From: Pyrus communis
Taxonomy: Eukaryota > Streptophyta > Magnoliopsida > Rosales > Rosaceae
Assembly: GCF_963583255.1 (NCBI RefSeq)
Contig: NC_084803.1
Coordinates: 6,376,238 to 6,440,237, forward strand
Length of the DNA: 64,000 bases
Direction: 5' to 3'
Shown here: positions 1-64,000 of the stretch, piece by piece
Position numbering within the stretch: the first letter of the stretch is position 1
How the letters are laid out: every line of letters begins with the position of its first letter
The notes under the pieces: model-generated
What the model was told of the DNA's origin: nothing
Seen by the model: the letters and a program-made list of their open reading frames with translations, nothing else
Databases searched by the model: none
Position numbers and translations under genes: made by a program

Positions 1-198
1 TTTTCTGTTTTGACTTAGTCGATTATCACGATTCTAGGGCTTGTTTATCGTGGGTTGTTATTTCACTTTCTGGTTGATGTAAAGCTATATAATAGCTAGT
101 TGATGTCTTTGAGTTCAATAAGAATACTCCCGAGTTTTATCAGTGCAATATACTTTGTGTTCACAAAAGCTTTACGTTAACCTAGTTCAGTTTCAACA
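1..198 (+). repeat. 5' LTR (3' portion) of the Copia element
   Basis: Aligns base for base with 4371-4568 apart from one C/T difference. About 103 bases of the LTR lie left of the window. The near identity implies a recent insertion. Confidence 0.95.
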
Positions 199-200
199 TC

Positions 201-213
201 TAGTATCAGAGCC
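201..213 (+). other. Copia primer-binding site
   Basis: tagtatcagagcc lies two bases after the 5' LTR. It matches the usual plant PBS TGGTATCAGAGCC, complementary to the 3' end of initiator methionine tRNA, with one mismatch. Confidence 0.85.
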
Positions 214-273
214 CCATCACGGGGCCTGACCAAAAATCTGCAAACACAGTTGTGTGTGTAAGAGAACAAGAAC

Positions 274-3200
274 ATGACATCCGAGAATAGCTTTGTGCAA
301 CCTGCCATCCCGAGGCTCGATGGGCACTATGATCACTGGAGTATGCTTATGGAAAACTTTCTGCGTTCCAAGGAGTATTGGAATCTAGTGGAGACAGGAA
401 TTACTACAGTCGCAGAAGGAGCTGACTCTAGTGATTTGCAGAAGAAGGCACTGGAGGAACTGAAGTTGAAAGACTTGAAGGCCAAGAACTACCTGTTTCA
501 AGCCATTGATCGTTCAATCCTGGAAACGATCTTGAAGAAGGACACGGCAAATGACATATGGGATTCCTTGAAGCAGAAGTATCAAGGGACAGCGCGTGTG
601 AAACGTGCTCAGTTGCAGGCACTTCGAAAGGAGTTCGAAGTATTGCATATGAAGACTGGAGAAACTGTCAATGATTACTTTGGAAGAACACTCATTATAG
701 CTAATAAGATGAGGGTGCATGGAGAAAGAATGGAAGATATAGTGATCATTGAGAAAATTTTGAGGTCTATGACTTCAAAATTTGACTATGTTGTTTGTTC
801 GATCGAGGAGTCGAATGACTTGGATACTCTATCCATTGATGAACTTCAGAGCAGTCTTCTTGTGCATGAACAAAGGATGAGTCGGCATGTGGTGGATGAA
901 CAAGCTCTCCAAGTAACCACTGGAGTCCAACAAGGAGGAAGAAGTGGTGGTCGTGGCTCCTATCGTGGAAGAGGAAGAGGAAGAGGAAGGGGTAGATTTG
1001 GGTTTGACAAGTCTATCCTAGAATGCTACAATTGTCACGAGCTAGGGCATTTTCCGTGGGAATGCCTTAAGAAGGCTAAGGACTCTAAGGCTAATTTTGC
1101 AGAAACAAAGGAAGAAATGCTGCTAATGGCACATGTGGATGTCAAGGAAGCTGAGATGGAGCATGTTTGGTTTCTTGATTCTGGGTGTAGCAAGCATATG
1201 TGTGGTAGCAAGGAAGCATTTATTGAAATGGATGCCAATTTCTGAGAGTCAGTCAAGCTGGGAAACAACTTCAGTCTCAGTGTGCAAGGCAAAGGGAAAA
1301 TGCGAATGGAAGTGCATGAGACCATGCATGTGATTACAGAAGTATTCTTTGTACCTGAATTAAAGAATAACTTGTTAAGTATCAGTCAACTACAAGAGAG
1401 GGGACTTGCAGTGCTAATGCAACATGGCAAGTGTAAGATCTTCCACCCTGAGAAAGGTTTCATACTTGAAACTGATATGACATACAATAGGATGTTTGCC
1501 TTGGTTGCTCGTTGCCCAATAAAGACACAAAGTTGTCTCTCCCTGACAACTACAGATCAAGCAGATCGCTGGCATTGTCGATATGGACATTTAAGTTGGA
1601 GCGGATTGAAGGTGCTACAACAAAAGAATATGGTTGAGGGGCTGCCAAAGTTCAAAGCCTCTCAGAAAGTGTGTGAAGGCTGTCTCGTGGGGAAGCAGCA
1701 TCGTGACTCTTTTCCTAGGGAAAATGCGTGGAGAGCCTCGAAGATCCTTCAGTTGATAAATGCTGACATTTGTGGTCCCATAAACCCAATCTCAAATAGT
1801 AAGACTATAGTAGAAGAACTTGGGTTTATTTTCTGGTGGAGAAATCAGAAGCTTTTGCAGTGTTCAAGATGTATAAAGCCAAAGTGGAGAAGGAAACAGG
1901 AGCATTCATAAGAAGTTTGAGGACGGATCGAGGAGGTGAGTTCACATCACATGAATTCACAGATTTTTGCAATGAGAATGGCATTCACAGACAGTTGACA
2001 GCTGCCTACACGCCTCAACAAAACGGCATTGCTGAGCGAAAGAATCGAACCATCATGAATATGGTTCAATGTATGTTATCAGAGAAGCATATTCCGAAGA
2101 CTTTCTGGCCAGAAGCAGTGAACTGGGCAGTTCATGTGTTGAATCGAAGTCCAACCCTTGTTGTGAAAAGCAAGACACCTGAGGAAGCATGGAGTGGGCG
2201 CAAACCATCGGTGGAGCATTTTAGGGTCTTTGGTTGCATCTCTCACGTGCACGTACCTGATAGCAAAAGAGTGAAACTTGATGACAAAAGCATCAAATGC
2301 ATACTGTTGGGGGTAAGTGAAGAATCCAAAGCTTATAGATTGTTTAACCCTGTCTCAAACAAAATTATTATAAGTAGAGATGTGGTATTTGAGAAAGATC
2401 AACAATGGATTTGGGATGGAAGTCATGAGGAAGCTATCTTAGCTGATCTTGATGAAGAAACAATTACAGAAGATGAAGGAAATGAAGAAGAAGATAAAGA
2501 AGAATCTGAAGCTCATGAGTCGGATGGTGATAACTCATTCGAATCAGAAGATGTCACAAATGAAGGCAATGCACCTTAAGAGGGACGAGCTCGAAGGCCA
2601 CCAATTTGGATGAGAGACTATGACACTAGTGAAGGTCTCTCTGATGAAGAAAGTATGAACCTGGCTCATCTAGCCTTGTTTACTAACGGCAATCCCACTA
2701 CTTATTGCGAAGCCATGAAGAGTGAGAAGTGGAAACAAGCAATGGATCGAGAAATAGAAGCAATAGAGAAGAATAATACATGGGAGTTGACTGACCTACC
2801 ATCAGGAGGAAAAACCATTGGAGTAAAGTGGGTTTTCAAGACAAAACTAAATGAAAATGGAGAGGTGGACAAGTACAAGGCTCGGCTTGTTGCCAAGGGG
2901 TATAGCCAACAATATGGAGTAGATTTTTCTGAAGTGTTCGCACCAGTGGCACGATTGGATACAATTCAAGTGGTTATTTCCCTTGCTGCACAAAGGAGTT
3001 GGAAGATCTACCAACTCCATGTCAAATCAGTTTTCTTGCATGGAGAGATTAATGAAGAAGTCTTTGTTGAACAACCACCTGGATATGAACAGAAGGGAAG
3101 GGAAGCGAAGCCAAGGTATATCGTCTCAAGAAGGCGCTATATGGGCTCAAGCAGGCTCCACGAGCATGGTACAGTCGAATAGAGGCGTATTTTATCAAGG

Positions 3201-4228
3201 AAGGCTTCAGCAAATGTCCCTTTGAGCACACATTGTTTATCAAGACAGCCAATGAAGGTAAAATATTGATTGTATGCCTATATGTTGATGATCTTATTTT
3301 CACTGGGAATGATGAAGTGTTGTTTGAGCAATTTAAGAAATCCATGATGATTGAGTTTGATATGATTGATCTCAGACAAATGAGGTACTTTCTTGGCATT
3401 GAAGTAATACAGACATCAGATGGTATTTTTATGAGTCAACGTAAGTATGCACATGAAGTGTTAGAAAGGTTTAACATGGGTTAGTGCAACTCAGTGCATA
3501 ACCTTGCAGTTCTTGGTTTCAAACTCACTCGTGATGAAGGAGGAGCGAGATTAGATAGCACATTTTATAAGCAGATGGTTGGAAGTCTTATGTACTTAAC
3601 AGCTACACGACCTGATCTTATGTACACCGTAAGCCTAATCAGCAGGTACATGGAGTATCCTACTGAGACTCATGTGATGGCAGCCAAAAGGATTTTAAGG
3701 TACATAAAGGGCACTGTTGAGTTTGGGGTATTCTACAAGAAGGGAGGAGATGAAGGGCTTATCGACTATACAGACAGTGACTATGCTGGTGATCAAGATG
3801 ACAGAAGGAGCACGTCAGGCTATGTATTTATGATGAATTCAGGAGCAGTCTCATGGTCCTCGAAGAAGCAACCAGTGGTCACTCTTTCCACCACTGAAGC
3901 AGAGTTCATTGCTGCAACTTCAAGTGTGTGTCAAGTAATGTGGTTAAGAAGGATTTTGAGTAGTTTGAATTTGAGGCAAACTGGTCCGACAGTGGTTTAT
4001 TGTGATAATGTCTCAACCATTAAGCTTTCAAAGAATCCAGTAATGCATGGTCGTAGTAAACATATAGATATAAGGTTTCATTTCCTTCGAGATCTTGTCA
4101 AAGATGAGGTAGTGGAGTTGCTGCAGTGTTCTACGCAGAAGCAGATAGCAGACATAATGACGAAGCCGCTGAAACTTGAAGTATTTCAGAAGCTGCGAGA
4201 TTTAATGGGTGTTTGCAAAATGCCCTAG
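274..4228 (+). pseudogene. Broken Copia gag-pol polyprotein
   Basis: Gag with a CX2CX4HX4C zinc knuckle (CYNCHELGHFPWEC) is followed by the protease motif FLDSGCSKHMCG, the GAG-pre-integrase HCRYGHLS region, integrase (LRTDRGGEF, QQNGIAERKNRT), reverse transcriptase (YVDD at 3281-3292) and RNase H (YTDSDYAGD, STTEAEF). It resembles the TNT1-94 type polyproteins common in plants. The frame is broken at least five times: an in-frame TGA at 1243-1245, a small deletion with frameshift near 1803-1812 in the integrase core, TAA at 2577-2579, a frameshift near 3110-3120 in RT, and TAG at 3482-3484. It cannot make a full polyprotein, so recent movement must have relied on proteins from another copy. 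Confidence 0.92.
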
Positions 4229-4267
4229 AATAAACTGTATATCAATGATATTCAGTTTAAGGGAGGA

Positions 4268-4568
4268 TGTTGAAGTTATTCGAGATTCTTGATGATAGGG
4301 TTCCTTTATTCTAGGGTTTATTCCTGGACATGCTAATAACCCTCCTACACTTGAGGGACAAGTTTGTTTGTTTTCTGTTTTGACTTAGTCGATTACCACG
4401 ATTCTAGGGCTTGTTTATCGTGGGTTGTTATTTCACTTTCTGGTTGATGTAAAGCTATATAATAGCTAGTTGATGTCTTTGAGTTCAATAAGAATACTCC
4501 CGAGTTTTATCAGTGCAATATACTTTGTGTTCACAAAAGCTTTACGTTAACCTAGTTCAGTTTCAACA
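4268..4568 (+). repeat. 3' LTR of the Copia element
   Basis: 301 bp, TG...CA, preceded by a purine tract. It contains a likely TATA-type stretch (ctatataatagc). Confidence 0.95.
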
Positions 4569-4830
4569 CATATATAAAATTAACGAACCCTTGTTAATAA
4601 ATGTTAATGAATTGCATCCCACATTGTATCAAAATGTTAAAAGTAAAAGAGAGAAGAACAGCAGTTAGTTTTTCCTCACAACTAATCTCTTCTACGGCAT
4701 CATCAAATGCCTCTGAAAAATGAGCTTGACCAAAACAAGGGGACTGAAAAAAGCCGAAAGGATCTTAATCTGAAACGAGGGAGATGGCTATATGGGGTTA
4801 GCAATCTGCATCTTCATCTGTATTCAAATG
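4569..4830. other. TNL 3' flank scrap joined to ChaC 3' region
   Basis: Bases 4569-4605 resemble 54303-54340, downstream of the intact TNL, including ttaacgaacccttgttaata. From about 4611 the sequence matches 55463 on, the 3' region of the ChaC gene. About 1.1 kb present in block B is missing between them. This is the right-hand end of another copy of the block. Confidence 0.65.
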
Positions 4831-5255
4831 TTACGAGTCCATGGCGATGGCTTCTGGCAGCGGGTGCAGTTGGAGGGCCGGGATGTTGGACTTGAGCGGG
4901 AGGTGGGTTGGCCCGGCCAACTTCTTCTCCTTTGGAAATCCTTTTCCGGCTATCCCAAGAACCTTCCTCACCTCATTTGCTAGCTCTATCACATAGTCCT
5001 CTTCATGGCCTGCCCATGTCAGAAATTCTCTACTCAGTATTAACATCTACACGAATTTAATAAAGAACTAAGAATCATCCGGTCATGGACCTTGCACAGA
5101 TAACTTTGATTCGTAAACAGGAATGTGGGTAACGAGTTTGCTCACCTATATCGAACACAGCCTTCTCCAACAGAAGAGATAGTCTCTATTGTTTCCGCAG
5201 GGCCCAAAAGCTGTTGCAATTTGCCTGAAAGAGAAATACTTAATGATCAGTAGAA

Positions 5256-5306
<51 letters not shown>

Positions 5307-6152
5307 GAAGTATTATAACATAATGAAAACATGGGAAACAAACATATAATGTGTGTTTATTTAAGTATACAACAAGTCCCTAATAATTCATTATAAAAAA
5401 TAAAATATAAAATGAAAGTTATCTATTTTTTGTCCAAGTGAGTCACAATCCAGACGGGTCTGGGCGAGCTAAGCGAGTGCTTAAGCGGTCTAGGCGGGCG
5501 CCTCCTTTCTTAATTTTCAAACACCTAAGCATTAATCGAAGCAGTGGTCAGCCGCCTAGTACCTGGACCCCGCTAGGCGGGGATTTTTAGAACTGTGGGT
5601 GCAGGAAATGAGGGATCTACAACAAAATGACTACACGATAACTCCTGTCAAGGAAGGCTCAGTCTCAGAGAACTCCCCTTCCTGTGCACAAAGCAAATAG
5701 ATATTATGGCAAGCAGAACAAAACAATAACAAAAAATCCCAAATGTAAAGAAAACCGGCTAGTCCAGGCGTGGGAGTGGACTAATATTCAAGCTACTCTT
5801 ACCTTATAAAAGTCGACGAGAGTCTTTGAATCATATTCACATTCTCTCCTTTCCAGTTACTGCAAAGAAAGGAAATGAATTAAGCATGACTATTAGATGA
5901 ATAGGGTAAGACAACGGCTGCTACTCTCAGCTGAGCTGACGATCTATGACCACAAGGATAAATGTTACAGTTGAATAAGCATACCTCCATTGCCAATTTC
6001 TCCCCTTCTGGCCCGCAGCACCCCACTGTTAGAGACACTTTGAATGTCAGAAGGAAACACTAAGCGCATGAACCACACAACAAAAGCTAAAAAATAATCG
6101 AACGTTTAACGGGTATCTGTACTACTCTAGAATGTTACTTACGCAGATAGCT
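4831..6152 (-). pseudogene. Truncated ChaC-type gamma-glutamylcyclotransferase pseudogene
   Basis: This is a partial copy of the intact gene at 55684-57263, same strand. Exon 8 (about 4831-5010) is still open and ends at TTA 4831-4833. Exon 7 (about 5145-5224) lacks one T relative to the intact gene, a frameshift. Exon 6 is gone, replaced by about 350 bp of AT microsatellite and repeat (5250-5598). Exon 5 (about 5637-5683) is recognisable. Exon 4 (about 5803-5860) now begins with a TAA in place of the TAC codon. Exon 3 (about 5985-6028) has lost about 16 bases. The copy stops inside exon 2 at about 6152, so exon 1 and the promoter are absent. It is non-functional. Confidence 0.88.
5250..5598. 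repeat. AT microsatellite plus inserted repeat replacing exon 6
   Basis: A pure (AT)n run spans about 5259-5302. It is followed by AT-rich sequence and then a GC-rich end with repeated cctaggcgg/ctaggcggg motifs ending ggatttttagaactgtg (about 5455-5598). Flanking intron sequence matches the intact gene on both sides, so this block is foreign and took the place of exon 6. Confidence 0.65.
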
Positions 6153-6850
6153 GTTGAATCATTTTTAAATTTGAGTCAGAGGACAGACCAACTGAAAACA
6201 GTGCATTACCTGTTGAATCAAGGGAGGAAACAGAGAAATCAAACTCTCCCATACCTTCCTCAGTAACTCCTTCCTGACCGGCCAACCCCACAAACTGCAC
6301 ACAATCATTCCATCCCCATCAATTCTTGCGGAAATGGCTTCCAGCTGGAACCAAAATTCTGAAAGCAGCCCTACCCCTAGCCCTCCCTCCCTGCCTCACC
6401 GTCTCTCTGCGCACCCGTTATCGACCAAAACAGAACCAAACTTTCGGGCACCCCTACCCTTGCTTCGCTCATCCTACCCCTCCCTCTCTCCTCCCGTCTT
6501 TCTTCCCATCCCTTTTGCAACGCACGACTCTTCCCTCTCTCCTCTTCTCTCACCCACGAGTCTTCCATCTTTCCTCTTCTCTCTGTCATTCTGCAGGCTG
6601 CCGGTTAGCCTTCGTGGGTGAGTCACCGCATCCACCTCACCCCGTACCGAAACCAGCCACAGCCCAAACCCGCAAAGCCCATCGCCCAAATCCAAAAACA
6701 AAAACCCCAGCCCGAACCCAAACCTTCCACAAAGCCCACTCATTAAAGCAATGGCATGGCCGTAATTAAACTAAAATTCGAACCCAAACACTGTTTATTT
6801 GAATAGTGTAATTGGAATCCCTTCTCTAGACTAAGGTAATACCAACACTA
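6153..6850. repeat. CT-rich repeat-like segment, similar to 25750-26340
   Basis: Similarity to the ChaC gene stops at 6152. The segment shares ordered landmarks with 25750-26340: cagtgcattacc...gaat(c/t)aagggag near its start, a long CT/CCT-rich middle, and a tail with aacactgtt(t/c)att(t)...agtg...agactaa(g/a)gtaat. I read the two as diverged copies of one dispersed repeat, family unknown. Open stretches inside it (from 6326 or 6334) are low-complexity Ser/Pro translations without a recognisable domain. Confidence 0.5.
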
Positions 6851-7133
6851 GTATTAGGAATGGCATGCTTATGATTTCATATTTATGAAATTAATTACTC
6901 ATGTCTTTATCATATCGATTTACCTTTTTTTAAGAATTCTTTGTTTAAATTTGCAGGATTTAGGACAATTTTTCTTTTAAAGTTATGGGTTCTTTTGATA
7001 TAATTTTTTTTATCTGAATTATTCATTTAATTTCTGAGATTTTTTTATTAAATCTCCAAATTGACTTATAATGATTAGACTTGAAACAGGTTATGTAAAT
7101 CAGCTTTGGTGAAGGAGTTGTTCCGCAGCCTGA

Positions 7134-8331
7134 GAGCAACTCCAGCCCAGCACCAATTGACTGGCACCAAGTGAAGAAAACAGCCCAGCATGCAGGGAAT
7201 GAGCTCCAGCCCGCAAAATTGACTGGCACCCAGCCCGTGCCAGTCAACAGCCCAGCCCAAAATGGACAGACCCAGAGGCCGGTCTGTTTCTTGGCGCGTG
7301 CACAACACGCGGTGGAGATGGCGAGTAGCCGACAGCGGCTGCAGGCAGTGGGGCCCGCGGTGCAGGGCAAGTGGACTGAGTCTGTCAAAGGGCTACGTGG
7401 CCCTCCTCAGAGCCGTTGGATTTCCAACGGCTAGTTTTTGTAGGCCGTTGGATTTCCAACGGTAAAAAAAAATTTAATTTCAATTTTAAATTGGACCGTC
7501 CGATCACAGATCAACGGTCCACGTTTATTTGACCAAAAATTAAAAAAAAAAAAAAGGCCCAACGGTTAGAAATTTGACCGTTGGCCACGTGGCAGCGTGT
7601 TGGCTGTTGGATTTGATTATTTTTCAAATCCAACGGTCCAGATTAATTACAACATTAAAATTTATTAAAAATTAATTAAAAAAAAATTTCTATAAATACC
7701 TAACCCTCATCTTCCACCTTACACCACATTTCAATATTTTCTACACTTTCTACACTTTCTACATTTGAATGGATGTAGGGATGTAGGGTTTATATGGACA
7801 AAAAAAAAAAAGATGAGGTTCTGAACAATGCCACGTGGCACTACGTGATTGGTTGAAAATCTTAGCGGAAATCTATTCAAAAAATAGTACGTTCGGATAA
7901 TGACACGTGGCGTGACGAGATTGGTTAAAAATCTTATCGAAATCTTGCCTAAATTATTGTAAACAGGAAGTGACACGTGGGTTGTCGGGATTGGTTGAAA
8001 ATCTTAGCGGAAATCTATTCAAAAAATAGTACGTTCGGATAATGACACGTGGCGTGACGAGATTGGTTAAAAATCCTATCCGAAATTATAACTATTTTTT
8101 ATTTATTATTTTATAAAAAAAATTATTTAATATTTTAAATGGACTGGGTGCCAGCGCATTTTGTAGGGGTGGAGATCGTTTGTGCCAGCGCATTTTTAGA
8201 CTAGGTGCCAGCACATTTTTTTTGGGGTGGAGATGCTTTGGCCTATTACTGTTCATTGGGTCTATTACTGTTCAATTAAGTGGATAAATGGGCTGGGTGC
8301 TGGCGCAAAGTAGATAGGGGTGAAGTTGCTC
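7134..8331. mobile_element. PIF/Harbinger-like non-autonomous DNA transposon
   Basis: The terminal inverted repeats are GAGCAACTCCAGCCC at the left and the reverse complement of GAGCAACTTCACCCC at the right. Both ends are flanked by TGA (7131-7133 and 8332-8334), a 3-bp duplication of the TNA kind used by this superfamily. The 1198-bp interior has no transposase. It holds two hairpins around ccgttggatttccaacgg (about 7412 and 7443), a possible TATA box (ctataaatacc, about 7690), a 70-72 bp repeat array with CACGTG cores, and several GC-rich 'gggtgccagcgca' repeats near the right end. The superfamily call rests on the TIR and TSD only. Confidence 0.7.
7820..8090. promoter_or_regulatory. Periodic CACGTG (G-box/ABRE-like) array inside the transposon
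   Basis: Palindromic CACGTG cores occur at 7832, 7904, 7974 and 8046, spaced 72, 70 and 72 bp, with a fifth upstream at 7586. Most are embedded in gacacgtggc, the ABRE/G-box form bound by bZIP and bHLH factors. Units share gagattggttaaaaatc. A long internal repeat (about 7853-7933 versus 7994-8073) accounts for part of the array. Regulatory activity is inferred only. Confidence 0.5.
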
Positions 8332-8334
8332 TGA

Positions 8335-8950
8335 AGGAGAACATAACAACATTTTTGAAATAAGGTCTGACCAAAACTTTTCTATAAAATTTTACAATTT
8401 TTGAGTTTTAAGACATTCAAATTCACATCTACCTACATTAATCTATTAAGTAGGTTGCCTATTGATTTTTTTTTTTTTTTTTGAGGGAATTTTGTGTACA
8501 AAGTGTTGTGTTGGAACCAGCAATGCAGGGGCGAGATCAGATCGGTACAAGGTTTGTTTCTCGAATCACATTCATTAGTTAGATTATTAATGAGCTTCAA
8601 TTGGGGGTTTCAATATGATTTTGTAATTTCCCTTTATTAGAGAAGAAAAATTAATAAATCACAAGAAATGGAGCAATTGGAAACATGACTGCAAGTGATA
8701 AGCCAAAATATTTGTTTTAAGCAACTATACTACTTCAAGCAATGACTGTTGATATGGTATGCCTAAAAATATTTGAGGGCTAAACATTTAACACTTAATT
8801 AATTTAGCTTCAAATTATTTTATTTTCTGTCATAAAAAATTAGCTAAAAATTAACATTCTATAATATAGTTTCAATTGTAAAAGGTAGTAAATTGAGGTT
8901 CTTTGACTCATGATTGATATTGGTTTTCTGCATTCGGTTTTAGTTTCAAA
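8335..8950. other. AT-rich intergenic sequence
   Basis: No gene is seen between the Harbinger-like element and the Helitron end. It contains a T-run near 8467-8482. Confidence 0.6.
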
Positions 8951-8985
8951 CTAGAAAATGTGCCCGCGCGATGCCGCGGGACTTG
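8951..8985 (-). other. Helitron 3' terminus with hairpin
   Basis: On the plus strand this reads ctagaaaatgtgcccgcg then cgatgccgcgggac. The minus strand gives a 6-bp stem (CCCGCG/CGCGGG) about 8-10 bases before the terminal CTAG at 8951-8954, with flanking T. Confidence 0.85.
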
Positions 8986-9599
8986 AATACATGATGTTGA
9001 GCTGTATGATGAAGATATGTTTTATCTGAATAAATTTAACACAATGAAGAATGAAGAGAGGGATAAATGTGTGAATGGGGTTGATAAGATATGTAGTTTT
9101 GTTTTTATATACATTCAACTTAACTGATGTGAAAAGACATTGATCAATTAGCAGAACGAAAGTGAACGTTTTGGTTCCTTAATAAACAAAAGTAACATGT
9201 AGTTTACACAAATGTCGGCCCTGTAGTAAAGGTGGCAAAATAGATGTCATTTAAGTAAAGCACATGTTTGAGCAGTTGACAAAACATATAAAAACTGTTT
9301 TGTTCTTATTCTAGCATCATAGTTTTGAAGCACAAACGCGCAGAGTAAAAACTATGCAAGACGTTTGTTTCCTTAAGAAAGAGGAGTAACATGTTGTCCA
9401 CACATATTTTGCCATTACATTTAAGATGGCAAAATATGTCTTGTAGGTTGGTTATCTGTTTCAGTAGTTACCAAAAAACAAAAAGAGTGTTTCGTTGTTG
9501 TTGAAGCAGCCAAGTCCTTAAGCTAAAATGTTGAAAGGCAAAAAGATGTAGAAAGCCCTGCTGCAGTCGATCACGGAGCTTGTGGTGTTAACTTTTTCT

Positions 9600-10170
9600 G
9601 AGAGTGGACATCTTCCGCACTATAACAAAGAATATAAATTATAGTTTAACAAATGCTACCATGATGTTTGTTATGTAGGTGTCTGCTGGAAAAACAAATT
9701 GTAATTTACCTATCTTTGGTTTTTTTGGTTTGAGATTTTGTTCTGAGTGTGGCTATCGGCACTTTGTCTGTTGGTTCAATTTTGGGGATAACCAGATTGT
9801 GGAATTCTTTAGCAATTCTAGCAGAATTGGTTGTGTCTGTTTGGTCGCCGCGAGGTTTTTTGCTGTCAATGAAGGTACAAATTTATAAAGTTAGAGAACA
9901 TCTAGGGAAGGGAGAATGGGACCAGTGAAAGAAGACAACTTTGGAAACCCAGCTTCATGTAAATTTCATTTCTCCCTTGCGGCAAGAAGTAAAGAAACAT
10001 GGAAATCAGTTTGATTTCTGCTGTGTTAGAATTATTGATACAGTGAATGCATCACGGCCTTCCAGTGTTAAAATTAGTGATACAGGTACAAAAACAACAA
10101 AAAATCATGTGCAATCGAATCAAGTGTTGAAAAAGCAAAGAAGAAGTAGATGTTCATTATGAAACCTATA
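9600..10170 (+). other. Unrecognised open stretches near Helitron 3' end
   Basis: Two short plus-strand open frames (9679-9888, 9941-10162) show no known domain. The first follows an acceptor-like tatgtag. It may be a captured gene fragment or chance. Confidence 0.25.
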
Positions 10171-10524
10171 GTAAGAAAAAAAAGAGCTCAAATATGTTGG
10201 CTTGGTTTGCAATAGTATAGCTGGTAAGAATGCAAGTGGAAGAATTGTTCTGAAGAGAAATATATAATTAAAAGCAACTAAAAGTAAGCTATTGGAAGAA
10301 ATTTAGAAACTCAAAAACACCAGCACTAAGTTAGACGCAAGCTCAACACAATTTAAATAGTAAAAATTCAAATATATATACATATATGCTCTTGAATTGA
10401 GAACTTCATCAAAAGAAGACTGAAATATTGTTGAACATTGTTTTGGCTAATCAAAGTTAAAACATAACAAACCAATAAAAAAAAAGAGTTAAATGGAATC
10501 CCATGGTCAATGGGGTATCAAATT

Positions 10525-10640
10525 GTAAACAGTATAAGTCTAAAATTGTAGTGTACCTAAGAGAAGCATGGTTTGGAAGATTGTAAACACTATAAGTCTA
10601 AAATTGTAGTATACCTAAGAGAAGCATGGTTTGGAAGATT
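10525..10640. repeat. 58-bp direct tandem duplication
   Basis: gtaaacagtataagtctaaa at 10525 recurs at 10583 and continues to gcatggtttggaagatt in each copy, with few differences. Confidence 0.85.
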
Positions 10641-10671
10641 TGCACATGAGATTTTAAAGCAAGAGAAAACT

Positions 10672-13600
10672 TTACCTGTTAGATTTGTCCGGTTCATTAG
10701 GAAACAATGCTCTTTTTGAAGTCTTTGTGGGTGTAACTAACTGGGGTTGTTGATTTGGTCGGTGAGAAGGCATCACTGGGCTGGGGGTCGCTTGAGTCAT
10801 AATATGTATTCCTACGGAGGGAGTAGGTGTTTTTGGTGTGACCAAGGCAATTGTTGGGCTCGAAAGCGGTTGATCTTGGAGTAGTCCATGAACTATGAAG
10901 TCTGTCTTTCCAAAGTCAGTGTTTTGATTTCCAAAAGAAAGTTGAAATTGTTTTGTTGTGCCGACCAAATTTTTTAGAGCTGGTGGAAGCATGAAAGGAT
11001 CCTCATGTCCATCCTCTATCACCAGAGTGTGGCAAGAAACACGAAGTATTTTTTCGGCATGTCTTCCTATCATGAGGAAGTTGTGCTGATTTGTGCTATC
11101 TTCCACAATAAGATCTATTTTGAACCTAGGTAAGATGAGGATATTTGGTTGTTAGGAAAACAATACTGCTAATAGCAATCTTGTGGGTAATGTACCAAAT
11201 GCAATAGAACCACTGTAATGCAGGGTATGCATGTTTAAAATGGATAGAAAGACAAATTATTTAGAATTAATTTACCTCACATCAACATATTGTGCAGAAT
11301 GAGAAGTGTATGTTTGAAAGTTTTGAGTTAACGAATCATGGAACAACATTATAAGCTGATTTTAGCTGCTTGCTCTATAATGTAGAAGCACAAATGGAAA
11401 TGATGGTTCCCAAAGTTTGTAAGGCATAGTTTAACAATTAATATGATGTTGAAAAGTGGTGCACTGGAAGTTTAATTTCAAACTAATGAACATGTGTAAA
11501 TATGAATAAGCACGACTAAAACACATAAAATAAGGATGAGTGCAACCCAATGACATAGAAAATAGATTGTTGTAGGCTATAATTCTTAATTGGAACAAAT
11601 TTAAAAGGATATTTGACAATGGTCCTATTTAGAATCACAGTTGTTAAGCAGAAAGTGATAACCAAAGAAGAATTTTCGAAATGATTGTTGAATGTATTTT
11701 TTATAGCAAGGCCTGGGATGCACACCATAGGGGCATCCTTTGTATGGATGAAGGATCATTTATGTATTGTGTAATCCTTGGGGAGACGACTTATTTGTCA
11801 TAATTGCAAGATAATAAAAAAGGATTCAACAACGTATTATAAGCATCATATGTAAAATAGGTGTAAAAGTACATTACCATGGTTCGGGTAATCTGTTTAT
11901 GAACCCATGTTCATTGCACTCAAACGATTCAGAGTTTTTCTTGACAACTTTATGGCAAGACGGGCATGATTTGTACCACCAGCCCTTAGTCAAATCGAAT
12001 TCAACAATAGTTGCTTGGCATACGAAACTTGCATTCTGTTATGGAAACATGAGGTTTTTAAATTAACTTTGCAAACATGGAGTATAAATAGATAGAGAAG
12101 CAAAGCAAGAGATGGTCAAGTTAGATGCAGCACGAAAATGTATTAGTAAAAAGAGGTGGTTTCGGTGAATAGTTTGGTGATGACAAACTAACCTTGTGCA
12201 AGGCAGGATCAAGTAAAAGCAATTCGTCAATTGTTTTTGACTCAATAGTAGCACTGACTGCACGGCCCGTATACATCTCAGCTGAGGTGGGCAGGATTTG
12301 AAGAGGTGATCTGCTATGCTTAAACCTGTTTTGTGCATGTTTAGGGTGAGAAAGATTAATCGAAGAAATATAAACGAAAAAGTTATTAAAGAAGGGTTGT
12401 CGATTTACTTGTGTTTGTATTCAGAGAGTTGTGGAATCTCTGGATTGAAAACACAAACAGTTGATCCTGTGCTTCCGAGAACAGGTTTTCCTGTAAATAT
12501 GAGATAACAATTAACAAACTGAAACTTTAAGTAGTTAGATAAAGCATGGCAGGGTATAACCTTGGTATTGTTTTACTTTCAGGCTTGTGAAAGCACAAAA
12601 TACGGGTGGCAAAAGTGCTTGTATTCCACTGGTCTCAAAACCTGTTGCAGTCTCTCCCCATAAGGTTATTCTCACTGTTTCGTTTCTGTAAGTAATACAA
12701 AAGATGATGGTTTGGTATATGTCATAAATAGGGTGGCATATAAATAATATTTAGAGTTTAACGTAAATAGAAATTACCTAATGTTTTGCAAGTTTAGATT
12801 TCTCTTCTTTGCAACTCTTGTGTTCTGGATAGTGATTTCTTCAGTTGGCTGCACAGCCGTTAGGCAACCAAACACATCTACATATAATATTTAATGGGAG
12901 GAATGAGTGGACACTGAAGGCAACAAAAACATTTAAATGATCAACTTAGATGTTTGAGCGGCACTTGAAACTAAATTTGTTACCTGTAAGCTCAACATCG
13001 TTGTCGATTCTTTGATGAAGTTGATTAAGCTCAATTAAATTGAACCAGTGCATTGGTAGTTCTTGACTTGTTTTGTGAATAGGAACGATTGTGGTTTTCC
13101 TATTCAATTCAATGATAGCTGCATGAGGGACAACCTTGCTCGATCTCTTGTTGTGAATGACACGAAATTTGTTGATTTCATATGCATTGCCGACACTTAG
13201 ATGGTCCAAAAAAAATTGGATGTCTCGACCGTTGATGGTTCCGTGAACCGCATCTCTCTTTTAGAAGGAGAATTTTAAGATTAGACATAATACTAAATGA
13301 GTGGGATAACATTTAATGCATATAGTTTAAGAATTACGTAAACATGCAATATAGTCTACTTGTGGCTACTTAGATAGCATTTAAGATCATATGCAAGATA
13401 ACAGTGGAGATTATTCAAAGAATCAAATCGGTAGTAGTTGAAGCAACCTTGCAAAATGACATTTAGTTTGATTTGTATAGGTTAAAAAATAATGAAGAAA
13501 AATTAAGGAAAAGAAGACTTGATAGTTCATACTTAGTTTTGTTTCTAGAGGCATAAAAGCTTCCTCAAACAGAACAAAATATAATATTTGTAGTGAAATC

Positions 13601-14126
13601 CAAAGATAGGAAAAGTGTGCATGGTGCACTGTGAAATTTTTTTATTTTTTTATTTTTTATTTTTTTTAACAAAATTTATTGAAAGCCATGCCATCATATG
13701 GAGAAAATAGGGTTTTCATTTGTTGTTTATTTGCATGAACTTGTTAACCCAGTATAAATTTAATGTTAAGCCCAAGATAATATCTAGTGAAACAATTAAT
13801 CAGACAAATGGTAATTATGTAAGCGATGCATAATTGGGTAGCAAAGTGTATAAATCAGTTTCTTTGTGGAATTTAGTTTATGTTTGATTACAAAGTTTGT
13901 TGTACTGAGAACATGGCATGCACATTTGGATACGTAAAAATGCTAGCATTCAACGATAAGTAAGAAGGTGTAAAAATCTTACATCCTTATCAACGAAGAC
14001 GCAATCAAGACTTATAGGTTGAGGATTATCTCCAATGCTTTTCGTGACCCATATTCTGCATACCCTGATGTGGAGTTTGTTTGCTGGCTGGTATGGCGTC
14101 AGAAAACGAATTGCTTGCTCGTCCAT
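10672..14126 (-). CDS. Helitron-encoded RPA1-like single-stranded DNA-binding protein
   Basis: A multi-exon gene of the replication protein A large-subunit type carried by plant Helitrons. Exon 1 (14126-13983) starts MDEQAIRFLTPYQPANK and ends at a GT donor. Exon 2 (about 13257-12984) carries the first OB fold (GRDIQFFLDHL...YEINKF). Later exons encode ITIQNTRVAKKR (about 12870-12780), ETVRITLWGETA (about 12690-12560), GSTGSTVCVFNPE (about 12490-12410), an exon near 12330-12190, and a zinc-ribbon exon (about 12035-11880) with SCPSCHKVVKK and CNEHGF. The last exon (to TAA 10672-10674) has FLMIGRHAEKIL and a Pro/Thr-rich tail. No internal stop was seen in the exons checked; exon borders other than the first two are approximate. 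Expression is unknown. Confidence 0.78.
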
Positions 14127-14255
14127 TAATCTAGATATATAAACAATTTAGGACCAAATTAAATTCAAAATTGAATAACGTGATTTAACAACTAAGTAGT
14201 GAAGTCATGTTTACAAAAATAAACAAATGCACAAAATAATAATACAAAGTTATAC

Positions 14256-14400
14256 CTTCTTGTAAATGTTTTAAAACATCTTTATAAACTATATTTTTTG
14301 TATAACCGTAGGGCATGTCGCTATTGTGAGCAATAACGATTTTGAGACCCTTTTTTGAGGTGACTCTGGATAGCGCAACATATAGTTGTCCATGTGAACC
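14256..14400 (-). pseudogene. C-terminal remnant of Helitron PIF1-like helicase
   Basis: The minus-strand translation contains HGQLYVALSRVTSKKGLK and NIVYKDVLKHLQE, the conserved last motif of PIF1/Helitron helicases. It ends at a GT donor (14255-14254). A plausible acceptor just before the RPA start would give a stop (TAA) overlapping the RPA ATG. All upstream helicase and Rep motifs are absent, so this is a truncated tail of about 48 residues. Confidence 0.8.
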
Positions 14401-16500
14401 ATGTTAACCATATGAAATGAGCGGTGAACCAAAACCCATTCAAGCAAGAGGTCTTCAGAATCGCAAACACTTTGTTAACATAATAGTAAAAACATAATCC
14501 TAATCTTTTTAGATTAGAATGAAGAATAGAGACAATTGATTTGTAATTGTTTCCTAAAATAGTGTGGTTTGTCAATGCAGAGTGGAAAATTAATGATTAA
14601 AGTGAACGATGATTGCAAAAAAATGGTGATAAAGGAAAGCAGCATAAATATCGAATAACGACGTTACTATGATCCAAAAAAGCATGCATTGACAATTGAA
14701 CATGTAAACCGAGAAAAGAGTAAAAAAAAAAAAAAAAAGTTAAAGGTTCTTTAAAGGAACAAAAATCTAACCGTTGTAGAGACGAAAGTGTAGCTGTGAA
14801 TGAATGCCACCAAAGAACAGTGCAGGACTCCAACGATAAAAACAAAACCTAGAGAAACAGGAAGACAAAATATAAACACGTATATAATTAGAGAGAAGCC
14901 AAAGACAGAACAAACATTGAACTATAAAAACTAATGCATGCCTCAACGACATTAATATAAGACATGCATTTATAAATTTGACAGAAACAAACAAATTATT
15001 TAGGTCTGACTCACTTTAGACCGATAGATAGTGCAAGATGAAATGTGTATATTTAAGAGTCTAAGCCCTTAATTTCCAACAATAAATATATTTTAACAGT
15101 CGAAGACGAAGTTGCACCTCACGTAGTTAATGAACAACATATAGAAACATTTGTGATTGATGCTAAAGGATATGCATCATTTGAGAGTTCGAAGATTAAA
15201 GCTTGCATTCAGTATATGTTAGATCCTGTAAACGTTGGAAAACTTATTCATTAAATATGTTTAGGGAAACATAGAAATCTATGATGCGATTCCATTGTTC
15301 CGTTTCACAAAGTTTGTAGGTTGGACTCTTATTAAACGGTGAGCTTGATACAAATTATTAATGATAGAAATACTCCAGGATGTTTGGAGTTTAAGCACCA
15401 CCGCTTAAACATGTCAACAATACTCCAGGATGTTTTGAGTTTAGGTACCATCACTTAAACATGTCAACACGTCGATAAGTTGACTGGAACAATTTTATTC
15501 ATAAGAAATAAAAATTGAAAAGAATCATGAAAAATCTGTGATGGTGGAAAAAATGGATTGAAGTCACTCCAAGATAAGTAAACATAAGAAACATTTTATC
15601 ATGGTCATAATTCAACTTGAAATTCTTGTCTAACGTGATGAACAACTTTGTATCCATAGCTGAAGACCCTAAAAATGTAAACCCCTAATCCATACTTTTA
15701 AATTGACACCCTCTAATAAAATCGTATCCAACTTTATGAATCACTCTGAAGTAGTTAAAAACCATTATGTTGAGAAGTCATTAAAGATCCAAACACTAAA
15801 ATCGTTGTAGAGGAACAGTGAGGCGACCAATGTCGGCTGTTTTCACAGTTATCAACACAACTACGAAACCATGAGCATTAATCTTGCCACCTAGGCAAAC
15901 CTCACCATCTCTAAACCCACCCTTTGCACACCGCAGGGACCTTTTCTATTTACAATTGTTGCATTGTTTGCATAATACGATGCTTTCCATATTCAAATAG
16001 TTACATACCAACCGAGAATAATAATATAAATTCGTCGCTCACCCCTTTTTCCCCATTTGAAAAACCCCCCGAAAAAGCACATTAATTACCATAGTTTTTA
16101 AGAATTTAGATATGGCTGCAAAGAATGAACTAACACAGCATAAAACATATGTTTTGGAGTAACCAATTAAAAATTGTTGAGGGACCAACTAAAATTTTCA
16201 AAGTTAAAAATGAGAACAGAATCTTCATAAAAACAACTAAAGTTGCAATTTAAAAACAAACGAATAATATCAAAACATTAATAGAAGAACTGTTTTATTA
16301 GTGTATAACCAACAAAGAAGCATGAGTCAAAAGATTCTATCGAGAAAAAGAGAAATGGAAAAAATATATAAGCAGAGAAACATATTCCTAGCACGCCAAC
16401 ACTTCATCCTTGAAGTGTAAAAGGGTTAATTGTTTACATTATTGATGTTATGACCAAACAAAAGAGGTTTACATGGCGTTTATCTTATCTAACACCCGTT
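14401..16500. other. AT-rich stretch, no recognisable gene
   Basis: Follows the break in the helicase. Only short uninformative open frames are seen. It may still be part of the Helitron. Confidence 0.5.
15371..15472. repeat. 50-bp direct tandem duplication
   Basis: tactccaggatgtttggagt at 15371 recurs with changes at 15421, each unit ending aaacatgtcaaca. Confidence 0.85.
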
Positions 16501-16506
16501 AAGTCT

Positions 16507-16920
16507 CTATACATTAAAAACCCAGAAGGATGTTACGGTGGAGGCAAGAAAGAGCAACAAAATTTCAATTTTGTAGCAACAACCAAACTTGTAGATCCCA
16601 CCGAAAACCCGCCAAAAAAAATGTTCTTCTTCATTCAACGGAAGTTGTTCTTTCGGTGAATTACTACGATTTGCAGGTGAATGGATAGTGTGGACGACCA
16701 ATTTGTTTCGGTTTGCACCCTTACCATAAACACGCAAACCCATCCTTGTTTTTTCTATTTTGACTTCTTTCTTTGTATTGGGTCCTGGGGGAGTTTCTCT
16801 ATATATCTGTATCGTTCTTCGAATCCTGTTATTGTTTCGAGCCTCAATCAGTTCCTTTAAATTTTTAACCAAAACTCCTCCTAGAATTTGTTGTTCGCTT
16901 CGATCAATCTCTTTGACCAT
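16507..16920 (-). CDS. Hypothetical basic protein (137 aa)
   Basis: Open frame from ATG 16920. The N-terminal half is charged (KEIDRSEQQ, IEARNNNRIRRT, KKEVKIEKTRMG) and the C-terminus is hydrophobic (EILLLFLAST). No known domain was recognised. It lies upstream of, and on the same strand as, the Helitron genes, so it could be a Helitron leader exon or captured fragment. Confidence 0.3.
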   Translation of the reverse strand: MVKEIDRSEQQILGGVLVKNLKELIEARNNNRIRRTIQIYRETPPGPNTKKEVKIEKTRMGLRVYGKGANRNKLVVHTIHSPANRSNSPKEQLPLNEEEHFFWRVFGGIYKFGCCYKIEILLLFLASTVTSFWVFNV

Positions 16921-16999
16921 TTTATCTACCCTGAATCACAAATTAAATATAACGTCAATACTTATGTTTGTTAGAAAAATCTGTTTAGCTTGTAGGTCT

Positions 17000-18350
17000 T
17001 AGAATAACACAGTAAAAAAATTTAAAAATTTAGATATAGAAGTTGTGATTTTTTTTTTGGAAATATGTCTTGTTTGTTGAGAGATTGGAATTGTTAACAT
17101 CACTTATTAAAGCACTTCGGGGAGGATGAGACAGTAGACTACCAGATAAACCTAACGAAAACACCAACCACACCAAGCACACCAACCAAGCAAAGTAACT
17201 AAGGTTTGAAGAGTGGTTTGGAAGATTCAAAACGCGACAAAGAAAGAAAGCAATTGACAAAAAAAAAAAAAAAACATATAAAATGGCTAACAACATTCGA
17301 CTAAGAATTAGGAACACTCGGTTAAAGCAAAACCATAGATGACACCAATGCACCGTTGAACAATAATAGAATGGTTGAGACTAAGTTAAAACCAACAAAA
17401 ACAAAGAAAACAATGAACTTGTGAAGTATCAAAAGATCACAGAGATAACGAAGAATGAAAACAAAGCAGGTAGCAAACGAATGACATAAGCTGATAAAAC
17501 CAAACAATCGACTGAAACATGATAAATCTGCATTAACTCAACCAGAAAGCACGGGGAAACAATGTATCTTAGTTTAGGTGACATACCAAAGCCTTGATTC
17601 AGATGCAATAGGTGCGGATCCCTAGATGAAAGGCAGCAAGAAGAGCAGATCACAACGTTGCAATAACACCTTGATCTAAACTACAACAAATCAATGAGAT
17701 TGAGAGTTAGAATTCGAAGCGCAAACAAATGGATACAGGAAAAGTAACTCAATTTGCGACAGTGAAATGGACTCTAACTGGGACAGTTGAATGGACTTAA
17801 TGTACGACAAATTCACATTTAACGAAAGAAAAGTTGCTAACAATGGGAATGCATCTTCTGTCACCATATTAATTTAAAGGCCTAAAGTAAGGATGAGGTA
17901 TCGTAATCGGTTTTGAATTAGTACAGGGGTTAGAGTGTGAGAACGTTGGTTTTAGAAGGAATAGGCTAAATAGAGCAAATAATGGTTCACGACCTAGCAT
18001 GCATACCACATTACACTTCATGTACAGCCTAAAATAATAGAAAATATCAAAAATTGTCGAAAACAAACACTAATTTTTTAGAGCCTGAACTAATACAAAT
18101 TAGAAACACCTCAATTCGCTTGCCTTCATTATTCACTTTATATCTTAAGAATAATGACTAAATAGTTTTAAATATTAAACATTCCACAATCAAAAAGATT
18201 AAACACTTGAATCAGTACTAATAGTCATTTCAGCCAAATTCATGATTGCAAGATCCTTAATATAGTATGTCTTGACAACAGATTCAATGATCATATTATA
18301 TGCATGGACGTAAAAAAACAGATGCATATATAGTTATATACACATCTATG
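17000..18350. other. Intergenic, no gene recognised
   Basis: AT-rich sequence with only short frames and no domain. Confidence 0.5.
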
Positions 18351-18354
18351 CATG

Positions 18355-18480
18355 CATACCTATATAGGTATGTACATACACACACAGATGCATACATACC
18401 TATATAGGTATGTACATACACACAGATGCATACATACACATCTGTTTTGTATATATGCATACATATACATATAGCTATGC
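18355..18480. repeat. Tandem repeat with palindromic core
   Basis: Two copies of a unit containing acctatataggtatgtacat (about 18358 and 18399), each with the palindrome atacctatataggtat and followed by (CA)n and agatgcatacatac. Confidence 0.75.
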
Positions 18481-18949
18481 AGATGCCTATACATATATTT
18501 ATACATATACTTAGGTATATATTGATAAATATACTATTTTGGCTAAACCGAAGTTAAGCAGACATAATACAAATAAGGAAATTATGGATTTTAGAACAAC
18601 AAATAAATTTTGGCCAGCATCTGTCCATAATAAATTAAAATACAGAACATGCATGAGGAATTATGTTTTACATTATCTCACTTGATATGATATTCAAAGG
18701 AAAAATAATTTTGATAGGAGTGCGAAATATTTTAGAAAAGATAAAAAAAGATTGGATCTTCAATAACATTGATTAGTCTAAATTAATACCTTCCACTATG
18801 TGAGAAAAATTAGATTGCTTCTCCATTTCTTAAAGACAGAAACCTCACTCTAACATTGTACGAAACAGTGCACTCAACAGCCTAATCTCCCCAACACCCA
18901 ACTAAACAGCCTATAAACATCCATTACAATTTTAAAGAAAACAAAGGGT

Positions 18950-19090
18950 AAATCTCAGAAGGGTTTAACTGACGACCAGTCATTTATGCTTGATAATGTT
19001 CTGAATTATCAGCTGGATAAAGCTGTTAAAATGTGTTTTGGAATCAGTCGTGTGACATCATGTTTATCGACGTTGTTGGGATCAAAATTT
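18950..19090 (+). pseudogene. Exon-like fragment, copy 1 (unknown gene)
   Basis: Contains cagaagggtttaactgacga and a following reading frame QKGLTDDQSF...LDNVLNYQ.DKAVKM.FGIS. The same stretch recurs at about 22625-22765 with substitutions, mostly keeping the frame. The parent gene was not recognised. Confidence 0.4.
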
Positions 19091-19453
19091 TGGATGTTGT
19101 GGTCAAAATTTTGTGCCCGCCAAAGGATATCTGAGGCTAAAAAGTTAACTCTACTCATTTTAGCTTCTAAGTTATTTTATTCTTCGGTCTTCAGATTTAG
19201 ACTAAATATTTAACATTCCATAGTGTAGCGTGAACTTCAACTTCACCGTGAGAGCTTCTATATTGGATTTACTTCTTTAGCCTTTTGTATGCAATTTATA
19301 TTACATGACTCAAAATACAACTGAAATAGAACACAAATGGCCCATAGAAAAAAAAAATGCGAAATATTTACTAATCCCTATTCACATTTTTTGTGAAAGA
19401 ACTCAAATTTCATAGATACAAAACAGAGAAGCTTGTATAAATCATTTATAAAG

Positions 19454-19545
19454 GTTACCTCCTTTTGGTTGAAAAACTGAAGGGTGATGCCAATTCTTCT
19501 TCTGCTTGCACCTCCTTATGGAACTTTACCTTGTACGTGAACCTG
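19454..19545 (-). other. Exon-like minus-strand segment
   Basis: An open stretch between an AG acceptor and a GT donor encodes FTYKVKFHKEVQAEEELASP and a short tail. No family was recognised. It may be a captured exon. Confidence 0.25.
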
Positions 19546-19549
19546 AAAT

Positions 19550-22500
19550 TGGCACCCAGTCAGTACCTTTGGCAAGCTCATGTGGGTATTACAACATGTA
19601 TGGGAAGATTATTGCAACTCTAATAAAAGAAGAAGCATTCATTTGAGGATGTCGATGTGTCATGCAGTGTAGGCAGCCATTTCAAGATGTAACTAAAAAT
19701 AGAAAGTGTTGAGGACTCGTTCAAGTAGCTAATTTTGTAGCGACAACTGTTCAAAGGAAAAAATAAGCAGAAGGTCTGTTTCCATATGAAACTGAAGAAA
19801 CAGAGACATGAGAAAACTCGAACCAGCACAGAACTGAGCTAAATTCAACTACATGGTTCAGTTTCATCAACCGAATTTCATAAAACCATCTACCAGACCA
19901 ACATCCGTTTTCACTTCATTCCATGGTTAAAGAAAATTTTGGCCAACTCATGTTAAAAAGGAAAAGAATGAATGGCTGATTAGAAAAATGGATAATTCAT
20001 AACTAATTAAATCTAAATGCATCTAATTCAGCATCAATTCAACAATAACTTCTTCTGGTTTCAAGAACTCATCTCTTACATAAGAGGAATATAAACCGCA
20101 TCTGTAATTACCCAAATGAGGAAAAATTAATACAACCAAATCAATGTTTATTTTCTTCCTGTTCCATCGTTTTCTCGGCAACCTAACAGTTTGTGGAAGG
20201 AAAAGGATTGAACCGAATAAGCAAAATCAAAACTTTTTTCTGCCAATTCATTCTCTTCACCCAGAAGAAGATTAAACTGACAGGAGATAAACAGACAGCA
20301 TTTTGTGGATTCTTTAAACAATACCAATTACAATGTTATCTACTCACACCACACCACACTGAAGAGGTTCAATTGATTCCAAAGAGAAATTAGAAACCAA
20401 CAAACTGGGAAAATGGAGGAAACAAACATCTGCTAAAATTTGAATTTATGATGTCCCCAAAAGCCAAGTCCTCCCACTCAACAGGCAATCTCCATCGTCA
20501 AAACTGTTTTCTAAATTCGTGAAAACATGAAAATACAAAGTTCCTAAAAACCTACTTAGCAGTTAACAAAACACACAAAAAGCGCTGTTTGAGCAGGTAA
20601 GTCGTCAAGCACAGATGATTTCACTACCTTTTAACAATACACCAGTAAGCTTATCACACTAAAAACTGATATTAGCAAATACAATGATGAATGATGTGAA
20701 ACTGAAGATGTAATGAAAGCTTATATTAAGTAAGAATGAAAAGCCGTATTTCTATAATTTGAAAACAAAATTTAAGTGAATGGCCCTGTAACTAAGGTTA
20801 TTGAATATGATTAACTATCCGCAACCCTCAACCTTGTAACCTGAATCAAATTGGTTTCACACATACCAATATAAAATCAAATTGATTATGACATACTTCC
20901 AAAAGTATATAAACGATATAATATAGGTTAGAATCGTTGGATATTAATCTACAGTGAAGGAAGCTGTTAAACATATATGCTTAGGTAAATGATTTTCAGG
21001 CACCCTTATTTTTTCTTGCCACTGGACTGAACAAAAAAAATGAGAATGAATGGCTAAATCACTTCCAGTTAGTCTTCTTATTAGGCTGTGACCAATCTAC
21101 AGTACATGTAACATCATATTTGAAATCGAATTAACCGTTTTGAATCCTATTTGGATCACCAAATCTTATTTATTGTTTCAGAATCGATTAACATCATATT
21201 TGGATAGATCAAAGTTAATTTAAAACCTAGAAAATATTAAAATATAATGAATGAGTAACCTCATTCTTATTATATTTTTCGATTTTAATTAAACCACCAC
21301 TACAGAAAACCATAAGTAATATAAAGATCAAAGGATATGTTATATTAAGTCATACTATATCAAGTTGGACCGAATTAGCCTTGATTTATATAGATCCATT
21401 TATAATCGGATTATCAAATTGAGATCCTAGCAATTGCATATTCTTTATTCATGGTACTATAAAAATGGGTATATACTAAGTTGGAATCACTACAGCCAAA
21501 AAAAAAAAAAAAAAAAAAAAAGAAAAAAAACAGAGAATGCAGCATTTTCTCATATTTTCGAATCAATTCTAAACCCTAAAATTGTTACGGCTAGACCTTT
21601 TATTCACACCTCAGTTGTTGCTGCATCCCTACATCTATGAATCCAATTTCATTCAAGAAACAATGCAGAGGATAAAATCGAAAAAGAAGTATGTACTCAT
21701 GATTAGTTGTGTCGTTTATTCTTTCTAAACTAATCACATATTTAAAATCTAAGTACAAAAGCTTTGCAAAGGTAATAAAAAAAATGGTGTATAACTAATT
21801 AGGCTTTTGAACATGTAATCAGTGTGCAGAATTGTATACCTAAAGATGGCAATGCAGTGTATTCTTCCTCCCAGAATCAGGGTTCCTGAAATTTCCAAAG
21901 AAAGTAAATCCGTTAGGAAATCCGAGAAATTGGAGGACCAAATATCATTAAATTTGAGTTAAATGAGGTAACATACACCAATTAAATGAGATAGTAAACA
22001 GATTTCAAATCTATGAAATGTAATGGTTGAAATCCAACCAAATATAATCATTCAACCTAATGCTTTTAATCCGAAATCTAATGGTTGAAATCCAACCAAA
22101 CCTAATCCTTAAACCTATTCAAATTAAAACCATATGGCAATTGGCAAATTGGCAGATCAGAGTTGAGTGGAAAATGGTTGACTTGACTAATAAGTGAGTG
22201 ATGAGTTTAAAACTCATCACATTTTCTCACATGCATTCTCCTTGGTCTTGGGATGGCGCAAAAACAAAACCACCACCCCACCACCTCCACCTCCACCTCC
22301 ACACCCACCTCTACACTCACACAGAGTCGCTAATACAACCCAACCCAACCCATGTGGCAGACACACATTTCAGACTCCCAATTTATTCACTCATAACTTC
22401 ATAATTCAAATTAACAATGTGAAACCAAAGATGGTTACATCCTTGGCCTTCACAAATTTTGGTTAGAACTATAACGTTGTTTCAATTTTTAAAACTTGAT

Positions 22501-22560
22501 AACAGAAAGCAACAGAGCAGATAGTATTAAGATCGAAAGAGCATTCCAGAAACCGTGGGA
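19550..22560. other. Gene-poor AT-rich stretch
   Basis: No gene was recognised. It has an A-run at about 21500-21530 and a CCACCT-rich tract at about 22265-22315 that yields spurious Pro/His-rich frames. Confidence 0.5.
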
Positions 22561-22569
22561 AAACTGTAA

Positions 22570-22770
22570 AAGCTAAAAAAACTGTGATGGTGGAACGGAT
22601 TAAATTTGTGAGAGTGCAACAAACAAAGGGTATGTCTCAGAAGGGTTTAACTGACGACCAGTCATTTAGACTTGATAATGTTCTGAATTATCAGCCGGAT
22701 AAAGCTGTTAAGATGTATTTTGGAATCAGTCCTCTCACAGCATGTTCATCCACGCTGATCATTTTTAACT
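22570..22770 (+). pseudogene. Exon-like fragment, copy 2 (unknown gene)
   Basis: From about 22584 an open frame has VERIKFVRVQQTKG then QKGLTDDQSFRLDNVLNYQ and DKAVKMYFGIS. It shares about 110-140 bp with 18950-19090. Flanks differ, so this is a dispersed exon fragment rather than a simple tandem repeat. Confidence 0.4.
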
Positions 22771-23411
22771 GCCTTTTATTTAGAATTATGTGTCAGTGTA
22801 GTTTTGATGGCACGAATTTTTTTTACATTACACCAACTTAGGATGTAAAAATCACAAATTCTACTGCTATCGTGCTCATACATAGTCAAAGGATGGCATA
22901 ATTAGATAGCTACATATAATCCCGATGTGCACAAAAAAATGTAAGAACAGTAATTAAACCAGTGTTAAATAATATACCCCAGAAGTCAAAGGGGCATGTT
23001 TTCCGGCTAACGATCCAACTTTCTGAAAATCGCAAACAAAGCAAATCAATTAGCACTAACTCACAGAACAGCAATGAAAATAATAGCTCAGAGACTCAGG
23101 CAAAATTTTATTACCACTAATCACACATCGGTGAAACAGAGATCCTAGCAAAGCTACACCAAATTAGTAATACACTATAGCCATTAGTTCCAGGTTCTGT
23201 AAGTATTATCAGTACAATGGTGTACATTTATGTAATGAGTGTGTTTATTATGTGGCATTAATGCTTAACTGACAGATGATATAGCATTCATAGTAAATGA
23301 TATGTTTTGAAATAGAACATTAGAACATTTCTAATCACGGCATATGTGATGTAGGTTAACTGCATCAATATGCCTTATAAATTGTAATTTTATGTTGTTC
23401 TCTATGTGCAG

Positions 23412-23502
23412 GCTCAAAATATCAGAATGAGGACGCTAAGAGGAGAATGATAAGGCTGGAGCAGTGTGATTCTAAGCATTACATTAAGAAGCCGAAGGTA
23501 TT
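23412..23502 (+). other. Exon-like segment with good splice sites (unknown)
   Basis: Between tgtgcag and gtatttcg an open frame reads SKYQNEDAKRRMIRLEQCDS then KHYIKKPK. The composition is protein-like and both borders look like splice sites. The family is not recognised. It may belong with the fragment at 22570-22770 about 700 bp upstream on the same strand. Confidence 0.35.
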
Positions 23503-23509
23503 TCGATTG

Positions 23510-25740
23510 CCATATGGACCCTTCTTTTCTCTTTTCATGCTAGCTGGGGTTGGTAGGTTTTCACCCCACAGCTGCATTTGGAAGTGATGTAATTATGGAG
23601 CAAGAGTTATGTGTATAACTTAATCACTGTCATAAGGAATATTAAGGATCCATCTAGGTTTTGCTATGATGTGCAGGTTTCGCGTTGCATGTCTCCATCT
23701 TTAGATGTTAATTATTTGTTTATACATGGTGTTAGGTGGTTTAAGACCACACACGCTTATAATCTCTTTTGATACCATGTTAGAATGATAACGTCCAGCT
23801 AAAAAACAGTAACAATCATAGGTTGACAGTTGATCGTTTGAACTTATGTGCAAGCTTCTTTACTTTACAGATTTGTAGTTCGTGCTCTTAACAGTTGCCA
23901 ATGTATTTGGCAGTTTTTAAACATGGACTAAATCTCCGTGTTTGAAATCTCACAATTTACCCGATTGGAGCCTAAGCTTTACAACTATGTTATCTTTTCT
24001 TTGTTTGTGTAGTCTCATGCCTAAAAAACCCAACAAATGCAGTAGGGCTGCTAATACAACAAATTTTGATAACCAAAATCAAGGCAACAACAAAAAAACA
24101 AAAAGCAAAAATTCAATGCTTTAAGTTGAAAAAGTTAAGTGTGGTTGTCAAACCCATTCATAAAGATGTAGTCAAGTATGCATAATCAATCATTGTTGTA
24201 TCAACAAAAAATTAGAAGGAAAAAAAATTCTAATGACTGAAATAGATGATTGTGAAAGGCTTAGCATATACCTGCTGCTAGGAAATCGAGATTCGAGTGG
24301 ATGAGACTCTGTTTCTGAAAAAAGTGCACATACTTGAGCTGCAAGGATACATCATATAGCAAAAAAATAGAAGGAAAAAGAGTTTGTATTGAAACATAGT
24401 AAAGAGATTTGTATTAGAAATTATTTTGTATAAAGAAAATTTAAAATGGACAGACAGATACCTCACTAATGGTCTGTTTTGTGGCTCCTGTGTGAATGGA
24501 TGGTTTGATCTGTATGGTTGTGTTGGATCTACATGCATATCAAGAATCAAATAAAAAATGCATTTCAGAAATATATAAGAAACCAAGAAATGAAATAACA
24601 ACCTAGCAACATATGGATATTCGAATGAAATGAAATGGAAAAGGAACCTGAAGTTGATTTGTTGAGAAGCAAGCAGTAGGAAAGTATGAAGAAACACAAA
24701 AATGAAAACAGTACAACCCCTTTGGTTATAAAGACAGAAATATCACCGTAACAGTGAACTAAACAGTGAGCTAAACAGCCTACAGACCCTAATTTAAAAA
24801 TAATAAACTTAAAAAGGAGTCTTAATTTTGTTTACTCATAAGCTTTTTTTTGGTTTATTGGTTCATACTTTTTTAGATCCCCATTGGTTTTTTCTTGTAT
24901 ATGTTCATGGCTTCGAAATTTTAATTGATACTTCTGTACATATGTTCAACAGAATCAACAACCACATAATTATTTATGGTGATATTTTTCTTTCTGCACG
25001 AACAATTGTGGTTTTCTGCTTTTATCTCTACTGTTTGACTTACTAAGCAGGTGTTGCTATTGTTTGTTTGCAGACTCCAGAGAAAGTTTGCAATAAAAAT
25101 TTAAGGATTTGAGACATACAATGAGAATGTCAGTGACTTGCTGAATGCATAATCTGTTGGTAAGTTAAAGCTTCTGGATGATCCAGAGGTATTGCCTTTC
25201 TAAAATTACTATATTAAATGGAGCACCACAAATAAATGTACATTATGGTTATTAGGACATTGGATTAGGTTGTAGGATAAGTTTGGACATCCAGCTAACC
25301 TATCGGTGAACTAAACAACCTACAAATGACTAAGAGGAAACCCTAATAGTTAGCTAACCAATATAAAATATCTATGAGAGCATTAATGATAGAAAAAATA
25401 TCTATGACAATTTTAATAAATGCAATGGTAAAGTAAACAGTGAACAACAATTTAAAACAATAAACTGAAATAGAATTAACCCTAAGGTGACCTAAACAAT
25501 CTACAAAGATCTATGATAAGTTTGATGAAGGAATACAAAATCTGTAACAATTCCTAAACAGAAAAATGATGAATCATACAAAAATTTATCAAGAAACAAA
25601 TAAATTAAATCAGGGCAAGGCCCTAATCACAAAAATTGAAGCCTAATCCTAGCACCAACCGAAAAAATTATTAAAATGCATTGCAATTTGAATGAAAGAA
25701 CCAAATATCAATGGCAATTTTAACAAAGGAAATGGCAAAT
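23510..25740. other. Gene-poor stretch
   Basis: AT-rich, with several recurrences of aacagtga(a/g)ctaaac...cctaca phrases (about 24750, 25300, 25480) also seen near 18865, suggesting shared repeat ancestry. No gene was recognised. Confidence 0.4.
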
Positions 25741-25749
25741 TAGACACTA

Positions 25750-26340
25750 AACAATTAAGGAAATACAGTGCATTACCTTTTGAATTAAGGGAGAAAGCTG
25801 AAAACCCACACCCTGCCATTCCTCCCTCACCCATCCCGTCCTCACCGACTCTGTGCGTAACCACTGAACCCTAAACAATGCACACACGCATGCTTTCCGT
25901 TCTGTATATCTCTCTTTGTTCATTCCTCTGTCTAAAATCCCAGAAAATCCTATAGACCCTGGCACCAAACCCGTAGCTCCCATCTGTGTCCAATCTGTCA
26001 GTCTCTCTGTTTCCATCCTCACCACTCCCTCTGTCCCCTTCCTCTCCTGTCGGCACAGCTACACCCACCTGTTTCCGAGTGAAAAATCGGAGCCATGGTC
26101 TTCTCTCTCCAATCTGTCAGCCATGATATCCCCCTCCTCTCTCTCCCCGAGTCGAAAGCTGCGAACGGTTGAAAATCAAATCTTAAGTCTGAGTGGCAAT
26201 TGTGTAAATAAAACGAAAGTGTGTTAAAAGCAACCGAGTGGCAATCCTGTAAATAAACTGAAATGTGGTGCAAAACACTGTTCATTTCTACAGTGCAATT
26301 TTGCCAGCTTCTTTAGACTAAAGTAATGTAACTGTTATGT
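25750..26340. repeat. CT-rich repeat-like segment, related to 6153-6850
   Basis: Shares the ordered landmarks described for 6153-6850 (cagtgcattacc..., CT-rich core, tail ending agactaaagtaatg). Frames in the CT-rich core show no domain. Confidence 0.5.
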
Positions 26341-26981
26341 GTTTTGCTTCATTTTAGTTTATTTATTGTTAAGTATTAATAATTGATTTTTTTTTTTTTT
26401 TTTTTTTTTTAAGGATTCTCAGTGAATTATCTGTTGTTTGGAGTTTGAACTTTTTTATACTATGTTAAGAGGGTGTAGAACTAGCAAACGCAATCAAATA
26501 ATACAAGAAGGCCATTTTGTTGGTTCTTACTTCTTAGTGACATAAAAGTTTGTAATAAACCATGCTTTGAATATTAGAACAAAAGACAAAAAATTCTTGA
26601 CAATGCGTGTTCCAATAATATAAACACAGTACAAACAAGTGTCAATGTCATTACATTTGATAATTCAAATCAAATTAATAAGGGTCAAGCCAATTTTTGA
26701 AAAAAATAGACAAGGTAATTATTTATTTAACTTCCCATTTATTTTGAGTCGATTCTGCGTATTACTGTGTTACTAATTAGTTGCATTTTTGTCTTCTTTT
26801 TCTCCCTTTTCCACATTATTTACTTATTTTAAATAGGCAACTAAACCCCAAGTATAACTAATTCACTGTTCGTAAGCATAGTGTTCTTCCTATTTTGTCC
26901 CAACTAAGTTTGCTCAATTACGTTTCTACCACTGTCTGAGAAAATTTATGTACATTTTTGTTTTCTTCTTCCCTCTTCCCT

Positions 26982-27178
26982 GGATTTGGATCCTCTCCTG
27001 AGTCAATGGAGAGGATCTTCTTGACCAATCGTCGTGGACCGTTAGATTTTTATCCAACGACTACAAACAGGAAGTTCTCTTAAAATTATAATAATTATAA
27101 CCGTTGAATTTTCATCCAACGGTCCACGATAGTTGGTCAAGAGATGCTCTCCATTGGCTCAGGAGAGGATCCAAATCC
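26982..27178. mobile_element. MULE-type MITE with 9-bp target duplication
   Basis: A 197-bp foldback element. Both ends read ggatttggatcctctcctga inward, and the arms continue through gaccaa...gtggaccgtt almost to the centre. It is flanked on both sides by ctcttccct (26973-26981 and 27179-27187), a perfect 9-bp duplication typical of Mutator-like elements. No coding capacity. Confidence 0.88.
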
Positions 27179-27187
27179 CTCTTCCCT

Positions 27188-28327
27188 CTCTCGCTGCCGC
27201 GTAGCGACTCACCGTTTGAACGACAAACCCAAAAATCATCAATTTCATCTCCTTCTCCAAACCAACACAACCATACCTTCCATCAATCTTAATCCGCACC
27301 CGTCGAACCCAAAGCGGATTTCATAAGTTTTCCGGCTGCGGCCGGCCCTGCAACCTCATCTATTCGACTCAGGAAAGTCCCAACAACAACATTCGAGGTT
27401 TGCATGCTCGAATCTGCCCCTAGACCAAGGAGTTCCATAAACCCAGAGATGCAATGGAGGTGGCAAAAGAAGCCGAGCAAGACATTTTGACGGCGGCGAC
27501 AAATCTCATTCCCGTCGGCATTCAGCTGCGTCTGAGGAATCCAATTCCATAGTTCAACAGTGACTAAGAAGCCAGAAAGAAAGCAAGCATGTGTTAAGAC
27601 TACAGGGTTTCCAATTCCACAATAAAAATTTATTCTTTTAGGTTTAGATTATTTGCATATATATATATATATATATGATATATTAGAATAATAAATTAAC
27701 CTTTGATTGGTTACGTTTCATGTACCAAAATAATATATTAATTCTGAAAATTTGTCTCTCATAAATGTATTGTTACGAACTACCAAAGAAATCCACGTTC
27801 CGTTGCAGGTTTGAAACCGTAATCAAAATTTAACACACTCATTTTTAAAATTATTCAAAAATAAATAAAAGCAACTGAATCCATATTATATTTTATCCTC
27901 CGCAAAAGAATGAAAATTTTTTTGTCTGATTTTTCAAATTGTGAGATGTATCAGATATCAATCATTGTCTTTCTCTTTGTGCTTCTCATTGTAAGTTCTT
28001 TTTGCTTATTACTCTGAATTTTCGTAGTTTGAAATTTGCATTCATCAACAAACATGGGATATGCCTATGTCATTGGGCATGAATTAATGAATTGTTTGCA
28101 ATTAATTAATTTCACACTGATGTATATCATTTGTATTAGTTTCATAATTTGGAATTAGGAATTAGGAATAACAGTGAAACAGGGCCTTGAATTACATCAT
28201 CAACCAATACTTTCTCCTTTCGTTTTCTGTGACTTTTCTGGTTGCTTGCTGCAAATGAATGGATTTGGAACTTTGAACTAACAAATTAAGCAATTCAAGC
28301 ATATTATATACCCTTAAAAGGCTTAAG
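27188..28327. other. Non-coding stretch with a GC-richer part
   Basis: Bases 27190-27560 are GC-richer than their surroundings and open in short frames on both strands, but no domain is recognised. An (AT)n run lies at about 27657-27676. Confidence 0.4.
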
Positions 28328-28956
28328 TGTGACATCCCACGTCGTCCAGGGGAGTGATCCTTAAATGTATATTCTCATCCCTACTTAACATGAGGCCTTT
28401 TGGGAGCTCACTGGCTTTGGGTTCCATGGGAACTCCGAAGTTAAGCGAGTAGCGCGCGAGAGCACTCCTAGGATGGGTGACCCATCGGGAAGTTCTCATG
28501 TGAGTTCCCAGAAACAAAACCATGAGGGTGTGGTCGGGGTCCGAAGCGGACAATATCGTGCTACGGTAGTAGAGCGGAGCCGAGAAGTGATCCGCCCCGG
28601 GTCGGGATGTGACAATTTGGTATCTGAGCCTAACCCTGGTCGCGTGTGTGCCGACGAGGACGTCGGGCCCCTAAGGAGGGTGGATTGTGACATCCTACAT
28701 CGCCTAGGGGAGTGATCCTTAAATGTATATTATCATCCCTACCTAGCACGAAGCCTTTTGGGAGCTCATTGGCTTCGAGTTCCATGGGAACTCCGAAGTT
28801 AAGCGAGTAGCGCGTGAGAGCACTCCCAGGATGGGTGACCCATCGGGAAGTTCTCGTGTGAGTCGTGAGGGCGTAGTCGGGGCCCAAAGCGGACAATATC
28901 GTGCTACGGTGGTGGAGCGGGCCCAAGAAGTGATCCCCCCGAGTCGGGATGTGACA
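28328..28956 (+). mobile_element. Cassandra TRIM retrotransposon, copy 1
   Basis: LTR1 28328-28614 (TGTGACATCC...GTGACA) and LTR2 28686-28956 enclose about 70 bp with a PBS (tggtatctgagcc, 28618-28630) and a purine tract before LTR2. Each LTR carries a 5S rRNA-like segment, the hallmark of Cassandra. TSD ttaag at 28323-28327 and 28957-28961. LTR2 has lost about 17 bases (the cccagaaacaaaac region). Non-coding. Confidence 0.93.
28401..28504 (+). other. 5S rRNA-like domain in Cassandra LTR
   Basis: gaactccgaagttaagcgag (A-box region) and ggatgggtgac (C box, 28471-28481) followed by gggaagtt match the internal promoter part of plant 5S rRNA in order and spacing. The ends diverge, so it is a 5S-derived Pol III promoter module rather than a functional 5S gene. 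Confidence 0.8.
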
Positions 28957-29745
28957 TTAAGAGTAGATATAAAATTAATTAATATTAAATCAAATTATAT
29001 AGAAGTAGCTAAGCATATTTTCAGCAATTTCAGACCTTCACTTTCATCAAAGGACTTAAATCACATTTTAAAATAGAAGGTACACAAAGAAAGTTGTACT
29101 TTTAGTTTCGTTTACAAAAAACTCCGTATACAACTATGTATTCCACACGAATTTATGTGACATTAAGAGTAGATATAAAATTAATTAATATTAAATCAAA
29201 TTATATAGAAGTAGCTAAGCATATTTTCAGCAATTTCAGACCTTCGTGAGGACGTAGTCGGGGCCCAAAGCGGACAATATCGTGCTACGGTGGTGGAGCG
29301 GGCCCAAGAAGTGATCCCCCGAGTCGGGATGTGACATTAAGAGTAGATATAAAATTAATTAATATTAAATCAAATTATATAGAAGTAGCTATGCATATTT
29401 TCAGCAATTTCAGACCTTCACTTTCATCAAAGGACTTAAATCACATTTTAAAATAGAAGGTACACAAAGAAAGTTGTACTTTTAGTTTCGTTTACAAAAA
29501 ACTCCGTATACAACTATGTATTCCACACGAATTTATGTGACATTAAGAGTAGATATAAAATTAATTAATATTAAATCAAATTATATAGAAGTAGCTAAGC
29601 ATATTTTCAGCAATTTCAGACCTTCACTTTCATCAAAGGACTTAAATCATATTTTAAAATAGAAAGTACACAAAGAAAGTTGTACTTTTAGTTTCGTTTA
29701 CAAAAAACTCCGTATACAACTATGTATTCCACACGAATTTGTGTA
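28957..29745. repeat. Compound tandem array joined to a Cassandra LTR tail
   Basis: A 207-bp unit starting gtgacattaagagtagat occurs at 28951, 29158, 29331 and 29538. The second copy is cut after about 85 bp (cagaccttc) and joined to about 88 bp of Cassandra LTR tail (29246-29336). Spacing of 380 bp (28951 to 29331, 29158 to 29538) shows that a 207-bp duplication was followed by duplication of a 380-bp segment including the LTR tail. Confidence 0.88.
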
Positions 29746-29801
29746 AAATGACTTGCCTTGCGCATGAAGTACTCCATCCTCTTACTGTACCAACTTGAAA
29801 T

Positions 29802-29946
29802 ACGGAGTTTTAACAAAATACTCCTGATACTATTCACTTTTAACGAAAAACCAAATTTTTACCTTTTTCTGGTATTATTCACTTACACCTTATTTATCAT
29901 TTTTCATTAAAATTAAAGTTTTTTTGAACTTTTCATTAGTTTTCCT
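29802..29946. mobile_element. Short MITE (family also at 45339 and 47236)
   Basis: Starts near cggagttttaacaaaat and ends attagttttcct. Same arrangement as the 155-bp copies in block B, which have 8-bp target duplications. No matching duplication is clear here. Confidence 0.6.
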
Positions 29947-29965
29947 ATACAGAAATCCAGTACTC

Positions 29966-30151
29966 TGTAATGGCTGACACTAGTCAAATATAGAGTTGTT
30001 GAGTTAGTTGGAATTGTATTGAGAAGAATAGATAGTTAAAAGGTGCTTTTGTAATAATGTAAAAGGTTGGAATACTATATAATCTAGAGTGTAATACTTT
30101 AGAGAAAGTATTCCTTGTAAACACATTACAATTGAAAGAAATCAGTATCAT

Positions 30152-30182
<31 letters not shown>

Positions 30183-32505
30183 TCGATTCTTCTCTCAGCT
30201 TCACAATTGCTATTACCTGTGTTCTTCATTATTCTCAGAGGTTTAATATGGTATCATAGCTGGCATTTGGCTTGCTGCCGTGATCGATCTTGAAGATTCT
30301 TCCGCTGCATTCGTGAAGTCATATGGGTCTGCATATCCGTCAAACGAAGTGTCTGTTGCGTTCTGCTTTACTGAGGTGTGCTTTTCTCAGGTGATATCGA
30401 ATCTGTTTCTTTCGTTGAAATTATGGTGAAACTCTGTGATAGGTTTATGATTGATTGATTTCTTGGTGAAGTATGGTGTGTTTGATGATGATTACATTCG
30501 TGACGAAGTTTGGGCATGTTGTTTTCTCTAACTGGATGAAGTGTTTGCATTAGATAACTATTGAGGTTCATAAGATTGTTGAATATTGTGTGCTCTAGAA
30601 AGTATCAGTTTTTCTTGGTACAAATTGTGCGATTTCAAGAAAGTGACATTCTTTCTTGTTTTAAACTGTGTTGATTCAAGAAAGTATCAGTCTTTCTTGA
30701 TCAGAAAGAAAGTATCAGTCTTTCTTTCTTGCTATTAAATCTCAAAGAGTGTCAATCTCTTGTTGGAATGAAGAATTAATTTGTGCAGAAAGCAGTGTGG
30801 ATTAATTGTTCTGTTGTAAATCATGACTACATCAAAAGTTAATAGTCTTCTTGTTATGCTTACCATTAAGTTGAAGGATGACAATTTTGCAGAACGGTAT
30901 TTTCAATTCATGTAAGTGCTTAAGGGTTACAATCTCTTTGGTCATTTCGATGGCACAGATGTCTGTCCACCTAAATTTGCCATTCATACGGATTTAGGTG
31001 TGACTAAGGAGGTTACACAAGCATTTATAGACTGGGAATCTACTAATATGACTTTACTTGGTCTTCTTCTAGCTACTCTATATGATGAAGCCATGGAATA
31101 TGTTCTTGGCTGTAAGAATGCTGTTGATGCTTAGACTAATCTGGGAGATAGGTTTGCATCTGTGTCTAAGTCAAGGGTGAATCACATGAAAATTGAGTTA
31201 CATACAATTCAAAAAGGAACAGAGTCAATTGATAAGTTCTTGTTAAGATTGAAAAACATTAGAGATCGGCTTAATGCTGCATGAGAATTCATTTCAGATA
31301 ATGATGTCATTATTGCTAGATTGGCTGGTTTACCCAAGGAGTATGCTATCATTCGAACATTCATTTTAGCTCAGGAGTCCTCCAACACACTGAAAGAATT
31401 TCGTGCTCAGTTGCTTGGTGTTGAAAAAGAGATTGAAGGGGATACTAATCTTTTGTCTCAGAATCTGTTCACATTGTATATGAATGGTTATGGTTCTAGT
31501 TCTAACTCTGGGACTTCAAGTTCTTCTATTTATGGTTCTACTTCAAATCCTCAAAATCATAGTCATATTCCAGCTACCATAACAGGTGTCATTACTCAAG
31601 TTCCATACTTAAATCCACAGCAACCAGAATATCTTGTACTACCTCAATTTTATCCAATGCCTCAACAACCAGTTCCATTTTATCCACCACCATTCGGATA
31701 TGGTTTTGCTGGTAACATGAGAGGTTTTTCATCATCAAGGTCTAATTCTCAGCAGTCTAATATGAACAGAGTTCAGTATGGTCCTAGAAATTTTAATGGT
31801 TCAAAAAGGCAGAACAATTACATAAATAATGGTGGATATCAGGGCAAGAATTTCAAGCAAAATGGTAACTCTAGCTAGTCTGGAAACACATATACAAGAA
31901 CTAATGTTGTCATTGAGTGTCAAATTTGCAATAAGAGAGGGCATACAGCTGCAAACTGCTATCAGAGAAATAATAATAATGCTCATACAACTGGATTTCT
32001 AGTTGAGTGTCAAATTTATGGTAAGATGGGGCACTCAGCTCTTGAGTGTTTACACAGAGGAAACTATGCATTTCAGGGAAATCCTTCACCACCATCTATC
32101 AATGCCATGAATACACAACAGACACCTCAGTATGTACCTGCAAACTCTTGGATTGTTGACTCTGGGGCATCTCATCATATGACAGCATATATGACTGGGT
32201 TATCAGAGGTTATGCCTTTTGAAGGCTCTGAAAAGATTACAATTGACAATGGTACTACTTTACCTATCCAGAGTGTTGGTACTGCTACTATAGAGAAATT
32301 AAATGTTCTACATGTTCCTCTCTCTCTCTCTCTCTTGGCATAACCTTTCACTATTCTGATCAATAACACTCTCCTGAGTCCTGATCAATACCACTCTCAT
32401 GATCAATATCACTCTCATTCCCGCTTTCTCTCTCTCTCTCTTCGATGCTTATCTTAGCTTCACAGTTGCTATTACTTGTGTTCTTCATTCTTCTCAGAGG
32501 TCTAA
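29966..32505 (+). mobile_element. Second Copia element, internally deleted, inside the TIR-AP2 gene
   Basis: The 5' LTR is about 29966-30246 and is followed by a PBS-like tggtatcatagc (30249-30260). The 3' LTR is only its last about 100 bp (about 32405-32505), matching 30150-30246. TACTC flanks both sides (29961-29965, 32506-32510). Between gag/protease and the 3' LTR remnant everything is missing; the break lies in (CT)n tracts present on both sides (about 32320 and 32425). The insertion interrupts an AP2 exon: the codons for RRQST read across the TACTC duplication. Confidence 0.85.
30823..32340 (+). pseudogene. Decayed Copia gag and protease start
   Basis: One continuous frame with four premature stops (TAA 30913, TAG 31132, TGA 31282, TAG 31876) and no frameshift seen. 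It encodes a Copia gag (YDEAMEYVLG, LAGLPKEY), a zinc knuckle CQICNKRGHTAANC, a second knuckle in which a Cys is replaced (CQIYGKMGHSALEC), and the protease motif WIVDSGASHHMT. It ends in a CT repeat where the deletion begins. Confidence 0.85.
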
Positions 32506-35500
32506 TACTCTGACGACGAATGATATGCACAAACTCTTCCTTTGTAAGATTACTCATCTGCATTGCAATAAAAATCAATCCCAAGTCGAAAGAAACAAAA
32601 CAAAACCAGTAAAAGTCTTCGCATAACATACATGAAAAGGGATCATCTCCAGATCGCTTCCACCTGAGCCAACTGAGCAAAAAATATACGCCCTTAAAAT
32701 TTGATCCAATGGCTAAAGTTATAATAACTTTTAATGGGCTCCTTTATTTTTAACCGTTGGATCAAATTTCAAAGGCACAAATGTTTTGCTCAGTTGGCTC
32801 TAGGGATTCCCTTTCCTACATGCACAATGCACTCGGAAAACTGACCTGCTTAATATCATCCTCATAATCACTGACACTGAAATTAATATCAGCCTCAATT
32901 CCGCGGAACTTGATCGCAGCTCGATCATACGCCCTAAGATCCATTTTACCACAACCACAAAATTACGCAAAAATTTAACTACTTGTAAGCCAAGTTTTAC
33001 ATTGAAAGTTTTACTGTTGACACTTCTGAGTTTCTTAGTTCTTACCTAGCAGCAGCATGGGCAGTGTCAAATGCTCCTAAAAAATATTCAAAAATTAAAA
33101 ATAATCCGCCAGAAATTAAAAAATAATAATAATAGCAATTAAATGGTGGATTTTGATTCATTTTTCTTACCCAAGTACACTTGTTTCCCGCAATCCCTAC
33201 ACAAAAAAATAGACAGCGAGAGGACTCAAATTCAGCACACAATCAGAGTATCCAAACAGAGCAATAATACATCAGTATCATTGTAACCAAACACTAACCA
33301 AATATGGGATTCCCATCTCCCTGTCCTTCGATAAAACGTAACGCCCCGGTACTGCGAGCTCCGGGACCTGGGCGTAGTAGAAAGGGGAGACTTAGTGCTG
33401 GACATAGGAGATAATGCGAGCTTGGGAGAATCTAACTTGCCCGGCGGCGTAGAAATGGGAGACTTAGCGCTGGACATAAGAGATAATGCTAGCGCGGGAG
33501 AATCTAATTTGCTCAGCGGCGCGCTGGACATAAGAGATAATGCGAGCTCGGGAGAATCTAACTTGCCCGACAGCGTAGAAAGCGGAGACTTAGCGCTGGA
33601 CATGAGAGATAATGCGAGCTCGGGAGAATCTAACCTGCCCGGCGGTGTAGAAAGGGGAGACTTAACGCTGTCCGTAAATGCTATTTCAATTGGAGTCGGG
33701 CTTTGGAGTAGTTTAGCGATCTCGTCAATAATTACCCTGATAAACATTCCTTCATACCTGGTTGTTATATTTGAAAATGAAGCAAAAGTACATAAGATTT
33801 ATTAGCAACTGCAAAGAGTAAATAAATTTTAAAAAGTATTTTGAAGTTTTTGAAATGACATATAAGATCATCTTCAAAACGGAACGTCAAATTTTGAACA
33901 TAAAATTTAAATTGATAGTTCTATGATACTTTGATATCACTCCACCGATATGTCAAATTTTAAATATAAAATAAAAATTCATATTTATTTTTTTTGCATT
34001 GATAATGAAAGATAATGAACCAAAAGGTACAAAAAAAATATTTAAACATTATATTGGCGATGAAAAACATTTAATAATTAATTAAAAATTATATGAAGTT
34101 GTTAAATTTGACAGCAACTATCTTTGTTGCCATCCCACATCAATCAAAATTTCAGTTGGAAAATACTAGTGTTATCAATTTTTACACTTATTGATGTCAT
34201 TTTTTTTACACTTATTGTTGATGTGGACTTTTTAACATGTCATTTGGAGTTGCTCTAAATCCAAACTTTTTTTTTTTTTTTTTTAAATTTGTCATTTGAA
34301 AATTTTTAAAAAAAAATTTAAGTGATTTTTCATATTAATTTTCTGAAATTATTAACTAATCATCTCACTAAGTTTTTTCAGTCAAAATAAATCATGTAAA
34401 ATTGTGTTTCTTATTTAAGCCATTAGAACTTTTTAACAAGTTTATTTATTTATTTATATATACACACAACACAAAAACGTGGGGAATAAATTAGTATTTG
34501 ACTTTTAAGTTTTTACCTCCTTTTCACAAATTCTCTACTTTCTGTGGCTTAATACAAAATTTTTAGCTGGTAAAAGAACATGCAAAGTTCATCTCAAACA
34601 TTTATTGTCAACTACTGAAAAAACCATCAGCCTCATGAGATTACCCACTAGGAAGATGGAGAATTTTTGGCTTTTCTGTGTGAGAAGCAAAGGTCTGGGC
34701 AAATCTGGAAGTATCATGACAAAGTTTTTGTTTTGGGTGAGATTAGTCAAAGTTGAGGCACCCAAATTTTTATCTAAAATTAGATTTATAACTTATCTTC
34801 TCAACAATTATCTTTTTAAAATTAATTTTGTATAAAAAATAATTACAATCTGATGATCTGCACAATATCAAACATTGTATTAAATAGTCAACATTTTAAT
34901 ATGTTAGAGCACCAAATGCTGGACAAATTTAGTCAATATTATCCGATAACTAATTATCATATTCAACTGAAATAATCAGTACAGTTCAAGCTGTTAAACG
35001 AAGCCTAAATCATGAGTACCACCGCCCCCATTTGAACGAGCACATCTAGGAGAAACAATTAGAGAACAAGCTCATATATCTTCAGAAGCCTTGAACTCTA
35101 GCAATTCAACTTTGACATTAAATTTAGAGAAAAAGATGAAATCTAGAAGGAGAATTTCGGGAGAAGAATTGGATTGAAAAAGAAATAAAAAATAAATGAT
35201 AGAGAACTCAAATCTAAACATGACTGTTAATGACGATTTAAAGAAATAATGAACAAACAGAGAAAAGTACGTACTTACCCATTAGTCGCTCTGAAAACCC
35301 GGGCTGGCAAACCTGCAGCTGCAGTAAGAGCATCTGTCCAGACTGTCAAACCTGCAACTGCAGTAAGAGCATCTGTCCAGACGGCCAAACCTGCAGATGC
35401 GGTAAGAGCATCTGTCCACCGCCGTAGCTTTTCTTGTATATCTGTATCTTCATGGAAGCGCTCTATATGCTTCTGAAATGCTAGTAAAAAACTACCTAAT

Positions 35501-35886
35501 ACATCTGACGGACTAAGATCGTAGAATATTGGCAGAACCATTTGCTTCAGTGTTCTTCTGCACTCCATGATCTGCACCAGCTCCTCAAGACACCAGATGG
35601 AATCCGCATACATGCTTGAGAAGACGATGACCGAAACCTTAGACCCTTCGATTATTTGCTTCACTTTGTCTGATATATTTTCCCCTCTTCTTATTGATTC
35701 GTTCTCCTCCATAAAGAAGTCAATTCCGGCGTCTTTCATTGTCCAGTAGAGGTGGTCCGTGAAGGTTTTGCGCGTGTCTTCGCCAAAGCTCAAGAACACA
35801 TTGTAGGGTGAGGAGGAGGAGGTGGTGGAGGAGGAGGAGGACGGTGAAGATGGAGGTGAGGCTTCAAGGGATGTACTTGTATCCAT
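32360..35886 (-). CDS. TIR-AP2 fusion gene of block A
   Basis: Six exons on the minus strand join in one frame: 35886-35279, 33757-33299, 33196-33171, 33076-33046, 32933-32846, 32557-32360 (GT-AG, phases agree; about 469 aa). Exon 1 has a Ser-rich start and a TIR domain ([18 protein letters not shown] with the conserved Glu, ending ATNG). Exon 2 opens with the TNL linker start (YEGMFIR), then runs through four 18-25-residue repeats ([14 protein letters not shown]) into [20 protein letters not shown]. Exons 3-5 complete a first euAP2-type AP2 domain ([26 protein letters not shown]). Exon 6 ([16 protein letters not shown]) enters a Copia LTR at 32505; the LTR supplies about 48 residues and the stop at 32360. 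NB-ARC, LRR and the second AP2 domain are absent. It lies head to head with the TNL remnant at 41340. Transcription is unknown. Confidence 0.82.
32666..32800. mobile_element. Short foldback MITE in last TIR-AP2 intron
   Basis: gagccaactgagcaaaa at the left is repeated inverted as ttttgctcagttggctc at the right. Inner arms (tttgatccaatgg / ccgttggatcaaattt) also pair. 135 bp, no clear target duplication. Confidence 0.75.
33312..33640 (-). repeat. In-frame tandem repeats in the TIR-AP2 linker
   Basis: About four units of a 72-bp repeat (one shortened to about 54 bp), each encoding a version of [20 protein letters not shown] followed by MSSA. All keep the frame. Block B has no such repeats at this position. 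Confidence 0.85.
35280..35425 (-). repeat. 39-bp in-frame repeats at the end of the TIR exon
   Basis: Three units encode [26 protein letters not shown] and [13 protein letters not shown]. Block B has one unit here. The repeats lengthen the last TIR helix region. Confidence 0.85.
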
Positions 35887-37738
35887 AACCGCTTACTGCA
35901 AAATTAATGATTAATTCAAGTCAGATCACCCTTCATTTCTTCATTTCATTTCAGTCAATAAAAAAAGAGTAGTGCTTTTCTATATACATAATTGGATCGA
36001 AGTGCGCAGATCCGCTCGCCCAAGGTAAAATGAAATACGATGGCTTTTCATAAAAGCAAATAAACTATTAATCGAAAACAGTGGAAAAAACCTGCATGAT
36101 CCTTCAGGCCACGCCTAATTCCCCAATTTACAAGATGTAAGATTTGCAGAGGAAGAAAGAAAGAAAGAGGGAGGAGATGGAGAGCTGGATAAATAGGCAA
36201 ATATACTTCTTTGTCTCCTTCCTTCCTTTGAAGTTAAGGGATCTTCACATAATTTTATTTGAGGGACAAGTTGTGGTGCTTATTCCGGAATCTTGTTCAT
36301 CGACTTAAATTATTTGTATTTTAGACATTAAGATTATAGATTATTATTGCAAAAAAATTAGACGAATTCAATACCGTTAAGACATCCAATTATAGTAAAG
36401 AAAATAAAAATGTGTTTGCTTGACAAACTAGTTTTTATTGAACTAGAGTGGGCTATACTAACAACTAGTGTAGTCGCATGTTTGGCGCAGCAAAAGATAA
36501 CTTAAATGACGTTAGCTCAGACTTGCTTCACTTCGTTCCTCGCTAGCTAATCCCGACTGAAAACATGGTATTAGTTAAGACTATATGTGGATGCCTACTT
36601 GTCTTCCCCAAATTCGTCTCAAGTAGGTTTTTTCAATGATCGCAACCCTCCATGACCTAAAATCTTAGAATTCTGTTACCACTCAGAATCTGCTTACCAC
36701 CTAGAGAGTTGGACGGCAAAAGAGGCAAGGGGAAGAGAGAGGAAGCTAGTTCCAGCTTCAAGATGACGGAATTGGAATTAATCGTAGGATCAGATAGGGG
36801 ATTGAGAGGAAGGAATTGGGGTTTCTTGGGGGAATGGGGAATTTTGGAGGAACAATGATCAGTTTGACTTGAATGATTTGTAGAGGAACTCTACTTTCTT
36901 GGATCCATTCCACACGTGCTATTTCTTTTCCATCAATGTGTCTTACAATTTGTACTTGAATTCCTTTTATACCTATTCAATTAATTTCACAGCTTTTGTC
37001 ATTGTTTTGCGATATGAAACTTTATTCTTTAATTATACGACTATAAATTCTACACAAAAATACTAGGATGCCCGTAAAGATTTGCAATTCTTGTAATAGC
37101 AATGTTAAGTCTTGATTTTTTGTGATGATAATTTCAATCGCGTGTGTGCAACCGAGAGAGAAAAAGAGCAATGCAACTTGGGAGAAACATATGGAGGAAA
37201 AATAATTGAGAGTTCTAGAAAAAAATAAAAAGAAAAAGAAAAGGCAAACGAAAAGGCAAAAGAAAAATAAAAAGTATAAGTAAAAAGAAAAAGTATAGGA
37301 AAAAATGGAAAATAGAGTTCTAGAGAAAATAAAAAGAAAACGAAAAGGCAAACGAAAAGGCAAAAAAAAAATGAAAAAGTAAAAGGAAGATAATGGAAAA
37401 TAATAGAGTTATAGAAAAAATAAAAAGAAAATAAAAAAGGCAAACGAAAAGGCAAAAGAAAAAGAAAAAGTAAAAGTAAAAGGAAGAAAATGGAAAAGAG
37501 AAATTGTTTTGCTTTCTACTTTAATATTGTATTAAAAGCTTTATTAAATTAGTCTAATTTAGTCTATTCTAAATTAATCTAGATTAGTTTTTGAAATTAA
37601 TTCAGTTCGAGATAGTTTGTTGTAATAAGCTCACCCTAGATGAATACGAATACAATTTTTCAAAGAGTTACTAACATAACTACTATTTAAATTAACAGTA
37701 AAATGATTTGGGATTTGAGTGATTTTTGATAGAAATAA
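35887..37738. other. Upstream region of TIR-AP2, incl. purine-rich low complexity
   Basis: Bases 35887-36265 match block B 48095-48535 (5' region, gaaagagggaggagatggag). Bases 37190-37500 are an A/G-rich stretch with repeated aaggcaaacgaaaaggcaaa units that produces spurious Phe-rich frames on the minus strand. No gene was recognised. Confidence 0.6.
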
Positions 37739-38333
37739 TGTCACGCCCCGATCTCGACATACGTCTAGGACCGACATGTGACATCACCCAAATACTCGTA
37801 TATCTCACATACCCCGTCTTAGGAATATGGCAGATCACAATCCGAGAATCAAATTGCAAAGAAATTTTTCGTTTACCTTATGGCTGCATCTAACTTCCTC
37901 GTTAGACTGCCTACATATCCTTAATAGGGATCAAGCCGTTCGTAGTTCACTATCACAAAATCAGACGTTTAATCCACTAAGTTCAAGTAGAAAAGCATAG
38001 TATTTCTTAATCATTCAATATAACCTGACAACATGTAATTCCTGGACTCAGACTACATAACCATCCCATGAAAACATGATTTCTCTTTCATCCAACATAT
38101 AAATCATTATGTCTCATCATGATATCGCAATTCACAACACACATCATATTTAAGAGCCAACGAAACACAAAACCATTCTTAATTAATTTGATCAAAGTAA
38201 TAACAATCATTCCTATATCTTCTAAATTCATACCTTATGAAATCATAATCGAATCGTAGAAAATCCTGAAGGAGTCACCCAGACGTCCAACAACTTTTCT
38301 AACCCAATTCACAAGATTCTCGAAACCATTGTC

Positions 38334-38381
<48 letters not shown>

Positions 38382-40285
38382 CAAAGGCTAGAGTGACACA
38401 GTTAGGCCAAGTCTAATTCTCCAAACAATGAGATTTTAGGTCACTTCACTAAATTCAATAACCTCGGGTTTCGGACCACTTAACGGAACCAAACCAAATA
38501 TGGTCGCCTAAAAATATACCATGTACAACTAATCATCACCTCTAGAATGCGTATAGTCCCCCATTGCGAGTATACCAAGCAGGACCATAGGCATAAACTC
38601 ATTGTGCAGTGATCACCCATCGCAGATATACCAAACATGATTATCCCTGAATACATATGGTCCCCCATCGCGGATATACCAAGCAGGATCATTCATGTAC
38701 CACAACTACGTGGTGCAATCTGATCATCACACATTAAAGATAATTATACGCATACATGCTATCGATTCCACATATCAACTAACATCTAGTTAGATGGAGC
38801 ACATATTTCTACTAAAAATCTAATAAAGTACCTAACTCATCTCCTGACTTCCATCTCTATCTTATGCTAGGTAATAGTGCCAAGTTCAAATAGGTACTCA
38901 ATTGGCAAGCATATCCAATATATTTATCAAACAATATTTAGATCCCATAATTATCATAACATTCATCATAATTATCATTCACATTAATAAAAAGTTAATT
39001 AAACACATATATATATATATATATATATATCACAAATATCATTAATACACAAGCCAAATCATAGTTAATTAGCATAGGTCTATGGCTAAATATATAAAAT
39101 TCACATTTCAATAGAAATCATAATTATAAGACCAATTCATATCACAAATGATACTAATATAAGAAATTAAGATAATAATCATATTTCATATATTCAAGTC
39201 GCTATCTAACCAAAATAGACCCACTAGATTTTCACTAGTAATTCCCTAAGGTCCGTAAACCATATCTACAATAGCATACTAAAATTTGGTGTCAATTCAA
39301 TGGTAAGATCGTCAATTGTTAGAATATTCAAGTGGCGGACCTTATCAAAAATATACTTAGCCAACAACATTTCATAAAACGAATGTTACATATCGGAAAA
39401 TTCGACTTTTTTCCAAAAATTCTCAAATTTTATAAGAATGAAGGCCTCAACAAGTAGAGTAAACTTTATACATGTGGCCGAGTCCAATTTGGCCGTGAAG
39501 GCCCTCGAATTGGCTTGCACCCATGGAAACCCTAAGGTGCGTGTTCTTCAATTTGGTTTCCTTGGTGTTCCTACACCCCAACCACCAGTTGGGTCTTGTT
39601 CCTGGTTTCAGGGGAAATTGATTAAGGGTGATGGTGAATGGTGATACTCACCAGAATGACGAATCGCCGTTGAGAACCCCGGGTTATCCGGTGGAGTTCT
39701 ACCCGAATTAGACCTTAAAAACCCTTGGTTTTTGGTGGAGATGGAAGGAAGAAAATAGTTGAGCAAGTTACAGGTGAAGGAGATAGGAAAATCAGCTGAG
39801 AAATGGAGGAATTGGCCTGAAATTGGCCGGTTTGAAAATAGGTTGGTGGAGCACACAGGTCACGAAATAGGGGGGAGAAAATGTCAGCTTCTCTCCTCCC
39901 TAATTGGTCCTTTATATCCCTCTAAAAATCTGATTGGTCCCTTTTTATTAAACTAACTTAACCTTTAACCCACATGCAGGAATTTAATAATTCCCACAAT
40001 CTATAGTTCACAATTCCAAACGTCCGTAACTATATCGTTATAATTCGGACTCGCAAACGGTTTTCGCCTATAAGTTCGTGGTTTCAAGATGTATTCGAAA
40101 ATATAAATTGTGACCTCCAAAGGTCTACGGATTTTAAACAATTAATTTTCAAACTTCACTTTGTAACTAATTTAATTGAAATCTAATTTCAAATAAATCA
40201 ATATAAATTCTCGAAAAATAATATAAAATTTCAATAATACAAATACGTAGATTATAACAGTGAAATCCGGAAACGGGATTTCACA
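37739..40285 (+). mobile_element. Solo LTR, 2547 bp, with 5-bp target duplication
   Basis: Starts TGTCACGCCCCG, ends GGGATTTCACA, flanked by aataa at 37734-37738 and 40286-40290. No internal region or second LTR is present, so it is a solo LTR. It contains an (AT)n run (about 38338-38380), three degenerate copies of cccccatcgc.gatataccaagca (38560-38700) and another AT run near 39007. Block B near 48750 keeps the similar uninterrupted sequence, i.e. the empty site. Confidence 0.85.
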
Positions 40286-40374
40286 AATAATCCTTGAGGA
40301 AAGATGTACAAGATGAACAATTAGATCATTGAAATATGATGTGGAGTGGACCCTGTAAATGACCCCTCAAATAA

Positions 40375-40610
40375 GCCATAATGAAAGGGACGTGCATGCT
40401 CCACTTGGCTTAGGAGGATATAGCTCAGTTGGTAGAGCTCTGCTCTTGCAATACGATCGTTGCGATTACAGATTGAAGTCTAATTGTCCAAGCGGCAATG
40501 ATAGTATCTTGCATCTGAATTGGTGGCTCACTTCTTTAAGTAATAGGGAAGATGACTGAAGCAAGTACTGAAATACTCTAAAACAGAATTATAAAGGAAC
40601 AAAGAAGTAT
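40375..40610 (+). other. Chloroplast-derived insert (NUPT): trnA-UGC 5' exon and intron part
   Basis: ggatatagctcagttggtag followed by agctctgctcttgcaa is the 5' exon of chloroplast tRNA-Ala(UGC). Downstream gtctaattgtccaagcgg, ggtggctcact and aagtaatagggaag match the start of its group II intron, and gggacgtgcatgctccactt upstream looks like the trnI-trnA spacer. The 3' exon is absent, so no tRNA is made. Differences from remembered plastid sequence are largely C-to-T and G-to-A, typical of old methylated inserts. Confidence 0.82.
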
Positions 40611-40700
40611 CGTCTTTCTTATTGGCACTTTAAAAATATAATTGTTGTTGAAGAACTCTGAAATTTTAATTGTACACCAAGAAGTGCACAGTTAGGCTAT

Positions 40701-41228
40701 GGGTAAAATGTCATTTGACTCCCTTGAACTATTTATCCAGTTGAAATTTAAACCCTTGAACTACTTTTTTGGTAAATTAACCCTATGAACTATTTGAAAC
40801 AAGCAAATTGATCCCTTGTCGATAGATTCCATCCATTATTTCGTCAAATTCAAAGGAAAATTAGTCTTTCATTCATCAATTCTTACTTATTAACTATAAC
40901 CAACGATGTAATTATGACATGTGAAAACAAAATAATGTATAACGCCAATATGAGATGGTCTGTTATGTAAACGTTTGGTTTTTTATTTTCTCATTATGCT
41001 ATATATTTTTGAATTATTTTGTGCACTTGTATCAAAATTTTATTAGTGGTTATAACCGATAAATAATAATTAATAATGAAATGATTAATTTGTTCTTAAA
41101 TTTGACGGAATTGATTCCGTTATCTAAAAGATTAATTGACTGATTTTAAATAATTTAGAGAATTAATTTTTCAAAAAAATAGTTTAGGGTATCAATTAAA
41201 ATGGATCGGAAAAATATGACAAAAGTGG
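40701..41228. mobile_element. Long imperfect foldback element
   Basis: The left arm (taaaatgtcatttgactccc...cttgaacta...aaattaaccc) pairs imperfectly over about 170 bp with the inverted right arm (ctttggg...atatgacaaaag). Both arms end internally at a copy of attccatc/gattccgt...gtcaaattt. No target duplication is visible. Confidence 0.6.
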
Positions 41229-41339
41229 GAAACACTCTCCCTTCGTGATTTGGGGAGACTGAAGGGTCACTGAAGCGAGTAGTTAACTTGGTATCTGCGT
41301 ATCATCTGGGAAAACCACAAGCTCTGCCAACAACAATCA

Positions 41340-41690
41340 ATGGATACTACCGTCACAGCCGTTGATCCCTCCTCTGCATCTTCACCCTCCTCCTCGAAAC
41401 AATGGAAGCACGACGTGTTCTTGAGCTTTAGAAGCGAAGACACGCGCCGGACCTTCACCGACAACCTCTACTGGACATTAAAAGACAACAAAGTCAACGT
41501 CTTCGATTATAATCTATGAGACTTGACTCATCTGCCTTCTGTTGATCGTCTTTCTCAACAAGCATAGAGTTGATCTGCCGCTCCTTAGCATTCTCGGATT
41601 TCCCACAGTTTAGTTCTCCTGTCAACTTGATGGAAGTTCTGTTCGACATGTAACTTGATAAGAAAATGTTCAAATCATTAATAACGTTAA
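41340..41690 (+). pseudogene. Block A TNL remnant: TIR start fused to TNL 3' flank
   Basis: 41340-41504 encodes the first 55 residues of a TIR protein nearly identical to the intact TNL at 49953 (VFLSFRSEDTRRTFTDN, ending NKVNVF). At 41504/41505 the sequence jumps to gattataatctatgagactt, which is 54393 on, in the 3' flank of the intact TNL, and follows it to about 41680. A deletion equivalent to about 4.28 kb removed the rest. Upstream sequence (from about 41225) matches the block B promoter-proximal region. Confidence 0.92.
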
Positions 41691-41699
41691 AAGGAAAGA

Positions 41700-42435
41700 A
41701 ACAATAACAATGTTTTTTAATAGAGAAAACAAATCTGATATGCTATGACATATAATAGCAGCTCTCCCTCGTTGTCAAATTTGACAGCTTCAAATATTTT
41801 TTAATTAATTATTAAATGTTTTTTATTAATTTTTTTTATCAAATCTACAACTCCTCTCTCTCAAGCAAACCTGACTTCTTCCCTTTTCTCATAACCAAAC
41901 ACAGAAACCAACCTCTCTCACTCGAACCTCAAGATCTCGGCGTCGGCAGTCGTCTCTCTATCAATCATTCGTAAGTCAATAATTCATAAATTTGAGATCG
42001 CAATTTATGAAATCCAGAGAGAGGGAGAGTTAGAGAGAGAAGAGTGAAGAAGTAACCGGAACCGACTACTATGATTCGATTAGGAGGTGGAGCTCCGATG
42101 GACGTGAGCGCAGTTGATGGAAGCCTAAATTGTGAAGCGAGTTTAGCATCAGAGATTTGGTTGCAGAGGATTGAAGAAGTGGCGGGAGGAGAGGGAGGAT
42201 CCTTATCAATGTTTTATCTTTTCTTTCAGTTCATCCCCAGGTCCGGGAAGATATAATCCGGTGAGGATCCTTATCAATTATTTATATATGAAAACGCTCT
42301 AAAACTACAAGATAATAAAAACCCCAAAATAGTAACAAGGATTAGCATCTCCAATTGCATCTTAGTCTTCAACACATCTTCTGCCTTTATTTTTCGTCTC
42401 TTCTTCAACTCACAAATTCCTCTTTCTACCCACTT
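41700..42435. other. Intergenic; short open frame without known domain
   Basis: CT-rich around 41850-41950. A 61-residue plus-strand frame at 42071 (MIRLGGGAPMDVSAVDG...) has no recognised domain. Confidence 0.35.
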
Positions 42436-42439
42436 TCAC

Positions 42440-42831
42440 TCACGTTGTCTCAAACACCAACTCCACCTTCTCCGGCGGGTGCCGGTGCTCCCCCTCGTAC
42501 ATTACGATCAGCACCTTCGGATCATCCGGAGCTCGGTCCACGTGTTTCCTCGCCGGGCATCCTCTTACCTTACTGCACTTGTAATATCCCCTGTTCAACA
42601 TAAACAATCAAGCAAACGTCAGATTCAATTCTCACCGTCCGATCATATCGCATCCCGATTTTTCATTTCATTACCAAATCTACGGCTGGAATTTAAATTG
42701 AGTACCTTGGGTAAGGCGAGCCCTTGATCGGCTTCTGACCGTACTTTCTCCAGGTGTGCTCGTCCGCTGGAATATCCTTGATTTTTGAACTTATCGCCGG
42801 CACCCGAATCGTTTTCTTCAACTGCTTTTTC
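42440..42831 (-). other. Complete WRKY group IId DNA-binding domain (two exons)
   Basis: WRKYGQK plus the zinc ligands C-X5-C-X23-H-X-H are all present. The intron falls at the conserved PR|GYYKC site (phase 2, 42705-42591). The protein ends about 14 residues after the last zinc ligand. WRKY domains of this type bind W-boxes (TTGAC[C/T]). Confidence 0.93.
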
Positions 42832-42924
42832 CTGAATTACCAAAAATTACAGCAATTAATTGATTAATTTTTTAAATAAAAAAATCGAATATATAAACAA
42901 GTTTAGGGATTTTTAGTCGTCGGT

Positions 42925-43475
42925 CAAAATTAAGAGTAATGTTAAGGAAATTATTCTTATCGGTGATACATCATTTAAGTTATAAATTTAATTTTCCTAG
43001 CATTACTCTTAATTTAAAAGTAATGATATTTTTATCACATTTTTTTACCATCTTAGGTAGCAGATGAGTTGAATAAGTTACATCATCTAATTTCAATATT
43101 TTTATTAATTAAAACACTTAAATAATCTTAGATGGAAGATGAAGACTCCTCGCATACCACAATCATCATTTAATCAATAATCTTTTTATTAATTATTGAT
43201 TAACATTTTGATTAAATGCTAATTAATTTAGATGATGTGGTTGTTCAACTCATTTGCCATCTAAGATGGTAGAGAAATGTGGTATAAAATTGTGATAAGA
43301 ATAGCATTATTGTTAATTTAACGCAAGGGAGACCTAATTTGTAGAAAAAATTTGCAAAAAAAACGATGTGTCATCAATAGAAATGAGTCATAATTCAATC
43401 ATCAACTTCCATGTCATTTAGTTTGCAAAATTTTGTTTACAAATTTAGTCTCCCTAGCATTATTTAAAAATTAAA
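42925..43475. mobile_element. Nested foldback MITEs
   Basis: An inner inverted repeat (about 43015-43315) pairs agtaatgatatttttatcac...accatcttag with ctaagatggtag...gtgataagaatagcatta. Outer pieces (about 42930-43010 and 43315-43465) share agtaatgtta..., catcattta, tagtctcccta-gcatta phrases seen again near 60535-60730. Related copy at 49529-49800. Confidence 0.6.
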
Positions 43476-43702
43476 CAACAAAAGCCTTTTCCCCAAATGC
43501 TAGGAAAAAAAAAAACAAACTTTTTACTATTTGAAAGTCGAATTAATACGCCAGGCGCATCTTATTGTGTTAGCTTCAACGCGTGCTACAACCATTGATG
43601 CCCAACAACTGACCCGGGATACTGACCGGGTCCATTCTTGTTAGGATTGACGGTATTACATGACAAGGAAAAATAAAAAGTAAAGAAGAAAGATAGACAT
43701 TA

Positions 43703-44229
43703 AGGCCTCGTTTGGCAGCTCGGACTGTACTGACTATTTCTGTCGGATAGGATAAATAGCCACCGGATAGTACTGACTAAATTAGTCGGGTGTTTGGTGC
43801 AGTATCGGACTAGCGATCGTATTATTTATACTGTGTTTGATATTATACTAGATAGGAGGCATCAAACTTTAAAAAAAAAAAAATTTTTAAATGAAATCAT
43901 TTTTTTGTTCCCAGGTCTCTCCGCACCCCCCAAACACCCTCCCTCTCTCTCCCTTCTTCTTCCCCGACGATAGAAGAATCCCAAATAATTGTTCCCCAGC
44001 TCTCTCCGCCACACCCCCCAAACTCCCTCCCTTTCTCTCCCATATTCTTCTTCCCCGACTAAATAATCCGGACGTTTTGGTTGGTTTTATTAAGCGGGTG
44101 TATACCGTATTATCCTATCCGACCGGTTAAATTAATCCGGTGCTTATTTAGTACGAGTGAACGCCAAACACCCGGGTCCGTATAACTAATCCTATCCGAT
44201 CCTTTATCCGATGTGCCAAACAGGGGAAT
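43703..44229. mobile_element. Tourist/Harbinger-like MITE
   Basis: Ends ggcctcgtttggca and tgccaaacagggg are inverted repeats, and TTA flanks both sides (43700-43702, 44230-44232). The interior contains a CT-rich duplicated block and many tccgacc/tatccga motifs. No transposase. Confidence 0.6.
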
Positions 44230-44232
44230 TTA

Positions 44233-44790
44233 CGTGGTTCAACAATTTTTGCTTGCGTCTACAAGACAACAATCAATCTTCCACTATATTAAAATAATGG
44301 ATACGGCAAGAACAATCTTACCAAGCCAAAGACAAGGCTTGATGAATAAAAGAAAATATAACACTCTTACACTGTTAATCTGACTCACAATTTATGGTGG
44401 AACACGCTCACTCTCAACCTTGGAGTGGAACAACTCTTAGAACTCTCACTCCTAGTCTTTTGGATGATCTACAATGGTGAAACGCCACCTCTATTCATAT
44501 GCATGGATTGAAAATCCTAGTGAGTCCAAGAATTAACTCTTCCACTGTCAAGGGAAGTCGAACCACTCATGCACCATCCAATGCATTACCCTTGGAACTC
44601 CATGTGTTCATGCACCACATAGAGGTCCCATGTTTGATTAAATGAACCAACCATTACATTCCTTTGAATATAGTATTCTCCAATGTATCATTTGTTCCCA
44701 AAAGACTTCCAACACTTTTATGGTTCGTTGAGACTATGGAAAAACCAACCAACTCTTATAGTCTCAGTAACCGTGCTAGAGGCGTATTTT
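44233..44790. repeat. Possible LTR fragment
   Basis: Starts acgtggttcaaca and runs without coding potential to the TIR-WRKY exon. The acgtggttc start recalls Copia LTR ends, but no partner LTR or PBS is seen. Confidence 0.3.
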
Positions 44791-45338
44791 AGCTGGGGAG
44801 AGGAAATGTAAACTAAAATACGCAGAATAAAATGCGGGGGTAACGAATGACGCGTACCTCCTCTTGGAGTTGGAGCAATGGTACTCGCCGGAGCCGGAAG
44901 CAGATCCCGTGCCAGGTAACTTGCCCGGAAGTGTAGAAGGGGGAGACTTAGCGCTGTCTGTAAATGCTATTTCAATTGGAGTCGGGCTTTGGAGTAGTTT
45001 AGTGATCTCGTCAATAATTGCCCTGATAAACATTCCTTCATACCTGGTTGTTATATTTGAAAATGAAGCAAAAGTACACAAATATTTATTAGCAACTGCA
45101 AAGATTAAATAAATTTTAAAAAATATTTTAAAGTTTTTTGAAATGACATATAAGATCATCTCCAAAAAGGAATGTCAAATTTTGAACATGAAATTTAAAT
45201 TGACAGTTATATGACATTTTGACATCACTCCATCTGATATGTCAAATTTTAAATATAAAATAAAAATTCATATTTATTTTCTTTGCATTGGTAATGAAAG
45301 AAAATGAACGCAAAGGTATAAAAATATTTAAATATTAT

Positions 45339-45493
45339 AGGGAGTTTTAACGAAAAACCCACGGTACTGTTCACTTTAATGAAAAACCATATTTTTATAC
45401 TAAAAAGTCAATCATAGTACTATTCACTTCACCCTTTATTTTGTCCTTATCGTTAAAACTCAAAATTTTCAAATCCTTTTCATTAGTTTTCCT
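45339..45493. mobile_element. 155-bp hAT-like MITE in TIR-WRKY intron 1
   Basis: agggagttttaacgaaaaac...cattagttttcct, flanked by aatattat / aatatttt (7 of 8 match). Block A near 34048 lacks it. Confidence 0.75.
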
Positions 45494-45824
45494 AATATTT
45501 TATATTGGTAATGAACGAAAATGAGAAGACTAATAAAAAGAATTTAATAATTAATTAAAAATTATTTGAAGTTGCTGTTAAATTCGACAGCAACTATCTT
45601 TGCTGCCATCCCACATCAATCAAAATTTCAGTTGGAAAATACTAGTGTTGTCATTTTTTACACTTATTGTTGATGTGGACTTTTTAATATGTCCTTTGGA
45701 GATACTCTAAACCTAAACATTTTTTTCTTTCTAAATTTGTCATTTGAAATGTTAAAAAAAAAATTAAGTGATTTTTCATAATAATTTTCTGAAATTATTA
45801 ATTAATCATCTCACTAAGTTTTTT

Positions 45825-46464
45825 TGTGACATCCCACATCGCCCAGGGAAGTGATCCTTAAATATATATTCTCATCCTTACCTAGCACGAGGCCTTTTGG
45901 GAGCTCACTGACTTCGGGTTCTGTAGGAACTCCGAAGTTAAGCGAGAAGGGGGCTAGAGCAATCCCATGATGGGTGACCCACTGGGAAGTTGCTTGTGAG
46001 TTCCCAAAAACAAAACCGTGAGGGAATGGTCGGGGCCCAAAGCGGACAATATCGTGCTACGGTGGTGGAGCGGACCCGGGAAGTGATCCACCTCGGGTCG
46101 GGATGTGACAATTTGGTATCAGAGCCTAACCCTGGCCGTGGTGTGCCGACGAGGACGTCGGGCCCCTAAGGGGGGTGGATTGTGACATCCCACATCGCCC
46201 AGGGGAGTGATCCTTAAATGTATATTCCCATCCTTACCTAGCACGAGACCTTTTGGGAGCTCACTGGCTTTGGGTTCCGTAGGAACTCCGAAGTTAAACG
46301 AGAAGGGGGCTAGAGCAATCCCATGATGGGTGACCCACTGGGAAGTTGCTCGTGAGTTCCCAAAAACAAAACCGTGAGGGAATGGTAAGCCCAAAGCGGA
46401 CAATATCGTGCTACGGTGGTGGAGCGGGCCCGGAAAGTCGTCCCGCACGGGCCGGGATGTGACA
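45825..46464 (+). mobile_element. Cassandra TRIM retrotransposon, copy 2
   Basis: LTR1 45825-46110, PBS tggtatcagagcc 46114-46126, LTR2 46181-46464. 5S-like core (gaactccgaagttaa, gatgggtgac) in both LTRs. It lies in the first intron of the TIR-WRKY gene, antisense to it. Block A at about 34374 has the uninterrupted sequence (ctaagttttttcagtc), so insertion followed the duplication. Confidence 0.93.
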
Positions 46465-47235
46465 ATTTTCAACCAAAATAAGTTATGTAAAATTGTGTTT
46501 CGAGTTATTTAAGCCATTATAACTTTTTAACAAGTTTTTATTTATTTATTTTATACACACACACACACCACAAAGACGTGAGGAATAAATTAGTTTTTGA
46601 CTTTTAAGTTTTAACCTCATTTTCACAAATTCTGCACTTTCTTTGGCTTGAACACAAAACTTTTGGTTGGTAAAAAGAACACGCGGAGTTCATCTCAAAC
46701 ATTTATTGTCAACTACTGAAAAAACCACTAGCCTCGTGAGATTACCCACTAGGAAGATGGAGAATTTTTGGCTTTTATGTGTGAGAAGCAAGGATCCGGG
46801 CAAATCTAGAAGTATCATGACAAAGTTTTTGTTTTAGGTGAAATTAATCAAAGTTGAGGCACCCAAGTTTTTATCTAAAATTAGATTTATAATTTATCTT
46901 CTCAACAATTATCTTTTTAAAATTAATTTTGTATAAAAAATAATTACAGTATGATGATCGGCATAATATCAAACATTGTATTAAATAGTCAACATTTTAA
47001 TTTGGTAGAGCACTAAATGTCTGATTAATTTAGTCAATGACTAATTATCCTATTCAACTGAAATAATCAATACTGTCTGAGCTGTCAAACGAGGCCTAAA
47101 TCATGAGCACCACCGCCCCCATTTGAATGAGCGCAGCTATCAGGCCACACACATCTAGAAGAAACAATTGGAGAACAAGCTCATGTATCTTTAGAAGGCT
47201 TGAACTCTAGCAATTCAACTTTGACATTAAATTTA

Positions 47236-47390
47236 AGGAAAACTAATGCAAAGAATTTGAAAATTTTAAGTTTTAATGATAAAGACAAGATAAAGGGTAA
47301 AGTGAATAGTACCAGGATTGACTTTTTAGTGTAAAAATGTGGTTTTTCGTTAAAGTGAACAGTAGCGTGAGTTTTTCGTTAAAACATCCT
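47236..47390. mobile_element. 155-bp hAT-like MITE, inverse orientation
   Basis: aggaaaactaatgcaaag...cgttaaaacatcct, flanked by taaattta / taaaatta (7 of 8 match). Same length as the copy at 45339. Absent from block A near 35125. Confidence 0.75.
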
Positions 47391-48094
47391 TAAAATTAGA
47401 GAAATTGATGAAATTTAGAAGGAGAATTTCGAGAGAAGAATTGGATTGAAAAAGAAATAAAAAAGAAATGATAGAGAACTCAAATCTAAGCATGACTGTT
47501 AATGACGATTTAAAGAAATAATGAACAAACAAACAGAGAAAAGTACGTACTTACCCATTAGTCGTTCTGAAAACCCGGACTGTCAAACCTGCAGCTGCAG
47601 TAAGACTGTAAGAGCACCTGTCCACCGCCGTAGCTTTTCTTGTATATCTGTATCTTCATGGAAGCGCTCTCAATGCTTCTGAAATGCTAGTACAAAAGTA
47701 CCTATAACATCTGACGGACTAAGATCGTAGAATATTGGCAGAACCATTTGCTTTAGTGTTCTTCTGCACTCCATGATCTGCACCAGCTCCTCAAGACACC
47801 GGATGGAATCCGCATAACTACTTGAGAAGACGATGACCGAAACCTTAGACCATTCGATTATTTGCTTCACTTTGATATATTTTCCTCTCTTCTTATTGAT
47901 TCGTTCTCCTTCATAAAGAAGTCAATTCCGGCGTCTTTCATTGTCCAGTAGAGGTGGTCCGTGAAGGTTTTGCGTTTGTCTTCGCTAAAGCTCATGAATA
48001 CATCGTAGGGTGAGGAGGAGGAGGTGGTGGAGGAGGAGGAGGAGGAGGACGGTGAAGATGAAGGTGAGGCTTCAAGGGCTGTACTTGTATCCAT

Positions 48095-49952
48095 AACTGC
48101 TTACAGCAAAATTTATGATTAATTCAAGTCAAAGTGCACAGATCAGTCCACAAGAAAAGAAGTGCTTTTCTATCTACATAATTGGATCGAAGTGCGCAGA
48201 TTTGCTCGCCCAAGGGAAATTGAAATACGATGGCTTTTCATAAAAGCAAATAAATCTGGATAAGCAATACAATAGAATACAATACCCAACTAATATCTAA
48301 TTGAGAAAATAAAGACTATTAATCGAAAACAGAGGAAAAAACCTGCATGATCCTTCAGCCACACCTAATTCCCCAATTTACAAGATGAAAGATTTGCAGA
48401 GCAAGGAATAAGAAAGAGGGAGGAGATGGAGAGCTGGAGAGCCGGAGACAATAAGCAATATCCTTCTTGTCCCTTCACTTCCGTTGACTTTCTTTCCGTT
48501 GAGGGATCTTCAAATAATTTCATTTAAGAATGTGCTTGTTTCCTAACATTTTTTTCACGATTTAAATTATTTATATTGTAGTACATTGTTTATAAATTAT
48601 TTTTACAAAATATTTAAAAATAATAATAATTATTAAAACATCTAAGTATGGTAAAGAAAATAGATAAATACGATTTTTCAAGAAACATGATATTATGATC
48701 AATTAATTCAACTGTCAAATAATTTCAAAATTGTTGATTTTGATAAAAATAATTTTTTAAGAAATATTTAAAAGATGAACGGTTAAATGGTTGAATTATG
48801 ACAGAGTGGGTTCTATATAAGATCCAGATCCCTAGTTACGTCTTAACGAAAAGTCAACAAAATAGAAGCGACAAAGAAGTGTATACATGTGTATATATTT
48901 TTTTTTTCAGACGATATATTTTGTTAAATTAATCACCAACAGAGTTTGAATTTACACCATCATGAAATGGTTTAACATCTTTTCATCACTATGCACGAAA
49001 AGGTGAACAGTGACACTCTAAAAATTGAATTATGCACAAAGAAGTGAATAATTAGATTTTTTTTTTAAAGTACATCGATATTTTTATACTAAGAAGAGAG
49101 GGAGTTCGGTTAAGTCACACAATTGACAACTTAATTTGGTATCGAATTTACCTTCCCTCCTCTCACATTTTTTTTTTTTTGTCTTATTATTTTTACATAA
49201 AAAAATCAATATAAGATGTTGACGTGACTTAATCGTAACCGTTCAGATAGGAAGAGAGTATAAAGAGATTAAGAGGTAATAGAATCCTATTGGGTTGTGG
49301 ACTTGACTGATGGTTTGTTGACCTTTAGGTGGAGAAATTTTTTGTTATGACGGGAACACGGATAATACACCAAGTGTTTTTATGTAAGTGGTGCAAAATT
49401 TTAATTTTTAAGTTATTAATCTTTTAACACACATATCCCACAATTTATATAAGAACACGTAATGTACAACCTCGTATGACGGTCACACTGAAAAATCTCT
49501 CCTTTAGGTGGTTTGTTGACTTTAATTAAAGAGTAATGTTATTCATACCATGTTTTTATACCACCTTATATGACATTTGATGTGGACAACCACATCATTT
49601 GAATTAATCAAAATTTTAAATTTAGTTCCTTATTTAGTAAACTAATAATTAAGAAAAACTAATTAATTAAATGATAATTGTGATATACGATGAGTATTTC
49701 TTATTCGTTTTCCTGGTTTTACAAATTTTTTAAATAATGTGACAGTCCACATCAGATGTCATCTAAAATGATATAAAAACATGATATATAACATTACTTT
49801 AATTGTGAGGGGTAAAGTTGGATTTAAAGCTGTGGATGGAAAAAACACTTTCCCTTCGTGATTTAGGGAGACTGAAGGGTCACTGATGCGAGTAGTTGAC
49901 TTGGTATTTGCAGATCATCTGGGAAAACCACAAGCTCTGCCGACAACAATCA
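48095..49952. promoter_or_regulatory. Head-to-head intergenic region of block B
   Basis: Separates the divergent TIR-WRKY and TNL start codons. W-box cores TTGAC[C/T] occur at 48484, 49303, 49318, 49516 and 49896 on the plus strand and as AGTCAA at 48127 and 48852. A MITE occupies 49529-49800. Shared control of the pair is inferred from the arrangement. Confidence 0.45.
49529..49800. mobile_element. Foldback MITE upstream of the TNL
   Basis: agagtaatgttattcatacc...catttgatgtggac pairs with gtccacatcagatgtcatct...ataacattacttt. Same family as the inner element at 43015-43315. Confidence 0.75.
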
Positions 49953-51025
49953 ATGGACACTACCATCACAGCCGTTGATCCCTCCTCTGTATCTTCACCC
50001 TCTTCCTCGAAACAATGGAAGCACGACGTGTTCTTGAGCTTTAGAGGCGAAGACACGCGCCGGACCTTCACCGACAACCTCTACTGGACATTAAAAGACA
50101 ACAAAGTCAACGTCTTCATTGACGAGAACGAACTTCCAAGAGGAGAAAACATAACAGATGAACTGGTGGAAGCGATCAGACGGTCCAGGATGTCCGTCGT
50201 CATCTTCTCGAAACGGTACGCGGAATCCCGATGGTGCCTTGAGGAGCTGGAGAAGATCATGGAGTGCAGAAGAACACTTGGGCAAATCGTTCTGCCAATA
50301 TTCTACAACGTCGATCCGACGGATGTTAGGAACCAGACTGGTACTGTTGCAGAAGCATTTCAGAAGCATGCAGAGCGCTTCCATGGAGATACAGATAAAG
50401 TCCAGAGGTGGAGATCTGCTTTTACTGAAGCTGCAAATTTGTGTGGTGGGAACCTTAGAAACACTGATGGGTAATTTCTCTGTTACTTTTTAACTTACTG
50501 TTTTTACATACATAGCATGTATTTTACAGGATGATGTATTACAAGTGTGGAACCAGAAATTTTTACCAGGGTGGGCTAGCAAATTGTTATAGGGTGACTT
50601 GTTGGTTGCTAAAAAGAATTTTCGACGGAAATTCAAGAGATAATATGGAGAATCAATAAGCCATAGAGACTTAAGATTAAAAACTAGAGTCATGAAGGGA
50701 TTGTTTTAATAAATTGAGTAAACATACAAATTAACATGAGTAAGGCTTAATTTGGGTTAATTACACTTTAAGATATATATTGATATGCGGATTATATTCA
50801 AACTTTTCACGAAAAAAGTACCTGGATTATAGCCCGTGTTCGCCATCATGCTAGTTACGATGTTGATGAATTAGTTTTGGTTTAGCAACCTTTAATTGCC
50901 GACTTGAAGTGTTGGCTTTTCTTAAGCCTCTACTACAAAATGTCAATAAACTATAAAATGATAGGGCTTAGAACCTTGATCAGTTTACACATTGTAATGC
51001 TGCTAATGCAAAGATTAGAAACCTG

Positions 51026-51101
<76 letters not shown>

Positions 51102-54007
51102 CTAAACGCTTGATCTATCAGTTTGGTCGAATTGAGCTAATCACATGGATCAATATAATGTGCCATTGTTTTGTTGTTGTCATGACAAAGTTATTAGTTG
51201 AGTTTAATCCTGCAGTTTATGATTCTTACTTCTTCTTACTTTGGAAATTTTTGTTAACAGGTACGAAGGTAAGTTTATAAGGAAAATTGTCAACGACATC
51301 ACTAGAAAACTGAACAACACATACTTAAACGTGGCTGCCAAAGAAATTGGAATAGATTCTAGAGTGCAAGAAATCATCAATGATTTAGATGTTGGAGGAT
51401 CAGATGATGTCCGCATTGTTGGAATTTTGGGCATGGTTGGAACGGGGAAGACAACGGTTGCAAAAGCCATTTTCAACAGAGTTCATCAAAGCTTTGAAGG
51501 TAAAAGTTTCCTTTCAAAAGTGAGGGAAGAGAGTATGGTTAAACTGCAAAACCAACTTCTTTGTGATATCTTGAAACCGGCCAACATAGAGGTAAGTAGT
51601 GTGGATCAAGGAACCAAGGAGATACAAAAAAGACTTGGCGGCATAAAGGTACTTGTCATAATTGATGACATAGACTCTGTGGATCAACTAGAAGAGTTAG
51701 CTATAAAACACGAGTCGTTTGGTCGAGGGAGTAGAATTATTGTAACAACAAGAGATGAACAACTGCTAAAGTTCATTAGAGTCGATAAGACGTGTTTGGC
51801 ACAAACAATGAATAATGAAGAAGCTCTTCAGCTTCTTAGTTGGCGTGCCTTCAGGAAGAGTCATCCTAACGATGATGAATATCTCGAACTCGCAAATAAG
51901 GTTGTTGATTACTGTGGAGGGTTGCCACTAGCGCTTGAAGTTTTAGGTTCTTATCTAAGTTCAAAAACCAAAAGAGAATGGAGAAGTGCACTGCGCAAAT
52001 TGAAAAGAAAGCCTCACGGGAAGATTTATGAAAAGCTTAAAATGAGCTACGATGGGCTAATTGACGATGACGTGAAGGCTATATTCCTTGACATATCTTG
52101 TTTCTTTATTGGAATGAACAAGGACTATGTCATGACAATATTAGATGGCTGTGACTTCGACCCAGATATAGGTATTGGAGAACTCCATGATCGGTGCCTT
52201 GTAACTGTTGATGAAGGAAACAACCTTATAATGCATGATTTGCTTCGAGATATGGGTAGAGAAATTGTACGTGCAAAATCTCCTACCATCACTGGAAAAC
52301 GTTGTAGATTGTGGGACCAGGACGATGTAAAAGACGTATTGAGTAACATATCTGTAAGTACATTTGCAATCAAATTGTAGTATAAGAATGTATGTAATGA
52401 AAGATAAGTGTATGCATATCCCACATACAAATAACCCTTTTCATATTTACTTCTTGCTTGATGGATCCAATTCATGGCTTTGCTTCATGTGTATAAATTG
52501 TCTTTTCGCAGTCCTTTTCTTACCTATTTTCGTTTCTAACAGGGAACGGAGGACGTTGAAGGACTCACTTTAGATTTGCATGAGTCTGACAAGCCTAGCT
52601 TCAGTACAGAAGCACTTAGAGAGATGCGGAGGCTGAGGTTGCTCATGCTGAAAGGTGTGAAGTTCACGGGAAACTGCACATATCTTTCCAAAAAGCTAAC
52701 ATGGCTGTGTTGGCCTGAGTTTCCTCTAGAGGTCATGCCCGAAGATTTTAATCTACCAAACCTAGTTGATGTCGATCTGAGTCATAGCCAAATGCTGGTT
52801 TGGACGGACTCTGACGTGGTACCGCATAATTTTAACCAACCTATTGATTCTTTCTTCCAGGTTTTGTAAGTACTGACATCATGCTTTCTCCCTTCTGTTT
52901 GGATTTTAATTTTGTTTTCGTTTTTGTCTCACAGCGGCTTGAGAAATTGAAGTTTCTTAATCTGGGTCATTGCTGTCGCCTAAGAAGATCACCAGACTTT
53001 TCAAAACTCCCCAATGTCGAGAGATTGATACTCAAAGACTGCAAGAGTTTGGCCGAGGTTCACCCTTCCATAGTACAACTGAAGTGCCTTAAATATCTCT
53101 CTCTTGCGAACTCCAATTTAACAAATGATGCAATTCCTGAGGATCTCGGGTCTATATCTTCTTTAGAAGTTTTAGATCTAAGAGGCAATGATTTTACTGC
53201 ACTACCTATCGTCACTGGCCTTTCCAAGCTTCAAACTTTACAGTTGGATAATTGCACAAAGCTTCAGGCAATTCCGAATTTACCGACAAGGTTGGAAATC
53301 CTGGAAGCGAATCAGTGCGTTGCATTGGAAAGAATGCCAGATTTTTCGGAGATGTCGAGATTGAGAGAATTGCATCTGAATTACTCCCCCAAACTCACTG
53401 AAATTCCAGGCCTGGATAAGTCGTTAACCTCCATGACAAGGATTCAAATGGAAGGGTGCACCAATCTCAATGATGCTTTTCTGGAAGCAATCCAACGGGT
53501 TCTCTCTCTCTCTCTCTCTCTCTCTTATGTATGCATGCATGCATGTATTAATTGCTCATACAAATCTTGCTGCGCATGGTATAGGGATGGAGTGCGAGTG
53601 GAAATGGTGGCCTTTTTCTTCCTGGACCTTCATGGTTAAGGGGTGTCCAGCCTAAGGAGGAAATCAATGAATATACGCTTGACTGTGAGTCCAGGTCATA
53701 TTCAAGTGAATACAAGGAAGGCAGAAATCATGAGGCAGCAAGACCTGGTGATGACTCATACGATGAGAATCGATCTCACAAAAGAATAAGGTTTGATCTC
53801 AGTATAGAAAGCAATGCAGAAGGAACTGTTGCCGGGGAATATAATTGCATTGTAGTTCAAAACCACAAAAGCTGCATGGAATCTGATGCGACCTTTGAGG
53901 AGGGGGGAGATGGTGAGGATGAAGAGAAGGCTCCAAGTGCTGTGCTAGTATCCGTTAATTGTTCTTCAAGCGGAACTGATCAGAAGTACAAATTCGGAAT
54001 CAGTTGA
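49953..54007 (+). CDS. TIR-NB-ARC-LRR immune receptor (TNL), intact
   Basis: Five exons (49953-50470, 51261-52353, 52543-52860, 52935-53498, 53585-54007) give 971 residues in one frame. Exon 1 is the TIR domain (DVFLSFRGEDTRRTF, WCLEELEKI with the catalytic-type Glu). Exon 2 is NB-ARC: linker YEGKFIR, P-loop GMVGTGKTT, kinase-2 VLVIIDDID, RNBS-B GSRIIVTTRD, CGGLPLAL, MHD IMHDLLRDMG. Exons 3-4 are a short LRR. Exon 5 holds the post-LRR motif GWSASGNGGLFLPG, a basic SHKRIRFD, and an acidic tail. The exon 3 donor must be the weak GTTTTG at 52861, since the nearby GTAAGT breaks the frame. ATG 49953 is preferred over an upstream in-frame ATG because the block A copy starts at the same place. TNLs sense pathogen effectors and signal through TIR NADase activity. 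Confidence 0.93.
51027..51098 (+). repeat. (TG)n(AG)n compound microsatellite in TNL intron 1
   Basis: About 18 TG units followed by about 17 GA units. A likely length-polymorphic site. Confidence 0.95.
53499..53550 (+). repeat. (TC)n run starting at the TNL intron 4 donor
   Basis: The donor is gttctctctc..., and the microsatellite starts within the first bases of the intron, followed by (ATGC)n. The whole intron is only 86 bp. Confidence 0.9.
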
Positions 54008-54700
54008 TCTTCTGACTTGAATGTTGTGTTGTGAGCATTACTTTGCTGGGCGGAGGTTTGGTGTTGCACTTGCATATGAAGATTGAACTAGCAAAGTAGG
54101 GTCCAACTCCACATTGTTTCGAATCACAAAACAAAGTGCAAGTACGTCCTCCTGTCGGTGAGAGTGCTGAGACGCAGAGACAGTATTCTGAAACACGAAC
54201 AATTTGTTTGTTCATAAATTATTAGATTGAAAAGATTGACCTTTGCATCTACTGAGGTTCAGAGCCCTTATGTTGATGAATTGCTCTTTCCGAATGAGTT
54301 CATATATCACGATTAACGAACCCTTGTTAATAAAATGGACACTGAGAGCACTATAATCCTACAATTACATGCAGTTGAAGGAAGAATAATTAGATTATAA
54401 TCTATGAGACTTGACTCATCTGCCTTCTGTTGATCATCTTTCTCAACAAGTATAGAGTTGATATGTCGCTCCTAAGCATTCTCGGATTTCCCACAGTTTA
54501 GTTCTTCTGTCACCGTGATGGAAGTTTTGTTCGACATGTAACTTGATAGGAAAATAGTAAGAAAGCTTCGCTTGTTGCAGAGCCTCCACCGGCCTTGAGA
54601 TTGTCTCCTCAAGGCCGCACACCCCGAACAGGCGGCGGCTTCAGTTGTCAATGAAGGCAGTGTAAGATGACACTTAAGTTGTCAAAGTTTTGTAATGGTA
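54008..54700 (+). other. TNL 3' flank, shared with 41505-41690 and 4569-4605
   Basis: Bases 54393-54560 are nearly identical to 41505-41675, and 54303-54340 resemble 4569-4605. These matches define the extent of the duplicated blocks. Confidence 0.85.
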
Positions 54701-54713
54701 TTTTATATGAAAC

Positions 54714-54998
54714 GTGAAAGACATTAATGTAGAGGATATTATTGCAATTATTGATGAGTTATTTAGAGTCCTATTGTACTTAGGTGGTGCCGTGGGATAT
54801 AATGATAAAGCATATGAAACGTATGTTAAAGACATTAAGGTAGAGGTTACGAGACCATTAAGGTTGGTCCATGCACTCTTAGAAGACACGGTTAACTTTC
54901 GACAAGTTGAAAGCATAAGCATTTTAGTGGGTCGTTCGTGTAGAAGACAGTCTTCTTGTACCGGAAAATCATGTCTTCACTTCCACAGACAATATTGA
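54714..54998 (+). CDS. Hypothetical 94-aa open frame
   Basis: MKDINVEDIIAIIDELFR... with no recognised domain. An internal imperfect repeat of about 35 bp (atatgaaacgt...aaagacattaa.gtagagg, at about 54704 and 54810) overlaps it, so it may be repeat-derived. Confidence 0.2.
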   Translation: MKDINVEDIIAIIDELFRVLLYLGGAVGYNDKAYETYVKDIKVEVTRPLRLVHALLEDTVNFRQVESISILVGRSCRRQSSCTGKSCLHFHRQY

Positions 54999-54999
54999 A

Positions 55000-55460
55000 C
55001 TACCAACTTAACTTCTTTCACTGTTTACTGAGGGACGAAATGACCTTCTACCCTCAACAGTTCTAACCCGATAGCATGAGACAAAGTTGGACATACAAAA
55101 CGTTGGATAAATATTCAAAAATCTAACGACAAGGAGGAATTTGCCTAATTATAAACGTTCAAGGGTAACTTGACACTCTAGTGGATAGGTATGTTTTATA
55201 ATTGAGTAATGCTTGGAGACTTGTTTTGCAGATAAATTTTTATAAACTAAATAACATGAAAGTTTAACACTCAAAAATTGAAGCGAGATTTCGAGCTTAG
55301 AGATAAATGCTCTTACTGCAATATATCAAAAAAAAAAAAACCTTTTCTTGCAAGAATAAACAACATTGTAAAATAAAGAAAGGAAAATGCATATTTAAGC
55401 TGGGAACTGGAAATAAAAACATCAACATCAACGTAAAATTCCTTAAATTAAAATAACTAT
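55000..55460. other. Intergenic, no gene recognised
   Basis: AT-rich with an A-run near 55328. This part is missing from the partial copy at 4.6 kb. Confidence 0.5.
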
Positions 55461-55683
55461 AACCGTTGCATCCCACATTGTATCAAAATGTTAAAAGTAA
55501 AAGAGGAAAAACAGCAGTTAGTTTTTCCTCACACCTAATCTCTTCTATGGCATCATCAAATGCCTCTGAAAAATAAGCTTGACCAAAACAAGGGGACTGA
55601 AAAAAGCCGAAAGGATCTTAATCTGAAACTAGGGAGATGGATATATGGGGTTAGCAATCTGCAGCTTCATCTGTGTTCAAATG

Positions 55684-57263
55684 TTACGAGTCCATGGCGA
55701 TGGCTTCCGGCAGCGGATGCAGTTGGAGGGCCGGGATGTTGGACTTGAGCGGGAGGTGGGTTGGCCCGGCCAACTTCTTCTCCTTTGGATATCCTCTTCC
55801 GCCTATTCCAAGAACCTTCCTCACCGCATTTGCTAGCTCTATCACATAGTCCTCTTCATGGCCTGCTTATGTCAGAAATTCTCTACTCAGTATTAACATC
55901 TACATGAATTTAATAAAGAACTAAGAAACATCCGGTCATGGACCTTGCACAGATAACTTTGATTCGTAAACAGGAATGTGGGTGACGAGTTTGCTCACCT
56001 ATATCGAACATAGCCTTCTCCAACAGAAAGAGATAGTCTCTATTGTTTCCGCAGGGCCCAGAAGCTGTTGCAATTTGCCTGAAAGAGAAATACTTAATGA
56101 TCAGTGGAAGCTGTTGAGAGATAAAACTTTATTGCAAAAATAATGACAACCATCATCAACACCGCTAAAACCAGAAACAAATTGCAATCTGCATTACCTT
56201 GCCATGTCCTCCAATGGAGCAGGACCGAGGTAATACTTGTTCGATTCTTTGTCTGGAGTGGATGTGAAACTGCAATATCATGAACAAGTTAGGTGAGGGA
56301 TACTTGGCACAACACAGCATTTCTAAATTTTACTTAGGATAAATTTAATGAGGCGCAGGAAATGAGGGATCTACAACAAAAAGACATACACAATAACTCC
56401 TGTCAAGGAAGGCTCGGTCTCAGAGAACTCCCCTTCCTGTACACAAAGAACATAGATATTATGGCAAGCAGAACAAAACAATATCAAAAAATCCCAAATG
56501 TAAAGAAAACTGGCTAGTCCAGGCGTGAAGGTAGACTAATATTCAAACTACTCTTACCTTGTAAAAGTCGACGAGGGTCGTCAAATCATATTCACATTCT
56601 CTCCTTTTCAAGTACTGCAAAGAAAAGAAATGAATTAAGCATGATATTAGAATATGGTAAGACAGCGACCGCTGGTTTCTAGTTTCACAAACCAAAATGC
56701 CGAATAAAAATGTCAATTTTATCTGAAGCCATATTTTTTCCTACTCTATGCAAGTATGTCCGACACTCTCAGCTGACAATCTATCACCACAAGGATAAAT
56801 GTTACAGTTGAATAAGGATACCTCCATTGCCAATTTCTCCCTTTCTGGCCCTCCACGAACACAATAAGCAGCACCCCACTGTTAGAAACACTTTGAATGT
56901 CAGAACGAAACACTAATCGCATGAACCATACAACAAAAGCTAAAAAATAATCGAACGTTTAACGGGTATCTGTAGTACTCTAGAATGTTACTTACGCAGA
57001 TAGCTCCTTCTTGGTACTCCAAAGTGCAAGTCCGAGCAGGGTGCTCAGGTGTACCTCTGTGATCAATGCACGCTTCACAATTCAAAAACATTATGACCAC
57101 AATCAGTGACAATACATAACAATATCTTCCAGTCCAGAGACTAATGACACATACCAAGATCAAACACACGCCTGTAATCCTTGATGTAACCAATCACTTT
57201 CTCGTCGTACTCGAACCCTGGGTTCCACACAAGTGAACCATATCCAAAGACCCAGAATACCAT
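55684..57263 (-). CDS. ChaC-type gamma-glutamylcyclotransferase (glutathione-degrading), 225 aa
   Basis: Eight exons on the minus strand: 57263-57155, 57072-56996, 56878-56822, 56614-56558, 56436-56390, 56269-56198, 56078-55999, 55862-55684, all with GT-AG borders and matching phases (678 nt with stop). The protein starts [17 protein letters not shown], the ChaC substrate-binding YGSL motif, and continues through [33 protein letters not shown] (probably holding the catalytic Glu), [26 protein letters not shown] and [19 protein letters not shown]. Plant members cleave glutathione to 5-oxoproline and Cys-Gly in the cytosol. Length and exon content look complete. A broken partial copy lies at 4831-6152. 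Confidence 0.95.
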
Positions 57264-58100
57264 GGTTGCGTTTGACTACTGCAAAGAGTACATTGGTGTA
57301 AAAATCCCAAGCTCTCATAAACCAGTCCAAAACAATAAAGTTTCAAAATATAAAACGGACTTCCAATTGGAAAGCTCAATGATGCCTTACTTTATAAAAA
57401 TTAAAAAGCTTCTAACTTTATTTCCTTTTCAGGAAAGGAGTTAATTAATTTCATAAATCACCCAAAAATTAGAGATTTGATCATTGTAGAAATCGTTGCA
57501 AATGCGGGAAGTTTTGAGCTTTTTTTTAAAAATAAAATCTCACAAAACCCAAATCATTATTAATGCACTCGACAATTTAGGAGCTAAAGGAACTGATTTT
57601 TCCATATATGGGAATTTTCCAAATAGAGAAACATAAAGTTCGAACTTTTCCAATTTTCTCCCTTTCGTATTTTCCGAGCATCCAAACAGAAATTGCAATT
57701 CATGGCGCCAAAGATCAATTAAAAAAAATGAGAAAAATCAGCGGCATTGTCATCCAAGCAACAAAATATTCAACACTTACAGAGGAATCGGGAGCTTTCA
57801 ACGAAGAATGCAGAAATTTTCCCGAGAAAATAAAGCGAGATGAAGCGTTTGGCGAAACCCCTGGGGCGATCTGATTCGATAGATCGAGAAAGCGAAAAGA
57901 TATCGACGGTGGTCGTCAGTGGCAAGGAAAAAGAGAAACGAAAAGAGAATGAAGCTAAACGCCGCGTTTCTCTCTTCTGGTTCGTTTGTCTCTCTCTTTC
58001 TCTCCCTTCGCCTTCTCTTTCTCTCTCTTCTGGGTTTCGCTGGGCGAGGATGGAGGGAGGTGACAGCCCTCCGTATCTATATATCGAGGGGAAGCGAAAA
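57264..58100 (-). promoter_or_regulatory. 5' UTR intron and core promoter of the ChaC gene
   Basis: An acceptor (ctttgcag, about 57281-57288) just before the ATG suggests a 5' UTR intron. The upstream region 57760-58060 is GA/CT-rich, and a TATA-like gatatatagata lies on the minus strand at about 58074-58086. Confidence 0.45.
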
Positions 58101-58204
58101 CCCGCGTGAGTGTGCAGTGCGTGATTTGCCACGTGCGCTAGAGTTGTCATTGATGTATGTGGTATGGATTTTTGTATCATGTGCATCCATCACATCCTTC
58201 ATAA

Positions 58205-58562
58205 TATCTCATACACTTTTCTCTGTTTCTGACTATTAAATTAAATAAATTAAATAAAAAGAATTGTTAATATTCTAAAAATCTTATTTTACATTCATAA
58301 TGTTTTATAATTAGAAAGAAAAACACATTTATGAGGAATGTAGAATAAGATTTTTAGCGTGCTAATAACAATTTCCTAAATAAAATCAATGGATAATATT
58401 AAACATAAGCGTATGAGAAATAAAATAAATTTTGTGTTTATTATTTCCCTAATAATCTGCAAATCGCACAATTTTCAATACTTATACACTTTTATTCGAT
58501 ACGTCTGTGCTTGTCATTTAATTTATTTAATTTGATAATAAAGAAAGAAAATGTGTAAGAAA
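58205..58562. mobile_element. Foldback element with a second foldback nested inside
   Basis: Outer arms: acacttttctctgtttctga...taaattaaataaat (58207-58256) pair with atttaatttatttaattt...gaaaatgtgt (58513-58560). Inner arms: aattgttaatattctaaaaatcttatttt (58263 on) pair with aataagatttttagcgtgctaataacaatt (ending about 58373). Confidence 0.7.
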
Positions 58563-58845
58563 AAAATAGTGAGTGATTTTATTTCCTTAAATAATCCTTT
58601 AATTTTTAATAAGAATGTAATCTGATTGGGTAAGGTAAAACTAATAATGTTGCATGAACCTTTTCTTTTGAACTAATTAAAATAACAATGTAACATGATG
58701 GGATAAGGTAAAAAAAACAAGTGAGAATAGCTTAGGAGACAAACTAAAAGGGTTAGGACAAATTCCAAGTTTCTAAATGTTAATATTTTAATTCAAGGTT
58801 GGAATCAAATTTGTTGACTGATCAAAAATTAAGAGAGGATGGTGG

Positions 58846-59482
58846 TGTGACATCCCACATCGCCCAGGGGAGTGATCCATAAATGTATATTCTCATCCCT
58901 ACCTAGCACGAGGCCTTTTGGGAGCTCACTGGCTTCGGGTTCCGTAGGAAATCCGAAGTTAAGCGAGAATGGGGCTAGAGCAATCCCATGATGGGTGACC
59001 TACTGGGAAGTTGCTCGTGAGTTCCCAAAAACAAAACCGTGAGGGAATGGTAACCCAAAGCGGACAATATCGCGCTACGGTGGTGGAGCGGGCCCGAGAA
59101 ATTATCCGCCTCGAGTCGGGATATGACGATTGGTATCAGAGCCTAACCCTGGTCGCAAGTGTGCCGACGAGGTCGTCGGGCCCCTAAGGGGGGTGGATTG
59201 TGACATCCCACATCGCCCAGGGGAGTGATCCTTAAATGTATATTTTCATCCCTACCTAGCACGAGGCCTTTTGGAAGCTCACTGGCTTTGGGTTCTGTTG
59301 GAACTCCGAAGTTAAGCGAGAAGGGGGCTAGAGTAATCCCATGATGGGTGACCCACTAGGAAGTTGCTCGTGGGTTCCCAAAAACAAAACCGTGAGGGAA
59401 TGGTAAGCCCAAAACGGACAATATCGTGCTACGATGGTGGAGCGGGTCCGGAAAATGATCCGCCCCGGGGCGGGATGTGACA
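58846..59482 (+). mobile_element. Cassandra TRIM retrotransposon, copy 3
   Basis: LTR1 58846-59128 (terminal CA mutated to CG), PBS tggtatcagagcc 59131-59143, LTR2 59199-59482. Perfect TSD ggtgg (58841-58845 and 59483-59487). 5S-like core in both LTRs. Confidence 0.95.
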
Positions 59483-60067
59483 GGTGGTGTCTAATTTGTA
59501 TGCAAATGTGATTCATTTTTCATATGCGTTTCTTATCTTTGGTAATTTATTTTAATTTGTAACTTTGTTCAATAATTTTATATTCTTGTCACATATGTAC
59601 GTAAGCGAAGTTCAAAATTAACCTCCAAAACGAAATTCAAAGTTAACTATATGCCTGGTTACTTGATGTTATTAAAATATTAAGCCTTTAATTTTCTAGG
59701 ACAAATACTTTAAACTCATTGTATACAAATAAAATCATACGTGTAAATTTTGCTACCACAAAATCATATGAAATGACAAGAATCTTTTGTAGTCCATTCA
59801 TAATCGTATCTTTATATTTTTGTCTTTATATGATAATGAGTATGTTATAACTTGTGCGGTTATAGTACATTCACATTTTTTGGGAAGAAAAACAAAAGAT
59901 TAACAAATAAATATTTTTATCAAATATTTGTCCAATTGTTATTGTTAAAACAAAAATTATTTTTCTATTTGATGTCTTTAAATAAATAGACCTAGACTTC
60001 ACTATCTATTGCCAAAATTGTGTAATTGTTCCAAATTTGCATCCATATTCCATACCATACATGTCCA

Positions 60068-60230
60068 TCCCATCTAATCATGATGTGCGTTCACATCCAT
60101 TGGCCATGATGTATGTCCACATACATAGCCATGATGTATGTCCACTTACAAAGTCATGATGCACATACATAACCACAGATTGTGTTTTGGTCTAAAACGT
60201 GGATTGTATTTTGGTCTAAAACGTGAGTAG
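60068..60230. repeat. Two short tandem repeats
   Basis: catgatgtatgtccacatac-type units repeat from about 60077 to 60170. Then two copies of gat.gt(g/a)ttttggtctaaaacgtg lie at about 60179 and 60203. Confidence 0.85.
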
Positions 60231-60644
60231 TGTTTGGTGTAACATAACACTAAAAAGGAAATTATTTAGGTTCATTGAACCTGGACAGGTTTTCACAGCT
60301 GTTATCGTTTTCCGCGTTGTCGAATTAGTGCCTAAACTCCCGATGCTTGCAACAACCGCGAAATCGTGTCATAGAAGTCATCAACAAGGAAATCAACTGA
60401 TTTCGGTTCAATGAACCTGGACGCTAACTCGGCACTAAAAACCCTACAGCTCCTTCGTGGTTGGCAGGGTTTTTTGGTCAATTTGGTTGGCGGGGTTAGG
60501 CAAATAGGCAGGGAAAGTGGGATCCCAAATCCAGAGTAATGTTAGAAAAATTAAATTTATAGATAAAATTAAAAAAATTAAATTTATAGATAAAATTAAA
60601 AAAATTAAAGGACATGGAAGTCAATAATTGATTTATTAGTTACA

Positions 60645-61048
60645 CGTTGATAAATGTGTTTATTCTTATCGGTGACACGTCATTTAATTTGCAAATTTAG
60701 TCTCCAAATCTAGTTTCTCTAGCATTAAGGTCCTGTAGATTTTGATTCACTTGGATTCAAATTCCAAATTTATGGCTGGTTTCCTGCTGTTTTTGTAGGA
60801 TACCATCGAGGAATGGTGGGAATATTAAGAAGAAGATAATGTGAGACGTTGATAAATGTGTTTATTTTTATCGGTAACACATCATTTAATTTGCAAATTT
60901 AGTCTCTAAATTTAATTTCCCTAGCATTAAGGTCCCGTAGATTTTGATTCACTTGGATTCAAATTCCAAATTTATGGCTGGTTTCCTGCTGTTTTTGTAG
61001 GATTACATCGAGGAATGGTGGGAAGATTAAGAAGAAGATAATGTGATG
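60645..61048. repeat. 202-bp tandem duplication
   Basis: cgttgataaatgtgtttatt begins at 60645 and 60847. Both units end with a polypyrimidine/tgtttttgtag acceptor-like site followed by atcgaggaatggtggga. Differences are scattered. Confidence 0.9.
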
Positions 61049-63267
61049 ATTGAAGTGCTTCGTTTCTATCTATGTGAGGATAATGTGTTTCTTGATACGA
61101 GGTTGGGAAGCTTTGGAAGGTTTCTATCTATCTGATTCTGTGTACGCATCGGTCTCTTTTTATTTTTCTCAATTTAATTGTTGTCTAGAAAATAAAATAT
61201 CAGGATTTACCTGTAAATTTTAATGTTGATGTTTCTTTTGATTTATCTGAAATTTTTTATTTTTTGAAAAAGTGAAGTATTAGAATTTGACTGTAAATCT
61301 TGACCTTGACGTTGAGGATATAAGGGTGAAAATGATCGTTGGCCTCATTCATATTTGCACGTCAATGTGTGACTATCAACTTACTCTTATGTGTATTTTT
61401 AAACTATTGAGTTTTGCATGAAAAATGTATGTGAGTTTGTAATTGCGGGCAAGCATATATGCTTTGCATGCCAAACTTATGAGTTGTGCATGCAAAGTAT
61501 ATGTATATAAGTTTTTGATTGCACGAGTATAATGTTGCTAATGAAGAATAAACAAGTAGTGTGCATTTCTTGCGAGTGGTCTAGGAAATTGGCTTTGTTT
61601 GTATTTCATAATTTATATATACACGTACTTTTCAACCTTTACGAATTGGGACGTAAGATGAGAGTTTAAATAAATGTGATTTTAAATTATTTGTATGACC
61701 TTGAAATCGTTGTGCAATGTAAGTCTAAAGGTAATGGGTTAGTTCCACCAAACCTACCTTGATCATTTTTCTGGTAAGTCATGAGATTGACCTAAGTACA
61801 TATGGCAACGTATTAACGGAGGTGTGGGATTATCAGTGGAACAGAAGTACCATGTTGATGTGCAGTCTTTATTACGATAAAGAACGGCATTATTTTATTA
61901 GAGATGATAGGTCAAAATCTTTGAACTATTTTGACTAAAAAAATCATGTATTTTATTATATTAAGGACAACGATGAATTCATCGAAATTTAAATGTCAAC
62001 CATGGCCAACGGATTCACCATTTAGGCAGCCGGCCAACATACTTCTCAAAGGGCACATTAAATTTATATGTTATCAACCTTTCATCCTCACAAGGGCCAC
62101 CTACTCATGCAGTCAACTTTTATCAGCATATTGTTCCAATTTTTTCTCGTTTCACACGTTTCAATAGTTCGAATTTTCGAACTTGATGGATTAGGAGGAA
62201 AAAATCCGAAGATGATTCATTTCCTTTTTATTTTACTACAATAAGATTCCAAATCATTGAAGATCATTACATTTAACATTCAAGTATCATTGATTGAGAC
62301 TATCTATCGCTTTACATTTCTCTTAGTTAACTTACCAACCACAAACACTTATAAAACGTTTAATTGAAGAAGAAAATTGATATTCACATTTTAAAAATGT
62401 GATCATGGAACATTTTTAGTGAAAAACATAAAAATGAAGAAGTGCATAATGACTATTTTGTAATGTTGAAGTGACAGTTGTCCCCAGCATCAAGTTGTTT
62501 ATCTCCAACTTCACCACATCTCAAAAATCGCGACGAACTCCGGCAATAATCGAAATGAATACGTACGAACTAGGTGGGAGAGAAAGAGACATAGACATAG
62601 GAGAGAGGTGAATTAGGTTGTAAGATAGGAGGAAATTATGATGCTCTGACTAATGTATTTATATGACGATCAGTGGAGGAAAGAGATGAAAGAGAATGAG
62701 TTTAAATTTTCGATATTGCATTCAACTTAATTGTAGATTTTCATTTTTTATAATCTGATTCGTAGAATGAATTCAATGATTCTAATAGTTTAACTTAGCA
62801 CCTAAACCCTGCACAAACCTCCTTACTCTAACAGCTTTGTTGGTTTACAATAGCACGACGAGCTCGACAAGTATTGCATTTAACAAAAATATTCTTTTTG
62901 TCACCAAGTGATGCAAGAATATAGAAAATTTTAATGGAAATCTCCCGGTACTGTTTGCTTTAATGAAAAGCCATATGATCACTCGTCTTTAAATTAAATG
63001 TCGTCTTTATATTAAATATAATGGTAGAAAATAAATAAATATTTTTAGTTTTTTAATCCATTTTCCAAAAATTTAAAAGAAAAATGAACCCAAACTAGAA
63101 AACATGAAAAAAATTTAGGGCAAGTTACTACACTCCACTGTGGTTTTAGGGTTTGCCCAGAGCCATCGATCCATCCGAAACGACTGCTAGTCCTGGGTAA
63201 GTCGATTCGACACTCACCGCCGCCCAATTTCTAAAAAAAGATGGCATTTTGAGCACAAATTTCGAAA

Positions 63268-63760
63268 ATGAAACCCGAACAGACCCCGTCCCAGCTCGAC
63301 CGATCTCACCGTTCTTCCGGCAACCGGCGCAGCACGCGTTCGCAAGCAGCACCGGGCTGGAATCCGACTGACGAGCTCATCCTTGTGAACGAGGTCGCCG
63401 CCGTAGAGGGCGACTGCCTGAAAGCGCTGTCGTCGTTTCAGAAATGGAAGATCATAGCTCAGAACTGCTCTGCTCTGGGCGTGTCGCGGACTTTGGACCA
63501 GTATCGCAGGAAGTGGGAAGCTTTGTTCGGCGAGTACAAGGGGATCAAGCAGTGGGAGGCGAAGTCCCGAGCTTCCGATTCGTACTGGGTTTTAGGAATT
63601 GAAAGAAGGAAGCGGAATGGGCTGCCGGAGAATTTTGACCAGGAGTTGTTTAGAGGGATTGATAAGCTTGTGAGGGTGAGGGGGAACCAATCGGATACAG
63701 ACCCAGATAGTGATCCGGAGGATGAGGCGGAGGAGGAGCCTGATGTTGATTCAGAGCCAG
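63268..63760 (+). CDS. Trihelix (Myb/SANT-like) transcription factor, first exon; gene continues past window
   Basis: The frame from ATG 63268 has a basic start (RSHRSSGNRRSTRSQ) and a trihelix DNA-binding domain at about residues 30-100 (GWNPTDELILVNEVAA, FQKWKIIAQNC, LDQYRRKWEALFGEYKGIKQ), followed by an acidic stretch (DTDPDSDPEDEAEEEPDVD). A GT donor at 63761 (cag|gtatgc) ends the exon; reading on into the intron gives only an artefactual tail. It is a nuclear GT-element-type factor of the single-trihelix kind; the exact subfamily is not certain. The GC content of the exon is clearly higher than its surroundings. Remaining exons lie outside the window. Confidence 0.85.
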
Positions 63761-64000
63761 GTATGCTTGTTTTTCAGCCACAAATGGAAATCTGTATTGA
63801 TATATATTGCTGCATTGTGATTAATGTGCAGTTGCTTGTTTTGTTTCACATTTTTCGTGCCGCATATTTTTGGGTTGGCATCATTGGTTGCTGAATGAAA
63901 GTTCGCATTTTGAATTTGATTGCTTTATGGATGTTTACATTGTGAAGTATATGAGCTCATTATCTAGGAAAATTATTAATGAAGAGGGAGGGTCCAATCG

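Follow-up and report, generated by a model that had tools for sequence, protein, structure and literature searches.

TIR-X proteins, reportedly described by Meyers and colleagues in 2002, are said to combine a TIR domain without NB-LRR with extra C-terminal sequence. In MIC1, a clade of grass NLRs with integrated domains, these domains are exchanged at a similar site, and in wheat NLR-AP2a an AP2 domain took the place of a WRKY domain at the same site (Bailey et al., 2018, PMC5819176; this and the other papers given by PMC number are represented here by excerpts). A 2024 survey also names AP2 among the domains that occur with NBS genes (PMC11126693). In Arabidopsis, RRS1 carries a WRKY domain as a decoy and is paired with the divergent TNL RPS4, and the two proteins are expected to be linked by heterodimerization of their TIRs (PMC4207616, PMC9153377).

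The gene analyzed here, a TIR-AP2 fusion within a 64,000-nucleotide stretch of the Pyrus communis genome (the window), shares features with each of these systems. As in MIC1, where AP2 replaced WRKY, integrated domains are exchanged at a similar site within one clade and the donor was copied with its introns; the head-to-head arrangement with an NLR of another clade known from MIC1 is seen here for a broken TIR-WRKY sister gene (PMC5819176, in excerpt). However, MIC1 consists of grass NLRs with NB-ARC and LRR, whereas the pear and apple front end is a TIR plus linker only and belongs to a eudicot tribe. As with RRS1 and RPS4, a TIR protein bears an integrated transcription-factor domain, and TIR-TIR pairing would be the expected link, with a divergent TNL in the cluster that faces the TIR-WRKY sister; unlike RRS1, the TIR-plus-cargo proteins have yielded neither NB-ARC nor LRR. 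The absence of NB-LRR is shared with TIR-X and with the TIR-only protein RBA1, and the extra C-terminal sequence with TIR-X, but here X is a recognizable captured domain that is swapped among closely related proteins, and two positions that TNLs conserve are missing from the TIR. The sequence-only reading knew of no described system with AP2 integrated on a TIR-only protein. The NB-LRR-free format with exchangeable domains does appear to be new, but AP2 as an integrated domain was already known from wheat NLRs (PMC5819176, in excerpt). Among the matches listed in our literature search, which had most subscription journals outside its scope, no title concerned a TIR-only family with swapped integrated domains in Rosaceae.

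Structure of the TIR-AP2 gene

Six minus-strand exons (Table 1) form a 469-aa open frame that encodes, in order, a TIR domain, a TNL linker (the segment usually found ahead of NB-ARC in TNLs), a stretch of Ser/Pro repeats, and a single AP2 domain of the euAP2 type. Pfam recovered the TIR (PF01582, E = 1.6e-34) and placed AP2 at residues 338–386 (PF00847, E = 1.8e-10). The GT-AG borders, the matching phases, and the open frame agree in supporting the in-frame, six-exon link between TIR and AP2 that had been proposed from the sequence alone. As for the full first AP2 domain that these exons were thought to encode, repeat 1 is present, but exon 6 beyond ~32507 is not AP2. The possibility that the AP2 exons constitute a gene apart, starting by itself, is ruled out, since exon 2 encodes both the TNL linker and the first part of AP2, within a single uninterrupted 188-codon frame (33232–33798, minus strand).

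NCBI already holds this gene, as uncharacterized, for both P. communis and P. x bretschneideri. The P. x bretschneideri protein P0001 has the TIR-AP2 architecture as well (91% identity, 99% coverage), and removal of the in-frame 267-nt segment in exon 2 gives a junction identical to that of isoform X2 from this species (P0003). P0002, the 413-aa record from P. communis, is 100% identical to our protein across the 87% covered, including the entire TIR; because the P0002 model continues past exon 5 and ends within the fifth intron, the last exon differs between the models. Since linker and AP2 lie in one frame and the architecture recurs in P. x bretschneideri, the fusion is not a chance one, and it is nearly certain that TIR-AP2 is a real gene, common to two Pyrus species and belonging to a TIR-plus-cargo family.

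In a comparison with 104 AP2 proteins, the AP2 part came closest to APETALA2-like protein 3 of P. communis, with four differences (G34A, G64S, F76L, and L85I) in 89 residues. Acquisition by retroposition is rejected because the AP2 part keeps its introns. The donor class is that of a flower and defense transcription factor. The domain is of the euAP2 type, but the two AP2 repeats that go with this type are not both present: a single stretch ends at RRQS, and tblastn found no match to the second AP2 repeat of P0119 in the 64-kb window. Beyond RRQS, the protein ends in sequence derived from the antisense strand of a retroelement LTR, and P0001 has a closely similar tail. The matching LTR end adjoins a primer-binding-like TGGTATCATAGC at 30249, with both LTR and primer-binding site read by eye.

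Table 1. Coordinates of the TIR-AP2 gene and of related features in the window
Feature	Position	Strand	Content
TIR-AP2 exon 1	35279..35886	-	Ser-rich N terminus (MDTST...), TIR domain, alphaE repeats
TIR-AP2 exon 2	33299..33757	-	TNL linker, Ser/Pro repeats, AP2 start; one unbroken frame
TIR-AP2 exon 3	33171..33196	-	AP2
TIR-AP2 exon 4	33046..33076	-	AP2
TIR-AP2 exon 5	32846..32933	-	AP2
TIR-AP2 exon 6	32360..32557	-	End of AP2 homology (~32507), then LTR-derived tail, stop
In-frame 267-nt segment	33368..33634	-	GT..AG ends; over exon 2 repeats
TIR domain, residues 28-166	35389..35805	-	Coordinates from residue numbers
alphaE unit WTDALTAxAGLxV, residues 157-195	35302..35418	-	Three tandem copies; coordinates from residue numbers
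euAP2 repeat-1 homology	32507..33369	-	89 aa, RSRSSQ...RRQS; introns retained
C-terminal tail	32424..32507	-	Antisense to the retroelement LTR end at 30165-30248; 84 bp, 90%
TNL relic	41230..41667	+	5' end (95% to 49843-50120) and TNL-downstream sequence (93% to 54390-54555)
Sister TIR-WRKY, broken	42443..48094	-	WRKY matches 42833-42705, 42595-42443
TNL, divergent from TIR-WRKY	49953..53552	+	Partial exon model; TIR 50010-50471, NB-ARC part 51262-52365, LRR part 52543-53552

TIR-plus-cargo proteins of Malus and Pyrus

The homologue search with TIR-AP2 scored 7994 candidates, and the best 120 of 2592 matches were used; further searches gave the best 120 of 215 matches and 70 of 70 matches among 7995 candidates scored. 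At least 17 Malus and Pyrus proteins carry a TIR of the TIR-AP2 type (at least 89% identity), a count that is a lower bound, as the searches may have missed TIR-plus-cargo proteins of greater length or strong divergence. The best TIR outside the family reaches 66% identity among the matches listed. In a tree built by a quick method from 76 hand-picked rows of the 171 TIR rows available, the 17 database proteins and the window protein formed one clade of 18 (SH-aLRT 100).

The cargo of these proteins is AP2, WRKY, LEUNIG-type sequence or WD40, kinase, or SAG101-like, and there are two short forms in addition. A Pfam scan of the window TIR-AP2 protein gave no NB-ARC or LRR, the P-loop pattern is absent from 17/17 family proteins, and NB-ARC was not detected in the family, the Pfam tables of four WD40 proteins comprising the best 25 of 35–40 families. 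As read from sequence, a host domain is attached to a putative immune module whose relatives bear other domains at the same place, one of the features of an integrated decoy, and the family is a larger finding than the TIR-AP2 fusion alone.

Could this variety of cargo come from annotation merging? For AP2 and the zinc-cluster WRKY this is ruled out, as the window DNA shows both fused within exon 2. Merging is unlikely for the LEUNIG-type forms (P0009, the isoforms P0010/P0013, P0011, P0016, and P0121), which occur in two genera and were assigned to LEUNIG by source names and by eye. It may apply to the kinase forms (P0004 and P0014) and, above all, to the single SAG101 form P0015; by eye, kinase and SAG101 are joined at the point where P0012 seems to run into an intron.

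ERF-TIR proteins of Malus, Pyrus, and Eriobotrya (P0134 and P0234–P0236) likewise combine TIR with AP2/ERF, have no NB-ARC by Pfam, and lack the Arg of the FRGEDTR motif (4/4). They differ in that the AP2/ERF domain is N-terminal, the TIR is about 62% identical, and the Gly after helix alphaE is present (4/4). The record of one of them, P0235, carries the name transcription factor ERF14.

Since 9 of the 17 family proteins contain AP2 or WRKY, one possibility is that the AP2, ERF, or WRKY part brings the TIR to promoters, where the protein would compete with the donor factor or act on nucleic acid or chromatin partners. The four AP2 changes spare an 18-letter part of the segment, and a TIR-dsDNA complex (7x5l) is among the PDB matches to the predicted P0001 model. 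However, the kinase, SAG101, and WD40 cargo of other members is not DNA-binding and the single AP2 repeat here compares with two usual in euAP2 factors (P0119); a DNA-directed TIR is a very improbable explanation.

Features of the TIR domain

The catalytic Glu of WCL(D/E)EL, the Trp, and the alphaA His (SH-type motif) of the AE interface are present in 17/17 family TIRs. Two other positions are absent from all 17: the FRGEDTR Arg, found in 101/110 P-loop-containing relatives, and the Gly after alphaE on the BE side, found in 104/110. In TIR-AP2 itself the Arg is deleted and the Gly is replaced by Val. The threefold alphaE unit of its TIR (Table 1) had gone unmentioned in the sequence-only reading. 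We take these two positions to carry functional weight for TIR NADase signaling. Judged by these residues, the family TIRs would not qualify as signaling-competent NADases, and their alphaA His predicts that they can dimerize through the AE interface.

In the predicted P0001 model, the TIR fold matches RPV1 (TM-score on target 0.85–0.88) and RUN1 (0.82–0.86), with E values of 4e-12 to 8e-11. Only this TIR match was used, because confidence in the model is low overall (mean pLDDT 54; TIR blocks mostly 61–90, AP2 about 52–72, below 50 across the tail and most of the linker). No AP2 structure was among the best 50 PDB matches, and an alignment that set the AP2 repeat of AP2 factors over the TIR was left out of the fold prediction.

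It is also possible to envision TIR-AP2 as a self-sufficient receptor of the RBA1 kind, in which an effector would oligomerize the AP2 part and the protein's own TIR would signal. The conserved Glu, Trp, and His and the resemblance to RPV1 and RUN1 are consistent with this idea, and TIR-only RBA1 self-associates on HopBA1 (PMC8124997, in excerpt). Against it stand the Arg and Gly missing from every family TIR. The Gly is presumably the conserved BE-interface Gly that has been mutated in TIR-only proteins. Mutation of that BE-interface Gly cut or abolished TIR-only cell death (PMC9806590, in excerpt), and a self-sufficient receptor is improbable.

The gene cluster and a candidate sensor mechanism

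The sister TIR-WRKY gene is damaged by a +4 nt shift near 47873, a premature stop in the TIR, and a W to R change in WCLEEL. It lies head-to-head with the TNL at 49953, which the sequence-only reading had proposed as a partner for TIR-AP2, and about 1.9 kb separates the two start codons. Next to TIR-AP2 itself there is only a deleted TNL relic; the intact-looking TNL is 14 kb off and faces the broken TIR-WRKY.

Such surroundings raise the possibility that TIR-AP2 itself merely arose as NLR-cluster genes recombined: a young, random fusion of gene fragments, perhaps transcribed, that is non-functional and heading to decay. Besides the pseudogene and the relic, AP2 repeat 1 alone was captured, and the retroelement-derived tail, together with the P0002 protein ending one exon earlier, may mean decay. 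Between TIR-AP2 and TIR-WRKY, coding sequence (663/701, 94.6%) is conserved to about the same degree as intron sequence (1366/1468, 93.1%), though one partner is a pseudogene; for the same reason, dN/dS values of 0.071/0.132 and 0.065/0.071 in two blocks, the third containing a stop, are uninformative. However, all six exons are open and the P. x bretschneideri AP2 part is near-identical, with a single change among the 89 residues. The cargo also looks non-random, consisting of transcription factors, a co-repressor, a MAPKKK-like kinase, and SAG101 behind one conserved front end, and loss of two identical TIR positions in 17/17 is unlike scattered decay, although shared ancestry alone could also explain it. 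On balance, such a recombination by-product is unlikely.

If TIR-AP2 is functional, how might it signal? We favor a sensor of the RRS1 kind, with AP2 as bait and a partner TNL to pass on the signal, and assign this mechanism as a whole a probability of roughly 0.45. TIR-AP2 is TIR-only apart from its integrated domain and comes from a family whose TIR-plus-linker took up differing regulator domains behind the TIR. Provided that the protein is expressed, its AP2 repeat would serve as bait for a pathogen effector attacking euAP2 (AP2/TOE) transcription factors. The TIR, probably unable to build an active NADase assembly alone, would still use its AE face to pair with the TIR of a TNL encoded nearby in the cluster. 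Once an effector bound the bait, this complex would change, and the TNL would provide NB-ARC oligomerization and an NAD-derived signal to EDS1.

The near-unchanged AP2 sequence (4/89 differ) is as expected of a bait or of DNA binding, and the cluster contains a TNL divergent from TIR-WRKY, resembling the RPS4/RRS1 and MIC1 pairs in this respect. Since the catalytic Glu is kept, enzymatic activity of TIR-AP2 is possible, which counts against the sensor mechanism, as do the relic state of the adjacent TNL, the distance to the intact-looking one, and the tail features that may mean decay. The decoy role first suggested by the sequence-only reading is a reasonable one. AT5G60120, an AP2-domain protein, is presumably TOE2. 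A HopR1-group effector interacts with AT5G60120 (PMC4759884, section 9, in excerpt), and Verticillium resistance accompanies higher AtTOE1 expression (PMC13210697, in excerpt).

More broadly, and somewhat more tentatively, apple and pear may possess decoys without NB-LRR, in which a TIR-plus-linker landing pad made repeated captures from the immune network (AP2, WRKY, MAPKKK, LEUNIG_HOMOLOG, and SAG101), with related ERF and Prunus VQ forms, and in which the TIR, without the parts for signaling alone, would dock the bait onto TNLs of the cluster. Because two integrated-domain surveys, in the excerpts that describe their design, take NB-ARC genes as the starting set (PMC4759884, PMC11126693), such an NB-less series would escape both. 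If this reading is true, a TIR serving as an adaptor suffices for a decoy, without a full NLR receptor. The cargo would then provide a natural list of immune hubs possibly targeted by Rosaceae pathogens, namely AP2/TOE, WRKY, MAPKKK, LEUNIG_HOMOLOG, and SAG101, and the proteins would offer a small format for studying TIR-TIR coupling of bait and TNL in pome fruit.

An in-frame fusion of TIR and AP2

The sequence-only reading proposed an in-frame join of TIR to AP2 across six open exons, and this was borne out. The joined exons of TIR-AP2 (listed with other features in the table below) form a single open frame of 469 amino acids, in which a Pfam scan finds TIR at residues 28-166 (E 1.6e-34) and AP2 at 338-386 (E 1.8e-10); neither NB-ARC nor LRR is matched. 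Since a short linker, Ser/Pro-rich repeats and the AP2 start follow one another in the unbroken frame of exon 2, the fusion is in the DNA, independent of predicted splicing. In TNLs (TIR-NB-ARC-LRR receptors), such a short linker leads into the NB-ARC. Removing an in-frame segment with intron-like ends over the repeats yields the junction of the P. x bretschneideri isoform X2 (P0003), and we read this as a possible sign that transcript data underlie the database models. In the AlphaFold model of P0001, another P. x bretschneideri TIR-AP2 protein, the TIR fold best matches RPV1 (TM-score on target 0.85-0.88) and AP2 forms three strands and a helix, at lower confidence than the TIR.

Among 104 AP2 proteins compared, the nearest to the 89-amino-acid AP2 segment is P. 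communis APETALA2-like protein 3 (P0119), from which it differs by G34A, G64S, F76L and L85I; A34 and I85 occur in none of the 104. As introns are kept in the AP2 part, a genomic fragment was copied. AP2 homology ends at RRQS, and the residues that follow are antisense to the LTR end of a retroelement whose remnant lies just downstream. Because the tail of P0001 is closely similar to this LTR-derived tail, the AP2/LTR junction is probably older than the split of P. communis and P. x bretschneideri.

Features of the window (TIR-AP2 and neighbouring sequence)
Feature	Position	Strand	Remarks
Unit A, TIR-WRKY	48094-42443	minus	divergent TNL alongside
Unit A, TNL	from 49953	plus	pieces match P0143 and P0200, TIR through LRR
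Unit B, TIR-AP2	35886-32360	minus	TNL relic alongside
Unit B, TNL relic	41230-41667	plus	keeps TNL 5' end and downstream sequence only
TIR-AP2 exons	35886-35279, 33757-33299, 33196-33171, 33076-33046, 32933-32846, 32557-32360	minus	GT/AG borders, phases agree
alphaE unit, tandem triplicate	35302-35418	minus	WTDALTAxAGLxV
In-frame segment over repeats	33634-33368		267 nt
LTR-derived tail of TIR-AP2	32424-32507		90% against 30165-30248
Retroelement remnant	30165-32343	plus	Copia-type by eye; LTR end 30165-30248
Primer-binding-like site	30249		beside LTR end
Frame in remnant	31879-32340		Pol_BBD match, E 6.5e-9
Direct repeats	28863-29744		near-identical (98-100%), beyond remnant
Copia-type retroelement	262-4228	plus	frames broken; gag match PF14223, E 3.2e-31
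Open frame	63253-63894	plus	Myb/SANT-like DNA-binding domain, PF13837, E 3.6e-6

A TIR clade with exchanged cargo

Three protein searches gave, among the matches listed, at least 17 Malus and Pyrus proteins (P0001-P0016 and P0121) with a TIR at least 89% identical to that of the window, some being isoforms of one gene and one (P0002) the window's own sequence; the best of 153 other TIR sequences compared reached 66%. In a TIR tree built by a quick method from 76 of the 171 rows at hand, the 17 proteins and the window TIR form one clade of 18 rows (SH-aLRT 100). The YEG linker stands behind the TIR in 16 of the 17 and is skipped by isoform P0013.

Pfam scans of all 17 proteins and PDB comparisons defined the cargo. 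Pfam finds AP2 in P0001-P0003, WRKY with a plant zinc cluster in P0006-P0008, WRKY with or without WD40 in P0011, P0016 and P0121, and WD40 in P0010 and P0013 (tables for WD40 proteins cover the best 25 of 35-40 families). P0014 carries a kinase best matched, among solved structures, by MAP3K5; P0004 has a second TIR plus a partial kinase; and P0015 contains a lipase-3 domain that, TIR matches aside, has SAG101 as its top PDB hit (4nfu_B, E 8.4e-31). P0009 has, by eye, a LEUNIG-like Gln-rich sequence, Pfam listing TIR alone (LEUNIG and LEUNIG_HOMOLOG are names from source records), and P0005 and P0012 are short, TIR-only proteins. The front end meets the kinase and SAG101 parts at what looks like an exon boundary, and these forms could be annotation merges; in window DNA, AP2 and the zinc-cluster WRKY join the front end inside exon 2.

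Other NB-less TIR fusions fall outside the clade. ERF-TIR proteins (P0134, P0234-P0236), from Pyrus, Malus and Eriobotrya, have the AP2/ERF domain N-terminally, and Prunus has a TIR-VQ protein (P0244), with P0237, P0241 and P0242 near it in the tree; P0237, the one of these three scanned, gave no VQ match. As the P0244 group nests within a starred (95) set holding Prunus TNL-like rows, such fusions are probably of multiple origin. Two further proteins outside the family, with no NB-ARC listed, join TIR to a Suc_Fer-like domain (P0256, Malus) and a precomputed BURP domain (P0261, Prunus mume).

NB-less TIR-X proteins are already known. The sequence-only reading knew of no described system with AP2 integrated on a TIR-only protein; AP2 itself is a known NLR integrated domain (PMC5819176; also listed in PMC11126693), and what appears new is the NB-less clade with swapped domains, of which no description was found among the titles and passages surveyed in open-licence full text, a body that leaves most subscription journals outside.

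Retained and lost TIR residues

RPV1 served as the ruler for TIR positions, with mutually consistent numbers that we take to be H42 and G161. The catalytic Glu, the neighbouring Trp and the AE-interface His are retained in all 17 family proteins; the Trp is altered in 4/4 ERF-TIR and 4/4 VQ-group proteins. The FRGEDTR Arg is missing from all 25 proteins of the three groups (17/17, 4/4 and 4/4), which represent few independent events, so that these residue counts are not independent trials; it is found in 101/110 P-loop relatives and 29/34 others. After helix alphaE, whose unit is present in one to three copies across the family, the 17 proteins have Val (15) or Asp (2) instead of the Gly seen in 104/110 P-loop relatives, 33/34 others, 4/4 ERF-TIR and 3/4 VQ-group proteins. 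This Gly is presumably the BE-interface Gly of a published mutation study. In that study, mutating a conserved BE-interface Gly abolished or lowered TIR-only cell death (PMC9806590). Signalling by RPS4 is suppressed by E88K, a change that by-eye alignment places at the catalytic Glu (PMC4207616).

Duplicated units and a possible bait

The window holds two duplicated units, ~11-13 kb apart. The TIR-AP2 and TIR-WRKY copies remain similar from exon 1 through intron 1 into the opening codons of exon 2 (coding 663/701, intron 1366/1468, upstream 429/485), to 33631/44917, past which one runs into AP2 and the other into WRKY. The TIR-WRKY copy is a pseudogene, disrupted by a shift of 4 nt, an early stop codon and a W-to-R substitution in WCLEEL. 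For related genes, P. communis (P0006) and P. x bretschneideri (P0007) both have database models without interruption. In the TNL relic, an internal deletion of ~4.3 kb fuses the 5' end to sequence past the gene.

How might such a protein act? The AP2 repeat may be a bait, with the TIR docking via its AE face onto the TIR of a TNL, and this partner would do the signalling. Published support for this scheme comes from the interaction between the HopR1 group and AT5G60120, which is entered as a protein with an AP2 domain (PMC4759884), and from the correlation of disease resistance with raised AtTOE1 expression (PMC13210697). Precedents are RRS1/RPS4, a divergent pair with an integrated WRKY (PMC4207616), and MIC1, with divergent pairs carrying WRKY or AP2 (PMC5819176). 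Against the mechanism, the TNL nearest to TIR-AP2 is a relic, and the last TIR-AP2 exon is LTR-derived and unlike between gene models. What is established is the fusion, its family, the exchange of cargo, the TIR losses and the linked divergent TNL.
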